A DNA stretch of 64,000 nt from a virus. A program made the translations under genes and the position numbers. Of the stretch, positions 1 to 64,000 are shown piece by piece (position 1 is the first letter of the stretch; each line of letters starts with the position of its first letter). The notes under the pieces are model-generated. The model saw only the letters and a program-made list of their open reading frames with translations, was not told the origin of the DNA and searched no databases. The stretch covers positions 1 through 64,000 of IMG/VR virus record IMGVR_UViG_3300042350_003685, one strand, 5' to 3'.

Positions 1-3000
1 TACAACTTCACCTGCTGCGTTTCTAGCCTGTGCAGTTGTAATTGGACCAAGAGTTAGTCTACGCCAATAGTGATTGAGATACAGTGCCTGTGCATAGGCT
101 TCCACGGTGCTGGCAGTTAGACCATAGATGTGATTGTATTTGACATCTGTGGCAACACCAAAGTTAGGATCGTTGGGTCGGTACACCACATCTCTGTTAA
201 AGATATTACGATCCTGCAATAGGTTGTCCACTAATTGACGATCTTGTTCTGGTGCCAACGCAGTAATATAGATTGACTGTAACGGTTCGTTAAACTTGCG
301 ATCCAGTTTGATTTCAAAACGCTTGGTTGCACTCACAAGATAACCAGATTCAAATGTTTCAAGATTGGCAGTGGCTGTGGCACCAAATCCAGGTCCATTG
401 TCTGTGATGGTTACCGCTGGCTGAGTTCTATAACCTTTGCCATTGCTGGATAGATTGATAGCTGCAATACCACCTGTGTCCAAATCAACTGAACTTATCA
501 CTGCTGGAGCACTGTTTACACCCTGCGGCGGACTAATGGTCACTGTGGGGTTGACATAGCCTATGCCCGGAGTTTGCACTGTGATACTACCAACGCTGTA
601 AGATACATTTCTTATCAAGGGACTATAGGCTTCAACGGTGAATTTAAACACAGTGTCAAAGGTCGTGGCCTGTGCGGTGCCTCTGGTGTTGACATCAAAT
701 GTAGTGGTGCCGTTGTCAATGGCAAAACAGTTGAAGCTGGCATTGCCTGCGATTTCACCAGTATCAAGTAATTGTAGGCCCTGTGGTAACTTGCTGTTGC
801 TACCTTGTAACAGACGGTAATTTAATTGAACACCTGCTAGGTTTTCTGCCTGTACTCTTAGAATGCTGGTGCTGCCATTCACAATGGTACCAAGATTAAC
901 CGGGCTCAACCAATCAATTCTAGTGTCAAGACCTGCTTGTATTGTTAGATAATAAAAATAATATTCACTGATCACACTGGGATCAAACTTTTGTCGCACT
1001 CTAACAGCCAACTTGTAAGTGACTTCGTTGGTGCCTTGGCTGGGAATGTAGCCATACAACCATCCTGTGCCTGGATCAAGACTTAGACCTGGTGGCAGGC
1101 TCCAGGTGTCACCTGGATCATCATTCACCGTGATAATGTATTCAACTTGTTGTCCGTCAAGATCAACTGCTTCAAACTTGTAGGCAAACCAGTTGTCGTG
1201 TGTTATGGTTCCAATACTGCCCACAGGATTCAACAGGAACGGTACTCTATTGTTGCTTTGATCTGCTGTGATGATGGTGTCATCAGATGTGATATAATCG
1301 TTGTCAGCCGTGAGCGCATCACGACTCTGTACAAATATTTCAAAGGTGCGTAGATCACTGTCAACACCATCGGTGATCTCACAGGTGAACTGATAGTTTT
1401 TGCTCACACTGCGAATCAAAAAGTCGTAACCGTATACAGATTCTGGTGTAAGATCAAAACCCGCAGGTTGATCAATAATGGCCGCAGGCAGTATGACTCC
1501 GCGAATTTCACCGGTTTCTGTTAGTTCCAGTCCAGGTGGCAGTTCTCCGCTGGCCAAACGTATGCGAGCATTGCCAGCAGGATCAACAAAGCTCAATTGA
1601 ATTGGCTCAATAGGAGTACCGTCGTAGAACGCTGCGATTAGTCCAGGCTCAGTGACCCAACGAGGCAGACCACGACCACTCACTGTGATTGTAAAGGTTC
1701 GATCCGCGAGTTGGTCAATCACTGGAACGTTGTTGACCAGCATTTCCGTATAGGCTCTAACAGCAAACTTGGTAGTGAAATCTTCTGTGTACTGCCCTGT
1801 GTTGGGCACACCAGTGATACTACCTGTGCGCACCACCTGTAGACCAGCGGGCAGATCACCTGACAGCAGTTTGTAGTATACAGTGGATCCTGGAAGTTCA
1901 GCATCCAAAGGCAGTTGATAAAATATGCCCTGTGCCACGGTGCCTAGATCGCCCTCAGGAGTTACCCATGTGATACCGGGCATCTCAGGCAAGGGAGTGA
2001 TAGCAAGATCGCCATACAGAGTATTGCCTACAAAGTAAGGATATGCAGGAGCTAGATTTTCATCTAGCGTGGCAAAATAAGCATAGGTACCATTGGGATA
2101 TTCTGGTGTCACACAGAATCTGCCGTTGTGTCTGTCCAAGGGCTTGTCATAGGGTGGCACAAAGCCCACAGTGGGCTGCACACTGTTTTCATTGTACTGC
2201 CAGTCTTCAACAAACACACCCAAGGGCCATGATCCCTGTAGAACATCATTGTTGTTGACATTCACACGTTGGTCTATGGTGATTATGTTTTGTTGTTTGC
2301 TGAGTATTTTCACAGCACCATCAAGGCCTGCACCTGTTAGTACCAGACCAGGCCATGCTTGTTCTGGATTGTTGAGTGTGATCTCGGTGCTTTTGCGTTG
2401 TTGACCGCGTACTCTTAGTACCACATTACCCGGACGATTGGCACGCAAGGCCAACTCATAACCGGATCGCATTCTTACCACTAGGCTATTTCCGCTTAGT
2501 GGATCTTGATAACCGTAGGGTCCATAGATAGGATAACCATCTACGGCCCAACCCAGAATCTTACTGTGTCCGTCAAGATGTCTATAACCATCCACAAAGC
2601 CTGAGATCAGTGACCATGCCGGCGTGTTAACAAAAGCAGGACTGATATATTTGTATGAACCCGAAGCATCTACAATACCCCCAAATTGATCTGGTCCATA
2701 GATACCTGCTGTGTTGGTATTCAGTGTCCAGGTAGTACCGCGAAGTCCAGGCACTGCCTGACCTGATCCGGGAGCAGCGAACGGCAGTCCCACAGAACTA
2801 AAAGCCACTGTGCCCGTGGGCCTCGTGGGAGGAATTGAAGAGCGTTGATTAAGTCCGCCGCGTAGTGGCCAATTCAATTGTATGCGATTGGCACTGACTC
2901 TGTTGGGATTAAGACTGTTTGGAAACTGGCCAATCTGCACACTGCCGGGCAGATTACTGCTGCCTAGTAGCCAGCTAGCGTTGCCTGGTTGTAGCACTGC

Positions 3001-3072
3001 ACTGACCTGTCCAGTAACACCATTGCCTTTGATAGATACTGTTGGGTCATAGGTGAGAAGCATCACCGTCAT
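1..3072 (-). CDS. Virion/tail protein with YHYH and putative Ig-like domains (3' end cut by window)
   Basis: An open frame of 1024 codons runs from an ATG at 3072 off the left edge without a stop, so the C-terminus is missing. Residues about 140-200 contain the YHYH-domain signature (GHSKILGWAVDGYPIYGPYG), followed by the conserved CVTPEYPNGTYAYFATLD stretch near residue 315. Residues about 360-690 hold repeated segments of the putative-Ig type, each with an LPPGL-like loop and a glycine turn (LPAGLQVVRTGSITG, LPPGLELTETGEIRG, LPPGLSLDPGTGWLYG, LPQGLQLLDTGEIAG). This architecture is known from virion proteins of T4-like marine phages. It lies 2 bases downstream of the fibre gene at 3075-5435 and is probably co-transcribed with it. 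The exact place in the virion (baseplate, fibre or neck) is not determined. Confidence 0.8.
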   Translation of the reverse strand, partial: MTVMLLTYDPTVSIKGNGVTGQVSAVLQPGNASWLLGSSNLPGSVQIGQFPNSLNPNRVSANRIQLNWPLRGGLNQRSSIPPTRPTGTVAFSSVGLPFAAPGSGQAVPGLRGTTWTLNTNTAGIYGPDQFGGIVDASGSYKYISPAFVNTPAWSLISGFVDGYRHLDGHSKILGWAVDGYPIYGPYGYQDPLSGNSLVVRMRSGYELALRANRPGNVVLRVRGQQRKSTEITLNNPEQAWPGLVLTGAGLDGAVKILSKQQNIITIDQRVNVNNNDVLQGSWPLGVFVEDWQYNENSVQPTVGFVPPYDKPLDRHNGRFCVTPEYPNGTYAYFATLDENLAPAYPYFVGNTLYGDLAITPLPEMPGITWVTPEGDLGTVAQGIFYQLPLDAELPGSTVYYKLLSGDLPAGLQVVRTGSITGVPNTGQYTEDFTTKFAVRAYTEMLVNNVPVIDQLADRTFTITVSGRGLPRWVTEPGLIAAFYDGTPIEPIQLSFVDPAGNARIRLASGELPPGLELTETGEIRGVILPAAIIDQPAGFDLTPESVYGYDFLIRSVSKNYQFTCEITDGVDSDLRTFEIFVQSRDALTADNDYITSDDTIITADQSNNRVPFLLNPVGSIGTITHDNWFAYKFEAVDLDGQQVEYIITVNDDPGDTWSLPPGLSLDPGTGWLYGYIPSQGTNEVTYKLAVRVRQKFDPSVISEYYFYYLTIQAGLDTRIDWLSPVNLGTIVNGSTSILRVQAENLAGVQLNYRLLQGSNSKLPQGLQLLDTGEIAGNASFNCFAIDNGTTTFDVNTRGTAQATTFDTVFKFTVEAYSPLIRNVSYSVGSITVQTPGIGYVNPTVTISPPQGVNSAPAVISSVDLDTGGIAAINLSSNGKGYRTQPAVTITDNGPGFGATATANLETFESGYLVSATKRFEIKLDRKFNEPLQSIYITALAPEQDRQLVDNLLQDRNIFNRDVVYRPNDPNFGVATDVKYNHIYGLTASTVEAYAQALYLNHYWRRLTLGPITTAQARNAAGEVV

Positions 3073-3074
3073 GT

Positions 3075-5435
3075 TTAGATCCTGCCAACAACAACTTCAA
3101 TCACAGAGTCTCCACCAGGAGAACTTGCTAGAGCTTTGCCAATTATTGTGCCAATCTGTGGTGTGGCAGAAGCACAGGCTCTACCATTGCCAGCTGACAC
3201 CAGCATGTCACCTGGTGATACTGGACCAGAAGTCATGCATGGCACACGCCCAGTGAGAGCCACTGGTAGCACATGTTCGCCTGTGAGTGCATTGTTCATG
3301 CTGAATGCAGGATTGGTACTGATAACACCAGCCACTCGATTATCACCTGCTGCTGTGCTGATTGTGATTTCTTTTGGCCCACCAAAACTTACCACTGTGC
3401 CAGGTGGGTAGTCTGCATCTGATAGATAGTTTTCAGCAAGGTCGGCGTATTCAGCGGAAGTTGCCTTGGCAAACACTGTGTTGAAACGATTGCCATTGGA
3501 ACCAATGTTACCCACCCCATTTGCCGCAGCATTCACTATGGCATTGGCATTGCCGCTGAAGTTCACAAACAGAATCTGTTGAATCAAGGCGTTCTGTACA
3601 TTAGCGTCGGCTGTGGCATTGAGATTCAATACACTTGCGTTGCCTGTGGCTGCGATATTACCAATGACTGACATGCCCGCAGTTGAAAACACAGCAATGT
3701 TTGCGGTGTTGGCCACTGTTACGGCAACGTTGGCATTTGCGGCTGCTATTTCAACTTTACTGGTACCATTATTGATATTGGCCACACTGGTGATAACACC
3801 AGTCAAGCATGCGCCATTGCCAAGAATATAATTGCCAGAAATGTTGCCGCTGGCCACTACAATGCCAGTGGTGCTGATGTTGCCTGCACTGATGTTGCCA
3901 GTTACTGAGGTATTGCCTGATATGGCCACGGCATTTGTGGCCTTGTTGAATGTAAATCCTGATGTACTATTGGCTGTGCCGCTGTCGTTGAACACCACAA
4001 AGGTATTTGACCCTGAAACTGTGAGATTACCAGTGACGTTACCAATGATATTACCAAGTATATACGGAGCAGAAATATTAGCTGTGGATGTCAATCCAGT
4101 GACATCCACATTGCCCATGATGATATTTCCAGCAGCATTGGCAGAAATAGTTGTGGGTCCAAGATAGATTGTGCTGTTGGCCAGCCACAAATCCTTCCAT
4201 CTACGACTGGAGCTGCCTAGATCATAAGTTATGTTAGCACTGGGTAGAATATTGCCGGCCCAGCCAGCTTCACCATAGGCCACTGCATTGGCATTGCCAT
4301 ATGAAGTTACGCCTGTTAGCAAACTGCCGTTGCCAAGAACAAAGTTACCCGATATGTTGCCTGTGGCTAGAACACTTCCGGAGGCCACAACATTTGTACC
4401 TGATACATTGCCATTTGCAATGACTTCTGCGCCGTAGAGTTTGTTGTTTACAGCGTCAACCATGATTGACGAATCGTCTGCAACCACTGTGCCTTTGAGA
4501 TCACCCACAAAAGCAGTTGAAGTCACGGTGCCTGTGAAAGTGGGACTTTCTAAGAATCCAATGGCCACCGAACGAGCACTGGCATTTCCAACCAAGGTCA
4601 TGTTATTGCCCACGGTCATCAACAGAGTGTCGTTAGGTGAAGTAGCAATTACCAGCGTGCCATTTGCAGAAACAATGTTAAAAATGTTGGCAGGGGCAGC
4701 AGTCACACCAGTGAGCTGAGATCCATTGCCAATAAAGAACGGCGCAGCAACGTTGCCTGTGATATTAGCGTTTCCGCTGACAGTTAATCTACCTGAGTTA
4801 GCTGAAAATCCTGTGATACTCAGCAAAGATCCTGTGCCCACAATGTTACCGTTGGTTACATTGAATCCAGACATACTGAGTCCAGGACCAGTGGTAGTGA
4901 TATTGCCATTTACTGTGCTGAATCCAGCAGCAGTGATACCACCAAGGCTGGTTAAATTAGCAGCAACAACATTGCCCGTGACATTGAGTTCGGCGTTTAC
5001 AATGTTTCCTGTGACCAGTAGATCACTGGTACGCACAGAGTTAATGATGTTGAGATTACCCCCAACCAGGTTGCCTGATGCAGTGAGCGTTACCGCAGTG
5101 ACCGCACCTAGACTTTGAATAGTTCCGTTGGCCACAACAGTGCCGCCCACAGAAATATTGCCTATGTTTGCAGTGCCAGAAATTGAACTGTTACCACTGA
5201 CTGTTAGCCCGCCCGACGTAACCACCACAATGTTGGCAACATTGCCCACGGCCATGCGTATTGCGCCGTTGGCCAAGGGGATCTGCAAGTTAGACGTACC
5301 GTTGGCAATACCAGTAATACCGCCTGTGGCAAAAAGTGTGCTGAAATTGTTGTTGGTCTTGATAAAGGCAACCCGCAGCGGATCACCTGCGCCGTCATTG
5401 GGTGCTTCACCTACATTGATAATTTCCTGGCTCAT
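3075..5435 (-). CDS. Tail fibre-like protein with C-terminal peptidase-G2-type domain
   Basis: 786 residues from an ATG at 5435, chosen because AAGAGGAAAG precedes it and the conserved motif begins right after it; the frame is open 17 codons further upstream. The N-terminus (NVGEAPNDGAGDPLRVAFIK, then NNNFSTLF) is the fibre-attachment motif common in T4-like cyanophage fibres. The middle, about residues 60-640, is a low-complexity beta-rich stalk with many V-x-G-N-I-S-G-N repeats and four copies of an ILGNG-x-x-LTGV element. The C-terminus starts with EYADLAENY and runs through PPGTVVSFGG to GKALAS, like the autoproteolytic intramolecular-chaperone (peptidase G2) domains of phage fibres. It is divergently transcribed from the collar fibre at 5533. 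Cleavage is inferred from the family only. Confidence 0.8.
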   Translation of the reverse strand: MSQEIINVGEAPNDGAGDPLRVAFIKTNNNFSTLFATGGITGIANGTSNLQIPLANGAIRMAVGNVANIVVVTSGGLTVSGNSSISGTANIGNISVGGTVVANGTIQSLGAVTAVTLTASGNLVGGNLNIINSVRTSDLLVTGNIVNAELNVTGNVVAANLTSLGGITAAGFSTVNGNITTTGPGLSMSGFNVTNGNIVGTGSLLSITGFSANSGRLTVSGNANITGNVAAPFFIGNGSQLTGVTAAPANIFNIVSANGTLVIATSPNDTLLMTVGNNMTLVGNASARSVAIGFLESPTFTGTVTSTAFVGDLKGTVVADDSSIMVDAVNNKLYGAEVIANGNVSGTNVVASGSVLATGNISGNFVLGNGSLLTGVTSYGNANAVAYGEAGWAGNILPSANITYDLGSSSRRWKDLWLANSTIYLGPTTISANAAGNIIMGNVDVTGLTSTANISAPYILGNIIGNVTGNLTVSGSNTFVVFNDSGTANSTSGFTFNKATNAVAISGNTSVTGNISAGNISTTGIVVASGNISGNYILGNGACLTGVITSVANINNGTSKVEIAAANANVAVTVANTANIAVFSTAGMSVIGNIAATGNASVLNLNATADANVQNALIQQILFVNFSGNANAIVNAAANGVGNIGSNGNRFNTVFAKATSAEYADLAENYLSDADYPPGTVVSFGGPKEITISTAAGDNRVAGVISTNPAFSMNNALTGEHVLPVALTGRVPCMTSGPVSPGDMLVSAGNGRACASATPQIGTIIGKALASSPGGDSVIEVVVGRI

Positions 5436-5504
5436 GTGTTGTGCTTTCCTCTTGATATTTACCTTGTGCGCAGGCCACCGATACACACAGCCACGTAATC
5501 TCTA

Positions 5505-5512
5505 GCTAAATA
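5505..5512 (+). promoter_or_regulatory. Late-promoter-like box (GCTAAATA)
   Basis: GCTAAATA resembles the T4-type late promoter (TATAAATA; cyanophage variants differ at the first bases). It lies about 20 bases before the ATG at 5533, with a CGGAG ribosome site at 5522-5526. The divergent fibre gene has TAAATA in the matching place on the minus strand. A short AT box like this can also occur by chance. Confidence 0.4.
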
Positions 5513-5532
5513 CACAGAAATCGGAGATTCTA

Positions 5533-8500
5533 ATGGCTTATGTAATAACCAACACACGCGGACAGACAATAGCTACCATTTTAACGGGGCAAGAAAACAC
5601 CACAGCTACTGATCTTACGCTGATTGGACAAAACTATGTGGAATTTGGCCTTGCACAAAATGAAAATTTTGTGTATCTTTTGGAAAATTTTGCTGCCCCA
5701 ACGCCCCCGCTACAGCCCATACAAGGACAGCTTTGGTTTGACACTGCTAATAACGAAATCAAACTGCGTCTCAACGTTAATACCTGGAGCAGCCTAGCTG
5801 ATCATAGCTACGTACAGGCTCAAAAGATTTCTCCTGCATTCACGGGTGTGCCCACTGCACCCACAGCTACCCCTGGAACAAACACCACGCAACTAGCAAC
5901 CACTGCTTTTGTTACCGCTGCGGTGAGTAATATTGATCTTTCACCCTATGCTAGACTAGATGGTGCTACTTTTACAGGCAATATATTCGCGCCCACGCCT
6001 CCACTGGGCACAGTTAATACTCGTGTGGCCACAACGGCTTTTGCTCGCACACTGTTTGACGATGTAAACTCATCCTTATACGTTCCCAAAGTTGATGGCG
6101 AAATGACGGGCAATGCTCGAGCACCTACTCTGGCCAACATTTTTGACAATACCAATAGCATAGCTACCACTGGTTGGGTACAGAACCTCTATGGCAATGT
6201 CACTGTGAGCTTGTATGCTCCCAAGGTTGACGCTAACCTACAGGGCGTGCCTACCACACCCACGGCTTCGGTAACAACTGCGAACACACAGATTGCTTCA
6301 ACTGCTTTTGTACACAATCTGTTTGGCAACCTAGATCTCAGTCCATATGCGCCTAAGGCCAGCCCTGTGCTCACAGGCACGCCACGAGCACCCACTGCCA
6401 ACGCCAGCGACAACAGCACACTGATAGCCACAACAGAATTTGTACAACTACAGAAAATTTCACCTGCGTTCACAGGTGCGCCCACAGCACCCACAGCGGC
6501 AAACACCACAGCCAACACACAGATTGCTACCACAGAATTTGTAACCACAAAAATCAGTGAAATCAATGCCAGTGGTGCCCAAGAACTAGCAGGCAGTGTA
6601 AAGCTTTGGATCAGTGCCAATCCACCCGAAGGATGGGGGTTGTGTAATGGACAGGCTGTGAGTAGAACAGTGTATGCAAGGCTGTTCAGCCGTATAGGCA
6701 CTACCTATGGCGCAGGCGATGGCAGCACAACATTTAACCTACCTAATCTACAGGCTAGATTTCCTATTGGCGTTGGCACTGGTTTCCCTCCTGGCTCCAC
6801 TGGTGGCTTTGCAGATGCTACGCTGGTTTCACATACGCATCCATCAACTATTAGTATAAGTGATCCTGGACATATTCACCAAAATCCTGACTACAATAAT
6901 ATACTAGGTTATTCTGGTACTGCTCAATGGATTACACGAGTACTGCCAGGTAGAGACGGCACGATTGATGGCTCTTACCAAAAAAACAATCAAGATAGAG
7001 AGGGGTTTGACGCCACAGTAAAACCTGCGACCACTGGTATTTCTGCCACAGTTTCAATATCTGCGCCGGCTAATTCTACTGAGGGTACAGGAAGAAATAT
7101 ACCACCTTATCAGTCTTTCTACTACATCATTAAAATGAGTGATGATGGTTCTGGCGGCGGCACACTGGAAGCCGGAGCAGGCATAGACATCGCCACAGGC
7201 AACGGCCGCTCCACAATCACCAATGTGGGTGTAAGACGCTTGATCGCTGGCTCGGGTATCACTCTCAGCAGCGAGACCGGTAACATCACAATCTCCAGTT
7301 CTGGTGGTAGTGGCACAGCTGACATCGCAGGCACTATCAAGATCTGGGGAGGTGCCACAGAACCCACAGACTGGATGTTCTGTGATGGGCGTGCTATCAG
7401 CAGAACAGAATATGTGAGCTTGTTCTCAAGAATTGGCACTGCGTTTGGCGCAGGTGATGGATCTAGCACCTTTAATATACCAGATTTTAGAAATCGCACT
7501 GCGGTGGGATCCAGTGCAACAAAAGCACGTGGTAGCACTGGAGCTCTAGATTATGCCCCAATTGGTTCAGTAGTGGCATGGACAGCTACTGGTGCTATTC
7601 CCAACGGTTGGTTGTTGTGTAACGGTAGTACATCATCTCGTACCACCGAGGCTGCGCTGTTTGCTGTGATTGGCACAACCTATAACACCGGTGGCGAAAG
7701 CAGCACTGTGTTTAGATTGCCTGACTATCGTGCGATGTTTTTACGTGGCCTAGACGAAGGTCGTGGTATTGATCCTTTACGTGCATTAAATGGCCCAGTT
7801 CCGTTTCAAAAAGGTACTTTGCATTGGAGTGACTGCGGTGACTCGCCAGGTTCGGCACCCGGAGACACTGGTATCTATGCTTTTACCAGTGGTGTAGACT
7901 ATCAATCAAGTGCCCCTTATCATGGCAGCACCGTGAAAAATGTAGGCAAAGACAGTTTTGGTGCAGTTAAAAATCTTTATTCCGCAGCGTACATCGCAAC
8001 AGAATTTACCTATGCTGGTGCAGGATTCGCTGCTAAAACTACCTCACCAACTGGTCGTCCTATAGTCATTAACACAGGATTTACCAGTCCTAGTACAAAC
8101 ACTTCTCCTCAAAGAGAAAGCGCACTAGATAATCAACAGTTTCCAGATGGATACTATGGAAGAGACTTTGTCTGGGGTATCACCCGTCCGCACAACATGG
8201 CTGTGCGGTATATTATCAAAGCACGCCCTACAACCACAGAAAGCGATGTTGGATACCAATCTGCTCCATACATCATCAAGGTCAATGACAACGGCACTCA
8301 ACGTAGTGGCTCAGGCGGCGGTGATACCAGCCGTGCAGGTGATGTCAAGTGGGTAGCCTATGCTCCCAACAATTTCCCACCAGGTTGGCAACTGTGTGAT
8401 GGATCAGAGTTACTAAGAGCAGCTTATCCTGCGCTGTTTGCTAGAATTGGCACAACCTATGGTGCAGGCAACGGCACCACAACATTCAATGTTCCTGACC

Positions 8501-10224
8501 TACGCGGTAGATTCATTGCCAGTGAAACCGCTGGCGCCACAGGTGCTAATCGTGCTAGTATCACAAGAGGCGGTGTTGGTGGATCAGCAGATGCTGTGGT
8601 GGTAAGTCATACGCACGAAGTTTCAGATCCTGGACATACGCATTCTGTACAAACAATTGCTTTGCAAACTGTTACAGGGGGTCCAGCTGTAGCTACTCAA
8701 TTTTCTGGCAACAACATCACTGGTTCTGCTGTAACCGGTATTTCAATTCAATCCAGTGGCGAAAGCGGCACTGGCAAGAACCTACCTCCTTACGTAGGCA
8801 TGGTGGCCATGATCAAGCTGGATGATGACACTGTAAACACTGGTGGAATCATTCAAGCAGGTCCAGGTATTTCCATTACAACATCTGGTAGCTATGCTAC
8901 AATTTCCAGCACCATTTCACAGAATCCAGTGGTAGCTGGACCTGGTATTACTGTACAAAACGCACCAGGCGGTGCCTTTGTATCAGCCAATGTAAGAAAC
9001 ATTGTTCCAGCTTCTGGCAGCAGTATCACAGTGACCAACAACAATGGTGTGTTTGAGATTGGAGGCGGTGGTGGTGGTGGCGGTGGTATAGCAGCTTACG
9101 GCACAATTATAAGAACTGGTGGAACCATTCCTGTGAATCCTCCAGGGTCAGGAGCTCCAGGTACTTTTACTGCTTCACTGCCGGCCTCGGTACAGGGACA
9201 AAATGTCACAGTTGGTCCTATTCAAGTAGCAGGACAATTGTCAGGCGGATCTGGCCTAGGTAGCAGCCTGTTATTAACATATACATTTACTCAGCAAATT
9301 ACATTTAGTAGTGCATTGCCCAACACAAACTATACTGTGGACGCAGATGCTGCGTATACCAGTACTAGTCCCGTATTTGTATCTAATTATTTTCCAGTTA
9401 ATGATCTTGGTATAAACATTATTAATAAAACCGTGAATGGTTTTCAGATACAGTACAGTTACTATTTTACTGCTTCGGCGGGTCAGGCCGCTAGCGGTCT
9501 GGTTTGGAATACAGCAGGTCATCCCCAGGTTCGTTTCCAGGTAGTCAATAATATTGGTGGTGGCGGTGGTGGCGATGGTACTCCGGCATTTACTGGAGCT
9601 ACCTGGCAGACAGTATCCAAGGTAGCAGGAACCACCTATACAAACAATACAGGCCAACCTTTACAAGTTTCTATTTCTGCTTTGCTTTCTTCGGGTCCTG
9701 CTAACTATCCACCAGCGGCCCCTGGAGTACCATATCAGAACTGGTTCTTTGTAAACGACCAACCAGTCGCTCAGGTTGGTGGATCAATAGGAGGGGGTGC
9801 TATACCACCTGCCTATGTGTATGCTATTGTACCACCTGGAGGCTCTTATAGATTAGCCAGCATTACTGGAGTGTCCAATATTGTATGGAGAGAGCTCAGT
9901 GGCGGCACCGGAGGTGGAGGAGGTGGAGGTGGCTCAGGCCTAGGCTATAACCAAACTTGGCAGAATGTCACAGCCAGTAGATCTAGAAATACCGATTATA
10001 CCAATACCACTGGATCTCCCATACAGGTAAATGTGTCTTTTATAGTAAACCAAGGGTACTCTGCATCTTTACTTGTGAACAATGTGGTTGTTGGGCGAGT
10101 AGTAGATTCAGGTAACTATGAGGTGCCTACATTTGGATTTGTATCTGCTGTGGTTCCGCCGGGTAGCACTTATAGGGCGAGTACAGACTTTGGTGCGATT
10201 GACTATTGGGCAGAATTAAGCTAA
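5533..10224 (+). CDS. Giant tail fibre with four tail-collar domains
   Basis: 1563 residues. Residues 1-90 form an N-terminal module shared with the fibre at 10629 (NENFVYLLENFA, QGQLWFDT), probably the baseplate or fibre anchor. Residues about 100-337 contain six FTGxPxAPTA...QIATTxFV repeats. Four phage tail-collar domains follow, at about residues 355, 600, 680 and 935, each with the GW-x-LC(N/D)G...R-x-x-Y/E-x-x-LF...IGTTYGAGDG...F-x-LPD pattern. The C-terminal third is glycine-rich, with GGGGGG linkers between beta-sandwich-like segments, which suggests exchangeable receptor-binding tips. It starts a plus-strand run of fibre genes with almost no gaps. The fibre call is firm; receptor specificity is unknown. 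Confidence 0.88.
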   Translation: MAYVITNTRGQTIATILTGQENTTATDLTLIGQNYVEFGLAQNENFVYLLENFAAPTPPLQPIQGQLWFDTANNEIKLRLNVNTWSSLADHSYVQAQKISPAFTGVPTAPTATPGTNTTQLATTAFVTAAVSNIDLSPYARLDGATFTGNIFAPTPPLGTVNTRVATTAFARTLFDDVNSSLYVPKVDGEMTGNARAPTLANIFDNTNSIATTGWVQNLYGNVTVSLYAPKVDANLQGVPTTPTASVTTANTQIASTAFVHNLFGNLDLSPYAPKASPVLTGTPRAPTANASDNSTLIATTEFVQLQKISPAFTGAPTAPTAANTTANTQIATTEFVTTKISEINASGAQELAGSVKLWISANPPEGWGLCNGQAVSRTVYARLFSRIGTTYGAGDGSTTFNLPNLQARFPIGVGTGFPPGSTGGFADATLVSHTHPSTISISDPGHIHQNPDYNNILGYSGTAQWITRVLPGRDGTIDGSYQKNNQDREGFDATVKPATTGISATVSISAPANSTEGTGRNIPPYQSFYYIIKMSDDGSGGGTLEAGAGIDIATGNGRSTITNVGVRRLIAGSGITLSSETGNITISSSGGSGTADIAGTIKIWGGATEPTDWMFCDGRAISRTEYVSLFSRIGTAFGAGDGSSTFNIPDFRNRTAVGSSATKARGSTGALDYAPIGSVVAWTATGAIPNGWLLCNGSTSSRTTEAALFAVIGTTYNTGGESSTVFRLPDYRAMFLRGLDEGRGIDPLRALNGPVPFQKGTLHWSDCGDSPGSAPGDTGIYAFTSGVDYQSSAPYHGSTVKNVGKDSFGAVKNLYSAAYIATEFTYAGAGFAAKTTSPTGRPIVINTGFTSPSTNTSPQRESALDNQQFPDGYYGRDFVWGITRPHNMAVRYIIKARPTTTESDVGYQSAPYIIKVNDNGTQRSGSGGGDTSRAGDVKWVAYAPNNFPPGWQLCDGSELLRAAYPALFARIGTTYGAGNGTTTFNVPDLRGRFIASETAGATGANRASITRGGVGGSADAVVVSHTHEVSDPGHTHSVQTIALQTVTGGPAVATQFSGNNITGSAVTGISIQSSGESGTGKNLPPYVGMVAMIKLDDDTVNTGGIIQAGPGISITTSGSYATISSTISQNPVVAGPGITVQNAPGGAFVSANVRNIVPASGSSITVTNNNGVFEIGGGGGGGGGIAAYGTIIRTGGTIPVNPPGSGAPGTFTASLPASVQGQNVTVGPIQVAGQLSGGSGLGSSLLLTYTFTQQITFSSALPNTNYTVDADAAYTSTSPVFVSNYFPVNDLGINIINKTVNGFQIQYSYYFTASAGQAASGLVWNTAGHPQVRFQVVNNIGGGGGGDGTPAFTGATWQTVSKVAGTTYTNNTGQPLQVSISALLSSGPANYPPAAPGVPYQNWFFVNDQPVAQVGGSIGGGAIPPAYVYAIVPPGGSYRLASITGVSNIVWRELSGGTGGGGGGGGSGLGYNQTWQNVTASRSRNTDYTNTTGSPIQVNVSFIVNQGYSASLLVNNVVVGRVVDSGNYEVPTFGFVSAVVPPGSTYRASTDFGAIDYWAELS
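5830..6543 (+). repeat. Six in-frame FTGxPxAPTA / QIATTxFV repeats
   Basis: Six degenerate units of about 35-45 codons, each with FTG-x-P-x-APT followed by NT-x-QIATT-x-FV. The same unit occurs once in the 10226 gene and seven times in the 10629 gene. Such repeats form trimeric fibre shafts in other phages and allow homologous exchange between fibre genes. Confidence 0.8.
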
Positions 10225-10225
10225 A

Positions 10226-10648
10226 ATGACTTCAGCTCAACTCAAAATTCTGCCCACAGAGTCTTATGAAGACTACGCAGAACGCAGGCGTGCAGAGTAT
10301 CCCAGCATCGAAGAACAGCTGGATGCTCTGTATCATGCTGGTGTGTTTCCTCCAGACATGGCAGCGCGAATTCACGAGGTCAAGTGTCGTTATCCCAAGC
10401 CCAACGCACCTGAGCCCGTGTTGCCCGGCGGCGTAGAAAAAGAAGCCTGCGACTCAAGATTGGCCAGCACACAGTGGGTGCAGACTCAAAAGTGCAACAT
10501 AAACCTGACAGGTACTCCCACAGCACCTGCGCCAAAACCACACACTAGAAGCAACCAAATCGCCACCACAAGATTTGTGATGGATGCAATAGAATTTTAC
10601 TTACACAGTAGTATCAAGGAGATAATCAGTGGCCTACATAATAAATGA
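10226..10648 (+). CDS. Small fibre-associated protein with one shaft repeat
   Basis: 140 residues starting 1 base after the giant fibre. The N-terminal half (EYPSIEEQLDALYHAG, then a helical stretch ending in RYPKP) resembles the short helical domain seen in cyanophage fibre proteins and XkdW-like proteins. Residues about 90-114 hold a single copy of the FTG-type shaft repeat (LTGTPTAPAPKP...NQIATTRFV). Its last 20 bases overlap the next fibre gene, so translation is probably coupled. It may be a fibre connector or a fibre-assembly partner; which one cannot be told from sequence. Confidence 0.6.
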   Translation: MTSAQLKILPTESYEDYAERRRAEYPSIEEQLDALYHAGVFPPDMAARIHEVKCRYPKPNAPEPVLPGGVEKEACDSRLASTQWVQTQKCNINLTGTPTAPAPKPHTRSNQIATTRFVMDAIEFYLHSSIKEIISGLHNK

Positions 10649-11840
10649 CAGTCGTGGACAGATCCTAGCGATCGTTCCAGACGGTACCATCGATACCACC
10701 AGTACCAGTATTTCACTGGTTGGACGCGGTGTTATTGATTATGGTATAGCTGAAAACGAAAACTATGTATTTCTATTAGAGAACTTTGCCAAGCCCACAG
10801 CACCCAATTCACCCCTACAGGGACAGCTTTGGTTCAATACCAGCAACAGTGCTCTAAGTGTGCGCAACATGGCCAATTCATGGACCACACTGGCCACAGT
10901 GCCATATGTAGAAGCTCAAAAAGAATCACCAGTGTTCACTGGTGTGCCACGTGGACCCACAGCCCCCAAACCCACTGCCAACACACAGTTGGCAACCACT
11001 GAGTTTGTGCAGATACAAAAAGAATCGCCGCAGTTCACAGGTGCACCAGCATCGCCGACTGCTCCCATTGGCACCAACACCAATCAGATTGCTACCACAG
11101 AGTTTGTGAACAATGAAATCACGTCGCGCAACCTGGCACCAATCAACAGTCCTGAGTTCACTGGCGTACCCAAGGCTCCCACAGCCAACATCTCTACTGC
11201 CAACACACAGTTAGCAACCACTGCGTTTGTGAGTAATCTGTTTAATGCCACAGATCTTTCTCCCTACGCTACCAAGGTTAATGCCACGCTCACAGGTCTG
11301 GTGCGTGTTCCTACCTATGGCAACAGCACTGCCAACACACTGGTAGCCAGCACTGAGTTCGTGCGCAACTTTGTGAACGATCCTGATCTTTCAATATATG
11401 CTACAAAAAACAGTCCCACGCTTACAGGTGTACCAAGAGCGCCCACCGCGGCCTATGGAAACAACAGCACACAAATAGCCACAACTGCATTTGTGCAGGG
11501 TGAAAAATTATCACCTGCGTTTACAGGCACACCAACAGCACCAACAGCACCGTCAGGCACTGCCAACACACAGATAGCCACAACGGCCTTTGTTGGCAAT
11601 GCCATCAACAACATTGATCTAAGTTTGTATGCTACTAAAAACAGTCCCATACTCACAGGCATACCACAGGCACCAACAGCCGCTGCTGGTACAAGCACCA
11701 CGCAGATAGCCACAACTGCATTTGTACAGACTGCGATTGGCAGTGGCCTTTGGCAAGGGGCTGCTAAGTATGTTACCACAGCTGATCCAGATCCTGCACA
11801 AGGAAGTAATGGAGATTTTTGGTTCAAATATCAACCATAA
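10629..11840 (+). CDS. Tail fibre shaft protein with seven FTG repeats
   Basis: 403 residues. The start is GTG at 10629, supported by AAGGAG seven bases upstream and by alignment of MAYIINDSRGQ with the N-terminus of the fibre at 5533. Residues 1-90 are the shared anchor module (NENYVFLLENFA, QGQLWFNT). Residues about 100-367 are seven shaft repeats (FTG-x-P-x-APTA...IATTAFV). The last 35 residues (LWQGAAKYVTTADPDPAQG...GDFWFKYQP) make a short cap instead of collar domains. It is best read as a shorter paralogue of the giant fibre that has lost or never had the collar tip. Confidence 0.8.
   Translation: MAYIINDSRGQILAIVPDGTIDTTSTSISLVGRGVIDYGIAENENYVFLLENFAKPTAPNSPLQGQLWFNTSNSALSVRNMANSWTTLATVPYVEAQKESPVFTGVPRGPTAPKPTANTQLATTEFVQIQKESPQFTGAPASPTAPIGTNTNQIATTEFVNNEITSRNLAPINSPEFTGVPKAPTANISTANTQLATTAFVSNLFNATDLSPYATKVNATLTGLVRVPTYGNSTANTLVASTEFVRNFVNDPDLSIYATKNSPTLTGVPRAPTAAYGNNSTQIATTAFVQGEKLSPAFTGTPTAPTAPSGTANTQIATTAFVGNAINNIDLSLYATKNSPILTGIPQAPTAAAGTSTTQIATTAFVQTAIGSGLWQGAAKYVTTADPDPAQGSNGDFWFKYQP
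10926..11730 (+). repeat. Seven in-frame FTG shaft repeats
   Basis: Seven units of the same FTG-x-P-x-APTA...QIATT-x-FV motif as in the 5533 gene, at a period of roughly 30-45 codons. At the DNA level several units share runs such as ATAGCCACAACTGC, so they are a likely recombination substrate between neighbouring fibre genes. Confidence 0.75.
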
Positions 11841-11843
11841 TTT

Positions 11844-14800
11844 ATGTCTACAGCAAGAAAAATTTTTACATACACAAATGGGCGTCAAGTTTTTGTGATG
11901 CCAGATGGATATGAACGACAGGTCAGCTATCATATGTGGGCCGGCGGAGGTGGTGCTGGTGGCGACAGCGGCGCATTCACTGGCGGCAATGGAGCAGCAG
12001 GTACCTATCTTACAGGCAGTTTCAATGCTGATCCTGGTGACAGAATAGAAGTCATAGTGGGTGGTGGTGGTCAAGAGGGTCGTAGTCTTGATGCAAACAA
12101 AAAACTCTACAGTTGTACTATTGAAGGCACTGGCGCCAGTGGAGTTGGTCCCACTGCGAGTTATGGTTTTGTAAACGATCCTACCAAGGCCATTTATCCT
12201 AGATACAATGATCCTTTGGCCACTCGAACCTTTGATCGGTGGAACGCTTTTATGAACGCCTGGGCAGTGAGTAACCTGCCCTCAAATCGACCTGGCACAG
12301 AAGAAGTAACAAACAATATCTACTTTCCAGAAGCAGGTCAATACAAACTTCAGATTGCCGCAGATAACACTGTGACCTGGAGTTTTGGCAATTTTACAAC
12401 CACAACAAAAGATAATTTTGCCAACGGTCCATTTGAACGCACAATCAGTGTGCCAGAGCCCGGTGTATATGAGTTAAGATACACGCTGACCAACGCTAGC
12501 AGTAGCAGTGGCAATCCAGCGGGTTGTGCTATATTGATCACTAGAAATAATCCAGCCTATATGGGTGGGGGTAATGTTATAACCTACCCAGGTGGTGCGT
12601 CAATGAAAAATGTGATTTGGTCAACTAGATTTGGACCCAACGTTGATGTCACAGATCAAGTGCCACTGCTGTATGCCCCTGTGGTTGATTTTTATCGTCC
12701 ACAATCGTCATATAACTGGGCCGGAGTACCAGAAGTAGGTCTGTGCTTTATCAGCGACAACAGCACTTGGACCGAAGCAGAACTAAACAGACTCAATCTC
12801 AATTTCAACAAAGTAATATCTTTAAGTTATCCTGTGACTATCACTGGCAATGGTAATATTGATCAGGTGTGTGCCACAGGATACTACACGTTCAAAAGAG
12901 GACAGACCTGGGAGTTGTCACGTTACAACTGGATAGGCAATCCTACCAATAACAACAACATGCAGGGGCGCGGCACTGGTACTCCAAGCAATTGGACAGA
13001 ACGTCAATGGTACAATGACAATGCTTCTGGACGTAGCCGTAACAAAGAATTTGCCAAATGGCAACTGCCTGTACCTCCAGCAGATACCCTGTATATTGTA
13101 GGCTACGCTGATGGTGTGATCTATAATGCTCCTAGTCAAAGAGGCAGCGACAATCTAACCTGGACTGTAAACAGCACTGTGAGTCAGTTTTATGCAGGCG
13201 GTGCTGGTGGAAAATCTGCCACTAATGAAAGTGACAAAAAATACAATTACTATGGCGGTTACGGTGGGCAGATTGGTACCAATCAAACCTCAGGTGGCGG
13301 TGGAGGCGGTGGTGGGTCATCTTATATTGCAGTGTCAAAAGCCACACAAACCACTATTCCCAACCCCGACAACGATCGTTTATTAGCCAATTGGTACAAC
13401 GATATACAGCCACCTGTATGGTATAACGAACTTGGCAAACCCAGTGGAGTGAATCTAACCGTGGGTGCTGGTGCTTCTGCGGCAATCATGCCAGGAAGAA
13501 GTCCTCAACTACGCAGTTTATTGGTCAATGGCACAACCACAAGCAATGCGTCATGTGCCAGCCTTGGCGACCTTAATATCAGCGGTCTTGATGCCAACAA
13601 CAAACCAAAACCGTTTACCATAGAAGCCTGGGTACGTGCAACAGGTCCAGGTGTCAATCCTGGTGGTTTTGGTGGTGAAATAATCAACAAAGACTATGAG
13701 TATGAGATAGCCAGAATGGCCAATGGCAGAATTATATTTGCCGTGGACTGGGGTCAAGGTATCAACAATTCTTATCCTGGCAGCGGATGGATATTCACAA
13801 ACTATTTCTTGCCACAGGATACCAGTGCTTTGATCTCCATGGTATTCTTTGACAATGATACTATTTTATATGTTGATGCAGTGAAAAAATGGCAAGCATC
13901 TGTGGATGGCTTTAGTTCAAGTGGTACTGGTGCTATCAATTCCTTTAGTGTGCCAAGATACAAACCTAGATTTACTAGCTACAAACTGTTTATTGGCAGT
14001 AGAACAGATCTCAACCAAAACTGGCAAGGGTACCTTGGTGATGTAAGACTCTGGAGAGAAGCAAGAACACAACAGCAGATCTACGACAACATGTTTGGTA
14101 TAAGCTTCACACGCACTGCTGTGACATATCAAAAAAGTCGAGTGGGTGTGGCCATTGCTGGTGGCGGTGGAGGCGGTGGTGGTGCTGGCTTCAAAGGTGA
14201 CGGCGGCGATGGCAACAATGATTACTTGATTGCTCCTCAACCAAATCCAAATTCCATAGGCGCCGGTGGTGTGGGTGCTAGTGCATTCAACAGTGGCGGT
14301 GGTGGTGGCGGTGGAGGTGGTGGCTGTGACGGAGCCATAGGTGGCAAAGCAGCGACCTCCGGCACAGGATCAGGAGGCGACGGCGGCTACACAGGTGGTT
14401 CACAGGTAGTAACTGTGAACTTGAACCCTCCCACTGCTGACTTTGTCATGGTAGGACGAGGTGGTGATGGTGGCAATGGTGGTGGCGGTGGAGCAGGCGG
14501 TCTCAGCACCGGACAAATACAGCTACGCAAATATCAGTACATTCAGGTAGGTGGAACCGATGATGCCAAGATTGAAGGCGGCGCATCAGCCATATGGTTT
14601 GATGAAAGAACCTACTGGGCAGTGGGGCCAGGTGGACGCGGTGGTTACATCAACTCACCATGGGCCAAAAATGGCAACGGACAGAATGGCGGATGTCTTC
14701 AAGACAATACTAATACAAATAAATTCAATGGCAGCGGCGGAGGTGCTGGTACAGGATCAACCAAGGCCACAGCATCTGGTGGAAGCAGCAAGGGACACCC

Positions 14801-17231
14801 CCCTGGAGTCAACCCCGCTATCCGAGTTACAACTTTTCAAGGAGGTGGTGGTAATAGTGCAGGAGCACCAAGCTGGAGTCCAGGTGGCGGTGGTGGAGCT
14901 GGCGGTAATGGAGCAGCTGGCACTGCTGGATCAGTGGGCGGTACCGGCGCTCGTGGTGGCAACGGAGGTCCTGGCAAAACAGTTGCGCTGGGCAACACAG
15001 GAAGAACATATACTCTAGCTGGCGGTGGTGGTGGTGCCGCTGGATACTACCAACCTGGTCCATTTGTGGGCTATGGACAAGCAGGCGGTGGCGATGGCGC
15101 CTCGGGTACCGGTCCAGAAATTGAATTCACAAGAGCACAACTTTACACTATCTGGGTACCCACTGGTGTGACCACAATGTACTTTGAGGGAGTTGGTGCT
15201 GGTGGTGGTGGCGGTGGTGGTTCAACTCGCGGCTCTGGTGGCGGTGGCAGTGGTGCATATTTGACAAAAACTGCTTATTCTGTAACTGCTGGACAACAGA
15301 TTGATATCACAGTTGGGCCAGGCGGCGCCAGCAATGCAACAGGTGGCAACACAATAATAAGATTCTATGCCAAGGATTCAATACCTGCTTCAACAGTGAC
15401 CTTGGGTGGCGGCTTTCCTGGAACATCCACTGGTAACACACCATTGGGCGGCAAAGGAGGAGCACCCAATGGACAAACAGGTGATAGTGGTGGTCAAGGC
15501 GACAGTCCCAATTTCAGTAGCGGATCAGGAGCATCATCTCCCTATGGTGAAGGTGGTGGTGGTATCACAGTAACATCCAACGCCAAGCCCGGTGCAGGCG
15601 GACGTGGTGCTGGTGGCGGCGGCGGCAGCAACAAAGTTGCTGGTGGTCGAGGCGGCGACGGTTATGTTTTAGCCACTTGGTCGGGCAACTATTCAATAGA
15701 CGCACAGCCTAACACAGGCAGTGGTGGCGGTGGCGGGTTTGATGGTGGTGGTGGATCAGGTGGTACAGGTTTTGTGGCTATTGCTTATCCAGGCGCTCCC
15801 ATCTACACCTACATAGTTGGCGGACGACCCGTGCCACCCATACAACAGAATGGCTACACTATTCACGAATGCCGTCAAAGCGGTGAGCTGGTGTTCCAAC
15901 CAGATGTTCCAGAAGGCAAATTATATCGTGGCAGCGGAGTAACTCCTGCTGGCACTGACTACCCATACTATGTTCAAGGTGTGGCCTATGGAGGAGTTGG
16001 TCGTGACAACACCGACGTATTCCCAGTTAGAAGCAGCAACTACACTGACTTCTTGAACAATTATGGCGTTTGGAATCAAAGCCCAACGTCATCAAGTTTT
16101 GACCGTACCTACAGTTTTTACATCGCAAAAGAAGCCAGCTATCAATTCCAAGCAGCAGCTGACAATGGAGCTCAGGTATTTGTTGACGGAGGCATAGTGA
16201 TTGACATGACTCCTGCTAATCGAGACAACGGAACCTACTGGCAACGCAATGGTCTAACAGCCACTAAAAAACTGGGTGTGGGCATGCACACTCTTAAAAT
16301 ATCAGCTACCAATCTAAATCTACAAGGTGCTTTTGCTTTGACCATCACAGAAGTTGGCACTCAAAACATGGTGTTCAACTCAAGACGTCCACCAGTGCCC
16401 AGTGGCAGTCCACAGGGTGGTGATGGACTGATTATTTTAGAGTTCAAAGGCGGTGAAGGCACTGCAAAGGTCAAGGTCAATAACGCTTGGAAACAGATCA
16501 TAGGTCAGTGGGTAAAGATTGACGGTGTGTGGAAACGTATCGCCGGCAGTGCAGTCAAGGTCAACGGAGTATGGAGATCACTGTTTGGCTCTGTGCCTAT
16601 TTCAGTAACAGTTGATCCCAATAACTTTGGTGGACCTCCAGCACCTGGCATACCAACTGCACCCCCTCCTCCCAGCAGTGGAGGTGGAGGCGGTGGTGGT
16701 GGATGTAAGATTATCTGCAACAAGTTGGCTGAAATGGGCTTCTTTGATCCCGAAATGAACGACGCAGATCAAAGATTTGGTATGCTGTTAAGAGACACTG
16801 ATCCAGATGCCTACAATGGTTATCTACGTTGGGCAGGGCCAGTGGTTGATCTACTGGAAGGTGGCGGTAGTGCTACGTTTAGAAAGATTGTATTCCCGTG
16901 GTTGAGGGATGAACAGGCTCGACGTGACCTACAGATCAAAATTGTAGCTCACTATCTAGACGGTATAGCAAGACCCTGGGCAGAAGAAATGGCATATAGA
17001 ATGAAAGCCCGCGGATATGAAAAGTCCAACCCTGCAGGTAGGTTCATTATGAATGTTGGTTTGCCAATGTGTAGAATCATAGCCAAATTTGGCCGCGGCA
17101 AGTCTATGCCAATGTGGGCCAAGACAGCGGTGATTTGGGGCACAACAACTGTGCTGCTGTGTATCATTACAGTGATATCCGGCACCGACAACATAATTAA
17201 GCGTATCAAGAAATTTTTGAAACGAGACTGA
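11844..17231 (+). CDS. Giant glycine-rich adhesin with LamG-like and PA14-like domains and C-terminal membrane helix
   Basis: 1795 residues, the largest gene in the window. The N-terminus (MWAGGGGAGGDSG...) and residues about 770-1330 are glycine-rich, of the kind found in phage receptor-binding tips. Residues about 590-750 form a LamG/concanavalin-like domain (FTIEAWVRATG...LYVDAV...GYLGDVRLWREARTQQQI). Residues about 1410-1510 look PA14-like (YSFYIAKEASYQFQAAADNG...FVDG). Short KINGVWK/KVNGVWR repeats at about 1540-1580 precede a proline-rich linker. The last 165 residues are a separate helical domain (CKIICNKLAEMGFFDPEM...) ending in a hydrophobic helix (TAVIWGTTTVLLCIITVI) and a basic tail. 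It follows the 10629 fibre by 3 bases. The role is host recognition by inference. Confidence 0.75.
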   Translation: MSTARKIFTYTNGRQVFVMPDGYERQVSYHMWAGGGGAGGDSGAFTGGNGAAGTYLTGSFNADPGDRIEVIVGGGGQEGRSLDANKKLYSCTIEGTGASGVGPTASYGFVNDPTKAIYPRYNDPLATRTFDRWNAFMNAWAVSNLPSNRPGTEEVTNNIYFPEAGQYKLQIAADNTVTWSFGNFTTTTKDNFANGPFERTISVPEPGVYELRYTLTNASSSSGNPAGCAILITRNNPAYMGGGNVITYPGGASMKNVIWSTRFGPNVDVTDQVPLLYAPVVDFYRPQSSYNWAGVPEVGLCFISDNSTWTEAELNRLNLNFNKVISLSYPVTITGNGNIDQVCATGYYTFKRGQTWELSRYNWIGNPTNNNNMQGRGTGTPSNWTERQWYNDNASGRSRNKEFAKWQLPVPPADTLYIVGYADGVIYNAPSQRGSDNLTWTVNSTVSQFYAGGAGGKSATNESDKKYNYYGGYGGQIGTNQTSGGGGGGGGSSYIAVSKATQTTIPNPDNDRLLANWYNDIQPPVWYNELGKPSGVNLTVGAGASAAIMPGRSPQLRSLLVNGTTTSNASCASLGDLNISGLDANNKPKPFTIEAWVRATGPGVNPGGFGGEIINKDYEYEIARMANGRIIFAVDWGQGINNSYPGSGWIFTNYFLPQDTSALISMVFFDNDTILYVDAVKKWQASVDGFSSSGTGAINSFSVPRYKPRFTSYKLFIGSRTDLNQNWQGYLGDVRLWREARTQQQIYDNMFGISFTRTAVTYQKSRVGVAIAGGGGGGGGAGFKGDGGDGNNDYLIAPQPNPNSIGAGGVGASAFNSGGGGGGGGGGCDGAIGGKAATSGTGSGGDGGYTGGSQVVTVNLNPPTADFVMVGRGGDGGNGGGGGAGGLSTGQIQLRKYQYIQVGGTDDAKIEGGASAIWFDERTYWAVGPGGRGGYINSPWAKNGNGQNGGCLQDNTNTNKFNGSGGGAGTGSTKATASGGSSKGHPPGVNPAIRVTTFQGGGGNSAGAPSWSPGGGGGAGGNGAAGTAGSVGGTGARGGNGGPGKTVALGNTGRTYTLAGGGGGAAGYYQPGPFVGYGQAGGGDGASGTGPEIEFTRAQLYTIWVPTGVTTMYFEGVGAGGGGGGGSTRGSGGGGSGAYLTKTAYSVTAGQQIDITVGPGGASNATGGNTIIRFYAKDSIPASTVTLGGGFPGTSTGNTPLGGKGGAPNGQTGDSGGQGDSPNFSSGSGASSPYGEGGGGITVTSNAKPGAGGRGAGGGGGSNKVAGGRGGDGYVLATWSGNYSIDAQPNTGSGGGGGFDGGGGSGGTGFVAIAYPGAPIYTYIVGGRPVPPIQQNGYTIHECRQSGELVFQPDVPEGKLYRGSGVTPAGTDYPYYVQGVAYGGVGRDNTDVFPVRSSNYTDFLNNYGVWNQSPTSSSFDRTYSFYIAKEASYQFQAAADNGAQVFVDGGIVIDMTPANRDNGTYWQRNGLTATKKLGVGMHTLKISATNLNLQGAFALTITEVGTQNMVFNSRRPPVPSGSPQGGDGLIILEFKGGEGTAKVKVNNAWKQIIGQWVKIDGVWKRIAGSAVKVNGVWRSLFGSVPISVTVDPNNFGGPPAPGIPTAPPPPSSGGGGGGGGCKIICNKLAEMGFFDPEMNDADQRFGMLLRDTDPDAYNGYLRWAGPVVDLLEGGGSATFRKIVFPWLRDEQARRDLQIKIVAHYLDGIARPWAEEMAYRMKARGYEKSNPAGRFIMNVGLPMCRIIAKFGRGKSMPMWAKTAVIWGTTTVLLCIITVISGTDNIIKRIKKFLKRD

Positions 17232-17232
17232 A

Positions 17233-17646
17233 ATGGGAATCAGTATACAGGAGTTTTTGGCAGGCCGTGAGCCTTGTGCAGTATGCGAAGAGTCAGGTGA
17301 TCAACATCATTGCATCACTGAACTACTGAGTAGAGTTGACAGTTGTATACTCTACAATGCCATGGGTCTGAATCAAACATCAGAAATACTCAATGACACC
17401 GCGTTGCTGCAAGAGTTGAGATCGGTTTCGAACCCCACTCAGGTATTAGATTATTACATACGAAGTCAAGCTATTACAACGGACATCAACTCTAGGCCCA
17501 ATCGTGAAGACATTTGGAATCACATTTATAATCAGTACATTCCACCTATCTTGACCCTGTTACGCGATAGACAGCGCGAAGCCACAATGAATGCCATCAT
17601 GGCACTGGTCACAGAACTAGAACGCAGCTACGGTGTTAAACATTAA
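17233..17646 (+). CDS. Unknown protein with N-terminal Cys/His cluster
   Basis: 137 residues, starting 1 base after the adhesin gene, so it belongs to the fibre operon. The N-terminus has [13 protein letters not shown], which could bind a metal, followed by a mostly helical chain. I do not recognise the family. A fibre chaperone or assembly factor is possible from position alone. Its stop overlaps the convergent ErpA-like gene by 11 bases. Confidence 0.6.
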
Positions 17647-17959
17647 AGCTTGAACCACAGCCACAGGTGGTAGTGGCGTTGGGATTTTTGATTGTGAAGC
17701 TGGATCCATGAATGTCTTCAACATAGTCAATGTTGGCGCCCTGAAGATACTGAGCACTCATTGAGTCTACCAAGAACTTGATGCCTTGAATGTCTAGATC
17801 CCAGTCATCTTCGTTTTGAACTTCATCAAAAGTAAATCCATATTGAAATCCAGAGCAACCACCGCCTTGTACAAACACACGTAGTTTGAGATCTGGATTG
17901 CCTTCTTCTTGAATTAATTCACGTACTTTTTGCACACAGTTTTCAGTTACATTCAACAT
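17636..17959 (-). CDS. erpA: ErpA/IscA-type iron-sulfur cluster carrier
   Basis: 107 residues, full length for A-type carriers. The three cluster-binding cysteines are present: C35 in [11 protein letters not shown] and C99/C101 in the terminal TCGCGSSF. The stretch [20 protein letters not shown] and the ending [14 protein letters not shown] are closer to bacterial ErpA than to IscA. Known members deliver Fe-S or iron to apo-proteins; in a phage this may support host or phage Fe-S enzymes such as the radical SAM protein at 48321. AAGGAG precedes the ATG, which overlaps the end of the upstream glycosyltransferase-like gene. Confidence 0.92.
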
Positions 17960-18816
17960 ATATTTTTACTCCTTATGATTTCCAGGGCCTGGTTAATTGC
18001 ATCAAAATCTACATCACAATGATCACTAAACAAACCAGGCTGTCCTTTTATCTGCCCTCGTATGCCGCGATCACACACAGCGTTGTATTGTGTATTTAAA
18101 TCGTTTAGTGTGTCAAGACTATTGAACACAAATCTGTTTTGTATCATGGTTTTTCCTGACCTAAGATACCTATACCAGTTGCCTAGGAGTTCATATTCAC
18201 TAAACCAACGTATCATGCGATGTTGACCAAATGGCTCAAGTGGCACATGATCAATGATGCAGGTCCAATCCTGTTGGATGGTTTGTCTGATACGCTCTCG
18301 ACACTGATACCAATCAGACGCCAACACAGGCATGAATTCAGTAACAAAGCTTGCTGTGGTCTGTCTCTTGATACCTAGCACGTTTTCAAGTGTTTGGTAA
18401 TATCCCTGATAATGATACTGTTCGGGCAGCACAAAATGACACAATTGACCTTGATCATAGTATTGATACTCAGCTATCAAGAAGGTGTCAGGATCTTGAA
18501 TCAAAAAAACTTGACTTTGGATACTGTCCAGTGCTGCTAGCTTTAGAGCCTGTTGCTTCAGCCAACCAGCTCTGAAATTTTTTGGATCTTGCCATTTTGC
18601 TATGCCAGGATATTGAACAATCAAATCATCATCTGCTATTACCACAAAGTTCAACGCAGGAAAGCTATGTGATATCGTATCGGTAACTGCCTGGACAGGC
18701 AAAGGAGTTATGATAACTGTGCAGTTGGGTCTGGGATCAAGCAAATGATCATGATGTAGTGACAATATCAAATTGCCCAATCTCTGTGGGCCAACTGTTA
18801 TGATCCTGGTGATCAC
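17953..18816 (-). CDS. DUF6492-like putative glycosyltransferase
   Basis: 287 residues starting with GTG in a GTGA overlap with the SOD stop. It opens with a beta strand of Rossmann type ([12 protein letters not shown]), has a DxD-like motif ([10 protein letters not shown]) at about residue 107, and later [14 protein letters not shown] and [12 protein letters not shown], which fit the DUF6492 group of glycosyltransferase-like proteins. The substrate is unknown; surface sugar or virion modification is possible. Fold-level confidence is moderate, and the specific family name is from memory of motif patterns. Confidence 0.5.
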
Positions 18817-19373
18817 AGTCGATCGCTGATCACGTCCCAGTTTATGATACGCCAGATATTGTCAAGATAGCGTTGCTTGTCGCTTTGGTAATCCAGTGCC
18901 CAGGCATGCTCCCACCAGTCTACTAGCAATGCGATATCCGTGCGGACTTGGTGGTTGGGAATAGTTTTGATTTCGCCCTGAGTGGAGAGATATATCCAAC
19001 CCGAGCCCTGTATAGCCATTGCTTTTTCCGTGAATTGATCTTTGAAATCTTCATAGGTTTTAAATTTTTCTTCTATCAGCGTGGCCACTGCACCGCGGGG
19101 ACGGTTGGCTGCTTTTGGCTCTCGGAATTGAGGGAAGAATCGATTATGTAGAAAACTACCAGCACGATTAAAATTAGCATTACCTTCACCGGCGTTATAT
19201 CGTTTTGCATATCCCTTGGCCAAGTTTTCATAATGATAATCAAGAGTCTCTGCACTCATCACAGGCTCAAGATCACGTACACCATAAGGCAACGGTGTAG
19301 TCTCTAGTTTAGCAGGTCTAGTGCTTGCTTCCAGCAGGTCTAGCGTTTGTCTTAAATGCGGCAAGGTGTCCAT
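18813..19373 (-). CDS. Iron/manganese superoxide dismutase family protein
   Basis: 186 residues. Disproportionation of superoxide is the family role. The four metal ligands can be placed: H47 (LDYHYENL), H76 (AGSFLHNRFF), D152 and H156 (VDWWEHAW), and GSGWIYL is conserved. There is an extra N-terminal stretch of about 20 residues, the segment between the first two histidines is about 17 residues shorter than in E. coli SodB, and the gateway histidine after YHY is leucine (L51). The usual active-site Gln/His position reads NHQ (histidine). The metal site therefore looks intact but the access channel is altered. A GATAAATA box lies just upstream. Confidence 0.85.
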   Translation of the reverse strand: MDTLPHLRQTLDLLEASTRPAKLETTPLPYGVRDLEPVMSAETLDYHYENLAKGYAKRYNAGEGNANFNRAGSFLHNRFFPQFREPKAANRPRGAVATLIEEKFKTYEDFKDQFTEKAMAIQGSGWIYLSTQGEIKTIPNHQVRTDIALLVDWWEHAWALDYQSDKQRYLDNIWRIINWDVISDRL

Positions 19374-19381
19374 ATACCTAT

Positions 19382-19600
19382 TTATCGGCGTCTTACTATA
19401 CGTCCGCGGCTCACATCATAGGGGCTGAACTCTATCTCTACCCTGTCGCCCAACAGCACCTTGATGTTGTGTTGACGCATTTTACCTGATATCACACCCA
19501 TGACCAAGTTTGGTGCATTGTCCAACTTCACTCGAAATGTAGCATTGGGCAAGACTTCCACGATCTCGCCCTCCATTAAAAAAGTTTCTTCTTTAGCCAA
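19382..19600 (-). CDS. infA: Translation initiation factor IF-1
   Basis: 72 residues, exactly the usual bacterial length. It has the OB-fold pattern of IF-1: MAKEE at the start, [32 protein letters not shown] and the terminal [15 protein letters not shown]-1 binds the ribosomal A site with IF-2 and IF-3 during initiation. The start is TTG at 19600, fixed by alignment to MAKEE; the only in-frame ATG nearby would remove eight conserved residues. It overlaps the upstream gene by 8 bases and has only a weak ribosome site, so it may be translated by coupling. Phage IF-1 may bias initiation toward phage messages (inference). Confidence 0.93.
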
Positions 19601-19964
19601 TCTTGAACTCTATTCTTTTCAATCTATCCCATCTAAAACTGCGCCATGCAGCTTGATCCATGTCCCATACAGCGCATACATCTTGGTTGACTTTTTTAGC
19701 AGGTTTTTTGATTTCTGCTATGTCACCGCTGCCTGGGTCAACTGCTATTTCTTGATACTTTGCACCAAAAGCACTATTTAACGTACAGTTCATAACTCTA
19801 GTAGAACCATCGCTTTTTACAAACTCAATCAGTACAGGTCCATCCCATAGAAGACCTTTAAAGAATTCGCGAAACTTTTCACGCTCTGGTTCAACTGCCT
19901 CACTGTAGTAGTTACCTGGTGTGCCCTGCAGGCGATTCCACATACTCTGTTGTTCAAAGTTCAT
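19593..19964 (-). CDS. WYL_2-like (SH3-like barrel) phage protein
   Basis: 123 residues. The core [20 protein letters not shown] followed by [20 protein letters not shown] fits the WYL_2 / Sm-like SH3-barrel group that is frequent in T4-like phages, where its job is not known. The N-terminal helix ([12 protein letters not shown]) is also typical. It lies directly behind the phosphoesterase gene and overlaps the IF-1 start. Confidence 0.6.
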
Positions 19965-20846
19965 TTAGTCCTCTAGTTCAATAATTTTGGGTTGATGACC
20001 GTTGGCACGAGCTTCGTAGCCAATGTAACCGCGTGGATTACACACCACACGAGTTGATCCAATTGTGTAGTCAAAATCATCGTGCATGTGACCATGTGTC
20101 CATAACTGAATTTCTGGATAGTCTAACATCACGTTGCTAAGATCGCTGGCATAGCAACCATTCATCTGGTAATCATGTTGGTACTTGTCATGAATACTGA
20201 GCATGCTGGGCGCATGATGTCCTACAACGATCACACGGTTGTTGTTGATATCCTGCGCTCGACGTTGATCCAGTGTGTTCTTCAACCATTTCACTGTGCT
20301 GTCATGTTCGCTGAGTGCATCCGTGGGCAGGAATTTCCAGTTACCTGTGCGGCGTCCTTTCACACTATGCTTAACTGCTTGAAAGTCACGCATCATGTGC
20401 TCGGCTGATTGCAGAGTTAATGGATCTCTACGATTAAAATCAGTCCACAAAGTGCCACCAAGGAAAGTATATCCGTGGAGTTCTACCTGGCTTTGATTTA
20501 AAAAATGCACGTTGCGCAGGTTAAGTCTGTGCAACATGTCTGTAATGATTTCGTGACTGCGACTGTAGTCGCCATGATAGTGTTCATGATTACCCATGAC
20601 ATACACCACATCACGATACCATAAACTGGCTTCTTGAAAAAATTCTTGATACATTATGCCACGCTTGGCACGTTCAAATCCTGAATGTGCGTCTGCGTCC
20701 CAGCCCCCGGGTATTTTGCCAACAGCACGAATGTCTTCTGCCACACAGATATCACCGCTGAGAATCAGCACATCCGCACCATGTGGGTTGTCTATGGCGT
20801 AGTCACCAAACTCTAGATGTACATCGCTAGTTAACGCAATTTTCAT
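19965..20846 (-). CDS. Calcineurin-like metallophosphoesterase
   Basis: 293 residues. All family motifs are visible: D-x-H (TSDVHLEF, residues 7-14), GD (ILSGDICV), GNHEHYHGD, GHHAPS and the terminal GHMHDDFDY. These bind a two-metal centre for phosphoester hydrolysis. It resembles stand-alone phage and bacterial phosphoesterases of about 290 residues; the substrate (nucleotide, RNA end or other) cannot be told. The start overlaps the upstream small gene by 20 bases, and the ribosome site is weak. Confidence 0.88.
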   Translation of the reverse strand: MKIALTSDVHLEFGDYAIDNPHGADVLILSGDICVAEDIRAVGKIPGGWDADAHSGFERAKRGIMYQEFFQEASLWYRDVVYVMGNHEHYHGDYSRSHEIITDMLHRLNLRNVHFLNQSQVELHGYTFLGGTLWTDFNRRDPLTLQSAEHMMRDFQAVKHSVKGRRTGNWKFLPTDALSEHDSTVKWLKNTLDQRRAQDINNNRVIVVGHHAPSMLSIHDKYQHDYQMNGCYASDLSNVMLDYPEIQLWTHGHMHDDFDYTIGSTRVVCNPRGYIGYEARANGHQPKIIELED

Positions 20847-21063
20847 TTATATCCATTGGAATGTAAGCGGGCCAGCCAGTTAAAAATAACAATCTATCTT
20901 GCTCGTGTGTAAAATTAAAATCCATGAAGTCTACATTGGGTGATGTGGTGTATCTATCACCGGGCAGGCCAAATACTTCAACAACACGTGACAACATGTT
21001 GGACCAATTTGGCCAACCAGCCAAAGTGGGATGATCATAGTTTATTCTAGCTCGATAGATCAT
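20827..21063 (-). CDS. Unknown phage protein
   Basis: 78 residues, rich in aromatic residues (GWPNWSNM, VDFMDFNF, FLTGWPAYIP). No recognised motif. It sits between two co-directed genes with a TAGATGA overlap at its start and AAGGATG as ribosome site. Confidence 0.6.
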   Translation of the reverse strand: MIYRARINYDHPTLAGWPNWSNMLSRVVEVFGLPGDRYTTSPNVDFMDFNFTHEQDRLLFLTGWPAYIPMDINENCVN

Positions 21064-21476
21064 CTACGCATCCTTGCAATGTCCTTGGCATCGTCGTCAC
21101 TGAAGATAGGCACAGCATTGCTCTTGTGCATGGTACCTATGCCCATGATCTTGGTGCCTGTGTATTTCTGCGGCGCCTTGGTAGTAACAGCACCTTTCAC
21201 ACCTGTGTCAACGCTGGGTAGCCTTGCAGTATCACTACCGCGATGATTGAGACTATAGTCCTTGAGAGGCTTGAATGCTGTGCGTGGCATACGAGGATCA
21301 GCTGGCACACGTTTTGCAGAAAAGTTGGGCGCAAGTTTTGCCCATTCGGCCTGCTTGTTATCCCACTCAGCCTTGAGTTCGCGCTCTCGGCGAGCAGCGT
21401 CAGCACTTTGATATCGACGCTTGCTGCGCCGCTTGCCTGTAGTAGTAAGCCAAGGACCTTCAAGATGCATGCTCAT
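21060..21476 (-). CDS. Conserved phage protein (MHLEGPWLTTTGKR type)
   Basis: 138 residues. The N-terminus (MSMHLEGPWLTTTGKRRSKR) is basic, the middle is a charged helix, and the C-terminus has SVDTGVKGAVTTKAPQKYTGTK and GIGTMHKSNAVPIF. I recognise this pattern as a widespread phage family of unknown function. It has its own host-type promoter at 21509-21537 and GGAG as ribosome site, so it may be an early gene. Confidence 0.7.
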   Translation of the reverse strand: MSMHLEGPWLTTTGKRRSKRRYQSADAARRERELKAEWDNKQAEWAKLAPNFSAKRVPADPRMPRTAFKPLKDYSLNHRGSDTARLPSVDTGVKGAVTTKAPQKYTGTKIMGIGTMHKSNAVPIFSDDDAKDIARMRR

Positions 21477-21508
21477 AAACGGTCTCCAAAGTAGTACATC
21501 ATACCGTT

Positions 21509-21537
21509 ATTATAGCATATCCAAAATTTGTGGTCAA
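21509..21537 (-). promoter_or_regulatory. Sigma70-type phage promoter
   Basis: Minus strand: -35 TTGACC (21532-21537), 17-base spacer, -10 TATAAT (21509-21514). The TGA stop of the upstream gene (21534-21536) lies inside the -35 box. Drives the 21476 gene. Confidence 0.8.
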
Positions 21538-21884
21538 GCGGATTTCTTGGTCTCTAGATCTTGTATGCTGCGCTCAATAGCAGCACAAAGTTCACGAGCA
21601 GTTGCACGATTCATAATGAAATCGCCCTGTCTTGTGGCATGTCCTGTGAACAACACACGCCAGGCTTCCATTACTCGGTTGAAACCGGACTTCCAAAAAG
21701 GCACATAGATGTCCTTGTAGAAGGTCACAGTGATATCGTCGCAATCTAATTCGGGAGTGACTTCTACCCAAACATCAAGATCATGTTGATTGCTTAAACA
21801 ATCGCATGCTAGTCTAAATGAGTGAGCATCTCGCCATTCACCAGTACGCATGATATTTTTTACGGGTTGAGAAGTAGTGTCCAT
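21534..21884 (-). CDS. Unknown phage protein
   Basis: 116 residues with a mixed alpha/beta look (DLDVWVEVTPELDCDDITVTF, WKSGFNRVMEAWRVLFTG). The C-terminus forms a helix (ATARELCAAIERSIQDLE). No family recognised. Its stop codon is part of the next gene's -35 box. Confidence 0.6.
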   Translation of the reverse strand: MDTTSQPVKNIMRTGEWRDAHSFRLACDCLSNQHDLDVWVEVTPELDCDDITVTFYKDIYVPFWKSGFNRVMEAWRVLFTGHATRQGDFIMNRATARELCAAIERSIQDLETKKSA

Positions 21885-21927
21885 GCAAACATGATAATTG
21901 AAAAAACGTGAGCCGTCAACCTAGAGT

Positions 21928-22266
21928 TTATCGGAAAAAGATCATGGCCATAAACAGGCTCTGCAACATGAATCCCACCGATATCACAATAGCGATTAGA
22001 TGATTTCGGACCACCAAACTCTGACAGAACATTGCAATCAAGCCTGCCCATACCAATACTACCATGTCAAGCATTGGCATTCGGTCAGTCCATGCCATCA
22101 TCACACTGAGCAAACTAGGCAGTGTGGTGGCATGTAGCAATATCACTGTGAGCAGTTGCAGTGCTGTGGAACTTATGTGTGGTGTGTGTTCACGCAACCA
22201 CTGTAGACCTTGATCAGCACTGAACTGCAAGTTGATTTGTTTGAGTTGATCCAAAATTTTCATCAT
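21928..22266 (-). CDS. Membrane protein with three predicted helices
   Basis: 112 residues. After a soluble helix (KILDQLKQINLQF), three hydrophobic segments follow: STALQLLTVILLHATTL, MLDMVVLVWAGLIAMF and LIAIVISVGFMLQSLFMAMI. It overlaps the SleB stop by 4 bases and follows it in the same direction, so a holin-like role next to a wall hydrolase is conceivable, but nothing proves it. Confidence 0.6.
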   Translation of the reverse strand: MMKILDQLKQINLQFSADQGLQWLREHTPHISSTALQLLTVILLHATTLPSLLSVMMAWTDRMPMLDMVVLVWAGLIAMFCQSLVVRNHLIAIVISVGFMLQSLFMAMIFFR

Positions 22267-22808
22267 GTCGCCTGTTTCTTAGGGTTGTAAAAGATGTGCC
22301 TACCAATCTTGATGATTGGCTGGTGCGGCCACCTGGGGTTCACGTAGTCGGCATGATAGTACATGGCATTTTTCAAGCTAGGTAGTCTGAAACCTTCCAA
22401 AAGAACTTTCTTGGCGGCTTCACGGCTTTCCTCCCACATCGCACGATTGATCGGACGATTCTGCTCACTTCCATCACAGAGCCAACTAAATTGACATACT
22501 ACAGTAGAGTGGAATACAGTTTTTTGAGAAATAACCTGGCAGACATCTTTGGGGAACAACCCACTGGCTGCTCGATTCATTACTACCTGTGCCACAGCGA
22601 TTTTTCCTTCTGCCGGTTCGAAAGCAGCTTCATAATATATGTTTCTGGTCATGCAATTGACCTGACGGTCAATGTCTGAAACAGAAGTCTTATGAAGGTT
22701 CTCGCTGCTATTTATATCCTTGTACTTGATATCAACTGCCCACTTAACAATGTTGAATGATACCAACAGTGCCAATGCGAACAGTACGGTTCGTATAATT
22801 GTAGCCAT
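22263..22808 (-). CDS. SleB-type cell wall hydrolase with membrane anchor
   Basis: 181 residues from the ATG at 22808, which has GGGAGA upstream; an alternative ATG at 22868 would add 20 residues. An N-terminal hydrophobic segment (IIRTVLFALALLVSFNIVKWAV) acts as signal anchor. The hydrolase_2 domain starts at CMTRNIYYEAAFEP with the catalytic-type glutamate, then GKIAVAQVVMNRA and VCQVISQ...QFSWLCDG, ending in AMYYHADYVNPRW. Such enzymes cut peptidoglycan. With the neighbouring three-helix membrane protein it may form part of the lysis function. Confidence 0.85.
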   Translation of the reverse strand: MATIIRTVLFALALLVSFNIVKWAVDIKYKDINSSENLHKTSVSDIDRQVNCMTRNIYYEAAFEPAEGKIAVAQVVMNRAASGLFPKDVCQVISQKTVFHSTVVCQFSWLCDGSEQNRPINRAMWEESREAAKKVLLEGFRLPSLKNAMYYHADYVNPRWPHQPIIKIGRHIFYNPKKQAT

Positions 22809-22968
22809 ATCTAAATCTCCCTTTGGGGATACCCACAAATCTGATGATGTGTTACTTTTCTCAGTCATAAGCATCCTTGAAAGTTTTTCATGGTAGTTTT
22901 ATATATGGTGCAGATAAAGTAAGATATACGTAGATAAAACTAAAAGTAGTATATTACTTGAGATTGAA

Positions 22969-23742
22969 TTATTTGTCAAATCTGCACACCGGAATTGGCC
23001 TCATTTTATGCAGGTTTTGGCGCCGTAAACGGCGATATTGCTGCAATTTAGCCAAATCGGATTGAGAAACTGATCGACGAATTTTCTTTTTGGGCTGCTT
23101 ATCCAGCTCCATCATGCGTTCAAGCTCAGCATAATCCATGCCAAGTTGATCCCGATCAGTGCGACCATCAGCCCAAAGTCCATCAGTGGGTTCGGCCTCG
23201 ATGATTTCCTTGAGAACGCCTAGTTCGCGTCCCATGTCCCAGACCTCGGTCTTGAGACAGTCTGCAATGGGGCTAATGTCAACACCACCATCGCCATACT
23301 TGGTGAAGAATCCCACACCAAAATCTTCTACTAGGTTACCTGTGCCCACAACAATGCCAGAATTGGCCTGCGCCAATTGATACAGTGTCATCATGCGCAG
23401 TCTTGATCGACTGTTAGCATAGGCTAATTCGTCACTGAAAACTCTAGTGGCTGTTTCAAAATGTTCAAATGTGTCAGTCAAATCAATATTGTAATGATCA
23501 GTGTAGGTAAAGTTACTCAATAACCAAGAGCAATGAGCAAGACTGAGTTTATGAGTGTGTTCACTTTGCCTAATAGGCATGCTCACAGCCAAAGTGTATA
23601 TACCGGTGTGAGCACACAGGGTTGATACCACAGCCGAATCAATGCCACCACTGACACCAACTACCAATGATTTTATGTCATGTTTTTTGGCGTAGTCTGT
23701 GATCCACCTAACTATGTGTTTGATTCGTTGCTTGGTTTTCAA
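22969..23742 (-). CDS. nadE: NAD synthetase, ammonia-dependent type
   Basis: 257 residues. The ATP-pyrophosphatase loop SGGIDS is at 31-36, and the middle has SRSRLRMMTLYQLA, VVGTGNLVEDFGVGFFTKYGDGGVDISPI and a terminal K-rich tail. The enzyme amidates nicotinic acid adenine dinucleotide to NAD. No glutaminase domain is present, so ammonia is the likely nitrogen donor. The start is TTG (TTGA overlap with the previous stop) with AAAGGT upstream. In phages NadE may restore NAD pools during infection or after NAD-depleting defence (inference). An AT-rich 160-base gap without a gene follows on the SleB side. Confidence 0.92.
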   Translation of the reverse strand: MKTKQRIKHIVRWITDYAKKHDIKSLVVGVSGGIDSAVVSTLCAHTGIYTLAVSMPIRQSEHTHKLSLAHCSWLLSNFTYTDHYNIDLTDTFEHFETATRVFSDELAYANSRSRLRMMTLYQLAQANSGIVVGTGNLVEDFGVGFFTKYGDGGVDISPIADCLKTEVWDMGRELGVLKEIIEAEPTDGLWADGRTDRDQLGMDYAELERMMELDKQPKKKIRRSVSQSDLAKLQQYRRLRRQNLHKMRPIPVCRFDK

Positions 23743-24344
23743 CTAGGTACCTTTTTGTTGGTTTCTTTCAGCTTGTTAAAGGTTGCAAGCTTGTCTTGAA
23801 TGCGTTTTTGAACACGGCGATATTTATTGCCAAGATCACGTAGTTCTTTCCAATCTGCTTCTAGCTTTTCGTCGCTGTCTAGCAGTCCAAGCTGTGCTTC
23901 AATACGCTCAAGACTTTTCATCACACTTTTGCCATTGATTTCTAAATCTTGAGCATGTACCTGCATCACACCTTGATTGGGCCAATTGTAGCCTGTGCCG
24001 GTACCGGTGGTTGTCCAGGTATGATGGGCGCCGCTAATAGTAGTGTTAGAGTGCGAACCTGCGCCGCCCCCAACAACTGGGGTAGTATATACGATTCCAG
24101 ATCCACCTCCACCACCTGATCCACCTGATCCACCTAACACTGTGTTTTGTGTGAGTTGACTGAAATCAATAGTGGTAATTTGACTTGTTGTCAGAGCAGG
24201 AATCTGCATGCTCTGCAGAGAGTTCCAATCGATTGAATCAGTGTGCCAAAGACTCGCAAATGTGTTTGCCTCAGGCTGTTTAGCAGGTTGGTAGTTGCTT
24301 AGGGCTGCTTTTAGTTCGGCTAGTTTTTCTTCTTCAGTGTCCAT
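23739..24344 (-). CDS. Phage protein with glycine-rich centre and C-terminal coiled coil
   Basis: 201 residues in three parts: a helical N-terminus (EEEKLAELKAALSNYQ), a low-complexity Gly/Ser/Thr centre (LGGSGGSGGGGGSGIVY) and a conserved charged C-terminus (LEINGKSVMKSLERIEAQLG...KELRDLGNKYRRVQKRIQ). The last part matches a widespread phage family of unknown function, sometimes virion associated. The start lies inside the small AbrB-like gene upstream. Confidence 0.6.
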   Translation of the reverse strand: MDTEEEKLAELKAALSNYQPAKQPEANTFASLWHTDSIDWNSLQSMQIPALTTSQITTIDFSQLTQNTVLGGSGGSGGGGGSGIVYTTPVVGGGAGSHSNTTISGAHHTWTTTGTGTGYNWPNQGVMQVHAQDLEINGKSVMKSLERIEAQLGLLDSDEKLEADWKELRDLGNKYRRVQKRIQDKLATFNKLKETNKKVPS

Positions 24345-24493
24345 GTTCCATCCTTGTTGTCAATCCATTCAATGACGTCGCCTTCTTTCCAGCCCAGTTG
24401 TTCGCACATTTCTAGGCCAAGGTCAATCATTATCTCCCCAGGATTGTCGGGGTCTTCCACCAAGGTCCGAACAAATCTTTGTTCGCTATCCAT
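24320..24493 (-). CDS. Small AbrB/SpoVT-like swapped-hairpin protein
   Basis: 57 residues, found by translating the gap by hand (ATG at 24493, TAG at 24320-24322). The second half, EMCEQLGWKEGDVIEWIDN followed by DGTWTLKK, is the AbrB/MazE-type pattern seen in many small phage proteins. These usually bind DNA as dimers, but a regulatory role here is inference. It overlaps the following gene by 25 bases in another frame. Confidence 0.65.
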   Translation of the reverse strand: MDSEQRFVRTLVEDPDNPGEIMIDLGLEMCEQLGWKEGDVIEWIDNKDGTWTLKKKN

Positions 24494-24495
24494 GG

Positions 24496-25167
24496 TCATT
24501 CTCGGTCACCTGTGAGTTGCAACAGAGCTGCAAAAATATTGATATAGTTAATATAGAGACTTAGTGCACCAAACCATTGTAGTCTTTCAACACTGTCATG
24601 ATCCGCTGCCCAGAACTCATCACGAATACGATTCATGTCATAGGCAGTGAGTGCTAGAAAAATCACCACTGTGAGCACATTGATAACCAACTGCAAGGTG
24701 CTGCTGGCAAAAAAGATATTGAGTAGGCCTGCCACAATTAATCCAATTACACCGGCCATGAGCCAGGGTCCAAGACCTTGTAATTCTCTGCGGGTAAAAT
24801 ATCCCCAACCTGCTACCGCTGCAAAACTTATTGTGGTACAGGTCAAAGCCTGAGCAATACTCGCACTGGTGTAGGTGTGAAACAACAGACTCAAACTAAC
24901 ACCCATGGCAGCAGCAAATCCAAAGAACCAAGCGCGAAGCTGTGCAATATCCATGGTGTCCCCTCGCCAGGCCAGGTACAGACTCAAGACCAATGGCAAG
25001 AAAATCAACACATAGCCAAAGAAACCAGCAAACAGCACAGGAACCAATCCCAGTCCGGACAGTACCGCTGCACACAGCATTGTGGCCAAAATACCAGTGG
25101 TCATTCTAGCCAACACTCCAGCTACTGCGGTGTTGAGATGTTCGGCACTGGAAACAAAAGTGTTCAT
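24496..25167 (-). CDS. Bax inhibitor-1 / YccA-type membrane protein
   Basis: 223 residues from the ATG at 25167, preceded by AAGGAGATATCT. Seven hydrophobic segments are visible, the second half containing SFAAVAGWGYFTRRELQGLG, FFASSTLQLVINVLTVVIF, LTAYDMNRIRDEF and the terminal LSLYINYINIFAALLQL. The AYD and LYINFIN-like motifs define the BI-1/TMBIM family. The E. coli member YccA modulates the FtsH protease, so a phage copy could protect phage proteins or alter membrane and ion homeostasis (inference). Confidence 0.88.
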   Translation of the reverse strand: MNTFVSSAEHLNTAVAGVLARMTTGILATMLCAAVLSGLGLVPVLFAGFFGYVLIFLPLVLSLYLAWRGDTMDIAQLRAWFFGFAAAMGVSLSLLFHTYTSASIAQALTCTTISFAAVAGWGYFTRRELQGLGPWLMAGVIGLIVAGLLNIFFASSTLQLVINVLTVVIFLALTAYDMNRIRDEFWAADHDSVERLQWFGALSLYINYINIFAALLQLTGDRE

Positions 25168-25183
25168 AGATATCTCCTTGACG

Positions 25184-26311
25184 TTAAATTTCCCAGACGT
25201 GTGGTCCGGATTTGGCCACTGCAAAGTTCAAATAGGTTTCAATCTTGTCTAGATCTGCTCTTGATTTCAAACTCACAAGTTCGTTGGCAAAATGCAGTTC
25301 AACTCCTAGGTCCAAGGCCAAATTCAAGATTTCCAAACGACGTTGTACATCATCAGTCAAACAATACATGCTGCACAACACAATACCGTCTGGACGTTCT
25401 TTGATATACCATTCCAGCCCAGGTTGCCAGTCCATGTGTTCGTTTTCAAATTCATACGAAGTGTAGGCAATGCGATTTTTCACACAGTAGGGTTCGATCA
25501 CTGCTCGTTGCATGGGCAAGGGTATGTGTTTGCTGAAAGCACTGTTCCAACCTGCATAGGTTATGAATCGAGCACCTGTGTAGTCTTGCACAGCAGCCAC
25601 TTCGTAGTCACCAGGCAGGCGCATGAATCCACCGGGTAGTCTACGACCCCACTCTTCACCTTCTATGAGGATGCGCATGTCCATGCTCACACGAGTGTAT
25701 CCTTCTAGATTGTTTTTGTTGCCATGCAGATGTTCTTGGAAGAACAAGTGACTCTGACCAGGACTTAGAGTCACTGGCCAGGCATACTTCAGGCACTCGT
25801 CCTCAAACCTGTCAAGACTCCATTTTTCTGCCAACACTCTCTTGGTTATGTCTCTACTGATATCCAGATCCAACATCCACATGGTATTGGTGCCTCGTGC
25901 TTCGGTAAACGGCGTCCAGATAGTTCTGCAGCCGCGACCGTTGCCAACAAAAATACCCTGATGAAAAGCCAACCTGCGTCCCACGCTTTCTTGATTGGGA
26001 ATTACCACACGCAGTGTGCCCTGGCGTTGAATCATATAACGTCGATTACCTATGCGCTGTGGCACGCATTCCGCTGCAAACGCATCAAATCTTTCCATGA
26101 AGTCTCTACGACTGCAGGAGTTCTGCACATGATTGCTCACACGCAGTATTTCTGCTGGATCAAGAACTTCATGCAGGGTTTCTAGTTCCTTGACCTGTGG
26201 TGCTACTTCTTGAATCACACCTAGTGCCCAGGCAGGCCAGTTGTAGCGTTCAAGATCGTAGTTATAGATTTTGTTGTTCCAGTGTATCTGGGTATCAGAG
26301 AGCTGGGTCAT
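25184..26311 (-). CDS. Fusion: 2OG-Fe(II) oxygenase-like domain and LIC12192-type sporadic carbohydrate cluster domain
   Basis: 375 residues from the ATG at 26311, which follows the histone-like gene's stop; the frame is open further upstream but overlaps that gene. Residues about 1-240 resemble the 2OG-Fe(II) oxygenase of sporadic carbohydrate clusters (AFHQGIFVGNGRG, TIWTPFTEARGTNTMW, HLHGN...TRVSMDMRI). Residues about 250-370 resemble the LIC12192 family (YTGARFITYAGWNSAFSKHI, CSMYCLTDDVQRRLEILNLA, GVELHFANE). In bacteria these occur as separate neighbours in sugar gene clusters; here they are one chain. The expected H-x-D iron motif may read H-Q-G. The likely role is modification of a sugar or nucleotide-sugar. 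Confidence 0.65.
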   Translation of the reverse strand: MTQLSDTQIHWNNKIYNYDLERYNWPAWALGVIQEVAPQVKELETLHEVLDPAEILRVSNHVQNSCSRRDFMERFDAFAAECVPQRIGNRRYMIQRQGTLRVVIPNQESVGRRLAFHQGIFVGNGRGCRTIWTPFTEARGTNTMWMLDLDISRDITKRVLAEKWSLDRFEDECLKYAWPVTLSPGQSHLFFQEHLHGNKNNLEGYTRVSMDMRILIEGEEWGRRLPGGFMRLPGDYEVAAVQDYTGARFITYAGWNSAFSKHIPLPMQRAVIEPYCVKNRIAYTSYEFENEHMDWQPGLEWYIKERPDGIVLCSMYCLTDDVQRRLEILNLALDLGVELHFANELVSLKSRADLDKIETYLNFAVAKSGPHVWEI

Positions 26312-26312
26312 T

Positions 26313-26501
26313 TTATTTTGCCAGGGCTTCTTTTTCAGCAGTGATTTCCTTGCGACGTTCTTTGATCGCTTTACTGAGTTCTTGCAAGGCCTTGCGTGCT
26401 CGTGCTGCTGAAGCCTTGATACCTTTCTGAGAAAACTTTTCGTTTTCAGAAATGTAGGTTTCAAATGCACGTTTAATGATATCGTGGTTTGTTTCTTCCA
26501 T
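26313..26501 (-). CDS. Small histone H1-like (Hc1-type) protein
   Basis: 62 residues, strongly helical and basic. GIKASAARARKALQELSKAI followed by KERRKEI resembles the Hc1 histone-like proteins of chlamydiae and of many phages and bacteria (K-x-x-A-x-R-x-R-K-x-x-x-x-L). A nucleoid-binding role is inferred. It has its own promoter at 26527 and a strong ribosome site (AAAGGAG). Confidence 0.55.
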   Translation of the reverse strand: MEETNHDIIKRAFETYISENEKFSQKGIKASAARARKALQELSKAIKERRKEITAEKEALAK

Positions 26502-26526
26502 GTGGATCTCCTTTGTAAGTTGTAAG

Positions 26527-26556
26527 ATTATATACGCCTTGCTGCCAACAAGTCAA
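26527..26556 (-). promoter_or_regulatory. Sigma70-type promoter, 18-base spacer
   Basis: Minus strand: -35 TTGACT (26551-26556) and -10 TATAAT (26527-26532). Precedes the histone-like gene. Confidence 0.7.
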
Positions 26557-26565
26557 CAATTATGG

Positions 26566-26799
26566 CTAGCAATAGATGTGACGACGATTCCAAACGTCCC
26601 ATATTATGACTTCGTCCCAACCATTGTTCCAGGTAGTACAAAATCGGTCATATGTATATCTATCAAAGATCTTCATACGATTGCCTTCAACATGGAAAGC
26701 ATTGTGCGAGGAAGATCGTGCCCACTCGCGTAGCTTGCGTTCAGCACTGGCGTCGCGATAGATTATAAGATACAGAGCTTCAGTGGTATTGTAAGTCAA
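26566..26799 (-). CDS. Unknown phage protein
   Basis: 77 residues, beginning with TTG in a TTGA overlap with the previous gene. Aromatic-rich C-terminus (FCTTWNNGWDEVIIWDVWN). No family recognised. Confidence 0.55.
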   Translation of the reverse strand: MTYNTTEALYLIIYRDASAERKLREWARSSSHNAFHVEGNRMKIFDRYTYDRFCTTWNNGWDEVIIWDVWNRRHIYC

Positions 26800-27026
26800 T
26801 GCAGTTGATTGGATGACAAAGTGGGATTCATCAGTGTGTCTAGATTTTCCACGCTTTCGTCAAGTTCAAAAACGGTGTCGTCGTAGTTTGCTGCTGTGTC
26901 ACTTGGAACACCAAACAAGCGCATCAAGGCACCTGCTGAAACCTGTTTGACACCATTGTCATACAATACCAATAACACTTGATGCATAGCGGTTTTGATC
27001 CGTTGTTCAAGGATGTCTTCGATCAT
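26796..27026 (-). CDS. Conserved small phage protein
   Basis: 76 residues. The pattern IKTAMHQVLLVLYDNGVKQV followed by GALMRLFGVP resembles a small helical family of T4-like phages with unknown role. The C-terminus is acidic. TAAATAAATA lies just upstream of the ATG, possibly a late promoter or coincidence. Confidence 0.6.
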   Translation of the reverse strand: MIEDILEQRIKTAMHQVLLVLYDNGVKQVSAGALMRLFGVPSDTAANYDDTVFELDESVENLDTLMNPTLSSNQLH

Positions 27027-27038
27027 AGTAATATTTAT

Positions 27039-27596
27039 TTAGATTCTACGTATCAACAGCCAATTTTCGGTATGCCAAGGTGTTTGGTTGTTGAGGAACT
27101 GTGCCCAGGGCTCGTGATCATACATGGTAAGATCTTGAACCTGACAATCTTGATCTAGTGCATAGGCCACCATGGGATAGCCTAATAGTCTGTCATGACT
27201 GGTGATCATGATACCACCAGGCTGCAAACATCTTACGCCCCATTTTGCTGCATGCCAACGAGCATCACGACCAGCTTGTGTGTAGGTGCGACCAATGTCA
27301 TTTTCAATATAGGTAGCTGGTATCTCGGTAACAAGCTGTAGGGCATCAATGCACCACACATTGGGCAGTTGCGTTCGATTAACTAGGTCAATACCCATCA
27401 CACGATCTTGGCCCCAGTGTTGATTCATGGCCTCAAGAGTATAGCCCCATCCCACACCTAGCTGTATCTTGATACCATGATCTGGTACCAACTCACGGGC
27501 TAGATTTTCAAAAAACACAAAGCTTTTGTACTGGTGGGGAGGATCGTGATCTTGGTATGTGTCCACGTACTGTTGTTCAGTTGGATCACCTAACAT
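27039..27596 (-). CDS. Class I SAM-dependent methyltransferase-like protein
   Basis: 185 residues. A Rossmann glycine motif (IQLGVGWGYTLEAM), an acidic strand end (RVMGIDLVNR) and a later LQPGGIMITSHDRLLGY motif place it in the class I methyltransferase fold. The substrate is unknown. The ribosome site is weak. A hairpin terminator and the next gene lie downstream. Confidence 0.6.
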   Translation of the reverse strand: MLGDPTEQQYVDTYQDHDPPHQYKSFVFFENLARELVPDHGIKIQLGVGWGYTLEAMNQHWGQDRVMGIDLVNRTQLPNVWCIDALQLVTEIPATYIENDIGRTYTQAGRDARWHAAKWGVRCLQPGGIMITSHDRLLGYPMVAYALDQDCQVQDLTMYDHEPWAQFLNNQTPWHTENWLLIRRI

Positions 27597-27625
27597 AAAA
27601 TTACTTAGTCGCAGATTTTACAGTC

Positions 27626-27649
27626 AAATAAAAAGGCCCTTGCGGGCCT
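27626..27649 (-). terminator. Rho-independent terminator
   Basis: On the minus strand AGGCCC-GCAA-GGGCCT followed by TTTTATTT. It ends the transcript of the 27669-28010 gene. Confidence 0.85.
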
Positions 27650-27668
27650 GTGCAAACAGCACAATGAC

Positions 27669-28010
27669 TTAGGCCATTTCTTTTTGTTTGCTTGTGGCAG
27701 CGGTCTTGGCCTTGCCACCGGTTTTAAGAGTAACGCTGACTTCGTCCTTGCGGCTAACGCGACTCTTTTCAGCGATTTTGTTGGCTACAACATAGCCAGC
27801 ATCGCCTTCGGTGATACCAATTTGCTGCAAATATTGCAGTGCTTCTAGCTTGGTCATGGGACGCGGCAGTTCCACCAAGTTTACATTGGTGCAGCCTGCT
27901 TTGTTTAGGATTTTGATACGAGCCACCAAGTCATTGGCAAAGCGTGCCTTGACAGTGCCATCAGGATTGGTTGCGGTACCAGCTACAGTGAACATTTTTT
28001 CAGTTGCCAT
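27669..28010 (-). CDS. Conserved phage protein (MFTVAGTATNPDG type)
   Basis: 113 residues. Opens MATEKMFTVAGTATNPDGTV, then VKARFANDLVARIKIL and NVNLVELPRPMTKLEALQYL, a pattern found in T4-like cyanophages without known function. The basic tail suggests nucleic-acid contact (inference). It is a single-gene unit with its own promoter and terminator, so it is probably expressed strongly. Confidence 0.7.
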   Translation of the reverse strand: MATEKMFTVAGTATNPDGTVKARFANDLVARIKILNKAGCTNVNLVELPRPMTKLEALQYLQQIGITEGDAGYVVANKIAEKSRVSRKDEVSVTLKTGGKAKTAATSKQKEMA

Positions 28011-28075
28011 GATGTTGCCTTTCTATTAAGCCATAAAGTTGTTTAAAGTGCATGCCAATTTCTCAGCATACCCAT

Positions 28076-28104
28076 ATTGTAGCAAAAAGAGATTTAATGG
28101 TCAA
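28076..28104 (-). promoter_or_regulatory. Sigma70-type promoter
   Basis: Minus strand: -35 TTGACC (28099-28104), 17-base spacer, -10 TACAAT (28076-28081). The -35 box is also the last coding part (Val-Asp-His-stop) of the upstream gene. Confidence 0.75.
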
Positions 28105-28396
28105 CCTTTTTTTGCTGTTTGGATCCGGTGGATTTTACCAGTTTTTTCTGGGCTCCAGCCAGTTCCAAATCCTGCACCCGTTTGCGTAGTTCGCGGTTTT
28201 GCTGGCTCATATGCTCAAAATTACGCCAACAACGCTCGAACCGCAGATCATAGATCTTTTGATAAGCTCTAAGTGCTTCTATAGCAGTATCAACGTCTAT
28301 ATGGGCATTTTCCACATCGTCCAGGGTTTCACCAATGTCATTGGTCACAGACCAACAACGAATGATTTCCTGTTCTAGATCAAAACTGTCACTCAT
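28094..28396 (-). CDS. Conserved phage protein (DLEQEIIRCWSVTNDI type)
   Basis: 100 residues, mostly helical. DLEQEIIRCWSVTNDIGETL and YDLRFERCWRNFE match a family common in T4-like phages, function unknown. The C-terminus is lysine-rich. Overlaps the small membrane gene's stop by 4 bases. Confidence 0.65.
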   Translation of the reverse strand: MSDSFDLEQEIIRCWSVTNDIGETLDDVENAHIDVDTAIEALRAYQKIYDLRFERCWRNFEHMSQQNRELRKRVQDLELAGAQKKLVKSTGSKQQKKVDH

Positions 28397-28521
28397 TGAG
28401 CAAGTTCCTTGCTCTCTGTTTTGATTTTGTTTACACCGTGATCTAGAATTCGAGCCACGCCTGTGAATCCCACTGTGGCCACTACCAGACCAAAAACAAA
28501 TCCTATCACAAGATTTTTCAT
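28393..28521 (-). CDS. Small single-helix membrane protein
   Basis: 42 residues from the ATG at 28521 with AAGGAGATTGGT before it. One hydrophobic helix (LVIGFVFGLVVATVGFTGVARIL) and a short charged tail. Such mini membrane proteins are common in T4-like phages. Confidence 0.6.
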   Translation of the reverse strand: MKNLVIGFVFGLVVATVGFTGVARILDHGVNKIKTESKELAQ

Positions 28522-28531
28522 ACCAATCTCC

Positions 28532-28903
28532 TTACCAGCTTGAGTTATAAAATACTCGCAGTCCCATGAACAGTTCGGTTCGAGCCTTGCGCACAAATTC
28601 TAGGTCCTGCTCACGGTAATAATCATCTGCATCCGAGCCAAAAAAGAATCCTGAAGTTGGTGGCAATTGATTGTTTTTGATGTCGTGCTCCAACTGATCA
28701 AGATCTTCCCAGGTCAGCTCTAGTTCAATGCCATTGAATGCAGGATCCTGAGCAGGATCAGTGTTTTTGCTGCGCCACAGTTCTTCCATCCAACCGTGCA
28801 GATTGGGATGCTTGCGCCAGTAGGCAATTTCACGAGATGCATGATCATCGGTCCAATGCTGTGATGGCTTTGAAGCCACATACGCATACATGTCCAGTCC
28901 CAT
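28532..28903 (-). CDS. Conserved phage protein (MGLDMYAY type)
   Basis: 123 residues. MGLDMYAYVAS, IAYWRKHPNLHGWMEELW, IELELTWEDLDQLE and GFFFG are conserved in a widespread phage/bacterial family that is sometimes mislabelled; its function is not known. Full length compared with that family. Confidence 0.7.
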   Translation of the reverse strand: MGLDMYAYVASKPSQHWTDDHASREIAYWRKHPNLHGWMEELWRSKNTDPAQDPAFNGIELELTWEDLDQLEHDIKNNQLPPTSGFFFGSDADDYYREQDLEFVRKARTELFMGLRVFYNSSW

Positions 28904-29110
28904 TTACTTGTCCTTTTTCACACTGGGTTTGGGAAATTTACTACACCATATACACCTAGTAGAACTTACACCATAAAAATACAAACCTGTGTCAAAGTAA
29001 GTTCTAGCACAACCTTGACAGTCAAACTTTTGCATGGGAGGTCCATATGGACCATCAACGGCCTGCTGTTGTTTGGTACCAAGATCACCAGTGATAGGTC
29101 TAGCGTTCAT
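28904..29110 (-). CDS. Small zinc-ribbon-like protein
   Basis: 68 residues with two cysteine pairs (FDCQGCART and RCIWCSKF) about 24 residues apart, a likely zinc ribbon. The N-terminus is a flexible Gly/Pro stretch. The role is unknown; a nucleic-acid or protein adaptor is possible. Confidence 0.6.
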   Translation of the reverse strand: MNARPITGDLGTKQQQAVDGPYGPPMQKFDCQGCARTYFDTGLYFYGVSSTRCIWCSKFPKPSVKKDK

Positions 29111-29451
29111 GATGTTATTTTCACCTGATCTGGGTTCATTGGGTTACCATAAAATCTATGTCCTATGCGTCGTATGGTCTCGGCCATGTGCTGCGGTGAA
29201 GCATCAAAGGCCTCCCGAATGTCATCTACTGTTATGCCCTGTTGCACTGTGATCACATAGATTTCATAATGGCGTTGCGGATTGTACTGTGCTCGTAATT
29301 TCCAATGCAGTAGATTAGGTGGCACGGGTAGGTTTTTTGACTCCTCGCCCCGGAGAACTGCCCAGGTGCGTTTTTTATCAATGTCGCTGATGTTCACCGC
29401 CGACTCTAGTCCGTAGCAGTCCCACATCAATGCAATTGTATCTGTGCTCAT
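29107..29451 (-). CDS. Unknown phage protein
   Basis: 114 residues. EIYVITVQQGITVDDIREAFDASPQHMAETIRR gives a strand followed by two helices. No family recognised. ATGA overlaps on both sides show it is part of the operon. Confidence 0.6.
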   Translation of the reverse strand: MSTDTIALMWDCYGLESAVNISDIDKKRTWAVLRGEESKNLPVPPNLLHWKLRAQYNPQRHYEIYVITVQQGITVDDIREAFDASPQHMAETIRRIGHRFYGNPMNPDQVKITS

Positions 29452-30119
29452 TTTCTATTGGTAAAAATTGAAACACCTAATTTAGGCAAAGGACCCGAGC
29501 TAGCAGCATGCAGTTGTTCTCTTGGAAACACAATCACATCACCCGGTATCCAAGGCACATAGCAGTCAAACTCTAGGCCTTCTAAATCATCATAATCAAC
29601 ATGCTGCAAGTATCTATTATAGACATTCTGATTAAAAGGTCGACCAGAATAACCCTGAACCTGTTGGTAATCTGAAACCACTTGATTTCTTAGTTCACCA
29701 TTGGGCTGGTAAAGATCCTGTGTGGGCTGAGTTTTTTTGGTAAACTTGCTGCATCTAGCAGTCCAAAAGTTTTGGAAAAACACAGTTCCAATGTCTCCCT
29801 CAACTGCCAATGGAATGATCACTCCTTGATAGATGCGTTGATGTTGTTCACCTAGACCGCTGTCAACATGCACACCGAACCTGCTGGTAAGGTTGTGGAA
29901 AAACTGCACCATTTCAACTTCATATGCATCAGAATGCACATAGCGTATCACTGGTTCCAAGAGATGTCGTGGCCAATTCTCCTGGTTCCATTTTGGTGCT
30001 TTGCTCACACAGTCGGGTCTACTATCAGTGAGTTGGTCCGGTTCTTCGAACCATGCCTGGAGACCAGTTCTCACTGACTCGGGCACAAGATTCTTGTAAA
30101 CAGTCACTGGTGGTATCAC
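29448..30119 (-). CDS. 2OG-Fe(II) oxygenase-like protein
   Basis: 223 residues, GTG start in a GTGA overlap. The double-stranded beta-helix iron site reads H-V-D (FGVHVDSGLG) and the distal histidine is in PGDVIVFPREQLHAASSG. It resembles the small 2OG-oxygenase-like proteins of marine phages that lack a known substrate. Hydroxylation of a protein, nucleotide or sugar is possible. Confidence 0.65.
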   Translation of the reverse strand: MIPPVTVYKNLVPESVRTGLQAWFEEPDQLTDSRPDCVSKAPKWNQENWPRHLLEPVIRYVHSDAYEVEMVQFFHNLTSRFGVHVDSGLGEQHQRIYQGVIIPLAVEGDIGTVFFQNFWTARCSKFTKKTQPTQDLYQPNGELRNQVVSDYQQVQGYSGRPFNQNVYNRYLQHVDYDDLEGLEFDCYVPWIPGDVIVFPREQLHAASSGPLPKLGVSIFTNRK

Positions 30120-30397
30120 TCTTGAATTCCAAAATGGTCTTTGATATTATCAATACAATCGTCGGCACCTACTAGGTCAACTTGATCGCATAAGAACAAA
30201 CATTGCTTTACAGTTTCCTTGATGCCATCCGATTGTCCGGCGATATAACCTGAACTGAAATGCTGGGCTTCGATGTCTTTCTCTAGCAGCTGAGCGAACC
30301 GTTCAAGACTGTTCCTGTAGATATGACCATTGTATGCTGAACTGTCTGGTAACTCAATACCAGCCTGTTCGGCAAGTTGTTTAATTCGTTCGTTCAT
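30116..30397 (-). CDS. Small conserved phage protein (NERIKQLAEQAG type)
   Basis: 93 residues. The opening MNERIKQLAEQAGIELPD and the segment YRNSLERFAQLLEKDI are shared with many small phage proteins and, in part, with the next gene. Helical, unknown function. Confidence 0.65.
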   Translation of the reverse strand: MNERIKQLAEQAGIELPDSSAYNGHIYRNSLERFAQLLEKDIEAQHFSSGYIAGQSDGIKETVKQCLFLCDQVDLVGADDCIDNIKDHFGIQE

Positions 30398-30630
30398 TCC
30401 TCAAACTCCAGATCAAACTCAGTAAACACAACTTCCTGCGCAAAGGCCAGGGCACCTTCCCAACCAGCGTCAAATAAATCTCGTTCAGGAGTCTTTTGAT
30501 ATTCTTTATCAATCACATCCACACAACGGCGTATAATTAGTTCGGCAAATCGATATCTATCCAGAACCGGCACGCCTAGGATGTCATCTGTGGCCTGACT
30601 AGCAAGTTCGTCTACTAGCAATTTGTTCAT
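30394..30630 (-). CDS. Small phage protein related to its neighbour
   Basis: 78 residues with RYRFAELIIRRCVDVIDKE, like the RFAQLLEKDIEA segment of the 30116 gene, so the two may be diverged duplicates. Acidic C-terminus. Unknown function. Confidence 0.6.
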   Translation of the reverse strand: MNKLLVDELASQATDDILGVPVLDRYRFAELIIRRCVDVIDKEYQKTPERDLFDAGWEGALAFAQEVVFTEFDLEFEE

Positions 30631-30632
30631 GG

Positions 30633-30881
30633 TTATCCTGTGAGTTTGGCCACGATAGCAGTGGCCTCAAGTTGATGTGTTTGGCTGCGCAGCATGTCAA
30701 GTTCAGTCTCAAACTGTTCTGCGGGCAAGCTCATTAATAGTCGCTGCACTGTACTAACCATCCAGCCTGCTTCGTAAGCATAGCCACTGTTACTCTGTCT
30801 GCAGGCTCGGCTGAATTCACGCAGCACCTGGCCTGCTTCTTCCCACTGATCAAGTTTATTATCTACTGGCATTTTCTTCAT
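30633..30881 (-). CDS. Unknown small phage protein
   Basis: 82 residues, helical (WEEAGQVLREFSRACRQSNS; ELDMLRSQTHQLEATAIVAKL). Overlaps the next upstream gene by 23 bases in a different frame. Confidence 0.55.
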   Translation of the reverse strand: MKKMPVDNKLDQWEEAGQVLREFSRACRQSNSGYAYEAGWMVSTVQRLLMSLPAEQFETELDMLRSQTHQLEATAIVAKLTG

Positions 30882-31059
30882 TTACCTTTACACATTGAAA
30901 GTTCCATAAGCCATGATTGTCAATTCGTTGCACTCTAAGACGTTCTAGTTCACAGTCTGCGGCAGTGAGATGATAGGCCCGAATGTCGCCATTGGGAAGA
31001 TTCATGGCCTGACCAGATGCTGTGACCCAGGCTACTAGCACATAAACGATTCCGTTCAT
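30859..31059 (-). CDS. Small membrane-tethered protein with two cysteines
   Basis: 66 residues: a hydrophobic N-terminus (GIVYVLVAWVTASGQ) and a short extracytoplasmic-type domain with CELERLRVQRI...WNFQCVKV. The same layout recurs at 55996 (plus) and 57856 (minus). Function unknown. Confidence 0.55.
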   Translation of the reverse strand: MNGIVYVLVAWVTASGQAMNLPNGDIRAYHLTAADCELERLRVQRIDNHGLWNFQCVKVNEENASR

Positions 31060-31232
31060 TATTCCATACCTGGCAGTTGTGATACTGCTTGATCAAACAT
31101 AGCATGATTAAGTTGTTGTTCTAGCACATTGGCTCTAGGATTGTAGTCTTCTGCGAGAATAAAAGCCAGACGTTCAATACTGGAGTTACTAAGCAGTGCG
31201 ATTTCGTTGGCTAGAATTTCCAAGCGATCCAT
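31059..31232 (-). CDS. Small unknown phage protein
   Basis: 57 residues found by hand translation; ATG at 31232, TAA sharing a base with the next start (TAATG). Helical (LEILANEIALLSNSSIERLA). Part of a chain of overlapped small genes. Confidence 0.6.
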   Translation of the reverse strand: MDRLEILANEIALLSNSSIERLAFILAEDYNPRANVLEQQLNHAMFDQAVSQLPGME

Positions 31233-31396
31233 TAGTTATACCCCACTTCGTAGTTTTCGGGTTCCAGCATGTCAGCTTCAAGCACCGCGTCATGATAGTT
31301 AGTGGCGCCTAGCAAAATACTCTGTCCTTGATAAAAGTTGGCCATGTATGAGCCCGACACCGGATCGTACTCTACACTGATAAGAAAGTTTTCCAT
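31232..31396 (-). CDS. Small unknown phage protein
   Basis: 54 residues found by hand translation. FLISVEYDPVSGSYMANFYQ gives paired beta strands, like HicB-type or partial-RNase-H-fold antidote proteins, but it is too short to decide. TAATG overlap with the next gene. Confidence 0.55.
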   Translation of the reverse strand: MENFLISVEYDPVSGSYMANFYQGQSILLGATNYHDAVLEADMLEPENYEVGYN

Positions 31397-31608
31397 TATG
31401 CTCTCCCGTAGTAATCTGCGTCCTGGTCAGCTGATTGTTCAGCATATTCTTTTGGCACTGCCATGTCTAGTACAGCCTGCACTTCTGCGGTACTGATCTG
31501 CAGGTTCATGGCAATGTAGTCAGCGGTTTCATCTGAGAATCCCCAAGGATCGCCAATCTGCTCTGCCATGCGCATGATGTCTATTGCTAGGTTTTTCATT
31601 TTGCCCAT
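31396..31608 (-). CDS. Small conserved phage protein
   Basis: 70 residues from the ATG at 31608, one base after the preceding stop, with GGTGGGA as ribosome site. IGDPWGFSDETADYIAMNLQ and STAEVQAVLDM are typical of a small phage family of unknown role. Confidence 0.6.
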   Translation of the reverse strand: MGKMKNLAIDIMRMAEQIGDPWGFSDETADYIAMNLQISTAEVQAVLDMAVPKEYAEQSADQDADYYGRA

Positions 31609-31609
31609 A

Positions 31610-31864
31610 TCAATCCCACCTTTTCTTGTCACCAAATTGGTCATTGTGCTCATAACCTGCCAAATATTCTGCACGTTCTTCGGCAGTAAGGTCTTCGATT
31701 TTTTCGCCGTTGCCGGTACCTTGCGGCCACCAATGCGGACCACGCGGACGACCGTAATAACTGTCTGCCGAGCCACGATCCCACAAGCTACCATGACGGC
31801 CACGATCAAACTGCGGCCCTTTTAACAAACGCATCAGTTGCTCTTGACTAACACTTTCTTGCAT
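31610..31864 (-). CDS. Conserved small protein (DRGSADSYYGR type)
   Basis: 84 residues. WDRGSADSYYGRPRGPHWWP and GEKIEDLTAEERAEYLAGY are well conserved in a family spread among phages and bacteria; its function is not known. Preceded by promoter and AAGGAGC. Confidence 0.75.
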   Translation of the reverse strand: MQESVSQEQLMRLLKGPQFDRGRHGSLWDRGSADSYYGRPRGPHWWPQGTGNGEKIEDLTAEERAEYLAGYEHNDQFGDKKRWD

Positions 31865-31893
31865 TGTTTGCTCCTTGTTTTTACTGTACCAAT

Positions 31894-31922
31894 ATTATAG
31901 CAAATGGGTATTTTTTGGTCAA
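31894..31922 (-). promoter_or_regulatory. Sigma70-type promoter
   Basis: Minus strand: -35 TTGACC (31917-31922), 17-base spacer, -10 TATAAT (31894-31899), followed by ATTGGTACAGTAAAA and AAGGAG. The stop TGA of the upstream gene is inside the -35 box. Confidence 0.88.
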
Positions 31923-32083
31923 GCGTGATTGTAGCGGCCTGTGAATTTTGCAACAGCACTGTCGCTTTTACCTAAATGCCTACTACCCGGAATTTTATGC
32001 TTTGGTGCTTTGTTGGGTTTGCAGATTGTAACTTTAACATTATCGGTAGTTACAAATTGTGCAACAATCATTCGATTACGCAT
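31919..32083 (-). CDS. Small basic phage protein
   Basis: 54 residues found by hand translation (MRNRMIVAQFVTTDNVKVTI, then a lysine-rich part KPNKAPKHKIPG). AAGGAG lies 9 bases before the ATG and promoter 32115 upstream. Unknown function. Confidence 0.65.
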   Translation of the reverse strand: MRNRMIVAQFVTTDNVKVTICKPNKAPKHKIPGSRHLGKSDSAVAKFTGRYNHA

Positions 32084-32114
32084 TTTGCTACTCCTTGATA
32101 GTTACTGTACCAAT

Positions 32115-32143
32115 AGTATAACAAATGGGTATTTTTTGGTCAA
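32115..32143 (-). promoter_or_regulatory. Sigma70-type promoter
   Basis: Minus strand: -35 TTGACC (32138-32143), 17-base spacer, -10 TATACT (32115-32120). Spacer and leader are almost identical to the 31894 promoter. The upstream gene's TGA is inside the -35 box. Confidence 0.85.
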
Positions 32144-32340
32144 CCGCGGACCAAGTCAAAGATACTGTTCTGTAGATCTGCTACTTCGTCCGCAGGTACG
32201 TAGAAGTCAGTCCTAGGATCCCAGTACTCTCCGGCTCTTGGATCATAGTACAGTACTCTGCCACTGGGATAATGAAATGGACCTTCCAAGCCCTGGCGTG
32301 GGCCATGCTCCTGGCCATGTTTGAACACACGATAGCTCAT
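32140..32340 (-). CDS. Small unknown phage protein
   Basis: 66 residues from the ATG at 32340 (MSYRVFKHGQEHGPRQG), chosen because the longer frame overlaps the 32342 gene completely. PSGRVLYYDPRAGEYWDPRT is aromatic-rich. Unknown function. Confidence 0.6.
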   Translation of the reverse strand: MSYRVFKHGQEHGPRQGLEGPFHYPSGRVLYYDPRAGEYWDPRTDFYVPADEVADLQNSIFDLVRG

Positions 32341-32341
32341 G

Positions 32342-32512
32342 TTAGGCCTCGGTTGTGTTGATGTTGCAGGCAGCAAAGAATCGCTGCTCGTTGAATTTGG
32401 GGTTGGCTGCTTTGCAGGCCGATGCCACTGCCACAGCAGCATTCAAACGGCAGTGTGGATCAAGCATGGTTGAAATATAGTGGGCGAGCAGTTCAAAGTG
32501 TTTCTTAGACAT
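32342..32512 (-). CDS. Conserved small phage protein (KKHFELLAHYI type)
   Basis: 56 residues found by hand translation. MSKKHFELLAHYISTM followed by NPKFNEQRFFAACNI matches a small family widespread in phages, unknown function. AAGGAG before the ATG and promoter at 32544. Confidence 0.75.
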   Translation of the reverse strand: MSKKHFELLAHYISTMLDPHCRLNAAVAVASACKAANPKFNEQRFFAACNINTTEA

Positions 32513-32543
32513 ACTGTGGCTCCTTGTTGTTTACTGTACTGCT

Positions 32544-32572
32544 ATTATATAGAAACGGAAATTATTGGTCAA
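32544..32572 (-). promoter_or_regulatory. Sigma70-type promoter
   Basis: Minus strand: -35 TTGACC (32567-32572), 17-base spacer, -10 TATAAT (32544-32549), then AGCAGTACAGTAAAC and AAGGAG. The -35 box is coding sequence of the upstream gene's last codons. Confidence 0.85.
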
Positions 32573-32720
32573 CCTGCACTAGGTAAGTGCTGACTAACCC
32601 ACGATTTCTGTGCTTGGAATGCCGCTGATACTGTGTAGCATCACGGTGACGAACCGCGCGATTGTGATCGTTTTTAGCGACCAAATTGCGGGGTTTTGGT
32701 AGTGTGATTTTTGTTTTCAT
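32562..32720 (-). CDS. Small very basic protein, probably from a leaderless transcript
   Basis: 52 residues (MKTKITLPKPRNLVAKNDHN..., rich in Arg, Lys and His). The -10 box TATAAT (32727-32732) ends only six bases before the ATG, which puts the expected transcription start on or next to the start codon, and no ribosome site fits. The basic composition suggests nucleic-acid binding. Confidence 0.6.
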   Translation of the reverse strand: MKTKITLPKPRNLVAKNDHNRAVRHRDATQYQRHSKHRNRGLVSTYLVQVDQ

Positions 32721-32726
32721 ACCGTA

Positions 32727-32755
32727 ATTATACGGTCTGGGGATTATTTGGTCAA
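32727..32755 (-). promoter_or_regulatory. Sigma70-type promoter at a start codon
   Basis: Minus strand: -35 TTGACC (32750-32755), 17-base spacer, -10 TATAAT. The TGA stop of the upstream gene (32752-32754) is inside the -35 box. Confidence 0.8.
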
Positions 32756-33144
32756 CCTTGACCTGTGGAGCCAACAGGCACCCAGCCTATACGCAGCAGA
32801 TCCTGCCGGACTTCATCTGTGATTAGTCCTTCGCTGACAAAGTTATTATTATGGTCTTGTTCAGCCTCAGAATCACTCAACATCATGCCTCTGCGGATGC
32901 CCGAACAATACCAGTCTATGTAGTCACCTTCCTGACGAATATGAGCCACGATACCTCCAGCATACCGCCAGGTGCATCCCCAGGTTTGATCTTTTAGTAT
33001 GGGCCAGACTTCATTGCGTTGGAACTCATTGTTGCACAGAGCCGCATAGAAGTTCTGAGCATAGGAAGTATTGCTGCGAATCTTGGCACAGATCCAGTCA
33101 CAGCCTTCAACATCATACTCAAGATTAGGATATTCAGATTCCAT
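32752..33144 (-). CDS. Conserved phage protein (YPNLEYDVEGCDWICAK type)
   Basis: 130 residues. YPNLEYDVEGCDWICAKIRS, AQNFYAALCNNEF, CTWRYAGGIVAHIR and DYIDWYCSGI are conserved in T4-like phages. The tryptophans and cysteines suggest a compact globular protein; function unknown. It lies right after the tRNA on the minus strand. Confidence 0.7.
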   Translation of the reverse strand: MESEYPNLEYDVEGCDWICAKIRSNTSYAQNFYAALCNNEFQRNEVWPILKDQTWGCTWRYAGGIVAHIRQEGDYIDWYCSGIRRGMMLSDSEAEQDHNNNFVSEGLITDEVRQDLLRIGWVPVGSTGQG

Positions 33145-33150
33145 GATGTT

Positions 33151-33227
33151 TGGTGGGCCGGGAGAGATTCGAACTCTCTATCCCCCGATTATGAGTCGGA
33201 CGCATATACCTAATATGCTTCCGGCCC
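33151..33227 (-). tRNA. tRNA with CAU anticodon (elongator Met or Ile2)
   Basis: 77 bases with encoded CCA. Acceptor stem GGGCCGG/CCGGCCC, D-stem GCAT/ATGC, anticodon stem TCCGA/TCGGG with loop CTCATAA (anticodon CAT), T-stem GAGAG/CTCTC with TTCGAAT loop. The G1-C72 pair excludes an initiator. Whether C34 becomes lysidine (Ile) or stays (Met) cannot be told. It is embedded in the leftward small-gene operon. Confidence 0.93.
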
Positions 33228-33484
33228 TAACTCCATTTAAGAGCAAACAGTGTGGCAATGGTTGGATTTTTAAAATACACCGACCAGTTGCTGATTATGT
33301 AGTCTATTTTAACACTTTGTCCATGATCGTTCAACCAGTAATGGACATCATCCAAATTGTATGGTTCAATACTCATGCGCATGGGCACAACATGCACAAA
33401 GCCCTGCTCGGCCAATCTCACTGGATAAGGCCTGCTTAATGGATTGCTGTGATCAAGTCGGCTAGATTTGGTCACTAGTTCCAC
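33227..33484 (-). CDS. Member of tandem small-gene family, copy 6
   Basis: 85 residues ending in the family signature FKNPTIATLFALKWS. GTG start at 33484; a second GTG at 33475, overlapping the upstream stop, is also possible. Its stop abuts the tRNA. VHYWLNDHGQSVKIDYI resembles the central part of the other members. Unknown function. Confidence 0.6.
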   Translation of the reverse strand: MELVTKSSRLDHSNPLSRPYPVRLAEQGFVHVVPMRMSIEPYNLDDVHYWLNDHGQSVKIDYIISNWSVYFKNPTIATLFALKWS

Positions 33485-33789
33485 ATTATAGCAATATGAC
33501 TCGCATAGATTGCGTATTTTTTACGCATGCGAATTGTCAAACGATTTTCTGCTGCATCATTATTGGCCATGTACCACTGCCAGTCTGGTCCTTGGCGGCC
33601 TATCCATTGTTCCATGAACGGACGATAGTGATCATTTGGATCTGCACTGGGCACTTCAACACGTCTAGCACCAACATCATACCACCTTGGATCCGCGTAT
33701 CCCACCGCTATAGGACCCGAAGGCCATTTTACATTGACTTCGATCCAGGGAACAAAGAACCACCATATTTTTTCTAACTTACTTAACAT
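33475..33789 (-). CDS. Tandem small-gene family, copy 5 (diverged)
   Basis: 104 residues from the ATG at 33789, placed in the AGGTGGTCATG junction at the end of copy 4. It has two extra aromatic segments (IWWFFVPWIEV; WIGRQGPDWQWYMANND), and the C-terminus YASHIAIMWN is a diverged form of the LRWS signature. Confidence 0.6.
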   Translation of the reverse strand: MLSKLEKIWWFFVPWIEVNVKWPSGPIAVGYADPRWYDVGARRVEVPSADPNDHYRPFMEQWIGRQGPDWQWYMANNDAAENRLTIRMRKKYAIYASHIAIMWN

Positions 33790-34085
33790 GACCACCTCAA
33801 CAACCACCAAGTCATTTCTTGCCGATCACTGAATCCCCACCACTCTTCTTTGTCACTGGCGCTGTAACAGGACATACCACTGGCACAATTCCGTCTACAC
33901 CATGCCCAAAACTTGGTTTTGGTTTCATTAGCGATAGATACTCTAATTGGAGATACTGACACAAACCACTGACAGCGAATTCCTGAGCTGTGCTCATAGG
34001 CCCATAGACCACTGCCGGGGTCTCCCAGCCCGGGCTTTACTGCGTTCCAATGTTTGATAAATTGTTCGCGATCTAATACTGTCAC
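33783..34085 (-). CDS. Tandem small-gene family, copy 4
   Basis: 100 residues from GTG at 34085, coupled to the upstream stop. FWAWCRRNCASG and EWWGFSDRQEMTWWLLRWSC show the family pattern (W-C-R in the middle, aromatic-x-x-x-E-x-x-x-x-LLRWS at the end). Confidence 0.6.
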   Translation of the reverse strand: MTVLDREQFIKHWNAVKPGLGDPGSGLWAYEHSSGIRCQWFVSVSPIRVSIANETKTKFWAWCRRNCASGMSCYSASDKEEWWGFSDRQEMTWWLLRWSC

Positions 34086-34351
34086 GACCACCTCAATGCA
34101 AACTCCATGGCATCAAGCGAATGCCTAAAGTGCCATTTCACTGCAAACTGCCAGTTGTCAAGATCCAACTCATTGGTATCAAATTCTTCATGCCATGCTG
34201 CATCGTTTCTATTTTGAGGCTGCAATCGGCCTATGCCGTAACGATTGGCTAGATACTCCCAGGCTTCAACATATGAACCATAGTCGCGAAAACGACTTAT
34301 CACAAGGTAAGGATATTGACGTCTAAGTCGTCTACGTTGTCTGGCGTTCAC
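34082..34351 (-). CDS. Tandem small-gene family, copy 3
   Basis: 89 residues from GTG at 34351. Ends WHFRHSLDAMEFALRWS. The coding end contains both the ribosome site and the start of copy 4 (junction TTGAGGTGGTCGTGA). Confidence 0.6.
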   Translation of the reverse strand: MNARQRRRLRRQYPYLVISRFRDYGSYVEAWEYLANRYGIGRLQPQNRNDAAWHEEFDTNELDLDNWQFAVKWHFRHSLDAMEFALRWS

Positions 34352-34530
34352 GACCACCTCAACAAGTATAACAGATAATCTGATTGATTACGAAAACAAA
34401 CATAGCCACGATTACGCCACCATGGCCGTCCCGGAGCGTAGCCAGTGTCTTCGCTTGTGTGGCCAAAAGTTTTCTTGCACCACTCAATTCTGGCGTATGC
34501 TTCTGGCATCTTGGCTCGATAATAGGTCAT
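34348..34530 (-). CDS. Tandem small-gene family, copy 2
   Basis: 60 residues from ATG at 34530 (ATGA overlap). Ends VCFRNQSDYLLYLLRWS. It is the shortest copy. Confidence 0.6.
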   Translation of the reverse strand: MTYYRAKMPEAYARIEWCKKTFGHTSEDTGYAPGRPWWRNRGYVCFRNQSDYLLYLLRWS

Positions 34531-34745
34531 GACCACTTCAACAAAAACACAGCGATTTCTTTTTCATTACGAAAACGAAACTGATCAAATGAAGTTCGAA
34601 CACCACAATTATTTTCTCTACACCAGGCGGCCACAGGCTCTAGGTGTTCATCGCGTAGTCCAGTGGGGGTCACAGCGCCATGATCATAGGCCATTCTAGC
34701 ACACAGATAGAACGGACGCGAGTGTCTTTCCCAAACTAATTTCAC
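34527..34745 (-). CDS. Tandem small-gene family, copy 1
   Basis: 72 residues, GTG start in a GTGA overlap with the upstream gene. Contains VAAWCRENNCGVRTSFDQF and ends FRNEKEIAVFLLKWS, the clearest version of the family signature (F-R-N/D-E/S-x-E/D-x-x-x-F-L-x-W-S). Confidence 0.65.
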   Translation of the reverse strand: MKLVWERHSRPFYLCARMAYDHGAVTPTGLRDEHLEPVAAWCRENNCGVRTSFDQFRFRNEKEIAVFLLKWS

Positions 34746-35134
34746 AAATTCACTGCTTCCTTATGCACTGCAAATCTATACAGTGCATTACATTCCCAAA
34801 GGAATTGTTGACCAACATCCATGCTGACATAATCTACGCCTTGCATGCCCTGCTCGGTATATGAAACATCAAGTATGGCGTCGGGACTGAGACCAAAATG
34901 ATTCTCCATACAGGTAAGGAATGAGTGTTTCCAGCCCATGTCCGAATATATCAATCCATCGTTGTCAACGTCCCATTCCTTAGGCTCAAAGTAAGCTCTA
35001 AGCTCACCATACTCACCGTTGTCGCTGACATAAGCCAGGGCCACACGATGAATTTTTACGGTCTTGATCTGGTTAGACCAGTAGCCGTCGCCGCTGGTCC
35101 GGGTGATAAAATTTACCAAACAATCAAATTTCAT
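34742..35134 (-). CDS. Unknown phage protein upstream of the tandem array
   Basis: 130 residues from ATG at 35134; a TTG start at 35146 is open but less likely. VKIHRVALAYVSDNGEYGEL and YVSMDVGQQFLWECNALYRF are notable. It lacks the LRWS signature and opens the operon that contains the array. Confidence 0.55.
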   Translation of the reverse strand: MKFDCLVNFITRTSGDGYWSNQIKTVKIHRVALAYVSDNGEYGELRAYFEPKEWDVDNDGLIYSDMGWKHSFLTCMENHFGLSPDAILDVSYTEQGMQGVDYVSMDVGQQFLWECNALYRFAVHKEAVNL

Positions 35135-35199
35135 TGTATAATCCAAACAATAATTGCCAAGGTTATCATGAACCAGAACACTATAGTATCTCCACTATA

Positions 35200-35358
35200 T
35201 CATGTATGGTCAGCTACTTCGCATTCAATGATCCAGTTGCGGAACTCGGTGAATTTGTCAACTTCTACACCTAGGCTTACCGCTTGATTTACAAAGTGTT
35301 GAAGCAGTGTGTTATACAGCTCGTCCGGCATGGTGTCTTTGTCAAATTGAATTTTCAT
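35200..35358 (-). CDS. Small unknown phage protein
   Basis: 52 residues from ATG at 35358 with GGAGGC upstream; ATGA overlap with the preceding gene. MKIQFDKDTMPDELYNTLLQ then a helix with TEFRNWIIECEV. Confidence 0.55.
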   Translation of the reverse strand: MKIQFDKDTMPDELYNTLLQHFVNQAVSLGVEVDKFTEFRNWIIECEVADHT

Positions 35359-35507
35359 GTGGTTGCCTCCAACTCTTGAATTTGCTTCCAAAGTTTACTA
35401 CGCTGCTCGTCAATTTTGGAATTGGTCTCTTCGTCGAAACATCCTGCCTGCTCATCAAGATGAACCAGTTCGTTGTACAGCACATCTAGTATATATTGGT
35501 CAGCCAT
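35355..35507 (-). CDS. Small helical phage protein
   Basis: 50 residues found by hand translation (MADQYILDVLYNELVHLDEQ; TNSKIDEQRSKLWKQIQELE). Charged, probably coiled coil. AGGAG before the ATG. Unknown function. Confidence 0.6.
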   Translation of the reverse strand: MADQYILDVLYNELVHLDEQAGCFDEETNSKIDEQRSKLWKQIQELEATT

Positions 35508-35515
35508 GCTATCTC

Positions 35516-35704
35516 CTAGGTGCCTGTCATTTCTTTGTGGCGTTTGAGAAACTCTTTACGGTGCTCTTCGCGGATCTTAACAGGATCCAAAGGCTCTGGA
35601 ATACCAAAGATCTCTTCACGGCAGCGACGTGGGCTGATCACACCAACGATTATGACTATGATACCCATGAGCACCATCTTGAGTCGGTCGGTTATGAATT
35701 TCAT
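35516..35704 (-). CDS. Small membrane protein
   Basis: 62 residues with one hydrophobic helix (VLMGIIVIIVGVIS) and a strongly charged cytoplasmic-type tail (KIREEHRKEFLKRHKEM). Unknown function. Confidence 0.55.
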   Translation of the reverse strand: MKFITDRLKMVLMGIIVIIVGVISPRRCREEIFGIPEPLDPVKIREEHRKEFLKRHKEMTGT

Positions 35705-35706
35705 GA

Positions 35707-35979
35707 TTATTTCTGATCCATGATATAAGTGAACAGCACAAACTTGGCACGGTTAAGCTGTTGGCGAGCATCTTCGGCTCGCATGAAGTCAACTTCACCG
35801 TACTCGGTGTTAACCATTTCTTGTGCATCGGACATCATGCTGGCAACAACCATAGCGGGGCCAGAGAGCTTGAACGTGATGCTGGATTCGACTGCTTCGC
35901 GCATCTGCGCTTCGGTGCAGCCGTACATTGAAACTTCGCGGATTTCTTGGGTAGTAAGACCTTGGAATGCTGTTCTCAT
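35707..35979 (-). CDS. Unknown phage protein with own promoter
   Basis: 90 residues, helical (TQEIREVSMYGCTEAQMREA; EDARQQLNRAKFVLFTYIMD). AAGGAG lies before the ATG and a consensus promoter at 36010. Probably an early gene. Confidence 0.65.
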   Translation of the reverse strand: MRTAFQGLTTQEIREVSMYGCTEAQMREAVESSITFKLSGPAMVVASMMSDAQEMVNTEYGEVDFMRAEDARQQLNRAKFVLFTYIMDQK

Positions 35980-36009
35980 TTGCTGCTCCTTGTTGTTTAG
36001 TGTTCTTGT

Positions 36010-36038
36010 ATTATAGGCAAATTAGGAATTTTGGTCAA
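36010..36038 (-). promoter_or_regulatory. Sigma70-type promoter
   Basis: Minus strand: -35 TTGACC (36033-36038), 17-base spacer, -10 TATAAT (36010-36015), then AACACTAAACAAC and AAGGAG. Confidence 0.85.
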
Positions 36039-36042
36039 ATCT

Positions 36043-36372
36043 TTATTTTTTCTTGTTTTTTTGCTTTTTGTTAACTGTTGCAACTTCTTTAACTTTTGTT
36101 GCATTTTTCATAATATGGAACAAATCTGTTGCTTTTTTAAAATTGAAATTAGGGTGCCGGTACATGTAGTCTATTTTGCGTTCTAAAACTTGCAAAACTT
36201 CTAACAAGTCCATTTTTGTTGCGAAATCGCTAGCCATTAGTATGTTGTTAATATCATGCTTGTCTAGCATGTATTCTACCCATTTTGTTGTGGCAGGTAT
36301 CTTGTAATATTGTACAATTGCTTTTTTGTTATTGGTTACATTGTACTTGGCGATATAACTGTGTGCAAACAT
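36043..36372 (-). CDS. Unknown lysine-rich phage protein
   Basis: 109 residues, noticeably more AT-rich and lysine/asparagine-rich than its neighbours (NVTNNKKAIVQYYKI; C-terminus KKQKNKKK). Single-gene unit under the 36399 promoter. The different base composition may mean a separate origin. Confidence 0.65.
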   Translation of the reverse strand: MFAHSYIAKYNVTNNKKAIVQYYKIPATTKWVEYMLDKHDINNILMASDFATKMDLLEVLQVLERKIDYMYRHPNFNFKKATDLFHIMKNATKVKEVATVNKKQKNKKK

Positions 36373-36398
36373 ATACGCTCCGGTTTATGTAATCACAC

Positions 36399-36427
36399 AT
36401 TATACGAAAACGGTGATTTATAGTCAA
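36399..36427 (-). promoter_or_regulatory. Sigma70-type promoter
   Basis: Minus strand: -35 TTGACT (36422-36427), 17-base spacer, -10 TATAAT (36399-36404). Drives the 36372 gene; CCGGAGCG is its ribosome site. Confidence 0.8.
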
Positions 36428-36455
36428 CCGTTTTCGTTTTTGTGACAACCATGCA

Positions 36456-37631
36456 CTATAGCAACACAGTGTGCCGCCAATAATCGCTGGCCGCTGCTAC
36501 CCCGCTGCCTGGTTCCACATTGATGCCACAGTCCTGCATGGCCATTTCTGCACCCGAGATCGCTGCCATGAGATGTATTTCATTCATGTCACCCAGGTGC
36601 CCAATGCGGAATAGCTTGCCAGCGACCTTGCTCAACCCTGCTCCCAGTGACAGATTGTACCTGGTATAGGCTCTGCGGATCACATCTGCCCCGTTGATGC
36701 CTTCGGGTACCATGATTGCAGACACAGTGTTGGAGTACCACTCTGGAGATCGAGCGCAGAGCTCTAGACCCCATCCCTTTTGAACAGCAGCCCGAACACC
36801 TTCGGCAAGGAAAGCATGGCGACGAATAATGTTATCCAGGCCTTCTTCGTCTATCATCTTTAGCGACTCAATCAAGCCATACAACAAACTCAGTGCTGGT
36901 GTGTAAGGATAATATCCGGTGCTGTTGCTGTTAAGCATATCGTTTAGATCAAAATATGCTCGCTTGAGTTTGGCAGTATGGCGTAGTTCCAATGCCTTTG
37001 GGCTAGCACACAGGATGCCTAGACCAGCTGGCAGCATAAGACCTTTTTGTGATCCTGATACTGCCATGTCCACACCCCATTGATCGAATCTTAGGTCAAT
37101 TGACGCCAGACTACTCACACAGTCCACAAACAGTAGAGCAGGGTGGTTGGTGCTAGCCAATGCGTTTCTAACCGCAGCCACATCTGATGTAACACCAGTG
37201 GCAGTTTCATTATGGCATACTAGCACTGCCTTATAGGCGTGTGTGGTGTCGGCCGCTAGTCGTTGTTGATATGTGTCAACAGGAACACCAGTACCCCATT
37301 CACAATCTACTACATCTACTTCTAGCCCAAGTCGGACGCACATGTCAATCCAGAGATGACTGAATTGACCAAATCTAGCGGCCAGCACTCGATCACCCGG
37401 GCTTAGTGTGTTTGTTATGGCTGCTTCCCAACAGCCGGTGCCTGAACTGGGAAACACAAATGGTGTGCCTAATTCAGTCTTGAACACTCGTTTGAGTCCG
37501 GTAGTGATTTGATGAGTAATACTAGGGAAGTCGGGCGATCTATGGTCCTCCATTGATACAACCATAGCCCGTTGTACGCGATCAGGAACGTTGGTAGGTC
37601 CAGGTACAAATAAAAAGTTACGTCCAGCCAT
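36456..37631 (-). CDS. sgaA: Serine-glyoxylate aminotransferase (class V, PLP)
   Basis: 391 residues from ATG at 37631 (GAAAGGA upstream). It follows the methylotroph enzyme almost motif by motif: RNFLFVPGPTNVPDRVQRAM, EDHRSPDFPSITHQ, RFGQFSHLWIDM, CHNETATGVTSD, the PLP lysine K196 in SGSQKGLMLPAGLG, GYYPYTPALSLLYGL, and RYNLSLGAGLSKVAGKLFRI. The reaction is serine + glyoxylate to hydroxypyruvate + glycine. The length and the C-terminal GSGVAAASDYWR are complete, so it looks functional. It has its own promoter at 37710. A phage copy may feed one-carbon and glycine pools or remove glyoxylate. Confidence 0.93.
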   Translation of the reverse strand: MAGRNFLFVPGPTNVPDRVQRAMVVSMEDHRSPDFPSITHQITTGLKRVFKTELGTPFVFPSSGTGCWEAAITNTLSPGDRVLAARFGQFSHLWIDMCVRLGLEVDVVDCEWGTGVPVDTYQQRLAADTTHAYKAVLVCHNETATGVTSDVAAVRNALASTNHPALLFVDCVSSLASIDLRFDQWGVDMAVSGSQKGLMLPAGLGILCASPKALELRHTAKLKRAYFDLNDMLNSNSTGYYPYTPALSLLYGLIESLKMIDEEGLDNIIRRHAFLAEGVRAAVQKGWGLELCARSPEWYSNTVSAIMVPEGINGADVIRRAYTRYNLSLGAGLSKVAGKLFRIGHLGDMNEIHLMAAISGAEMAMQDCGINVEPGSGVAAASDYWRHTVLL

Positions 37632-37709
37632 GTTTTTTCCTTTCAAAAAAAGGCCAGTACATGGCTGGTTTGTTTTTATAGGTCGTCCTATACCATGTTA
37701 GGTTAGGCA

Positions 37710-37738
37710 ATTATACACAGAGTCTTGACGTAAGTCAA
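37710..37738 (-). promoter_or_regulatory. Sigma70-type promoter of the aminotransferase gene
   Basis: Minus strand: -35 TTGACT (37733-37738), 17-base spacer, -10 TATAAT (37710-37715). Confidence 0.78.
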
Positions 37739-37754
37739 GGTCTAGGGTTGCCTT

Positions 37755-38450
37755 TTACCATGCATCAGGCCAAGCTGCCACTCTGTTCAAACTGGTAAAA
37801 TTAGTTACCATTTTTTTAGCAGCTTCGCTGAAGCCACGCTTGTGATAGTATATTTGCGCCAGTTCTGTGATCGCTTCTAGATCGGATCTTTCACCAACAC
37901 TGGCTATCGTGGCCACAGTCAAGGGTCTGCCACGCAGAGAAGCAAAACCAAAGTCCCAAAAGTTTTGAATGATTTCTCGTCTGTTGGTTATTTTCTTACC
38001 AGACTTCACACTGTATACACCTTGGTGTTTGGCAAGAGCAAAACATCTCTTCCAAGTCAACAGTTGAGTCACAGCGCCCTGACTGCTGCGTTCAGAATAT
38101 GGCCTCAAACGACTGATGCCCTTGTGATCGCCCCACTCTTCAAATTCTTCTCGCCACTCATCAGAATATAGATTTTTAGCAATTGATACCACGTCAGTGG
38201 TAGCAGCACCCAAAAACTGTATCTTGTGGTCGGTAAAAACCACATAGCTTTGTTGAAATTTTTCGCCTAATTTCAGTAGATTGTCAAGGTTCTCCGAACT
38301 TTCGCGGTTTGCCTGTTGACCAAGAGTAAACACAGTGAGCTGATCTGCTTCACGATTGTTTTGCCTACTCCATCCATATCGATCACGTTTGCCCACTGCC
38401 AATCTATAATTGGCTTGATTCACTGCATAGATGGTTTGATATTGCAACAT
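37755..38450 (-). CDS. Unknown protein
   Basis: 231 residues from ATG at 38450 with GGGAGTC upstream. It begins with beta strands (MLQYQTIYAVNQANYRLAVG), has GRPLTVATIASVGERSDLEA in its second half and a C-terminal helix (RGFSEAAKKMVTNF). I do not recognise it. Has its own promoter. Confidence 0.6.
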   Translation of the reverse strand: MLQYQTIYAVNQANYRLAVGKRDRYGWSRQNNREADQLTVFTLGQQANRESSENLDNLLKLGEKFQQSYVVFTDHKIQFLGAATTDVVSIAKNLYSDEWREEFEEWGDHKGISRLRPYSERSSQGAVTQLLTWKRCFALAKHQGVYSVKSGKKITNRREIIQNFWDFGFASLRGRPLTVATIASVGERSDLEAITELAQIYYHKRGFSEAAKKMVTNFTSLNRVAAWPDAW

Positions 38451-38478
38451 AAAGACTCCCGACAATGGCGTTCAGATC

Positions 38479-38507
38479 AGTATACAGCTCTAGACATTTT
38501 TTGTCAA
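38479..38507 (-). promoter_or_regulatory. Sigma70-type promoter (perfect -35)
   Basis: Minus strand: -35 TTGACA (38502-38507), 17-base spacer, -10 TATACT (38479-38484). The stop TGA of the DUF2061 gene is inside the -35 box. Confidence 0.8.
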
Positions 38508-38683
38508 TTGTGTTGTCCCCATTTCACTCGCAACCAGGCTCGTTCATGTACATAATGCAGAACGGTTAACACGATATTGGCCATGATTGCTCCACTCCAA
38601 CCGGCCCAGATTGCTGTGACCAGTGTGGCAATGATTCGCCAACATACTGCCCTGGCTATGGTTCTTTTGTGCGATTCTAACAA
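38504..38683 (-). CDS. DUF2061 small membrane protein
   Basis: 59 residues found by hand translation, with TTG start preceded by GGAGG. ESHKRTIARAVCWRIIATLVTAI, a second hydrophobic stretch and LHYVHERAWLRVKWG are the DUF2061 pattern known from bacterial two-helix membrane proteins, some next to sulfur-assimilation genes. The role is unknown. It lies just after the terminator of the cytochrome operon. Confidence 0.8.
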   Translation of the reverse strand: MLESHKRTIARAVCWRIIATLVTAIWAGWSGAIMANIVLTVLHYVHERAWLRVKWGQHN

Positions 38684-38695
38684 TTTTTTACCTCC

Positions 38696-38719
38696 ATTAA
38701 AAAGCCCCTTTTCGGGGCT
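38696..38719 (-). terminator. Rho-independent terminator
   Basis: Minus strand AAGCCCC-GAAA-GGGGCTT followed by TTTAA. It overlaps the stop of the cytochrome c gene and ends the rubrerythrin-to-cytochrome operon. Confidence 0.88.
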
Positions 38720-39000
38720 TATTTTACTAGGCTCAAAATCCAGTTGGTCAGTATACGAATCTCTTCATCGGTAAGCGTGGGATGAGCAGGCATTTTTCCT
38801 TTGCCATTTCTTATCACGTTTTTCACATGCTCAGGATCGTCTTTGTGTTTTTCTGCCACACGTGTCAGAGCAGGTGGGTAACTGATACCAATATGTTCAA
38901 TGCTATGACAGCCCAAACATGCTGATTTTTTAGCTAGTGATTCAGCCTCATTGGCTAGTACAGAACTGCTGAACAACATTAAAATTACAACGTACTTCAT
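38719..39000 (-). CDS. Small periplasmic c-type cytochrome
   Basis: 93 residues: signal peptide (MKYVVILMLFSSSVLANEA), one haem site CLGCH at about residues 28-32 and the axial methionine in GKGKMPAHPTLTDEEIRILT. Mature size is about 75 residues, like class I cytochromes c551/c553. It would carry electrons in the periplasm and needs the host Ccm haem-attachment system. It is the last gene of the rubrerythrin-DUF3501-SGNH-cytochrome operon and overlaps the SGNH gene by 4 bases. Confidence 0.92.
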   Translation of the reverse strand: MKYVVILMLFSSSVLANEAESLAKKSACLGCHSIEHIGISYPPALTRVAEKHKDDPEHVKNVIRNGKGKMPAHPTLTDEEIRILTNWILSLVK

Positions 39001-39392
39001 TTGGTTAGTATTCCCAACTGTCTATATCCACGACTGGTAGGATGCACTCGATCAGGTGCAAGTTCTGGTATTGTTATAAACGTATCACCAAACTGTTTGG
39101 CTATTTTTTTCACTAGATCTTGCTTGTCTGATTTCACTGCTGGCACTATCCAGAACACCTGATCCGCTGCTACGTGAGTTCTCAATGCTATGAGTTCTAC
39201 TTCGGTGTTAAGACTTTTGTAGTCATTGCTGCCCAGACTGATAATTGTGGTCCGGGCAGGCTTGACCTTTTTAATATAGATATTGTTCCAGTCTCGACTG
39301 TTTATGCCACTCTGTGCAAGAGTCACACATTCAGTCCTAACTTGACCAATGCCTTTGGCAATGCTATCACCTACTATCAAACAATCTAACAC
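38997..39392 (-). CDS. SGNH/GDSL-type hydrolase
   Basis: 131 residues. Block I is LIVGDSIAKGIG (Ser 9), block III is IISLGSNDYKS, and block V is LAPDRVHPTSRGYRQL with D and H. No signal peptide is apparent. Family members remove acyl or acetyl groups from sugars, lipids or proteins. A TATAAATA box 60 bases upstream could give late expression together with cytochrome c. Confidence 0.75.
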   Translation of the reverse strand: MLDCLIVGDSIAKGIGQVRTECVTLAQSGINSRDWNNIYIKKVKPARTTIISLGSNDYKSLNTEVELIALRTHVAADQVFWIVPAVKSDKQDLVKKIAKQFGDTFITIPELAPDRVHPTSRGYRQLGILTK

Positions 39393-39404
39393 ACAGTCCC
39401 CTGA

Positions 39405-40007
39405 TCAGGATAAAGCCAGTCTTGGTTGATCAGCAAAGTCTGCGATCAAGCTATTTATAGTGCTCAAAGGCACAGGAGTGCTGTGCAGATAGTTTTCATG
39501 ATCAACACCCACAGTCAACCCAGTGGTCTGGTTCTGTAGAGCAGTGATCATGTCTGCTGTGAGCTCAAAACGCAGAAAGTGTACAGCCGAAGTCTTAACA
39601 TCGTTGCTGCGATCAAGATCTTCGTCAGCCACTGCATACACAGGCTGGTGTCCTTCTACCTGCAGGAACACACGATCCTCGATACCACGCAACAGCGCCA
39701 GCTGGTAAGCTCTCACTGTTGGGTCGCTATACTCAATGGTCATAGTGGCCTTGAGGTTTGAGCCTGTGGGAATCAAGGGATTGTAAGCATCAAGTTCATC
39801 TTGTATGCCTTGTTGACTGAAAGTGCGCTCGATCAACAGCATCTCTTGAATTTGGTATTGTACAGTGACGCGATCCTCAAAATGCAGAGTGACGTTTGCC
39901 CCCAGCTGAAGCTGCCTTTGCTTACGATGTTGCACTGCCCGGAGTTTGAATTCCGGGCGGCGAGCACTATACTGTTCTAACGAATATAGGTCTTGTGAGG
40001 TAAGCAT
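39405..40007 (-). CDS. DUF3501 protein
   Basis: 200 residues, full length. RRPEFKLRAVQHRKQRQLQL, LHFEDRVTVQYQIQEMLLIE, ELDAYNPLIPTGSNLKAT and ADEDLDRSNDVKTSAVHFLR are clear DUF3501 motifs. In bacteria this family sits beside rubrerythrin and an Fe-S (heterodisulfide reductase-like) gene, and its biochemical role is not known. Here it follows rubrerythrin by one base, but the Fe-S gene is missing. Confidence 0.9.
   Translation of the reverse strand: MLTSQDLYSLEQYSARRPEFKLRAVQHRKQRQLQLGANVTLHFEDRVTVQYQIQEMLLIERTFSQQGIQDELDAYNPLIPTGSNLKATMTIEYSDPTVRAYQLALLRGIEDRVFLQVEGHQPVYAVADEDLDRSNDVKTSAVHFLRFELTADMITALQNQTTGLTVGVDHENYLHSTPVPLSTINSLIADFADQPRLALS
39452..39459 (-). promoter_or_regulatory. Perfect TATAAATA late-promoter-like box
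   Basis: TATAAATA on the minus strand inside the 3' part of the DUF3501 gene, about 60 bases before the SGNH start. It is identical to the T4 late promoter -10. It may be chance within coding sequence. Confidence 0.4.
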
Positions 40008-40008
40008 T

Positions 40009-40443
40009 TTAGGCGTTCTCTGAACGATATGCGTCTAGGGTTTTCTTGAACTTGCCAGCATGGCTACGTTCTGCTTTGGCCAAGGTATCAAACCAGTCAG
40101 CGATTTCATCAAAGCCTTCGTCACGTGCATCACGTGCCATGCCTGGGTACATGTCTGTGTACTCGTGCGTTTCGCCATGGATAGCACTTTCTAGAGCTTG
40201 CACAATGTCACCAGCTGGCAGGCCAGTTTCTGGATCACCTGAACCACCTGCGATCAAGTATTCCATGTGACCATGCGCATGACCTGTTTCACCCTCTGCG
40301 GTGTGACGGAAGATGTTGGCTACGTCAGTGGCACCTGCGATGTCAGCCATGTTTGCGAAATACAGATAGCGACGGTTAGCTTTGGATTCGCCTGCAAATG
40401 CATCCTTTAGATGCTGTTCGGTTTTGGTTCCTGTTACTTTCAT
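40009..40443 (-). CDS. Rubrerythrin (diiron domain only)
   Basis: 144 residues from ATG at 40443 with AGGAGAAATC upstream. Four-helix diiron pattern: [56 protein letters not shown] and [17 protein letters not shown], with the E and E-x-x-H ligands. No C-terminal rubredoxin (CxxC) domain. Members reduce hydrogen peroxide. First gene of the four-gene redox operon. Confidence 0.92.
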
Positions 40444-40477
40444 TTGATTTCTCCTGTAAAAAAAATGTTGCATTGCA

Positions 40478-40506
40478 ATTATACAGATTATATATCATAA
40501 CTGCAA
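40478..40506 (-). promoter_or_regulatory. Putative promoter of the rubrerythrin operon
   Basis: Minus strand -10 TATAAT (40478-40483) with a weaker -35 TTGCAG at 17-base spacing (40501-40506). Confidence 0.6.
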
Positions 40507-40568
40507 TCTATTTTTTTAGGTTTTTCCATTGTATTTTTTAATGGAATCAATACAAGTATTAAATTGCA

Positions 40569-41123
40569 TTAGTGAATGCCAAAATGCTGATAATGACTGT
40601 CTAGGTTCCAGGTCACAGTGTCAATCGCCACCCCATCATGTGTTTCAACTTGGATGCCCAGAATTTGATAGCGTTGCCAAAACCAATAGATGTCAGGCGT
40701 GGTACTGGCCAGACTTTGACTATTGAGTTTCTTGTGGTTCTTTTTGCTCACAAGGCAGGTTGGGATATTTAAGGCTTCTCTAGCAGAGATACGCCCGTTT
40801 AACAGCAGATCTCTAGCCACAGCAGCAGGCAGCACATGTTCAAAGTCACACTTGGTATCAGGTTTGAGACCTAGCTCACGATAATGTGCTCCGATGTTTT
40901 CTTTGATACAGTAGCCATGATATCTACGCAGCACAAAATCAATGATGTCGCGTAGTAGTCTTGCGGTTTGATCCGAGGACTGCAACCTGCTATAGGTCCA
41001 CACACAGATTTTTAACACACGCAGAGCAAATGTTTCGGTTTGAGCATAGCTGGCACCATCACGTTTGACTCTGGTGTATTTTACTTGTTTGAAACCCTGT
41101 AGGCGTTCTTGTAGCGATTTCAT
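40569..41123 (-). CDS. HNH-like putative endonuclease
   Basis: 184 residues from ATG at 41123 (ATGA overlap with the GIY-YIG-like gene). CDFEHVLPAAVARDLLLNG followed by PTCLVSKKNHKKL fits a degenerate HNH arrangement (D-x-E-H ... N-H-K-K-L). It is third in a ParB-like / GIY-YIG-like / HNH-like gene set. Cleavage activity is inferred. Confidence 0.55.
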   Translation of the reverse strand: MKSLQERLQGFKQVKYTRVKRDGASYAQTETFALRVLKICVWTYSRLQSSDQTARLLRDIIDFVLRRYHGYCIKENIGAHYRELGLKPDTKCDFEHVLPAAVARDLLLNGRISAREALNIPTCLVSKKNHKKLNSQSLASTTPDIYWFWQRYQILGIQVETHDGVAIDTVTWNLDSHYQHFGIH

Positions 41124-41563
41124 GTTTGTTTCCAATATTGTTCACAAAGTCGGCGGCAATAATTGCTGGCTTCTGCTTCACTTGGCAGCTTCAATGGACA
41201 CTCTGACATCTTGGCCGCAGAATATCCATTGGGCAAATCTAACTTGTGAATACGAAGCTTCCGCTCAGCAATAACTAGCTCAATTTCTTTCATAAGGTCT
41301 TCTATGGGAAGTTTGAACATTTCAGTTTGAGCACTGCCATACTTTACATACTTGGCACCATATCTCCACAAACGACGTTTGAGCAGCTTTTCTAATACCC
41401 CTATATCCCAGGATTCTCCAAAATACACATGGTCAAGTTTGAACTTGTTCCAACAAAATTTTTGTCTTGCTCTTACTGCCGAATATGGTGTCAATGCAAT
41501 GCCAAGTTTCCAAGCGTCTGGTTCACCAGTTAAGTCTTTGTGTAGGTAAAAAAAATGACTCAT
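41120..41563 (-). CDS. GIY-YIG/T5orf172-like protein
   Basis: 147 residues from ATG at 41563 with AAGGAGTATG upstream. FFYLHKDLTGEPDAWKLGIA and TPYSAVRARQKFC, then YFGESWDIGVLEKLLKRRL, follow the GIY-YIG order (first strand ... K-x-G ... R-x-R ... L-E). It is probably a DNA-binding or nicking enzyme. Lies between the ParB-like and HNH-like genes. Confidence 0.6.
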   Translation of the reverse strand: MSHFFYLHKDLTGEPDAWKLGIALTPYSAVRARQKFCWNKFKLDHVYFGESWDIGVLEKLLKRRLWRYGAKYVKYGSAQTEMFKLPIEDLMKEIELVIAERKLRIHKLDLPNGYSAAKMSECPLKLPSEAEASNYCRRLCEQYWKQT

Positions 41564-41573
41564 TACATACTCC

Positions 41574-42770
41574 TTAGAACAGATCAGTAGCAGCAGGAAC
41601 AAAAACGTTGAAACTGTTCTTGGGATACCTAAAACTTCGAGGCTTGTTCGCTGCCCAGCTCTGACGCATTTGATGCCAGAAAAATGCAGTGCCAACTGGT
41701 GTGTTCTTGAGATTGGCAGGAGCAGCAGGCCAAAGGTGCTTGGGCAACTGTGTGGCAGTGTGTGACGCATTGTATGCGTTGACATTGGCGCGATGCACCT
41801 GTTCCCAATAAGGACCCTTGGCATCAAAGTTTGCGTCAAACAAGTCAATGCATATACCAGCCATTTCTTCAATTTCTGCATCACTATAGGTGATGTTTTC
41901 TTGCTCGCACATGTTTAGGAATTCTATGATGATAGGAATTTCCTTGGAGTTGATAGGTCTTTGCTGACTGGCTACAACAAAAGCACCGTACACACAGAAC
42001 TGCCTAACCACGTCAACACTGGCAGCATACAACTCGTTCAAACGACTGATGGCACCCACTTGGTCGGTGTCATTGAATTTTTCTGCTGTGACAAACAAAC
42101 CGGCTCTAGCGATGTGTTGTTGTTTTTGCCAAGCAGCCACCCATTCAGGATCGGTGGCGCCATCTACTTCTACACCATAAACCATTTGCGCAAAAATATC
42201 AATGATGTCCAAGGGCTTTTTGCCTGCGTTTTTGCCCACAGTGGTGTTGAGGCTAATAAACAGTTGGCGCAGGTCTGCGCGACTGGTTATGTCATAGATG
42301 TTGGCAGGAAACTTCACATCCTTGATGTTCAAACCAAAAAAGTTTTCCACTATCAGCATCAAGGCCAGAGCAGTGTGCTGGCTATCCCAAGCACCCCACT
42401 TGCCGTTGGGAGTGCGAAATACCTGTATGGGCTGAGCCATGAACGCACGGAAGTTAGAGATAATGTGCAGAATCCATTTGAGGTTAGGCTCACGTTGCAT
42501 TGTGGTATCAATCATGATATCACCGGCGTCGATTTCTTGAGCAGCACACAATTTAAACTGTGTGCGATCAAAGAAATCTTTCAACTTAGGATGACTGCGT
42601 TTGAAGTCTTTTAGGGCCTTGGCCAATCCAGCATGCCAATTACGCTGAGCCTGCGGTGGCAGTGCGGCGATTGTGTCGTGCAGACGCTGTTTGAGGTCAA
42701 CAAGATGAGATTGGGTGTTATGAAAACGCGAGTTACGCTGATCTGCGTAGGTAGATGTGGCAGTTGCCAT
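41574..42770 (-). CDS. ParB-like nuclease-domain protein
   Basis: 398 residues; ATG at 42770 is preferred because GGAG lies seven bases before it, though the frame is open to 42803. The ParB/sulfiredoxin-fold motif is WGAWDSQHTALALMLI at about residue 135, preceded by a TMQREPNLKWILHI strand-helix, then SRADLRQLFISLNTTVGKNA. Such phage ParB-like proteins can cut or bind DNA. The C-terminal half is unrecognised. First gene of the three-gene set. Confidence 0.65.
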   Translation of the reverse strand: MATATSTYADQRNSRFHNTQSHLVDLKQRLHDTIAALPPQAQRNWHAGLAKALKDFKRSHPKLKDFFDRTQFKLCAAQEIDAGDIMIDTTMQREPNLKWILHIISNFRAFMAQPIQVFRTPNGKWGAWDSQHTALALMLIVENFFGLNIKDVKFPANIYDITSRADLRQLFISLNTTVGKNAGKKPLDIIDIFAQMVYGVEVDGATDPEWVAAWQKQQHIARAGLFVTAEKFNDTDQVGAISRLNELYAASVDVVRQFCVYGAFVVASQQRPINSKEIPIIIEFLNMCEQENITYSDAEIEEMAGICIDLFDANFDAKGPYWEQVHRANVNAYNASHTATQLPKHLWPAAPANLKNTPVGTAFFWHQMRQSWAANKPRSFRYPKNSFNVFVPAATDLF

Positions 42771-42898
42771 TGCTTTCTCCATATTAGTAACCGTTACAAT
42801 CATTGGCCCTATGCCTAGATTGTTTTTTGGTTAGCTTTGTGTTACATCAATTACTATACAGCAAAAATCTTTATTGGACGACTGATATTTTACCGATT

Positions 42899-43642
42899 TT
42901 ATCCCGTACTGAGCACTCGAACCGCAACCTGTTGATGTCGGCTCACACGGCCGATATACTGGTATTTGACATCGTAATTTCTACAGAATTCTTTCCAGGC
43001 TGCGAATTCATCTTGTTGCCATCCGGGATAGTTGAGATATTCGTCAAATATGATCACAGTGCCCGGAACAATGTTTTCCCGTAGTTCGGTCAATACCGTT
43101 TTGGTACTGGAGTAGAGATCGCAGTCCACATGCAGCAACAACAGCGGAGTATTGGTGTAACTGGCTTTCCACTTTGGCAAGGTTTCATTAAACCAGCCCA
43201 CATGCAAATAGGTGTTGTCTCTTACTCTAGGCAGATTGTCTCTTTTGAAAAATCCTCGAGGCATACGACTGGTCCAGTCTTCGGGTAATCCTTCAAAGCT
43301 GTCAAACCCATGAATAAATTTATTTGGCAGCAGTCTTGCAAATTGGTTTAGTGTGCGACCTGTAGCAACACCGAACTCTAGTACCATGCCACGCGGTATG
43401 AGATTGGAATCAAGTTGCGTTTTGACCACCCAATCGTGTAAGTCATAGTCGCAGCTGAAGTTAGGAACTGTGCGCATGTGAAGCTGTACATACCTAGCAG
43501 ATTCTTCTGAGGCCTGCCGTAGTGCAGTGAACTCAGTGTCAATCACATCAGTGTACTGACCTGTGAGTCTACGTTGAAACCAATTGGGTTGAGGATAACG
43601 CCACCATTGGCGCACACGGTCATAAAGTCTGTGTAAATTCAT
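42899..43642 (-). CDS. TylF/macrocin O-methyltransferase-like protein
   Basis: 247 residues. MVLEFGVATGRTLNQFARLL is the SAM-binding loop, FIHGFDSFEGLPEDW and the metal-site-like LLHVDCDLYSSTKTVL followed by VIIFDEYLNYPGW are TylF motifs. Members methylate sugar hydroxyls. Plausibly acts with the glycosyltransferase-like genes nearby. Confidence 0.8.
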   Translation of the reverse strand: MNLHRLYDRVRQWWRYPQPNWFQRRLTGQYTDVIDTEFTALRQASEESARYVQLHMRTVPNFSCDYDLHDWVVKTQLDSNLIPRGMVLEFGVATGRTLNQFARLLPNKFIHGFDSFEGLPEDWTSRMPRGFFKRDNLPRVRDNTYLHVGWFNETLPKWKASYTNTPLLLLHVDCDLYSSTKTVLTELRENIVPGTVIIFDEYLNYPGWQQDEFAAWKEFCRNYDVKYQYIGRVSRHQQVAVRVLSTG

Positions 43643-43899
43643 AGTTTGCCTTCTTGATCTAGTAATCGATCTAATGTGCTTTGTGGTACTATTGCCGATG
43701 TTACAGGTTGATGCTTGACCCAGGTACTGATAATACTTTCTACATCATCGGGATGACTACGCTGGCTGCGTATTACCACTGGACTAGAATTCACTCTTGT
43801 GACCAATGCAGCACAGGGCTTGCCATCAACCAATAACATACGTACTTGGTTTTCAAACACTAGTTCGTGTGTGCGTTCGCCAGTGCGTTCCCATTTCAT
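43639..43899 (-). CDS. Unknown small protein
   Basis: 86 residues, strand-rich start (RTHELVFENQVRMLLVDGKP) and helical end. Overlaps the methyltransferase start by 4 bases. Not recognised. Confidence 0.55.
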   Translation of the reverse strand: MKWERTGERTHELVFENQVRMLLVDGKPCAALVTRVNSSPVVIRSQRSHPDDVESIISTWVKHQPVTSAIVPQSTLDRLLDQEGKL

Positions 43900-43909
43900 A
43901 ATATTTGAT

Positions 43910-44188
43910 TTAACTCCATTTCATTGTGAAACCCAATCTGTCGGTGTCGCTGTCAAAATAAAAAATATAACGACCCGGATGAGTTTGAGTAGCACTTTCT
44001 ACCATTTGCCAACGCCAGTCGTCTTTGGTTTGTTCTCTGCACCAAGACAACGCCATGTCTAATCGACCAAAAGGCAGCTGGACTTCTATTGCATAATTGA
44101 ATCCACGACCTCGACGAGTGTGATCATTGAATCCCCAATGCCATGGATCATCAGTTGGCCAAAGACTATGTTTCCAGGTATGTGTCAC
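43910..44188 (-). CDS. Distant member of the LRWS small-gene family
   Basis: 92 residues, GTG start. Ends YFDSDTDRLGFTMKWS and has MALSWCREQTKDDW in the middle, as in the tandem array at 33227-34745 about 9 kb away. Unknown function. Confidence 0.6.
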   Translation of the reverse strand: MTHTWKHSLWPTDDPWHWGFNDHTRRGRGFNYAIEVQLPFGRLDMALSWCREQTKDDWRWQMVESATQTHPGRYIFYFDSDTDRLGFTMKWS

Positions 44189-44399
44189 GAATGTATGACT
44201 CTATAGATGCATCACTTATGACATTATATAGTAACAAGTTGTCCCATACGTCAAAATACTCACAGAAGCTTTGTCCCTGTGTGAGCCCGCGACAATGATC
44301 GAACACACGATGTTTGCGCCATGTATCATAGTCTTGTTGACTGATTAATTGCGCAGGCCTAGTGTTAGCTGAAAGATCAAACCAGGTTCTAGGCTTCAT
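44166..44399 (-). CDS. Unknown phage protein
   Basis: 77 residues (WRKHRVFDHCRGLTQGQSFC; YFDVWDNLLLYNVISD). Overlaps the next gene by 23 bases. Not recognised. Confidence 0.5.
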   Translation of the reverse strand: MKPRTWFDLSANTRPAQLISQQDYDTWRKHRVFDHCRGLTQGQSFCEYFDVWDNLLLYNVISDASIESYIRDTYLET

Positions 44400-44400
44400 G

Positions 44401-45231
44401 TTAGGTCCAAAGGCTTTGACGAATCTTGATTAATCGTATCATCATGTCTGTATCCTCCTGTTCGTACTGTGCTTCAAGTTCCGTGATTTTGTCAAGCATA
44501 GGCTGTGTGTCTATTTTTTCAACGTTGGGATTGTCATCATCTTCGTCAAAGAAAAGACTGCCTTTCTCACGCTTTCGCTCACAGTACTCACTCCAACCAC
44601 TTACTTCGTAAGGATCAGGACGCTTTGGATAGACTTCCTTCCACCAAGTATAAAGTTCTAGAATTTCCTTGGCCTTTTCAGCCTGTTGACTTGGTTTGTG
44701 TCTGTCAGGATGTTCATCGTCTAGCCAATCATTAGTAAGACTCATTTGCCATTTAAGGTTGTCAATACCCGACTCGGGGCTACGCCAGCTGCGCCAACGA
44801 AACCATCCAGTGGCCCAGAATGGGGCCTGATACTTTCTACGCTCTTCGGAACCGCTCCAGGCAATGTTCCACCAAGCCAGCTCAATCTCAACAAAGTCCA
44901 CAAGTTCGTTGAAAAGACAAGGCAGAAAACGGTTGCCCACATCGCACCAAGTACCAGGCTTGATGTCCCTAGGATGAGCAGTAAGAGCATGGGTGCGGGT
45001 AACGAATCGATTGTTGATATAATATTTGAGAGCATAGAGTTGGTCCGTGGGCCAATAGAAAAACTTTTGTAGGTGGTCCAGGCCTTCATCGGCCAACCAA
45101 TAGCGAATAGGATGTAGTGCCTGCGCTTGACGGTGCCAACGAGCCCACCCACTTGATGTTTCGGCTGTGGGTTTGGCTGTTCCTCTTAGCCAATCAGCAA
45201 ATTTTGAGCAAGTCCAGTAATGGTTCCTCAT
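44401..45231 (-). CDS. Conserved phage protein (NHYWTCSKFADWLRGT type)
   Basis: 276 residues. NHYWTCSKFADWLRGTAKP, IRYWLADEGLDHLQKF, YINNRFVTRTHALTAHPRD and WCDVGNRFLPCLFNELVDFV are strongly conserved in many large phages; function unknown. The last third is a charged coiled-coil region. Confidence 0.75.
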   Translation of the reverse strand: MRNHYWTCSKFADWLRGTAKPTAETSSGWARWHRQAQALHPIRYWLADEGLDHLQKFFYWPTDQLYALKYYINNRFVTRTHALTAHPRDIKPGTWCDVGNRFLPCLFNELVDFVEIELAWWNIAWSGSEERRKYQAPFWATGWFRWRSWRSPESGIDNLKWQMSLTNDWLDDEHPDRHKPSQQAEKAKEILELYTWWKEVYPKRPDPYEVSGWSEYCERKREKGSLFFDEDDDNPNVEKIDTQPMLDKITELEAQYEQEDTDMMIRLIKIRQSLWT

Positions 45232-46439
45232 TTGGAATCCTTGTGTGTTAGATAGTGATCTTTGCCGCTGGGATGATCAAACCAAGGGCCACGTTTTTCA
45301 GCAGACATTTTGGTATAATACTCACGTTTGTTCAACCGCCAGCTTTCGTGAATCGTAGTAGTAGTTGGTATTTTACACTGATCTAAAAATTTCTGCAACG
45401 ATATTGCATAATCTAGATCTTGACGACCCTTGAGCCAAAACAAGTGATCAAAATTGTGTTGAAGTATGTCTGCGCTGGCTGCTCTAAACTCCAAAAAACC
45501 ATTTGGTTGATTAGACAAGGTTTCTAGTACACTCACAATCTTGTGCATTCTAGTGGCAATGTCTGTTTCCTGATCATAGCTTTCATCAATCAATGATCCA
45601 AAAGTCTTAAAACCAAGTTTGTGCATGTAAGCAAGAGTGCCAGCGCCAGCAAAACACAAAAAAGGCATCTGTGCCAGGATCGGTCTTACGGTTTTTTCAC
45701 TGATCAAACTTTCAACTACAAAGGCCTCTAGCACCAGTTCGCAGGCAAATTCACTATAGTATCGACTTATTGCCCCTTCTTCATAGTAGATGTGATCGTC
45801 CCTACTGAGTCTACGAGGCATGATGTCAGCAAAGGGTTCTTGACTTTGAAGCCTAGATGCCATGTCAGCACTGCCTTGATGCCCATGATAAATCACAAAG
45901 TTGTTGGCCAGCAGACCTTTATCATCTGCTAGATTTAAAATCTGTTGACGGTATGATCTATAACCGTTGACCATGGCAAAAAACTGATTTTTCCTTACAT
46001 TGGGAAACTGTAGACGCGGGGCTACCAAGCCACCAATGTCTAGTGCGTACCACCATGAACTCAAGATTGGTATTTCTTGATGTTGTGGAGTGGAATCATC
46101 ACACAGTCTCCAAATACGTGGATGTTCAAACAAAGGCATCAACACTTGATATTCTGGGCTAACTTGGCCCATACAACGCCAACAACTGCTGTTCATGATG
46201 TCGTTGCCAATAACGATCCAATTTTTATCAGCATAATCAATTACAGGTTGCACCCCATAATCTCTCACGTATCTTGCTATAAAACGCGGCTCTGCCATGA
46301 GCAAGCAGTCTCTATGATCTGGAAGCTCTTGACGTTGGGTCACAGGATTCCAGATGTCCAAAAACTCATGATCGTGTTCCAGAAGATCTAGAGCTCGACT
46401 AAAACGTTGAGCAGCTTCTGGTTGCAGCACATATATCAT
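45228..46439 (-). CDS. Putative fucosyltransferase/exostosin-like glycosyltransferase
   Basis: 403 residues. The C-terminal part AFVVESLISEKTVRPILAQM ... PFLCFAGAGTLAYMHKLGFK ... TFGSLIDESYDQETD has the nucleotide-sugar binding arrangement seen in GT10-like and other GT-B enzymes of marine phages and bacteria. The N-terminal domain is unrecognised. The substrate is unknown. Confidence 0.5.
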   Translation of the reverse strand: MIYVLQPEAAQRFSRALDLLEHDHEFLDIWNPVTQRQELPDHRDCLLMAEPRFIARYVRDYGVQPVIDYADKNWIVIGNDIMNSSCWRCMGQVSPEYQVLMPLFEHPRIWRLCDDSTPQHQEIPILSSWWYALDIGGLVAPRLQFPNVRKNQFFAMVNGYRSYRQQILNLADDKGLLANNFVIYHGHQGSADMASRLQSQEPFADIMPRRLSRDDHIYYEEGAISRYYSEFACELVLEAFVVESLISEKTVRPILAQMPFLCFAGAGTLAYMHKLGFKTFGSLIDESYDQETDIATRMHKIVSVLETLSNQPNGFLEFRAASADILQHNFDHLFWLKGRQDLDYAISLQKFLDQCKIPTTTTIHESWRLNKREYYTKMSAEKRGPWFDHPSGKDHYLTHKDSK

Positions 46440-46771
46440 TTGGTTTCTTTAGTAGGAAAGAGTTCTTTGAATTTTTTGATTACCTCAGGATCACCACCCA
46501 TGATGCCCAACACCATGTCATGTGGCACACGATCTTGAAAATCCTGTGAAGTGCGTCCTTGAAACAAGAACTTGTCGGTGCCATGTTCCCAAACATACAG
46601 CATATCGCCGTGTTGTTCGATAGTGACTTTTTTATAGATCTTTTGTATTTTTTCTATGTCACTTTGCAGATTATCTATTTCTCGTTGAAACTTTTGTTCT
46701 GCATGTCGCCTGAACAATTGTCCAAACCCATACATCAAGGCCATCAACAACAGGATATCAAACAAACTCAT
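46436..46771 (-). CDS. Small membrane-anchored protein with coiled coil
   Basis: 111 residues from ATG at 46771 (GGAGACC upstream). N-terminal helix (LFDILLLMALMYGFGQLF), coiled coil (FQREIDNLQSDIEKIQKIY) and a compact C-terminal domain (GDMLYVWEHGTDKFLFQG). Promoter at 46804. Unknown function. Confidence 0.6.
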   Translation of the reverse strand: MSLFDILLLMALMYGFGQLFRRHAEQKFQREIDNLQSDIEKIQKIYKKVTIEQHGDMLYVWEHGTDKFLFQGRTSQDFQDRVPHDMVLGIMGGDPEVIKKFKELFPTKETK

Positions 46772-46803
46772 ATGGTCTCCAGGCAAACGATCAACTACTT
46801 AGC

Positions 46804-46832
46804 ATTATACGGTTATTGCAATTTTTGGCCAA
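46804..46832 (-). promoter_or_regulatory. Putative sigma70-type promoter
   Basis: Minus strand -35 TTGGCC (46827-46832), 17-base spacer, -10 TATAAT (46804-46809). Confidence 0.65.
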
Positions 46833-46856
46833 ACAAAAAGGGCCCGTTAGGCCCTT
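46831..46856 (-). terminator. Rho-independent terminator
   Basis: Minus strand AAGGGCC-TAACG-GGCCCTT followed by TTTTGTTT; ends the transcript of the gene at 46877. Confidence 0.85.
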
Positions 46857-46876
46857 GATGTCAACCTATGGTTGTG

Positions 46877-47143
46877 TTAGGCAAGGCCCAAAGCAATAGC
46901 CTTGTAGCCAGCTGCTACCAGACGACGGCTAGGCTTACCAAGTACGTATTCGGTAACACGCACGCCATTGCCAGCAGTGCGCTGGTTGGTGTACACAGCA
47001 AATCCGTGCTGACGGATACGACTTACTTCGGCAGCCAGATTGCCGATGCCCATTTTACGGGCTTTGCTTTCAGTCACAGCTTCACCAGCTTGTAGAGCCT
47101 GGAACACACGGTAGGTTTTTGTTTCGGGATTGATCAATTTCAC
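46877..47143 (-). CDS. Winged-helix-like conserved phage protein
   Basis: 88 residues from GTG at 47143 (AGAAAGG upstream; the longer frame has no ribosome site). TYRVFQALQAGEAVTESKAR, IGNLAAEVSRIRQHGFAVYT and GVRVTEYVLGKPSRR form a helix-turn-helix with a beta wing, common in T4-like phages. DNA binding is likely; single-gene unit with terminator. Confidence 0.68.
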   Translation of the reverse strand: MKLINPETKTYRVFQALQAGEAVTESKARKMGIGNLAAEVSRIRQHGFAVYTNQRTAGNGVRVTEYVLGKPSRRLVAAGYKAIALGLA

Positions 47144-47243
47144 TTTGTTTACCTTTCTAAAGAATGTCTGCTGACGCAGTATGTGCATAATACACAACTG
47201 CAAGGCACAAAGCAACAAGATTGATCAAGAAATTTTGCCGATA

Positions 47244-47636
47244 TTACAACTTTTGAGCTTCTTCAATGTGTCTACAGCGCCCACGAAACTCAAAACCCTT
47301 GCATTGGCAATGCCAGCCTGTTGTGGATCTGGTAACAGTGTATGACGAACCTTTGCTGCCTGCAATGGTATAGGTCTTGGTAGTGGTATTGACAGTTTGG
47401 GTACCGCCCGAAGTAATACGTAGGTTGCGAATGTTGGCAACATTGATCACACGTACTGGCCATTGTTCATCGCCGCTTATGCAGAATTCACGATCGGTAA
47501 GCCAGCGATAACTGGGCAGCACTTCACCTGCAAAACTCCTGGTTCCCGGCCTCGGTGGAATCATATTTGGACCAATATGATCCACAAGGTCAAATTCCAC
47601 TACACTGCCGGGAGTAGGTATTTGAACAGCGGTCAT
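47244..47636 (-). CDS. SWIM zinc-finger protein
   Basis: 130 residues. The C-terminus reads WHCQCKGFEFRGRCRHI, the CxC...C-x-H pattern of the SWIM finger, preceded by an SSYTVTRSTTG hairpin. The N-terminal domain (GSVVEFDLVDHIGPNMIP) is unrecognised. SWIM fingers bind DNA or proteins. Confidence 0.7.
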   Translation of the reverse strand: MTAVQIPTPGSVVEFDLVDHIGPNMIPPRPGTRSFAGEVLPSYRWLTDREFCISGDEQWPVRVINVANIRNLRITSGGTQTVNTTTKTYTIAGSKGSSYTVTRSTTGWHCQCKGFEFRGRCRHIEEAQKL

Positions 47637-47637
47637 C

Positions 47638-47937
47638 TTACATGCTCCAATAGGATTCGGAACTAGGCGAGCAGAAGTAGGGAGTGTCGTAACGCTCTTG
47701 GTACTCTTTGCCCGACATCATATTAGTTTTAGTTTTGTAGGTTTCAAACAACATAGGAACGTAGCCTGCCTTTGTGTAGTCACACACTACAACATCAATA
47801 AAATCTTTTGTAACAGGATCAAAGTCTATAACGTCTACAAAACGCAGACCTGCTTTGTTGCGACCGTAGCGTTCGTCTTTTTTGATACGCTTGTCTTTTT
47901 TGTAAATCTCGATAGTGTATGCGGTAAGCTTGGACAT
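47638..47937 (-). CDS. Unknown phage protein
   Basis: 99 residues, basic N-terminus (YKKDKRIKKDERYGRNKAG), aromatic C-terminus. AAGGAG before the ATG and promoter at 47968. Not recognised. Confidence 0.6.
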   Translation of the reverse strand: MSKLTAYTIEIYKKDKRIKKDERYGRNKAGLRFVDVIDFDPVTKDFIDVVVCDYTKAGYVPMLFETYKTKTNMMSGKEYQERYDTPYFCSPSSESYWSM

Positions 47938-47967
47938 CGTATGCTCCTTATTAGTTACTATACCAAT

Positions 47968-47996
47968 ATTGTAGCAAAACGGATATTTTTGGTCAA
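47968..47996 (-). promoter_or_regulatory. Sigma70-type promoter
   Basis: Minus strand -35 TTGACC (47991-47996), 17-base spacer, -10 TACAAT, then ATTGGTATAGTAAC as in the 31894 and 32115 promoters. Confidence 0.85.
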
Positions 47997-47999
47997 CCT

Positions 48000-48242
48000 T
48001 TAGAACTCTGCTGTGATATGCCCAGTTGCTGATTTCTTAACATATACTTTAGTAACTTCTACTTCGCCAGTGCCTGATTCATCAAAATACTGTACAGAAT
48101 AGCAAAAGTCGCCGCCGTTGGTAATGCCCAAAAACTTAACAGATTCAAAACTAATGCCCATGTAGCCGCTGCGGGCGAGAATGTTAGCAAGATCGTAACG
48201 ATCAAGTGTTGCATATTTGTTAAGTTCTGCGGCTAGTATCAT
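48000..48242 (-). CDS. Unknown phage protein
   Basis: 80 residues from ATG at 48242 (GCAAGGAGC upstream). LDRYDLANILARSGY helix followed by strands (SFESVKFLGITNGGDFCYSV; EVEVTKVYVKK). Promoter at 48272. Confidence 0.6.
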   Translation of the reverse strand: MILAAELNKYATLDRYDLANILARSGYMGISFESVKFLGITNGGDFCYSVQYFDESGTGEVEVTKVYVKKSATGHITAEF

Positions 48243-48271
48243 TTGAGCTCCTTGCAATTCAATATACCCAA

Positions 48272-48300
48272 ATTATAGGCACTTTTCCAATAATGGTCAA
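48272..48300 (-). promoter_or_regulatory. Sigma70-type promoter
   Basis: Minus strand -35 TTGACC (48295-48300), 17-base spacer, -10 TATAAT (48272-48277). Confidence 0.82.
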
Positions 48301-48320
48301 CCGGAGTCTATAAGTACCTC

Positions 48321-49505
48321 ATGCGATGTCAATTCTTAAAACACGGGCTGGCCATTGACTACAATAGGCTGCTGCGCCCTTGCTGTAGCTTCCACGGCGA
48401 TCAGACCTGGCGTGATCAAAACCAATTACACCAAACGGATCTTGTGACCTGGCACTCTAATCCACAGTTGTTGAAATTGCAACAACAGATGTCGCAGGAT
48501 ATATGGCCTTTGGAGTGTGGTGTGTGCCAAGATATCGAAAGCCAAGGACGCGGTGACAGCATGCGTCTCAATGCGGAAAGCGCCTATGCTCACTATCAAG
48601 AACAGGATATAACACTTGAGATACGTCCAGGTAATGTGTGTAACTTTGCCTGTCAGACCTGCTGGCCCGAAGCCAGCTCCAGAGTCACTGACTTTTATCG
48701 CAAGGCTAATATTGAAACCACAACAGACTGGACCTCAGGTGACTCTAATACCATTCAGATTGCACAGGCTAAACACACTCTTGACCTTGATCGCATTGCC
48801 GCTGTGTTGCCTCGTGTGCGTGACATTGTGATACTAGGTGGCGAACCATTCTATGACCCTGAATGCAAAAGATTTCTAGCTTGGTTGGTTGACAATCACT
48901 GTGATGCAAACTTATTGATCTTTACCAATGGCAGTTGTGTAGATCGCACCATGCTTGAACATTATCCAGGCAAGGTAACCTTGATATTCAGTCTTGATGC
49001 CATGGGTGAAGCAGCAGAGTACATACGATATGGCACTGTTTGGCAGGATGTTGTGGAAAACTATGTTCATTGCCGTGGTCTTGAAAATGTACGCACTAGA
49101 GTCAACGTCACTGTGAGCACCTATAACTTTCACCTGGTAGGATCACTGCTTGAGTGGTTGGCTGAGGATTGGCCTGAAGTAGTAAGCTTTGGCATTGCCA
49201 GCACTGTGAACAATACCTGGTTCATGGATGAAAGTGTGCTGCCCTTAATGAGTCGAGCCTGGGTAGTAGAACAACTGCTCAACAGCCGCAACTTTTTAGA
49301 ACATGCCAATATCGAACACTATCAACGACTCAATGCTCAGAATGCTCTAAGTGCTATCATGGACCGACTGCAACACATGCCATTTGACACAATCAAATTC
49401 TACCGCTTTGTGGAGTTTGTGCGAGCCATGGATCGTGTGAAACACACTGACTTTGCAAGGAGCATGCCTGTACTAGCTGACATGCTAGGATACAAGCTGC
49501 TCTAG
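48321..49505 (+). CDS. Twitch-domain radical SAM protein
   Basis: 394 residues. The radical SAM cluster is C-x3-C-x2-C in GNVCNFACQTCWPEAS, followed by VILGGEPFYDPE. An N-terminal half-SPASM (twitch) cysteine set is seen in RPCCSFHG and LECGVCQDIE, so auxiliary Fe-S is likely. Homologues are common in T4-like phages; substrate unknown. The only gene on the plus strand in this stretch; TATAAGTA at 48309 is a weak late-promoter candidate. It converges on the asparagine-synthetase-like gene with a 21-base overlap. Confidence 0.85.
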   Translation: MRCQFLKHGLAIDYNRLLRPCCSFHGDQTWRDQNQLHQTDLVTWHSNPQLLKLQQQMSQDIWPLECGVCQDIESQGRGDSMRLNAESAYAHYQEQDITLEIRPGNVCNFACQTCWPEASSRVTDFYRKANIETTTDWTSGDSNTIQIAQAKHTLDLDRIAAVLPRVRDIVILGGEPFYDPECKRFLAWLVDNHCDANLLIFTNGSCVDRTMLEHYPGKVTLIFSLDAMGEAAEYIRYGTVWQDVVENYVHCRGLENVRTRVNVTVSTYNFHLVGSLLEWLAEDWPEVVSFGIASTVNNTWFMDESVLPLMSRAWVVEQLLNSRNFLEHANIEHYQRLNAQNALSAIMDRLQHMPFDTIKFYRFVEFVRAMDRVKHTDFARSMPVLADMLGYKLL

Positions 49506-50654
49506 ATTTTCCAAATAGTTCTCGTGATTTTTCTGGGTACTGAGAATGGTCTCAGCCTCTGGCCAATTTCTTCGTATCAACTGGCGACTGATATCACTGT
49601 TCAACATCTGACCTATTAGGTTATGCCAAGGCATGCTCAAAAACTGTTTGAGTATTTCAAGATCACGCATGGGTGTAAATGTTAGAGTATTGCCAAGATG
49701 CCAGTGCTGATGATCGTTGGCAGCGCGATCCAATAGATGCAGTTCCAGCAGTTGAGGGTCTTGAATTAACTTTTTGACTTCTAGATCTTGCCTTTGGTTG
49801 ATGAATAGTTCACGATTTTTCTGCGAGTTGAAATAGTTATAGTGAAGATCATCAGGTTCAATCACTTCATGTAACATACGTCCATCGTGGCACATGTTTA
49901 GCATATTGGCCATACCAGGGTTACGCAGTGTGAATTCATCACCAGGACATCCACTGACCAACACAGTTGGCTCACGCCAGTGGTGTATTTGTTTGTATGC
50001 CCAGTTCTGTTCTGTGAGCCTATGATGATTACGCAACCAAAACCGATCAAACTCAAGATGTTCTGCTAGTACCACTTCATGTTCGATGCCCAGCTTTTGT
50101 AGATAACTCCACATCAAGGTAGTGTCAATACCGCCACTGAGAAAAATACGTACTGGTAAAGTGTTGTGTTGGAAAAAGGTCTTGAACTTGTTGATCAATA
50201 TATCGTCTAAGACATCTAGTACTATACTAATCAAAGCGGTATGTTGTGGCAGCTCACCAATAATATCGTGTTTGACTTCAGTGAGGTCAAGATCCGGATT
50301 AATATGCACTGAGCTATCAGCCCACACACTGTGTGTCAGTGGCACTAGATTGGTCAAGCCTTGTTTATCATCATACCAAAGAGGAAAACTTCTACATTCA
50401 TTGTGTATTACTCTTATGCCTGACTCTTGTATATCAAGCACACAAAAGTTTCCTTTAACAGATGCCCAAGGTGCTGCCGCTATTTCTCTTACTCGATCAG
50501 GTAAGAGACCTTCATCAGTATAACCTTTGAACATTAAAACACGATCCCAGGTGCGATCAACTTGCCATCCTTCATCAGTGTCCACGCACCAATGAAAGTA
50601 TCGTATCTGTTGGCTCATCATGGGCTTGGTATCTTTGCTAATCCAAAAGAACAT
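49485..50654 (-). CDS. Asparagine-synthetase-like ATP-pyrophosphatase
   Basis: 389 residues. The ATP loop is FLSGGIDTTLMWSYL at residues 171-185. The N-terminal part (VKGNFCVLDIQESGIRVIHN) resembles the Ntn beta-sandwich of asparagine synthetase B, but there is no N-terminal catalytic cysteine, so glutaminase activity is unlikely. It probably adenylates a carboxylate or amide. Next to radical SAM and ClpP; the real substrate is unknown. Confidence 0.72.
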   Translation of the reverse strand: MFFWISKDTKPMMSQQIRYFHWCVDTDEGWQVDRTWDRVLMFKGYTDEGLLPDRVREIAAAPWASVKGNFCVLDIQESGIRVIHNECRSFPLWYDDKQGLTNLVPLTHSVWADSSVHINPDLDLTEVKHDIIGELPQHTALISIVLDVLDDILINKFKTFFQHNTLPVRIFLSGGIDTTLMWSYLQKLGIEHEVVLAEHLEFDRFWLRNHHRLTEQNWAYKQIHHWREPTVLVSGCPGDEFTLRNPGMANMLNMCHDGRMLHEVIEPDDLHYNYFNSQKNRELFINQRQDLEVKKLIQDPQLLELHLLDRAANDHQHWHLGNTLTFTPMRDLEILKQFLSMPWHNLIGQMLNSDISRQLIRRNWPEAETILSTQKNHENYLENLEQLVS

Positions 50655-51244
50655 TATGCGTCTCGCTTGGTAATCACTTTGTCAGCCAATCCATAGCTTA
50701 CTGCCTGTTCGGCTGTCATGAAATTATCTCGTTCCATGTCTGCTTTGAGTACCTCATAGGTGTTTGGAGTGTGCTTTTCATACACACGAGTTAGTACATC
50801 TTTCCAACGCAATAGTTCTCGCGCCTGAATTTCCACATCAGTGGCTTGACCACTGGCTCCGCCCAGGGGCTGATGGATCATGTGTCTTGCATTGGGCAAA
50901 ATATAGCGATGTCCTTTTTCACCTGCCATGGCCAACAGTGATCCCATGCTGGCTGCTTGGCCCATTACAATGGTATGAACAGGAGATTGAATAAACTGCA
51001 TGGTATCATAGATGCTCATGCCCGCTGTAACACTACCACCGGGTGAATTGATGTAAAAATGTATGGCTTTTTTGGGATCTTCGCTTTCCAAAAACAGCAT
51101 CTGTGCTACCACAAGACTGGCTGAATGCTGTGTGACTTCTCCATCCAGCATGATAATACGGTCTCGTAATAAGCGGCTGTAGATGTCGTAACTGCGTTCT
51201 CCCTTGGAGGTTTGTTCTAACACGATGGGCACTAGATTGGGCAT
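50654..51244 (-). CDS. clpP: ClpP protease subunit
   Basis: 196 residues, near the bacterial standard. Catalytic triad S99 (GQAASMGS), H124 (MIHQPLGG), D173 (MERDNFM); also [18 protein letters not shown] overlap with the following gene. It would need a host or phage AAA+ partner, which is not in the window. The leader has a TATAAT at 51274 but no good -35. Confidence 0.93.
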
Positions 51245-51292
51245 TGGGTCTCCTTGTTTTTGATAAGTACACTATTATAACTGATTTCATAC

Positions 51293-52843
51293 ATGATACG
51301 CAATCTTCTTGACAAATTTGACATTTTAACCGAAAGCACCGGTATAGCTAACCGGAAACCCGGTGACGTTTTTGCCGACGGCGAAGGCAACGAAATTAGG
51401 TTCCAAAGTGTGCAATTCTACCCCGAAGGTGGCGGCAAATATTCTAGCTCTGAAGAAACACAACAGGCCATCAATCAGGTCACTCAACAAATTGGTGCCA
51501 AGCCCATTGAAACCAATTGGTTTCGTAAACAAACAAGATCCTTTGGTGTTGCACAGTTCCAAGACGACAACGGACGCCCGCTGTTTTTTATTAGATATTT
51601 TGACAAAGAACTTTCACCTGATCCACGTGGTAACTATTGGGATAATCAAACCGGTCTAGGTAGTTATCGCTACAAAGGCAAAGCCGCAGTAAAAACTCAA
51701 AGCAATGCCACTCCGCAGGACATATTGTCTCAGCCTGATAATCTCTCTGCCGCAGACATCGTTCAACAGATCGAACAGAGATTTCCAGGCAGCTCATTGG
51801 TCACAGTGGCTCAACACTTGGCTTCAGGTGGTGAACTACCGTTTTCGTTTTTGCGCCCAGCTGAAATGGATATTTCAGCGTTTCAAGACTACTTTTGTGA
51901 ACTACTACAGCCTATTGCTCTACAGACAGGGCAATTTGAAGGAGAAGCTGCTGCGGCCGGTGCTGTGTTCTTGGGCGAAGGCGGATTCGCAGACACAGTG
52001 ATCAGTTTCAGTAACAGCAAGACCGAAGGACTCAGCGACAGCATAATGACCTCACCAGATGGAAGATCTATCAAGGTCAGCAGCAAAGGTGGAACAGGTG
52101 CAGCAGCATCAGCGGTTAATATTCTCAATGCCTATGACGAACTTCAACGCACAGCCGCAGGACGTAAACTAACCAAAAAACTCAGCAACACTTTGGAAAT
52201 ACTAAACACCATCAAGAACACCGGACAAGCAGAAGCACCTTTGGTGTTGGGTCAGCAGTTTGGAATTATATCAGATCAAGACGCTGACTTTATCAAGGTA
52301 TTGAAAGGCTTTAGACCAGTGCCCTTGGAGTCTCTAAAAGATATCAGCGTACAAGGAAAAGGGCCTTCCAAGAACCTTGTGAAACTGGCCAAGGAACGCA
52401 ATACCAAAGAACCAGATAGAGTAAATCTATTTTTCCATTTGATAGCCAGTGTGGCATTTAAAGTAGCAGATCATATCAACAACAAAACTGACTTTGGCAA
52501 AGATGCTGCTGTGATCCTAAACAACAGTGCCTTGATACAGGTATACACCAAGGTATCCGCTCGAGGCCAACAATGGACTCTGCAAAAGTTTTCAAGCAAA
52601 TGGCCAGGATCATTGATCAGTGGCATTGCATTGGATCCAGCCAAAGGATATTACAGCACGGGAATCAAACAGAAATTTACCTTTACTGTGAATCCCACCA
52701 AAAAGACTCTTGATGACCCACAGAGCGCACGTGCCGACATAGATGAACCAGATATCAAACCCAAACGCAGTTCAGTCAAGGCCTACAAACCCGAACAGCC
52801 AGTGGGCACAGAAAAAACTCTAGGAAGAAAACGTAGAAGCTAG
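51293..52843 (+). CDS. Large conserved phage protein of unknown function
   Basis: 516 residues. N-terminus MIRNLLDKFDILTESTGIAN followed by RKPGDVF is a motif shared by proteins of large T4-like phages. A central region (SDSIMTSPDGRSIKVSSKGG) and a basic tail (PKRSSVKAYKPEQPVG) follow. It lies between two ClpP genes on the opposite strand. A virion or internal protein is possible, not shown. Confidence 0.6.
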   Translation: MIRNLLDKFDILTESTGIANRKPGDVFADGEGNEIRFQSVQFYPEGGGKYSSSEETQQAINQVTQQIGAKPIETNWFRKQTRSFGVAQFQDDNGRPLFFIRYFDKELSPDPRGNYWDNQTGLGSYRYKGKAAVKTQSNATPQDILSQPDNLSAADIVQQIEQRFPGSSLVTVAQHLASGGELPFSFLRPAEMDISAFQDYFCELLQPIALQTGQFEGEAAAAGAVFLGEGGFADTVISFSNSKTEGLSDSIMTSPDGRSIKVSSKGGTGAAASAVNILNAYDELQRTAAGRKLTKKLSNTLEILNTIKNTGQAEAPLVLGQQFGIISDQDADFIKVLKGFRPVPLESLKDISVQGKGPSKNLVKLAKERNTKEPDRVNLFFHLIASVAFKVADHINNKTDFGKDAAVILNNSALIQVYTKVSARGQQWTLQKFSSKWPGSLISGIALDPAKGYYSTGIKQKFTFTVNPTKKTLDDPQSARADIDEPDIKPKRSSVKAYKPEQPVGTEKTLGRKRRS

Positions 52844-53415
52844 CCTAGATCCGCTACATGGTCGCAGATATGATACTGCAAGGCTTCTTGAGCAGAGAGA
52901 TATACATCCTGTGGTGGTAACAACACTTTTCTAATCGTGGTATCATCAAGTCCAGTGGCCTTGCGATAGTGTTCTACCATGCGTTGTTCGGTAAGTTCAA
53001 ATTCTTTCACAGTGGCAAATAGTTCGTGTGCTTTACCCTGACTGCCCCAACTGAACTGATGGCTGAGTATACTGGTGTTTGGTGTTAGCATGCGTCTGCC
53101 TTTGGTGCCAGCAAGAAAGATCATTAGTCCACAACTGGCTACACTACCAAGTCCCACTGTTTTGATTGGGATACGGCTACTGACCATTACATCAATCAAA
53201 GCAAATGCGTTTTCAAGATCGCCCCCGCTGCTGCATATCATGAGCAAAAGTTCTTTGTGTTTTTTCTTACGCACAAGATTTTCATGTAGAATCCATTCAA
53301 TCACAGGTTTCACGGACTCTGGGGTTATTTCATCCATGAGCACATAGATACCAGAATTGGTTAGATCCTCACTGGGACTGGAATAGTCATTTGCGTTTTT
53401 GTCTTGTGTGGTCAT
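52840..53415 (-). CDS. Second, divergent ClpP-type serine protease
   Basis: 191 residues. Catalytic triad S94 (LGSVASCGLMIF), H119 (ILSHQFSWG), D170 (PPQDVYLS). It differs strongly from the ClpP at 50654 and matches the shorter phage-type ClpP. Could be a phage-specific or mixed-ring subunit. Convergent with the 516-residue gene (4-base overlap). Confidence 0.85.
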   Translation of the reverse strand: MTTQDKNANDYSSPSEDLTNSGIYVLMDEITPESVKPVIEWILHENLVRKKKHKELLLMICSSGGDLENAFALIDVMVSSRIPIKTVGLGSVASCGLMIFLAGTKGRRMLTPNTSILSHQFSWGSQGKAHELFATVKEFELTEQRMVEHYRKATGLDDTTIRKVLLPPQDVYLSAQEALQYHICDHVADLG

Positions 53416-53455
53416 AAGCAGGGCAAAAATTACATTGTATGTAACTGCCTGATAC

Positions 53456-54514
53456 TTAGCGACGTATTCTGGGACAATCGCTGATTCTTACCACTTCTAC
53501 CTTGGCACGATCCAGTGATTCTGTAGGCAGTTGATTATTGGGCAGTGAAATCACTATGCGCTCACGCCTAGTGGGATCAATATCTATGGCTCCTCTATGA
53601 TATCGAATGAATCCAGAACTGCTTTCCACACTGTCTAGATCACCTACTCTAAAGCACTCTTGATATCGCACAGTTCCATCAACATCAAGCAAACTCAGTT
53701 TGAGTTGTGGTCTAGACATGACCATTTCATCCCACATGATTTTAATGGCCTTTTGATCGTCAAATCCGGTGCGCTCTTTGCCAATCTGTACCACACTCAC
53801 AGCATCGCAGTCAAACCAAAAACTATTGCAATCTGTCCTGTGCGCAATGATACGCATGACCTCTTGCAAACTGCTAATGTAATTTGAGTCCCAGGCCACA
53901 GAAAAGTTTACATCAAGATAGGTATTGCGATCATTGTCAACACGCACTCGAGTTTTTTCCATGCGCACATCAAAACCACGCTGAGGGTAATCTTTCAGCA
54001 CAGATGTCAGCAGCTGGTCACCGGTCTGTCTTTCACGTTGAAATGATTTGATCTGAGCACTGATACGACCACCTTCTACTACACCATCTGCCCGACTTTC
54101 TCCCAGTAGCCGATTGGCCAACTTGTTGTGACTTACCCAAACCTTCATCTGTACCTGTGTTTGGTTATCCACTGAGCGTTGGGCCACTAACTTGTAGTCA
54201 TCTACATAGCCACCAGCATACACAATGATCTCATCACGTACCAATCGTGAGTTGCGAGTTTCAGTGGCCGAACTCATTACTGCACCCACTGATCGTTCCA
54301 CTGCCATTCGCAAGGCCTGCTCTTGTGCATCCTTGAGATCACGACCCTGTGCTGTGACCTCAATATACACCACTTTGCGCTTGTCCTTGTTGAGAATCTC
54401 CATTAGTGCGATGCCAATGGTCCAAGGACTGGGCATCAGCAGTTTCTCAACTGCGCTTTGAGCAGCCGCGGTGGCCATGCTCAGGCACAAAGCCACCGCT
54501 ACGAGCGCCCGCAT
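53456..54514 (-). CDS. Secreted FlgT/LPP20-like envelope protein
   Basis: 352 residues with signal peptide (MRALVAVALCLSMATAAAQS). The segment VTAQGRDLKDAQEQALRMAVERSVGAVMSS is like the FlgT N-terminal domain (duplicated-helix, processed by the envelope). TAATG overlap with the lipoprotein gene. Role in the phage unknown, envelope remodelling or superinfection control possible. Confidence 0.6.
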   Translation of the reverse strand: MRALVAVALCLSMATAAAQSAVEKLLMPSPWTIGIALMEILNKDKRKVVYIEVTAQGRDLKDAQEQALRMAVERSVGAVMSSATETRNSRLVRDEIIVYAGGYVDDYKLVAQRSVDNQTQVQMKVWVSHNKLANRLLGESRADGVVEGGRISAQIKSFQRERQTGDQLLTSVLKDYPQRGFDVRMEKTRVRVDNDRNTYLDVNFSVAWDSNYISSLQEVMRIIAHRTDCNSFWFDCDAVSVVQIGKERTGFDDQKAIKIMWDEMVMSRPQLKLSLLDVDGTVRYQECFRVGDLDSVESSSGFIRYHRGAIDIDPTRRERIVISLPNNQLPTESLDRAKVEVVRISDCPRIRR

Positions 54515-55224
54515 TATTGGCTCATCAGGTTACGGATTTGTGGGCGTGCTGCTGCGCTCTTGGTATCCCAACGATACAGCACTCGCACGTTCTTGCCACC
54601 ATTGATAGCTTCACCTTCCACAAGATACAAACCACTGATGATGCCTTTGTTGCTGGTTGTGATCACTGTGTTCACACGACTGGCAATGTTCATTGCGTCG
54701 TTGCGGATTGCTGTGTTTTCTTCGCGATTAATATCGTCTTTGTTGGCATCTTGCACAGGTTGGTCTAGATTGTTTTCTAGCTCAACGTCTGTGATACGAG
54801 CTGCCACTTGATCACGATTGCGATTGGTAGCAAAGTTGTTGGTCTTGTTGTCGCGAGCCTTTTCTAGATTACGACTCACCATGGCCACTGACACCGAACT
54901 AGTGATAGTTTCTTTGTGTATGAAATCGTTTAGCGATTTTTTGGCTTCAAGTTCGGCCACGCGATAAGCTTCACGTACAGCATTTTCGCTGTTGCCCCAC
55001 ACAGGAGCATAGCCTGCGACCTCCATGGCCTGTACATTGCCTTTTAGGTCATACACAACTTTCACACCCTGACGTGTGAAGTCACTCACGACTCGTTGCT
55101 CGGATATAGCCTGCTGAGGACCAGCTGGAATATCCACACCCACACTAGGCTGCACTGGCTTGTTGGTTGAACAGCCTGTGACCAAAGCGGCCAATACCGC
55201 TGCTGCTAGAAGTTTCTGTTTCAT
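54514..55224 (-). CDS. LPP20-like lipoprotein
   Basis: 236 residues from ATG at 55224 (ATGA overlap with the entericidin-like gene). Lipobox LVTGC at residues 15-19. AVREAYRVAELEAKKSLNDF is the LPP20-type helix; RTDV-like asparagine-rich central loop. Probably an outer-membrane lipoprotein. Second of a three-gene envelope operon. Confidence 0.68.
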   Translation of the reverse strand: MKQKLLAAAVLAALVTGCSTNKPVQPSVGVDIPAGPQQAISEQRVVSDFTRQGVKVVYDLKGNVQAMEVAGYAPVWGNSENAVREAYRVAELEAKKSLNDFIHKETITSSVSVAMVSRNLEKARDNKTNNFATNRNRDQVAARITDVELENNLDQPVQDANKDDINREENTAIRNDAMNIASRVNTVITTSNKGIISGLYLVEGEAINGGKNVRVLYRWDTKSAAARPQIRNLMSQ

Positions 55225-55343
55225 TTGTTTTTGATCCATTCCCCGGCTTTAGTGAGATCGGAGCCGGCACCGGATACCGCGCCACCAATCGTTCCGCAAC
55301 CAACCAAAAGGCTGGTCAAAATTGTCAAACAAAAGAATTTCAT
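55221..55343 (-). CDS. Entericidin-like mini-lipoprotein
   Basis: 40 residues found by hand translation. Lipobox LLVGC at 12-16, then GTIGGAVSGAGSDLTKAGEW, the entericidin pattern (G-x-G-x-D-x-x-x-x-G). Entericidins are bacteriolytic or envelope-stress lipoproteins. AAGGAG and a promoter precede it. First gene of the envelope operon. Confidence 0.75.
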   Translation of the reverse strand: MKFFCLTILTSLLVGCGTIGGAVSGAGSDLTKAGEWIKNK

Positions 55344-55370
55344 TGCAACTCCTTGTGTTTCAATATGCGT

Positions 55371-55399
55371 ATATTACAACACTGTGTATTTTTGGTCAA
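55371..55399 (-). promoter_or_regulatory. Sigma70-type promoter of the envelope operon
   Basis: Minus strand -35 TTGACC (55394-55399), 17-base spacer, -10 TAATAT (55371-55376). Confidence 0.75.
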
Positions 55400-55423
55400 C
55401 GATGTTGCTGCCCAAATTTTACC

Positions 55424-55450
55424 AAAAAAAAATCCCGCCTAAGCGGGATT
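55424..55450 (-). terminator. Rho-independent terminator
   Basis: Minus strand AATCCCGC-TTAG-GCGGGATT with a run of T; ends the phasin gene. Confidence 0.9.
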
Positions 55451-55464
55451 GGGTATCAAATGGA

Positions 55465-55827
55465 TCAAGAACTCTTTTTGCTGGTGCTGGTAGCAGCGGG
55501 AAACTGCCATTTGAACGCATCTTTCCAAAAGCTATCAAAAAGATCTTTGGTTGCTTTTTCAGTAAGTTCTTTGATCGAAGCCTTGTTCAGCAATTCTTCA
55601 GCAGTGGTTTTGGCGCGGCTCACCACTTCTTGTTGAGCTGCTAACACTTCGTTACCGATTTGTTCTGCTGCTTTGCGGCTGGTGGCCAGAACGGATTTTA
55701 CGTATCCGGTTTGAGCATCTACTACTTCGGTTAGACTTTTGGCCAAAGTGCTGTCAGTAACATACTGGTTGATCAGGGCTTTTTTACCGTTTTGGATTGC
55801 GTCGATAGTGCTGTCAAATGTAAACAT
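55465..55827 (-). CDS. phaP: Phasin (polyhydroxyalkanoate granule protein)
   Basis: 120 residues, mostly amphipathic helix. VVDAQTGYVKSVLATSRKAA and AKSLTEVVDAQ are phasin-family patterns; a short lysine-rich tail follows. Phasins coat PHA storage granules. AAGGAG before ATG; single-gene unit with strong terminator. The family is low in sequence complexity, so the name is likely but not certain. Confidence 0.75.
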   Translation of the reverse strand: MFTFDSTIDAIQNGKKALINQYVTDSTLAKSLTEVVDAQTGYVKSVLATSRKAAEQIGNEVLAAQQEVVSRAKTTAEELLNKASIKELTEKATKDLFDSFWKDAFKWQFPAATSTSKKSS

Positions 55828-55995
55828 GTGTTTCTCCTTAGTTAAGCGAGTTTACGATTCCAAGACCCGCACCATGCGGCATGCGGCATCTTGTGTGTAA
55901 CTTGATTATATATGATATTTATGTTGCAACGCAACATTTATTCTATTCAGATAGACTAAATTTGGTAAATATTTTTTCCTATAGGGCTCAACATC

Positions 55996-56157
55996 ATGAC
56001 TTGGATTTTGGTATTTTGGTTGAACTTTCCCGAAAACTATGCGGTGCACCAACAATACCGTACCGAACGTGAATGCCGAGATGCAGAACATCTTTGGAAC
56101 CGCAGGCTTACTGTGGTCAAATCTGAGATTCGCGCGGAGTGTAGACTAAAAGACTAG
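55996..56157 (+). CDS. Small membrane-tethered protein with two cysteines
   Basis: 53 residues found by hand translation (MTWILVFWLNFPENYAVHQQ; then TERECRDAEHLWNRRL and AECRLKD). Hydrophobic N-terminus, T-x-x-E-C near the middle and a late cysteine, as in the 57856 protein. Convergent with the 56154 gene. Confidence 0.55.
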   Translation: MTWILVFWLNFPENYAVHQQYRTERECRDAEHLWNRRLTVVKSEIRAECRLKD

Positions 56158-57032
56158 TCTATCACTTGCAATTTGTGTACCCTAGCATGCTGTCCAATTT
56201 CCTCAATCAAAGCAGTGGGTTTACCGCTGTGACGAATCGTGGCCACAGTTATGGAACCTATTTCAAGTCCGGGTGTGTTTCTAGTATAACCCAACTCATG
56301 GAAAAACTTTTGATTTTTTTCAAAATACTGCCAGATGTTTCTAGCACGATTTTGGTAGTATAACTTGTTGTGCTGCCCAAACTTCACCACAAAATCAAGA
56401 CTAAAATGCTGCATGGGACGAAAAGCATCCGGTGAAATGTAGCTGTCATTGTCTTGCCAAAGGCATTCTAAAGTTTTACCAATTTCACAATAGTTAAGCC
56501 TTAGGTCTCCCCAGTTTTCTTCTATGGTCATTAGTTTGAAATCATCGTGTGTTAGAGGCAATCTTGTGGGTTTGGTATGCCAGGTTACTACAAATCTAGG
56601 ATCCTGTCCTAGAGTTTCTATTCGGTGTATCCAGATGTTGAGCTCGGCCACAGCGGTCTGAGCTATTGCAGGCATTCTAGTGAAAAGTTCGTTGTTTTGT
56701 TGTGAATCATAGAGTCCGTGATAGAGCTCAAACACATGATGTAAGCGATTCAAGATGTCTTGATCTGGTTCCGAACAATCCAAATTTTCTAACTCAGATA
56801 CCCAGGGACGCAGGATGTTTACCAAATTGTTGAGATGTTGCACACAGTATTCTCTTGTGAAGCGAGTGTGTGGAAAGTTGTAGAAGCGTTCTCGATCATC
56901 AAATGGAGATCCCAACGCACAAAACATTCGAACTTGATCCAACCATCTTTGTGCTATTGGTATGTCTAGTACGTCAAATACCAGATCCATGCTCTGATTT
57001 TCAGTACCAAGTGTGATTATTAATTGACTCAT
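56154..57032 (-). CDS. Unknown protein
   Basis: 292 residues. Helical middle (LNNLVNILRPWVSELENLDC), later ARNIWQYFEKNQKFFHELGY and LEIGSITVATIRH. Not recognised; similar in feel to the marine-phage unknowns near carbohydrate genes. Confidence 0.55.
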   Translation of the reverse strand: MSQLIITLGTENQSMDLVFDVLDIPIAQRWLDQVRMFCALGSPFDDRERFYNFPHTRFTREYCVQHLNNLVNILRPWVSELENLDCSEPDQDILNRLHHVFELYHGLYDSQQNNELFTRMPAIAQTAVAELNIWIHRIETLGQDPRFVVTWHTKPTRLPLTHDDFKLMTIEENWGDLRLNYCEIGKTLECLWQDNDSYISPDAFRPMQHFSLDFVVKFGQHNKLYYQNRARNIWQYFEKNQKFFHELGYTRNTPGLEIGSITVATIRHSGKPTALIEEIGQHARVHKLQVID

Positions 57033-57046
57033 AGCTTTTTCCGCGG

Positions 57047-57054
57047 GTTAAATA
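57047..57054 (+). promoter_or_regulatory. Late-promoter-like box (GTTAAATA)
   Basis: GTTAAATA, 25 bases before the ATG at 57079; AAAGGAG ribosome site between them. Confidence 0.35.
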
Positions 57055-57078
57055 TGTATCGTTAAAGGAGAATCAGCT

Positions 57079-57312
57079 ATGGAATTGTTGGTTATAGTAT
57101 TAGTAGTATTGGGTGGAGTGGCTTGGTGGATTTGGAAAGAGCGCAAATTGGAAGAAAGCGGCCATCCTTTGGAAACCATCACTAAAAAGCTAGATGTTAA
57201 CCAAGATGGCAAGATTGACGCCAAGGACGCAGAAGCAGTGGTTGAAGCTGTTAAAACCAAGGCCAAGTCCGCTGGTCGCAAAAAGAAGACAGCCGATCAA
57301 GAATCCACTTGA
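57079..57312 (+). CDS. Membrane-anchored EF-hand/dockerin-like protein
   Basis: 77 residues: N-terminal helix (LLVIVLVVLGGVAWWIW), then one calcium-loop motif KLDVNQDGKIDAKDAEAVVE (D-x-N-x-D-G-x-I-D) and a lysine-rich tail. Calcium binding is inferred. Convergent with the zinc-finger-like gene (16-base overlap). Confidence 0.7.
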   Translation: MELLVIVLVVLGGVAWWIWKERKLEESGHPLETITKKLDVNQDGKIDAKDAEAVVEAVKTKAKSAGRKKKTADQEST

Positions 57313-57572
57313 TCAATGCCTTCCACAAAGTCAAACAGCCTTTTATTGGGATTGGGGTAGATGCCGTATCGACTACCCAACTGTCCAGGTTCATTTGAAC
57401 CTGAACAGTGTTCCCTATGACTAGTGGCTCTTGGACATCTTTTGTTGCCACATTCAGGACACAAAAAAATCCGATTCATGCCCTCGGTAATAGTCATTTT
57501 GTTTTTACCGTGATCAAGCTTGAACACAATGTTGTCTTTGCGACATTCCCAGCAGTAACAATCTGATTTCAT
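57297..57572 (-). CDS. Zinc-finger-like conserved phage protein
   Basis: 91 residues. CYCWEC at the start, CPECGNKRCPRATSHREHC in the middle, and SNEPGQLGSRYG after it, a small phage family with metal-binding cysteines; unknown function. Confidence 0.68.
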   Translation of the reverse strand: MKSDCYCWECRKDNIVFKLDHGKNKMTITEGMNRIFLCPECGNKRCPRATSHREHCSGSNEPGQLGSRYGIYPNPNKRLFDFVEGIDQVDS

Positions 57573-57859
57573 ACTGTTAGTAGTCTTACCAACCCAACCG
57601 TATCAATGGTGGTGAGCAGAATGTAGTTAGCCAACATGCCAAAAGATTTACGGCTCCAAGCAGCCCAAGAATAGATAGCACAACAAGTGATCCACAAAGG
57701 ATATAAAGCCAAGAGCGGAGGATTGGGTACCGTGATAGCCATGGTCAGTGAACATGCAATAGATCCAATCCAAGCCAGCAACTCAAGTACAAAACGCACA
57801 GGGTATGACTGCCAATCATCGCGAATCCAATCAAATGTTGGTTTTAAGAGATCAATCAT
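57569..57859 (-). CDS. Conserved phage membrane protein
   Basis: 96 residues: FDWIRDDWQSYPVRFVLELL, then three hydrophobic segments and SFGMLANYILLTTIDTVGLV. Pattern common in T4-like phages; PnuC-like transporter fragment has been suggested for similar proteins, but it is too short to claim. Confidence 0.6.
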   Translation of the reverse strand: MIDLLKPTFDWIRDDWQSYPVRFVLELLAWIGSIACSLTMAITVPNPPLLALYPLWITCCAIYSWAAWSRKSFGMLANYILLTTIDTVGLVRLLTV

Positions 57860-58032
57860 TTCTTCTCAACAACTTTTGTAAGACATAGGCTTACAAATTT
57901 TTTGTCCCATTTTTCTTTTTCAATCATACATTCTTCTCTAGTATCAAACTGCTTGGTATAAACTATCTTGATAGCAGGCGGAGGGTCTGACCATATTTGA
58001 ATACTCAACACCCAGACTATAATAGTTTCCAT
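57856..58032 (-). CDS. Small membrane-tethered protein with two cysteines
   Basis: 58 residues found by hand translation (METIIVWVLSIQIWSDPPPA; TREECMIEKEKWDKKFVSLC). Same layout as 30859 and 55996. ATGA overlap with the next gene. Confidence 0.6.
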   Translation of the reverse strand: METIIVWVLSIQIWSDPPPAIKIVYTKQFDTREECMIEKEKWDKKFVSLCLTKVVEKK

Positions 58033-58058
58033 ATTAATGTCTCCTATAGTTTACTTGT

Positions 58059-58343
58059 TCACAGCGTGCCTTGTTTCACGATTTCGCGTTGTACACTGCG
58101 CCTTGCAATGAAGTCATTGGCTAATTGTTCGGTATCAAATCTTTCTTCCATGCGCCATGTATCTGGATTTCCTGGCATGGCTGCGTACTCAAACCAAACC
58201 TCCCAGTGTGTTTCGCTTAGTGAATTTGTTTCTTTTACAATTTTGTAACGTCTAGGTCTACTGCCTCTCATGGTAAATGCTGCCATGACCAACAATAGCC
58301 CAGGCAGCACCAAAAAGTAAAATAGGTCTTGTAGCCAGTCCAT
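58059..58343 (-). CDS. Small membrane protein
   Basis: 94 residues: N-terminal helix (LFYFLVLPGLLLVMAAF) and a soluble beta-rich tail (RRYKIVKETNSLSETHWEVW). TAATG overlap with UvsE. Unknown function. Confidence 0.55.
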   Translation of the reverse strand: MDWLQDLFYFLVLPGLLLVMAAFTMRGSRPRRYKIVKETNSLSETHWEVWFEYAAMPGNPDTWRMEERFDTEQLANDFIARRSVQREIVKQGTL

Positions 58344-59368
58344 TATATCAAAGCTAAAAGTTGATCACGAGCTAGATTTTTACCCTTGGCTTCGCACTGT
58401 ATGTCAAAGTTTTCAGCAAAACTCAAAGCCCATTCGTTACATGCGTGATTCCAGTAGAAATCGCTGTGAGCCCTGAGCTTTTGTTTGTTAAAACCTCGAT
58501 TAATAAGCGAATCAAGATCGGGTCGTACTCTGCTATCATGATCCAGCAAAAGATCTTCGCGGCTAACACTGTAGTGAAGAGCAGGGCGCACACCACGCCA
58601 AGACTCAATAACCCGCATGACATCAGCGTCTTGCGGATCGATGTATTCACCGGTCTTAATCCAGTTATGGTGAATGTCCAAAACAACAGCGCAATGCTCA
58701 GCCAAGTTAAGAACACTATCGAGGCCATTTCCAATTTCATCATTCTCTATGGTTATGAGGTTGCGAGCCTCGGTTGACAAGCGACCTAGTGTTCTAACAA
58801 ACTTTTCAGCGCCGCCGCGCCCACTAAGATGTATGTTGATTTTAAATCCATGATCATGCCATGCTGCACCATAGCCCATCCAACGGGCCATGTCTACGTG
58901 ATATTCAAACTCATCAATGCTACGCTCAACGATGTTATCATTGTCACTTGCAAGAACGCAATACTGGCCAGGATGAAAAGACAACCGTACGTCAAGGGCA
59001 CGAGCCAACCGTCCCACTTCTGCAAAATGTGTTTCGGCGTAAGCTCTAACATCCGGTTCACGATAAAACCAGCTCCAATCAGGCTGAGTATACATGGGAA
59101 GAATATCACTCCCAATACGTACCATATGACATCGTTCATCTAGTGCTCCAACTCTTTCAACTAAAAGTCTTGTGGATTCAATATTGAATTTTACCAAACT
59201 CCACAGTTTTTCCACAGCTACATCGCGAGGCTGACGATTAAGCCAGGCCACAGTGGTTGTACGAGTGTTATGGTCAGTGGCTGCAACCCGCTTGCCTGCG
59301 ACCTCTGCGGGATCGGTTAGCCATTTGCAACAAAAACCGGTACGCCGAAGAGTTTTAGATGTAGTCAT
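58343..59368 (-). CDS. uvsE: UV damage endonuclease UvsE/UvdE
   Basis: 341 residues from the ATG at 59368. TIM-barrel motifs: RTGFCCKW, VRIGSDILPMYTQ, LSFHPGQYCVL, HVDMARWMGYGAAWHDHGFK, INIHLSGRGG, ITIENDE, VLDIHHNW and HYSVSR. It nicks DNA 5' of UV photoproducts and some abasic sites. Phage copies repair UV damage in sunlit water. Overlaps the cyclotransferase-like gene by 14 bases. Confidence 0.93.
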   Translation of the reverse strand: MTTSKTLRRTGFCCKWLTDPAEVAGKRVAATDHNTRTTTVAWLNRQPRDVAVEKLWSLVKFNIESTRLLVERVGALDERCHMVRIGSDILPMYTQPDWSWFYREPDVRAYAETHFAEVGRLARALDVRLSFHPGQYCVLASDNDNIVERSIDEFEYHVDMARWMGYGAAWHDHGFKINIHLSGRGGAEKFVRTLGRLSTEARNLITIENDEIGNGLDSVLNLAEHCAVVLDIHHNWIKTGEYIDPQDADVMRVIESWRGVRPALHYSVSREDLLLDHDSRVRPDLDSLINRGFNKQKLRAHSDFYWNHACNEWALSFAENFDIQCEAKGKNLARDQLLALI

Positions 59369-59780
59369 AACGTGATTGTACACTAGTTATCAAATATTGT
59401 GTTAAACTTTGGTTCCATTGATCTTCGGTTATGCCACAGTGCTCATATCCTTGTTGAATACCCTGTATGTAACCAGAGCTAGGATAACCAGTTACTGGTC
59501 CTGCGATTTCGTAGAAAAAGAAATGTTCATTGTCTTGACGCCAGCGACGTCGTGTATAGTATGTGGGATAGCCTTCATAGCGATCAAGTGCGTCAAAGTC
59601 TTTGGGTGTGACCAACCAAAGAGCACCTGGTACCACTGCGCCGCGACGTGGTAAGATTGTGGCGTGATTTCCAAAGGCCAGTTCCCAACCACGCAGATCA
59701 AGTCTTTTTACAAATCTAGCAGTTGGGCATCGCCAACTCATTTGTTCATGATTTAGATTGCTGCCATAGGCAAAATACAA
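59355..59780 (-). CDS. Gamma-glutamylcyclotransferase-like (AIG2) protein
   Basis: 141 residues from a TTG at 59780; the open frame continues upstream, but that part overlaps the amidinotransferase gene in another frame. LYFAYGSNLNHEQMSWRCP is the family start; the later ALDRYEGYPTYYTRR carries the catalytic-type glutamate. Family acts on gamma-glutamyl peptides. Confidence 0.8.
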   Translation of the reverse strand: MYFAYGSNLNHEQMSWRCPTARFVKRLDLRGWELAFGNHATILPRRGAVVPGALWLVTPKDFDALDRYEGYPTYYTRRRWRQDNEHFFFYEIAGPVTGYPSSGYIQGIQQGYEHCGITEDQWNQSLTQYLITSVQSRYDYI

Positions 59781-59791
59781 CGAGGGATATT

Positions 59792-60709
59792 CTAGTGTTC
59801 GCGCCAGATGTCCAGAGTGGTGCAATGAAAGCCCCCGCCCAGAGTTCGGCTGTGAGTCAGTGGCAGTGCGATGACCTCTATACCGCGATTTTCCAATACC
59901 GCGATCAGAGTCTTTTGAATCTCGTCCACTATTACCAAACCTGGACGCACTACCAAAATGTTCATTCCTATCCATTTGCTTGCATAAGGGTACTGGTAAA
60001 AGTCCCGCTCCACTATTTCGTTTATATAGATTCTATCCCAACGTTTGAGACAGTTCGGCAAATTATCTTCATTGACTCTACTGGCATTGAGCAACACCAG
60101 ACCTTCTTGTAAGGGTGCTATTGTTGAATCAATATGCACACCTGCGTAAAAGTTACAAAGTTCGATATTCTTGTTAGGAAACTGAGCACACAGCCAATCA
60201 TATGCAGCACGATTACCACTTTGGCTTTCAAGATACAACCAGTCATCTCCCAAACGACACACATTGGCAGCATCCAATATCATGTCTTGATCTCTGGGCA
60301 TGCGCAACACTCGAGCAGCAGACTTGACTATGAAATCCATTTGCTCGATTTCCATGTCTCTGCACGGATACAACATAGCTGGATCAACCACGGTGTCATC
60401 ACCAATCAACAGTCGATCACGGGGACAATAATTGTACATGCCGCCGCGAGCCACAAAATCAATTGGTTCTGGTCTCCAAACTTCAACTCCTAAATTGTAC
60501 AATACTTCACTTAATTTGTCAAGTTCTAAATTGGCTTGATCAATCACATGCTGCGGAACAGGACCTGATGGCACAGGAGTTTGGGTCCATTTGGTTCGAG
60601 TGTGCTCCAGTGCAAAAACCGGATCTTGGCTAGGCCAATTGGCGTTAGTAGCGGATCCAACCAATATTCTGCGTAGCGGATCCCATTCATTTCGGCTGTA
60701 GACTTCCAT
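59792..60709 (-). CDS. Amidinotransferase-family protein
   Basis: 305 residues. Catalytic residues can be placed: D146 (ILDAANVCRLGDDW), H192 (AGVHIDSTIAPL), C296 (GGGFHCTTLD). Similar to glycine/inosamine amidinotransferases and arginine deiminases. TAATG overlap with the next oxygenase-like gene. Transfers a guanidino group, acceptor unknown. Confidence 0.85.
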   Translation of the reverse strand: MEVYSRNEWDPLRRILVGSATNANWPSQDPVFALEHTRTKWTQTPVPSGPVPQHVIDQANLELDKLSEVLYNLGVEVWRPEPIDFVARGGMYNYCPRDRLLIGDDTVVDPAMLYPCRDMEIEQMDFIVKSAARVLRMPRDQDMILDAANVCRLGDDWLYLESQSGNRAAYDWLCAQFPNKNIELCNFYAGVHIDSTIAPLQEGLVLLNASRVNEDNLPNCLKRWDRIYINEIVERDFYQYPYASKWIGMNILVVRPGLVIVDEIQKTLIAVLENRGIEVIALPLTHSRTLGGGFHCTTLDIWREH

Positions 60710-61227
60710 TAGTTACCTGTGAGTTGTAGTGTATAACGATTGGTTTGGCCAACATTGGCTGCGAGATGCGGGAACTGATTACTCCAACATACCCAGTCTC
60801 CCTGTCGCCAATTCACCACTGGTCTTTTGTTCATTTCCAAATAATGACCACTTTGCCAGTCTTCCAAAAAAACAATGATTCGCACAATTGTATCTGTGTC
60901 TTTTAATCGGTTATGTCTACGGAAAAAAGCATAGGTATCACTGTGTTCTGGTAGTGTGCAACCTGGGGTCATGCGATACACACTCCAGCTAAAGTTTTCC
61001 AAAGGAAAAAAGTGTTTGAATCTATCTATCCAGCTGGGCGCAGGTCTACGCATATCATACATGTCACCTGTGAATTTGGTCTGTGTGTATCCCAGACGTC
61101 GCCATTCTGCCACTGCTGGTGCATCATTAAAAGGTTCGTTGGTGTAATCAAGATCTCGATGTTGTAATCCCCACCAGGGATCTGAAATAGACCCCTGGGC
61201 CCACATATTAGTGTCTGGTATTACCAT
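60709..61227 (-). CDS. 2OG-Fe(II)/aspartyl-hydroxylase-like protein
   Basis: 172 residues. Iron site H-S-D (LPEHSDTYAFF), distal H (SNQFPHLAANVG), 2OG arginine candidate in TNRYTLQLTG. Overlaps the dehydrogenase stop by 20 bases. Substrate unknown; neighbours suggest sugar or amino-sugar modification. Confidence 0.7.
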   Translation of the reverse strand: MVIPDTNMWAQGSISDPWWGLQHRDLDYTNEPFNDAPAVAEWRRLGYTQTKFTGDMYDMRRPAPSWIDRFKHFFPLENFSWSVYRMTPGCTLPEHSDTYAFFRRHNRLKDTDTIVRIIVFLEDWQSGHYLEMNKRPVVNWRQGDWVCWSNQFPHLAANVGQTNRYTLQLTGN

Positions 61228-62464
61228 AATGAATCACGGTGTGCTTTTCTGAAAGTTTGAGTTTGCGCCACGGATCTACAATAATTGAACCTTGAGGTAT
61301 TTCGCAGTAAGGTTGAGTGTCCTGTTGATCACCGGTGTATTCATATGTGATCTTGCGATTGTGTGCCCACAACACCACATGTGGCACGCTGCCTAGGTCA
61401 GCAACAACATCTGTGGGATCATCAGCTATTGGATCAACGTACTTGACCTTATAGCCCATTTGCTTGACATAATGTCCAACCAAGGTTGAATAGCTGCCAA
61501 TGCAATACTCAACGTCAGGTTTGTAGGCCTTGCCATGAATAGCAATAGGCATGTCTTTGCCGTCTGGGCCACCAGCATAGGCTTGCTTTACCAAGAATTC
61601 AGCAAGATTACGTGCTTGTATTTCACGAGCATGCATGATAGTATCAAATAAGTCATACCCAATGTCATATTCTTGAGCCAGCCAACGCAGTGCAATGTTG
61701 TCACGTGGATGACACGCACCTGCATCTCCCATGCCTGCAGTCATGTACTTAGGTCCCATGATGCGCATGTTGCTGCGAGCCAGCGCATTTGTAACAACAT
61801 CAACATTAATGTTGCCGATCTTGAGAGCAAAGTCTTGAATCATGTTGGCCAGACCAACCTTGGCGGAAATAAATGTGTTATAGAAGATCTTAATGGCTTC
61901 ACATTCATCCCAGGTGCCAACTTCGTATCTTGGATCGTTTTTCATGATGCCACGATAGAGCTCGATTAGTTCGCCCGCAACACCTGTGACGCTGCCATCT
62001 TCGGTGCCAATGATTACCATTTCTGGATTGGCCATGTCCCATTTCACTGATCCCATGGCAATCAAATATGGGTTGTACAAAAACGAATGCATGGGGTCAA
62101 GCAAACTGATAAATTTGCGTCGTGTGGTACCAGGCAACACAGTGCTGATCAACACAACTTTTTTTGGTGACTTGGCATACTTGTTGATGTTGTTTATAGC
62201 ATCAATCACAGCTTCGTGACCAAAGTCTTTGGGCTCCATGTGACTTGAAGGCACTGAGCCATCATAGCCTTCTGCGTGTGGGGTTGGCACAGCAATAAAG
62301 ATCCAATCGCTGTTGTTGATCATTTCCCCCACGTCTGCGTACACAGTTACCAGATCACTAGATCTTGGATAAATATCATACCCAGAGGTTGGGTATTTTT
62401 CAGCAAAAACTTCAGCACAATCAAGGCCTAGCTTTCCTAGCCCTATAAAACCAATTTTGTTCAT
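61208..62464 (-). CDS. UDP-glucose/GDP-mannose dehydrogenase family
   Basis: 418 residues from ATG at 62464 (GGAGAATTT upstream). NAD motif KIGFIGLGKLGLDCAEVF, later VLISTVLPGTTR, IFYNTFISAKVGLANMIQ, catalytic cysteine C251 (GDAGACHPRDN) and a C-terminal domain (HGKAYKPDVEYCIGS). Four-electron oxidation of a nucleotide-sugar to a uronic acid is the family reaction. First gene of the leftward sugar/amidino operon. Confidence 0.88.
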   Translation of the reverse strand: MNKIGFIGLGKLGLDCAEVFAEKYPTSGYDIYPRSSDLVTVYADVGEMINNSDWIFIAVPTPHAEGYDGSVPSSHMEPKDFGHEAVIDAINNINKYAKSPKKVVLISTVLPGTTRRKFISLLDPMHSFLYNPYLIAMGSVKWDMANPEMVIIGTEDGSVTGVAGELIELYRGIMKNDPRYEVGTWDECEAIKIFYNTFISAKVGLANMIQDFALKIGNINVDVVTNALARSNMRIMGPKYMTAGMGDAGACHPRDNIALRWLAQEYDIGYDLFDTIMHAREIQARNLAEFLVKQAYAGGPDGKDMPIAIHGKAYKPDVEYCIGSYSTLVGHYVKQMGYKVKYVDPIADDPTDVVADLGSVPHVVLWAHNRKITYEYTGDQQDTQPYCEIPQGSIIVDPWRKLKLSEKHTVIHYGNTRH

Positions 62465-62503
62465 AAATTCTCCAAGCACAAAGGTTAGCAATAATTATTT
62501 CAT

Positions 62504-62992
62504 ATGAGCCACCAACACAAAAAAACCTACGCTGTAAATGTGCATATTGATGCCCAGCTTGCCACAGTTGACACAGTTGATATCAAGGTGTTTACCAGGT
62601 TCAACAGCAACACCCCCACACAGCATATCAAATCAGGTTACCAAGTTATTGAACAAGCTTTGCCTCTAGGACGGTTTGACAAGCTCATGATTCAAATTGG
62701 TGATCTTGGTAACCAGAGCTCGATGTCAAATCATCTGCGTATAGAAGGTATTGTGATAGACGGCATTGATTTGAATCCACACAATGTGCATCTTGGGCGT
62801 CAATTCCCTGATCATACCCGCACCACACACCGACATCCAGTAGAATACTATGAGCCTGGCACGCACTTTGATTTCGCTGGAGTCTATGAACTAGACATAG
62901 AAACTCCAATTTGGCGATATGCTTTGTATGCTTTTAAACGGCTGTCACCATACCGAGAACAACTTTACACTTCAAACAATGATGTATCATAA
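62504..62992 (+). CDS. Unknown protein
   Basis: 162 residues, strand-rich (TYAVNVHIDAQLATVDTVDI; LRIEGIVIDGIDLNPHNV), like a beta-sandwich binding domain. Divergent from the dehydrogenase; overlaps the next plus-strand gene. Not recognised. Confidence 0.55.
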   Translation: MSHQHKKTYAVNVHIDAQLATVDTVDIKVFTRFNSNTPTQHIKSGYQVIEQALPLGRFDKLMIQIGDLGNQSSMSNHLRIEGIVIDGIDLNPHNVHLGRQFPDHTRTTHRHPVEYYEPGTHFDFAGVYELDIETPIWRYALYAFKRLSPYREQLYTSNNDVS

Positions 62993-63755
62993 TCAAAGAC
63001 CCCTAGTTGATGCCCTGCATCAAGCACATCTTGATCAACAAGATGTTGATTGGCAAAAAATTATCTATTCAGGCATACCCTGGTTACCTTTGGATCTTGA
63101 TCCTCCTAAACTGGACCAACAAGACTTGGCCAAGGACGTAGAACGTTGGTTCTATAACAGCACGGTCAACAAAGAATCTCTCAAGACTGCAAGCTTTACC
63201 GAAAGCAACATTGTGGGCGACAGCATGGTACAACGACTAGACAACGAACCAGGCCAGCGTCTGTGGCAAGGTAAAATGCTGTTTGGTCCCAAGGACTGGA
63301 TCAAAGAAACCTATACCGGTACCATCTATGTTGAATACACCATGGCTCGACGCTTTAGGGATCGCATGGAGTGTGCATGGGATATTGATGCTGAACATCC
63401 TATAAGAAAGTTTGTGAGTTCATTGGTATCTGAAAAAGATCTATATTCAGTCAGTGTGTTTTTGCTACCGCCCACGGAATATCTTGATCCACATCTAGAC
63501 TACAACCAAGGATTGAAAATTGGTTTGGCTAGTATATTCTGGGGCGCACAGTGGGATCCAGGCAATGACTTTGGAATCGCAGGCTTTGGACTGGCTCCTA
63601 TCAAACAGGATTGGATTGGCTTGATTGACACCTTCAATCATCCGCACTGGGTTATTAACCGTAGTCAACGCGATAGAATAAACATTGTGATCAATCTTGA
63701 ACACAGTGCTATTAGTCATGTGATTGAAAACAGCTGGCGTAAAATCTGGCGTTGA
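62982..63755 (+). CDS. 2OG-Fe(II)/aspartyl-hydroxylase-like protein
   Basis: 257 residues from the ATG at 62982 (62979 also possible). Iron site H-L-D (LDPHLDYNQGLKIGLASI), distal H (TFNHPHWVINRSQRDRINIV) with a following arginine. A long N-terminal extension is unrecognised. Convergent with the partial amidinotransferase. Confidence 0.65.
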   Translation: MYHNQRPLVDALHQAHLDQQDVDWQKIIYSGIPWLPLDLDPPKLDQQDLAKDVERWFYNSTVNKESLKTASFTESNIVGDSMVQRLDNEPGQRLWQGKMLFGPKDWIKETYTGTIYVEYTMARRFRDRMECAWDIDAEHPIRKFVSSLVSEKDLYSVSVFLLPPTEYLDPHLDYNQGLKIGLASIFWGAQWDPGNDFGIAGFGLAPIKQDWIGLIDTFNHPHWVINRSQRDRINIVINLEHSAISHVIENSWRKIWR

Positions 63756-64000
63756 TTACTTTTTAAACCAATCCTGCTGCTCACCTTCGCGATCCAAATC
63801 ACAGGTATGACAGTGTGTGCCAGCGTCCCAGAAAAACTGATGTCGTAAAGGCAACACATGGCAGGTTATGCCATAACGTTCCATGGCACGCACCACATTT
63901 TCATCATACTGACTTACCACTGCGGTTTTTGGATCAACCATGAGAATGTTCACAAAGAACTTGGTTTCAACTGCATTGCCCGTCCAATGGCGCATGTAGG
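63756..64000 (-). CDS. Amidinotransferase-family protein, C-terminal part (cut by window)
   Basis: About 81 codons in frame to the right edge; no start is needed inside the window. FVNILMVDPKTAVVSQYDEN and the catalytic-type cysteine in WDAGTHCHTCDLDREG match the C-terminus of the amidinotransferase at 59792, so this is a second member. Confidence 0.72.
   Translation of the reverse strand, partial: YMRHWTGNAVETKFFVNILMVDPKTAVVSQYDENVVRAMERYGITCHVLPLRHQFFWDAGTHCHTCDLDREGEQQDWFKK

Follow-up and report, generated by a model that had tools for sequence, protein, structure and literature searches.

The window analysed here, a 64,000-nucleotide stretch of a 68,316-base IMG/VR virus record from a freshwater-type phage, carries on its minus strand a gene (positions 36456–37631) for a class V PLP aminotransferase of the serine-glyoxylate type. 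It is probably an auxiliary metabolic gene, which would encode a functional serine:glyoxylate aminotransferase (SGAT) and would have been taken from freshwater-type Burkholderiales, with later spread between phages. The parts of this explanation that can be read directly from the DNA are an intact enzyme, a place in the SgaA clade, a promoter of its own, purifying selection, transfer between phages and a location in a variable island.

Enzyme, active site and metabolic setting

The open frame spans positions 36456–37646 of the minus strand. Translation most plausibly begins at the ATG at 37631, which has GAAAGGAAAAAAC upstream, and yields a protein of 391 amino acids without internal stops. 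The protein matches Pfam family Aminotran_5 (2.6e-23) and, in the PDB, the photorespiratory SGAT of Arabidopsis, AGT1 (6pk1, 1.8e-142). It has the class V fold and is similar over its full length to this characterised enzyme, with 54–55% sequence identity (6PK1/6PK3). The AlphaFold model, of moderate quality with a pLDDT of 67, served to judge the fold alone; its best match among solved structures is again 6PK1, with a TM score of about 0.85.

The cofactor and substrate residues of 6PK1 were taken as listed in PMC6797613, with a numbering offset of five between the plant and phage proteins. All of them are retained or conservatively replaced in the phage protein, apart from Tyr35. Those retained are P10, G11, R31, G64, T65, W68, F90, T143, D170, V172, Q195, K196, T244 and R342, with S63 as a conservative replacement of plant T68; K196, D170, T143, Q195, T244, R342 and R31 cover the catalytic lysine, the PLP contacts, the carboxylate-binding arginine and the second-subunit arginine close to the serine hydroxyl. 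The single clear change in the active site is from plant Tyr35 to His30, a residue that is invariant across 14 aligned phage and bacterial proteins. Careful alignment of these proteins with 6PK1 thus found the PLP-site residues kept, bearing out the first-pass annotation, which had stated that all catalytic motifs are retained.

In cellular relatives, glyA is located upstream of the aminotransferase gene in L020, L021, L022 and L048, fhs (formate-THF ligase) downstream in L020, L048 and L049, and a glycerate kinase gene nearby in L049. In Methylibium (L034), genes for a 2-hydroxyacid dehydrogenase, an MtdA-type protein (Mpt_N) and FchA follow directly downstream. Some of these neighbours were recognised from the sequence, and one example per type was confirmed by HMM. 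GlcD-like proteins are present in five relative genomes, each of them under the glcD cut-off, and PQQ alcohol dehydrogenases over the cut-off in four. The glyA, fhs and serine-cycle neighbours, together with the GlcD-like and PQQ genes, therefore support an SGAT acting in glycolate or one-carbon assimilation, and the neighbours and genomes of the nearest cellular copies make a host with glyoxylate and serine metabolism plausible.

No other serine-cycle or one-carbon enzyme was seen in the window phage, and SHMT was found in none of 14 related phage records, most of which are fragments; both count against the metabolic role proposed below. In its favour, thymidylate synthase occurs in three of the 14 records searched, and the copies in G021 and G022 are located about 6 kb from the aminotransferase. 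A phage 2-hydroxyacid dehydrogenase was considered and discarded, with one weak match over the cut-off (G005) and a sub-threshold match within the window's own NDP-sugar dehydrogenase.

In infected cells, expression from its own promoter would supply the enzyme, which would convert glyoxylate and L-serine to glycine and hydroxypyruvate and thereby draw host glyoxylate, whether it stems from glycolate or from the assimilation of one-carbon compounds, towards glycine. Together with host SHMT and hydroxypyruvate reductase, this could yield one-carbon units and glycerate, which may support purine and thymidylate synthesis for phage DNA, with removal of glyoxylate. That the enzyme serves nucleotide supply is a guess based on the logic of the pathway; control of one-carbon flow by the virus, at which the first-pass annotation had hinted, is something we infer. 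Class V aminotransferases are often promiscuous, and this, with the histidine in place of Tyr35 in the phage protein, as in its bacterial relatives, counts against the preferred reading.

A less probable alternative, which nevertheless keeps a real share of our belief, is a cargo gene that chiefly serves glyoxylate detoxification or amino-group balance, by transamination of serine, alanine or asparagine, rather than nucleotide or one-carbon supply. Its chemistry would be identical, stress-type genes are present in the island (rubrerythrin and cytochrome c) with a superoxide dismutase (SOD) gene nearby, and the plant homologue is multifunctional, AGT1 accepting alanine and asparagine too (PMC6797613). 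The synteny of the cellular copies argues in the other direction, favouring folate and serine-cycle genes.

Phylogeny and spread among phages

The best NCBIfam model for the protein is that of BhcA (NF045640, 597.7 bits, E 9e-180), the aspartate-glyoxylate aminotransferase of the beta-hydroxyaspartate cycle. If it were this enzyme, the phage would boost glycolate assimilation by it, and the two do belong to the same superfamily branch and have in common a His-Arg pair at the substrate position. The score, however, is below the curated cut-off of 650 bits and within the same range as that of serine-cycle and related cellular copies (583–613 bits), whereas true-positive BhcA proteins from alphaproteobacteria reach 655–758 bits. 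In a tree of 75 rows, the over-cut-off BhcA sequences form a distinct clade (100/99), with the window protein outside, and the gene neighbours of its cellular relatives are the glyA, fhs and serine-cycle genes described above. We consider the BhcA identity improbable and rejected it.

The preferred SGAT assignment agrees with the rest of the tree. Sixteen virus rows form one clade (100/99) within freshwater-type Burkholderiales sequences, and the enclosing group (100/100) contains metagenome-assembled genomes labelled as Oxalobacteraceae, Polynucleobacter and Comamonadaceae. L018 and L174/L176 branch near this clade but outside it, the placement of L018 being weak. The window copy is nested among the serine-cycle-linked SgaA proteins, apart from BhcA; both the tree and the cellular synteny place it on the side of betaproteobacterial SgaA, and the kinship with the methylotroph serine-cycle enzyme proposed earlier stands.

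Scans of IMG/VR gave 17 and then 27 virus loci with relatives of the aminotransferase. L002 and L003 contain the phage of the window itself (about 99–100%), which leaves about 25 other virus contigs, the flanking genes of which are mostly unlike those of the window. By their sequences, the relatives span at least five gene contexts or kinds of phage: the window and L014 group, with the SOD and NAD synthase backbone; the L004 group of at least ten contigs, with clamp-loader-like AAA and UvsW helicase genes; L013, with DNA polymerase B; L016/L017, with porin and phosphate-binding protein genes; and L018 and L176/L178, with VWA and metallopeptidase genes. Grouping by at least two shared flanking ORFs results in five sets as well, which unite the window, the L004 group and L014, and separate L174/L175. 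Close downstream of the aminotransferase in L017, a 220-kb virus record, genes for a phosphate-binding protein and a phosphate-selective porin-like protein are located (12254–14773, plus strand).

The window copy is nested with L004–L006 and L007 (100/91 and 100/97), which belong to another phage group. L014 has flanks nearer to those of the window phage, yet its copy groups with L011, L012, L013 and L017 and occupies a different spot in the gene order. Because the window copy nests with another phage group and the L014 copy elsewhere, the gene has moved between phages; from the tree and its position, the lineage of the window phage has probably gained it on two or more occasions. This suggests that viruses repeatedly take over glyoxylate and glycine metabolism in Burkholderiales-like hosts, the ultimate source of the gene presumably being freshwater-type Burkholderiales. 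The setting is viral: tail-fibre, UvsW, clamp-loader-like and DNA polymerase genes are found on the contigs that carry the aminotransferase, including tail-fibre-like genes in the window at 5533–17231. With cellular sister groups on one side and virus contigs on the other, the gene has the character of a host-derived gene on a virus genome.

Selection and the accessory island

Between the window copy and its nearest counterpart in a different phage (L004), dN is 0.065 and dS 0.97, a ratio of 0.067; across the 31 pairs that could be measured, the ratio has a median of 0.087. The aminotransferase is under strong purifying selection in viruses, with a dN/dS of 0.07–0.09, as would be expected of an auxiliary metabolic gene. 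A passenger gene that is decaying or transient would fit its rarity, the gene being missing from 15 searched SOD-bearing relatives (several over 300 kb, some fragments), and its location in a variable island; given the low dN/dS with many synonymous changes, the intact state of all full-length virus copies and the promoter retained in several lineages, this is very improbable, in line with the initial opinion that the gene is not a decayed passenger.

Most relatives of the window phage do not have the aminotransferase. The backbone genes that bracket it, from homologues of ORFs 41574/40569 to NAD synthase, are separated by about 17 kb in the window, by 5.3 kb in G006 and by 4.5 kb in G014; in the last two the interval contains other genes and no aminotransferase. 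The different spacing and content therefore place the aminotransferase in a variable accessory island. A synteny search with the adjoining ORF (37755–38465) was of no use, matching the same phage's copies only.

Several other genes of the window were recorded. Genes for cytochrome c, a GDSL-like protein, a DUF3501 protein and rubrerythrin form a run beside the aminotransferase (38719–40473, minus strand); an Fe/Mn superoxide dismutase gene (Fe-SOD) is located at 18813–19373 (minus strand), relatives of which were recorded in at least 598 stretches of virus DNA, many within records of 100–364 kb, and an IscA-like protein is encoded at 17636–17959. Together, the cytochrome c and rubrerythrin run, the Fe-SOD and the IscA-like protein look like a phage set directed at iron or oxidative stress. 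Several small ORFs (33227–34745 and 43910–44188, minus strand) have LKWS, LRWS or similar endings and appear to be a recurrent family of short proteins of the phage; for one of them, the L004 group has weak relatives. A tRNA-Met (cat) gene is located at 33151–33227 (minus strand), and a UvdE-type UV endonuclease and a weak match to the arginine-deiminase superfamily at 58343–59383 and 59792–60709 (minus strand). Distant relatives of a twitch-domain radical SAM protein, encoded at 48321–49505 (plus strand) and over the NF033640 cut-off, are found near the aminotransferase genes of L006, L013 and L018.

Amino-acid-derived base modifications occur in other phages, and with this radical SAM gene in the window the aminotransferase might make glycine, or some other donor, with which the bases of phage DNA would be hypermodified; we give this very little credence, as the neighbourhood of the aminotransferase showed no set of modification genes, the radical SAM protein is of the twitch-domain type with no role assigned, and the lineages differ in gene order around the aminotransferase.

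Promoter, leader and comparison with known systems

A sigma-70-like promoter, TTGACT-17-TATAAT, is located upstream of the aminotransferase at 37710–37738 (minus strand; -35 box at 37733–37738, -10 box at 37710–37715), agreeing with the consensus at 11 of 12 positions. The motif TTGAC-N18-TATAAT has eight exact sites in the window, where 0.04 would be expected, and all eight are on the minus strand. Most of the eight belong to an extended family consisting of TTGACC, an A/T-rich spacer, TATAAT and TTGGTAT. Members of the extended family were recorded at 21537, 28104, 31922, 32143, 32572, 32755, 36038, 47996 and 48300 (minus strand), and the family is also present in phage contigs L004, L007, L010, L011 and L018. 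The aminotransferase promoter has the hexamers and 17-nucleotide spacing of this family but not its spacer and downstream consensus: outside the hexamers it scores -34.7 bits, compared with a random mean of -29.6 bits and with -5.0 to 30.7 bits for family members left out singly. Of the phage-family promoter with which the first-pass annotation had credited the gene, the dedicated promoter is thus upheld and the family membership holds for the hexamers only, because the flanking bases score like random sequence.

A sigma-70-like promoter (10–12 of 12) is found at the same place upstream of the aminotransferase gene in L004–L012 and L018, and weak matches (8–9 of 12) in L013, L014 and L016/L017. 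Overlapping the -35 box, a near-perfect palindrome, CTTGACGTAAGTCAAG (37724–37739), was read from the sequence as a putative operator. Control by a T4-type late promoter was considered and dropped; TATAAATA occurs just twice in the window, with no excess over shuffles.

The leader is predicted by computation to form a start-sequestering hairpin (37624–37668, minus strand), in which CCAGCCATGT (37659–37668) would pair with ACATGGCTGG (37624–37633, containing the ATG) in a 10-bp helix, and an inner CCTTTT/GAAAGG pairing (CCUUUU/GAAAGG in the RNA) would span the Shine-Dalgarno sequence. In the predicted RNA fold, CCAGCCAUGU is paired with ACAUGGCUGG, the start codon inside, with an energy of -29.4 kcal/mol and a z-score of -6.0. 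This is the strongest start-region helix among 47 ORFs of the window, and only 3 of 5000 shuffled leaders equal it. The L004-group leader, GCTGGAC-n3-GTCCAG-n-CCAT ahead of ATGGCTGGAC, permits a 5' hairpin or, alternatively, a start-sequestering helix. Shorter versions are present in L018 and L014, and no comparable start-hiding leader was found in L009, L013, L017, L158 or L174/L176. A helix score of at least 16.5 is reached by 8 of 11 distinct aminotransferase leaders, a proportion inflated by shared ancestry; among 201 other phage starts, 3.5% reach 16.5 and 0.5% reach 19.5. In the leader alignment the start-sequestering stem is 93.9% paired in the correct register. The alternative hairpin, CUGGAC/GUCCAG, is paired in all counted cells and never varies, and there is therefore no covariation support for the leader helices. 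Rfam gave no match of the leader to a known riboswitch or RNA family.

Start-codon hiding by the leader is thus a supported prediction, and by this means the leader might tune translation. Somewhat more speculatively, the dedicated promoter and the leader complementary to the start region could form a regulated phage module, a translational switch kept or re-evolved in separate phage groups, which may answer to a protein, a metabolite or the infection phase; we put this forward tentatively. For an auxiliary metabolic gene, the spread between phage groups is unusual, and translational control of it is possible.

If active, the enzyme would be a phage-encoded step at the glyoxylate, serine and glycine branch point, gained by several phage groups and exchanged between them, and would tie phage infection to the way in which Burkholderiales-like hosts use glycolate and one-carbon compounds. 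It would also be a single-enzyme, assayable case of phages steering one-carbon supply, and the common start-codon hiding gives a testable model of how the expression of a phage metabolic gene could be controlled.

In the literature searched, which included few subscription papers, serine-glyoxylate or glyoxylate aminotransferase was never joined with auxiliary metabolic genes, and broader searches found no phage serine-glyoxylate aminotransferase. INPHARED contains just eight homologue records, all with 23–32% identity and none above 33%. In this lack of a phage precedent the SGAT is unlike known auxiliary metabolic genes; it resembles them as a host-derived enzyme that is intact, selected and located in an accessory region. 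When compared with Methylibium SgaA, of the betaproteobacterial methylotroph serine cycle, the phage protein is 69–70% identical, with the same wider clade and active-site residues. The Methylibium gene is part of a hydroxyacid dehydrogenase-mtdA-fchA cluster, whereas the phage copy is without serine-cycle neighbours, belongs to a separate virus clade, has its own promoter and does not have the 24–30-residue carboxy-terminal tail of most cellular relatives. Arabidopsis AGT1 has the PLP and substrate residues in common with the phage protein, but is peroxisomal, whereas the phage protein is of bacterial and phage type. In T4 genes e, soc, 49 and I-TevI, the start regions are hidden in RNA helices (PMC3014915). 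The aminotransferase leader is likewise predicted to sequester the Shine-Dalgarno sequence and AUG; unlike in T4, its own promoter is located upstream of the whole predicted hairpin, so that the transcript from that promoter would contain it.
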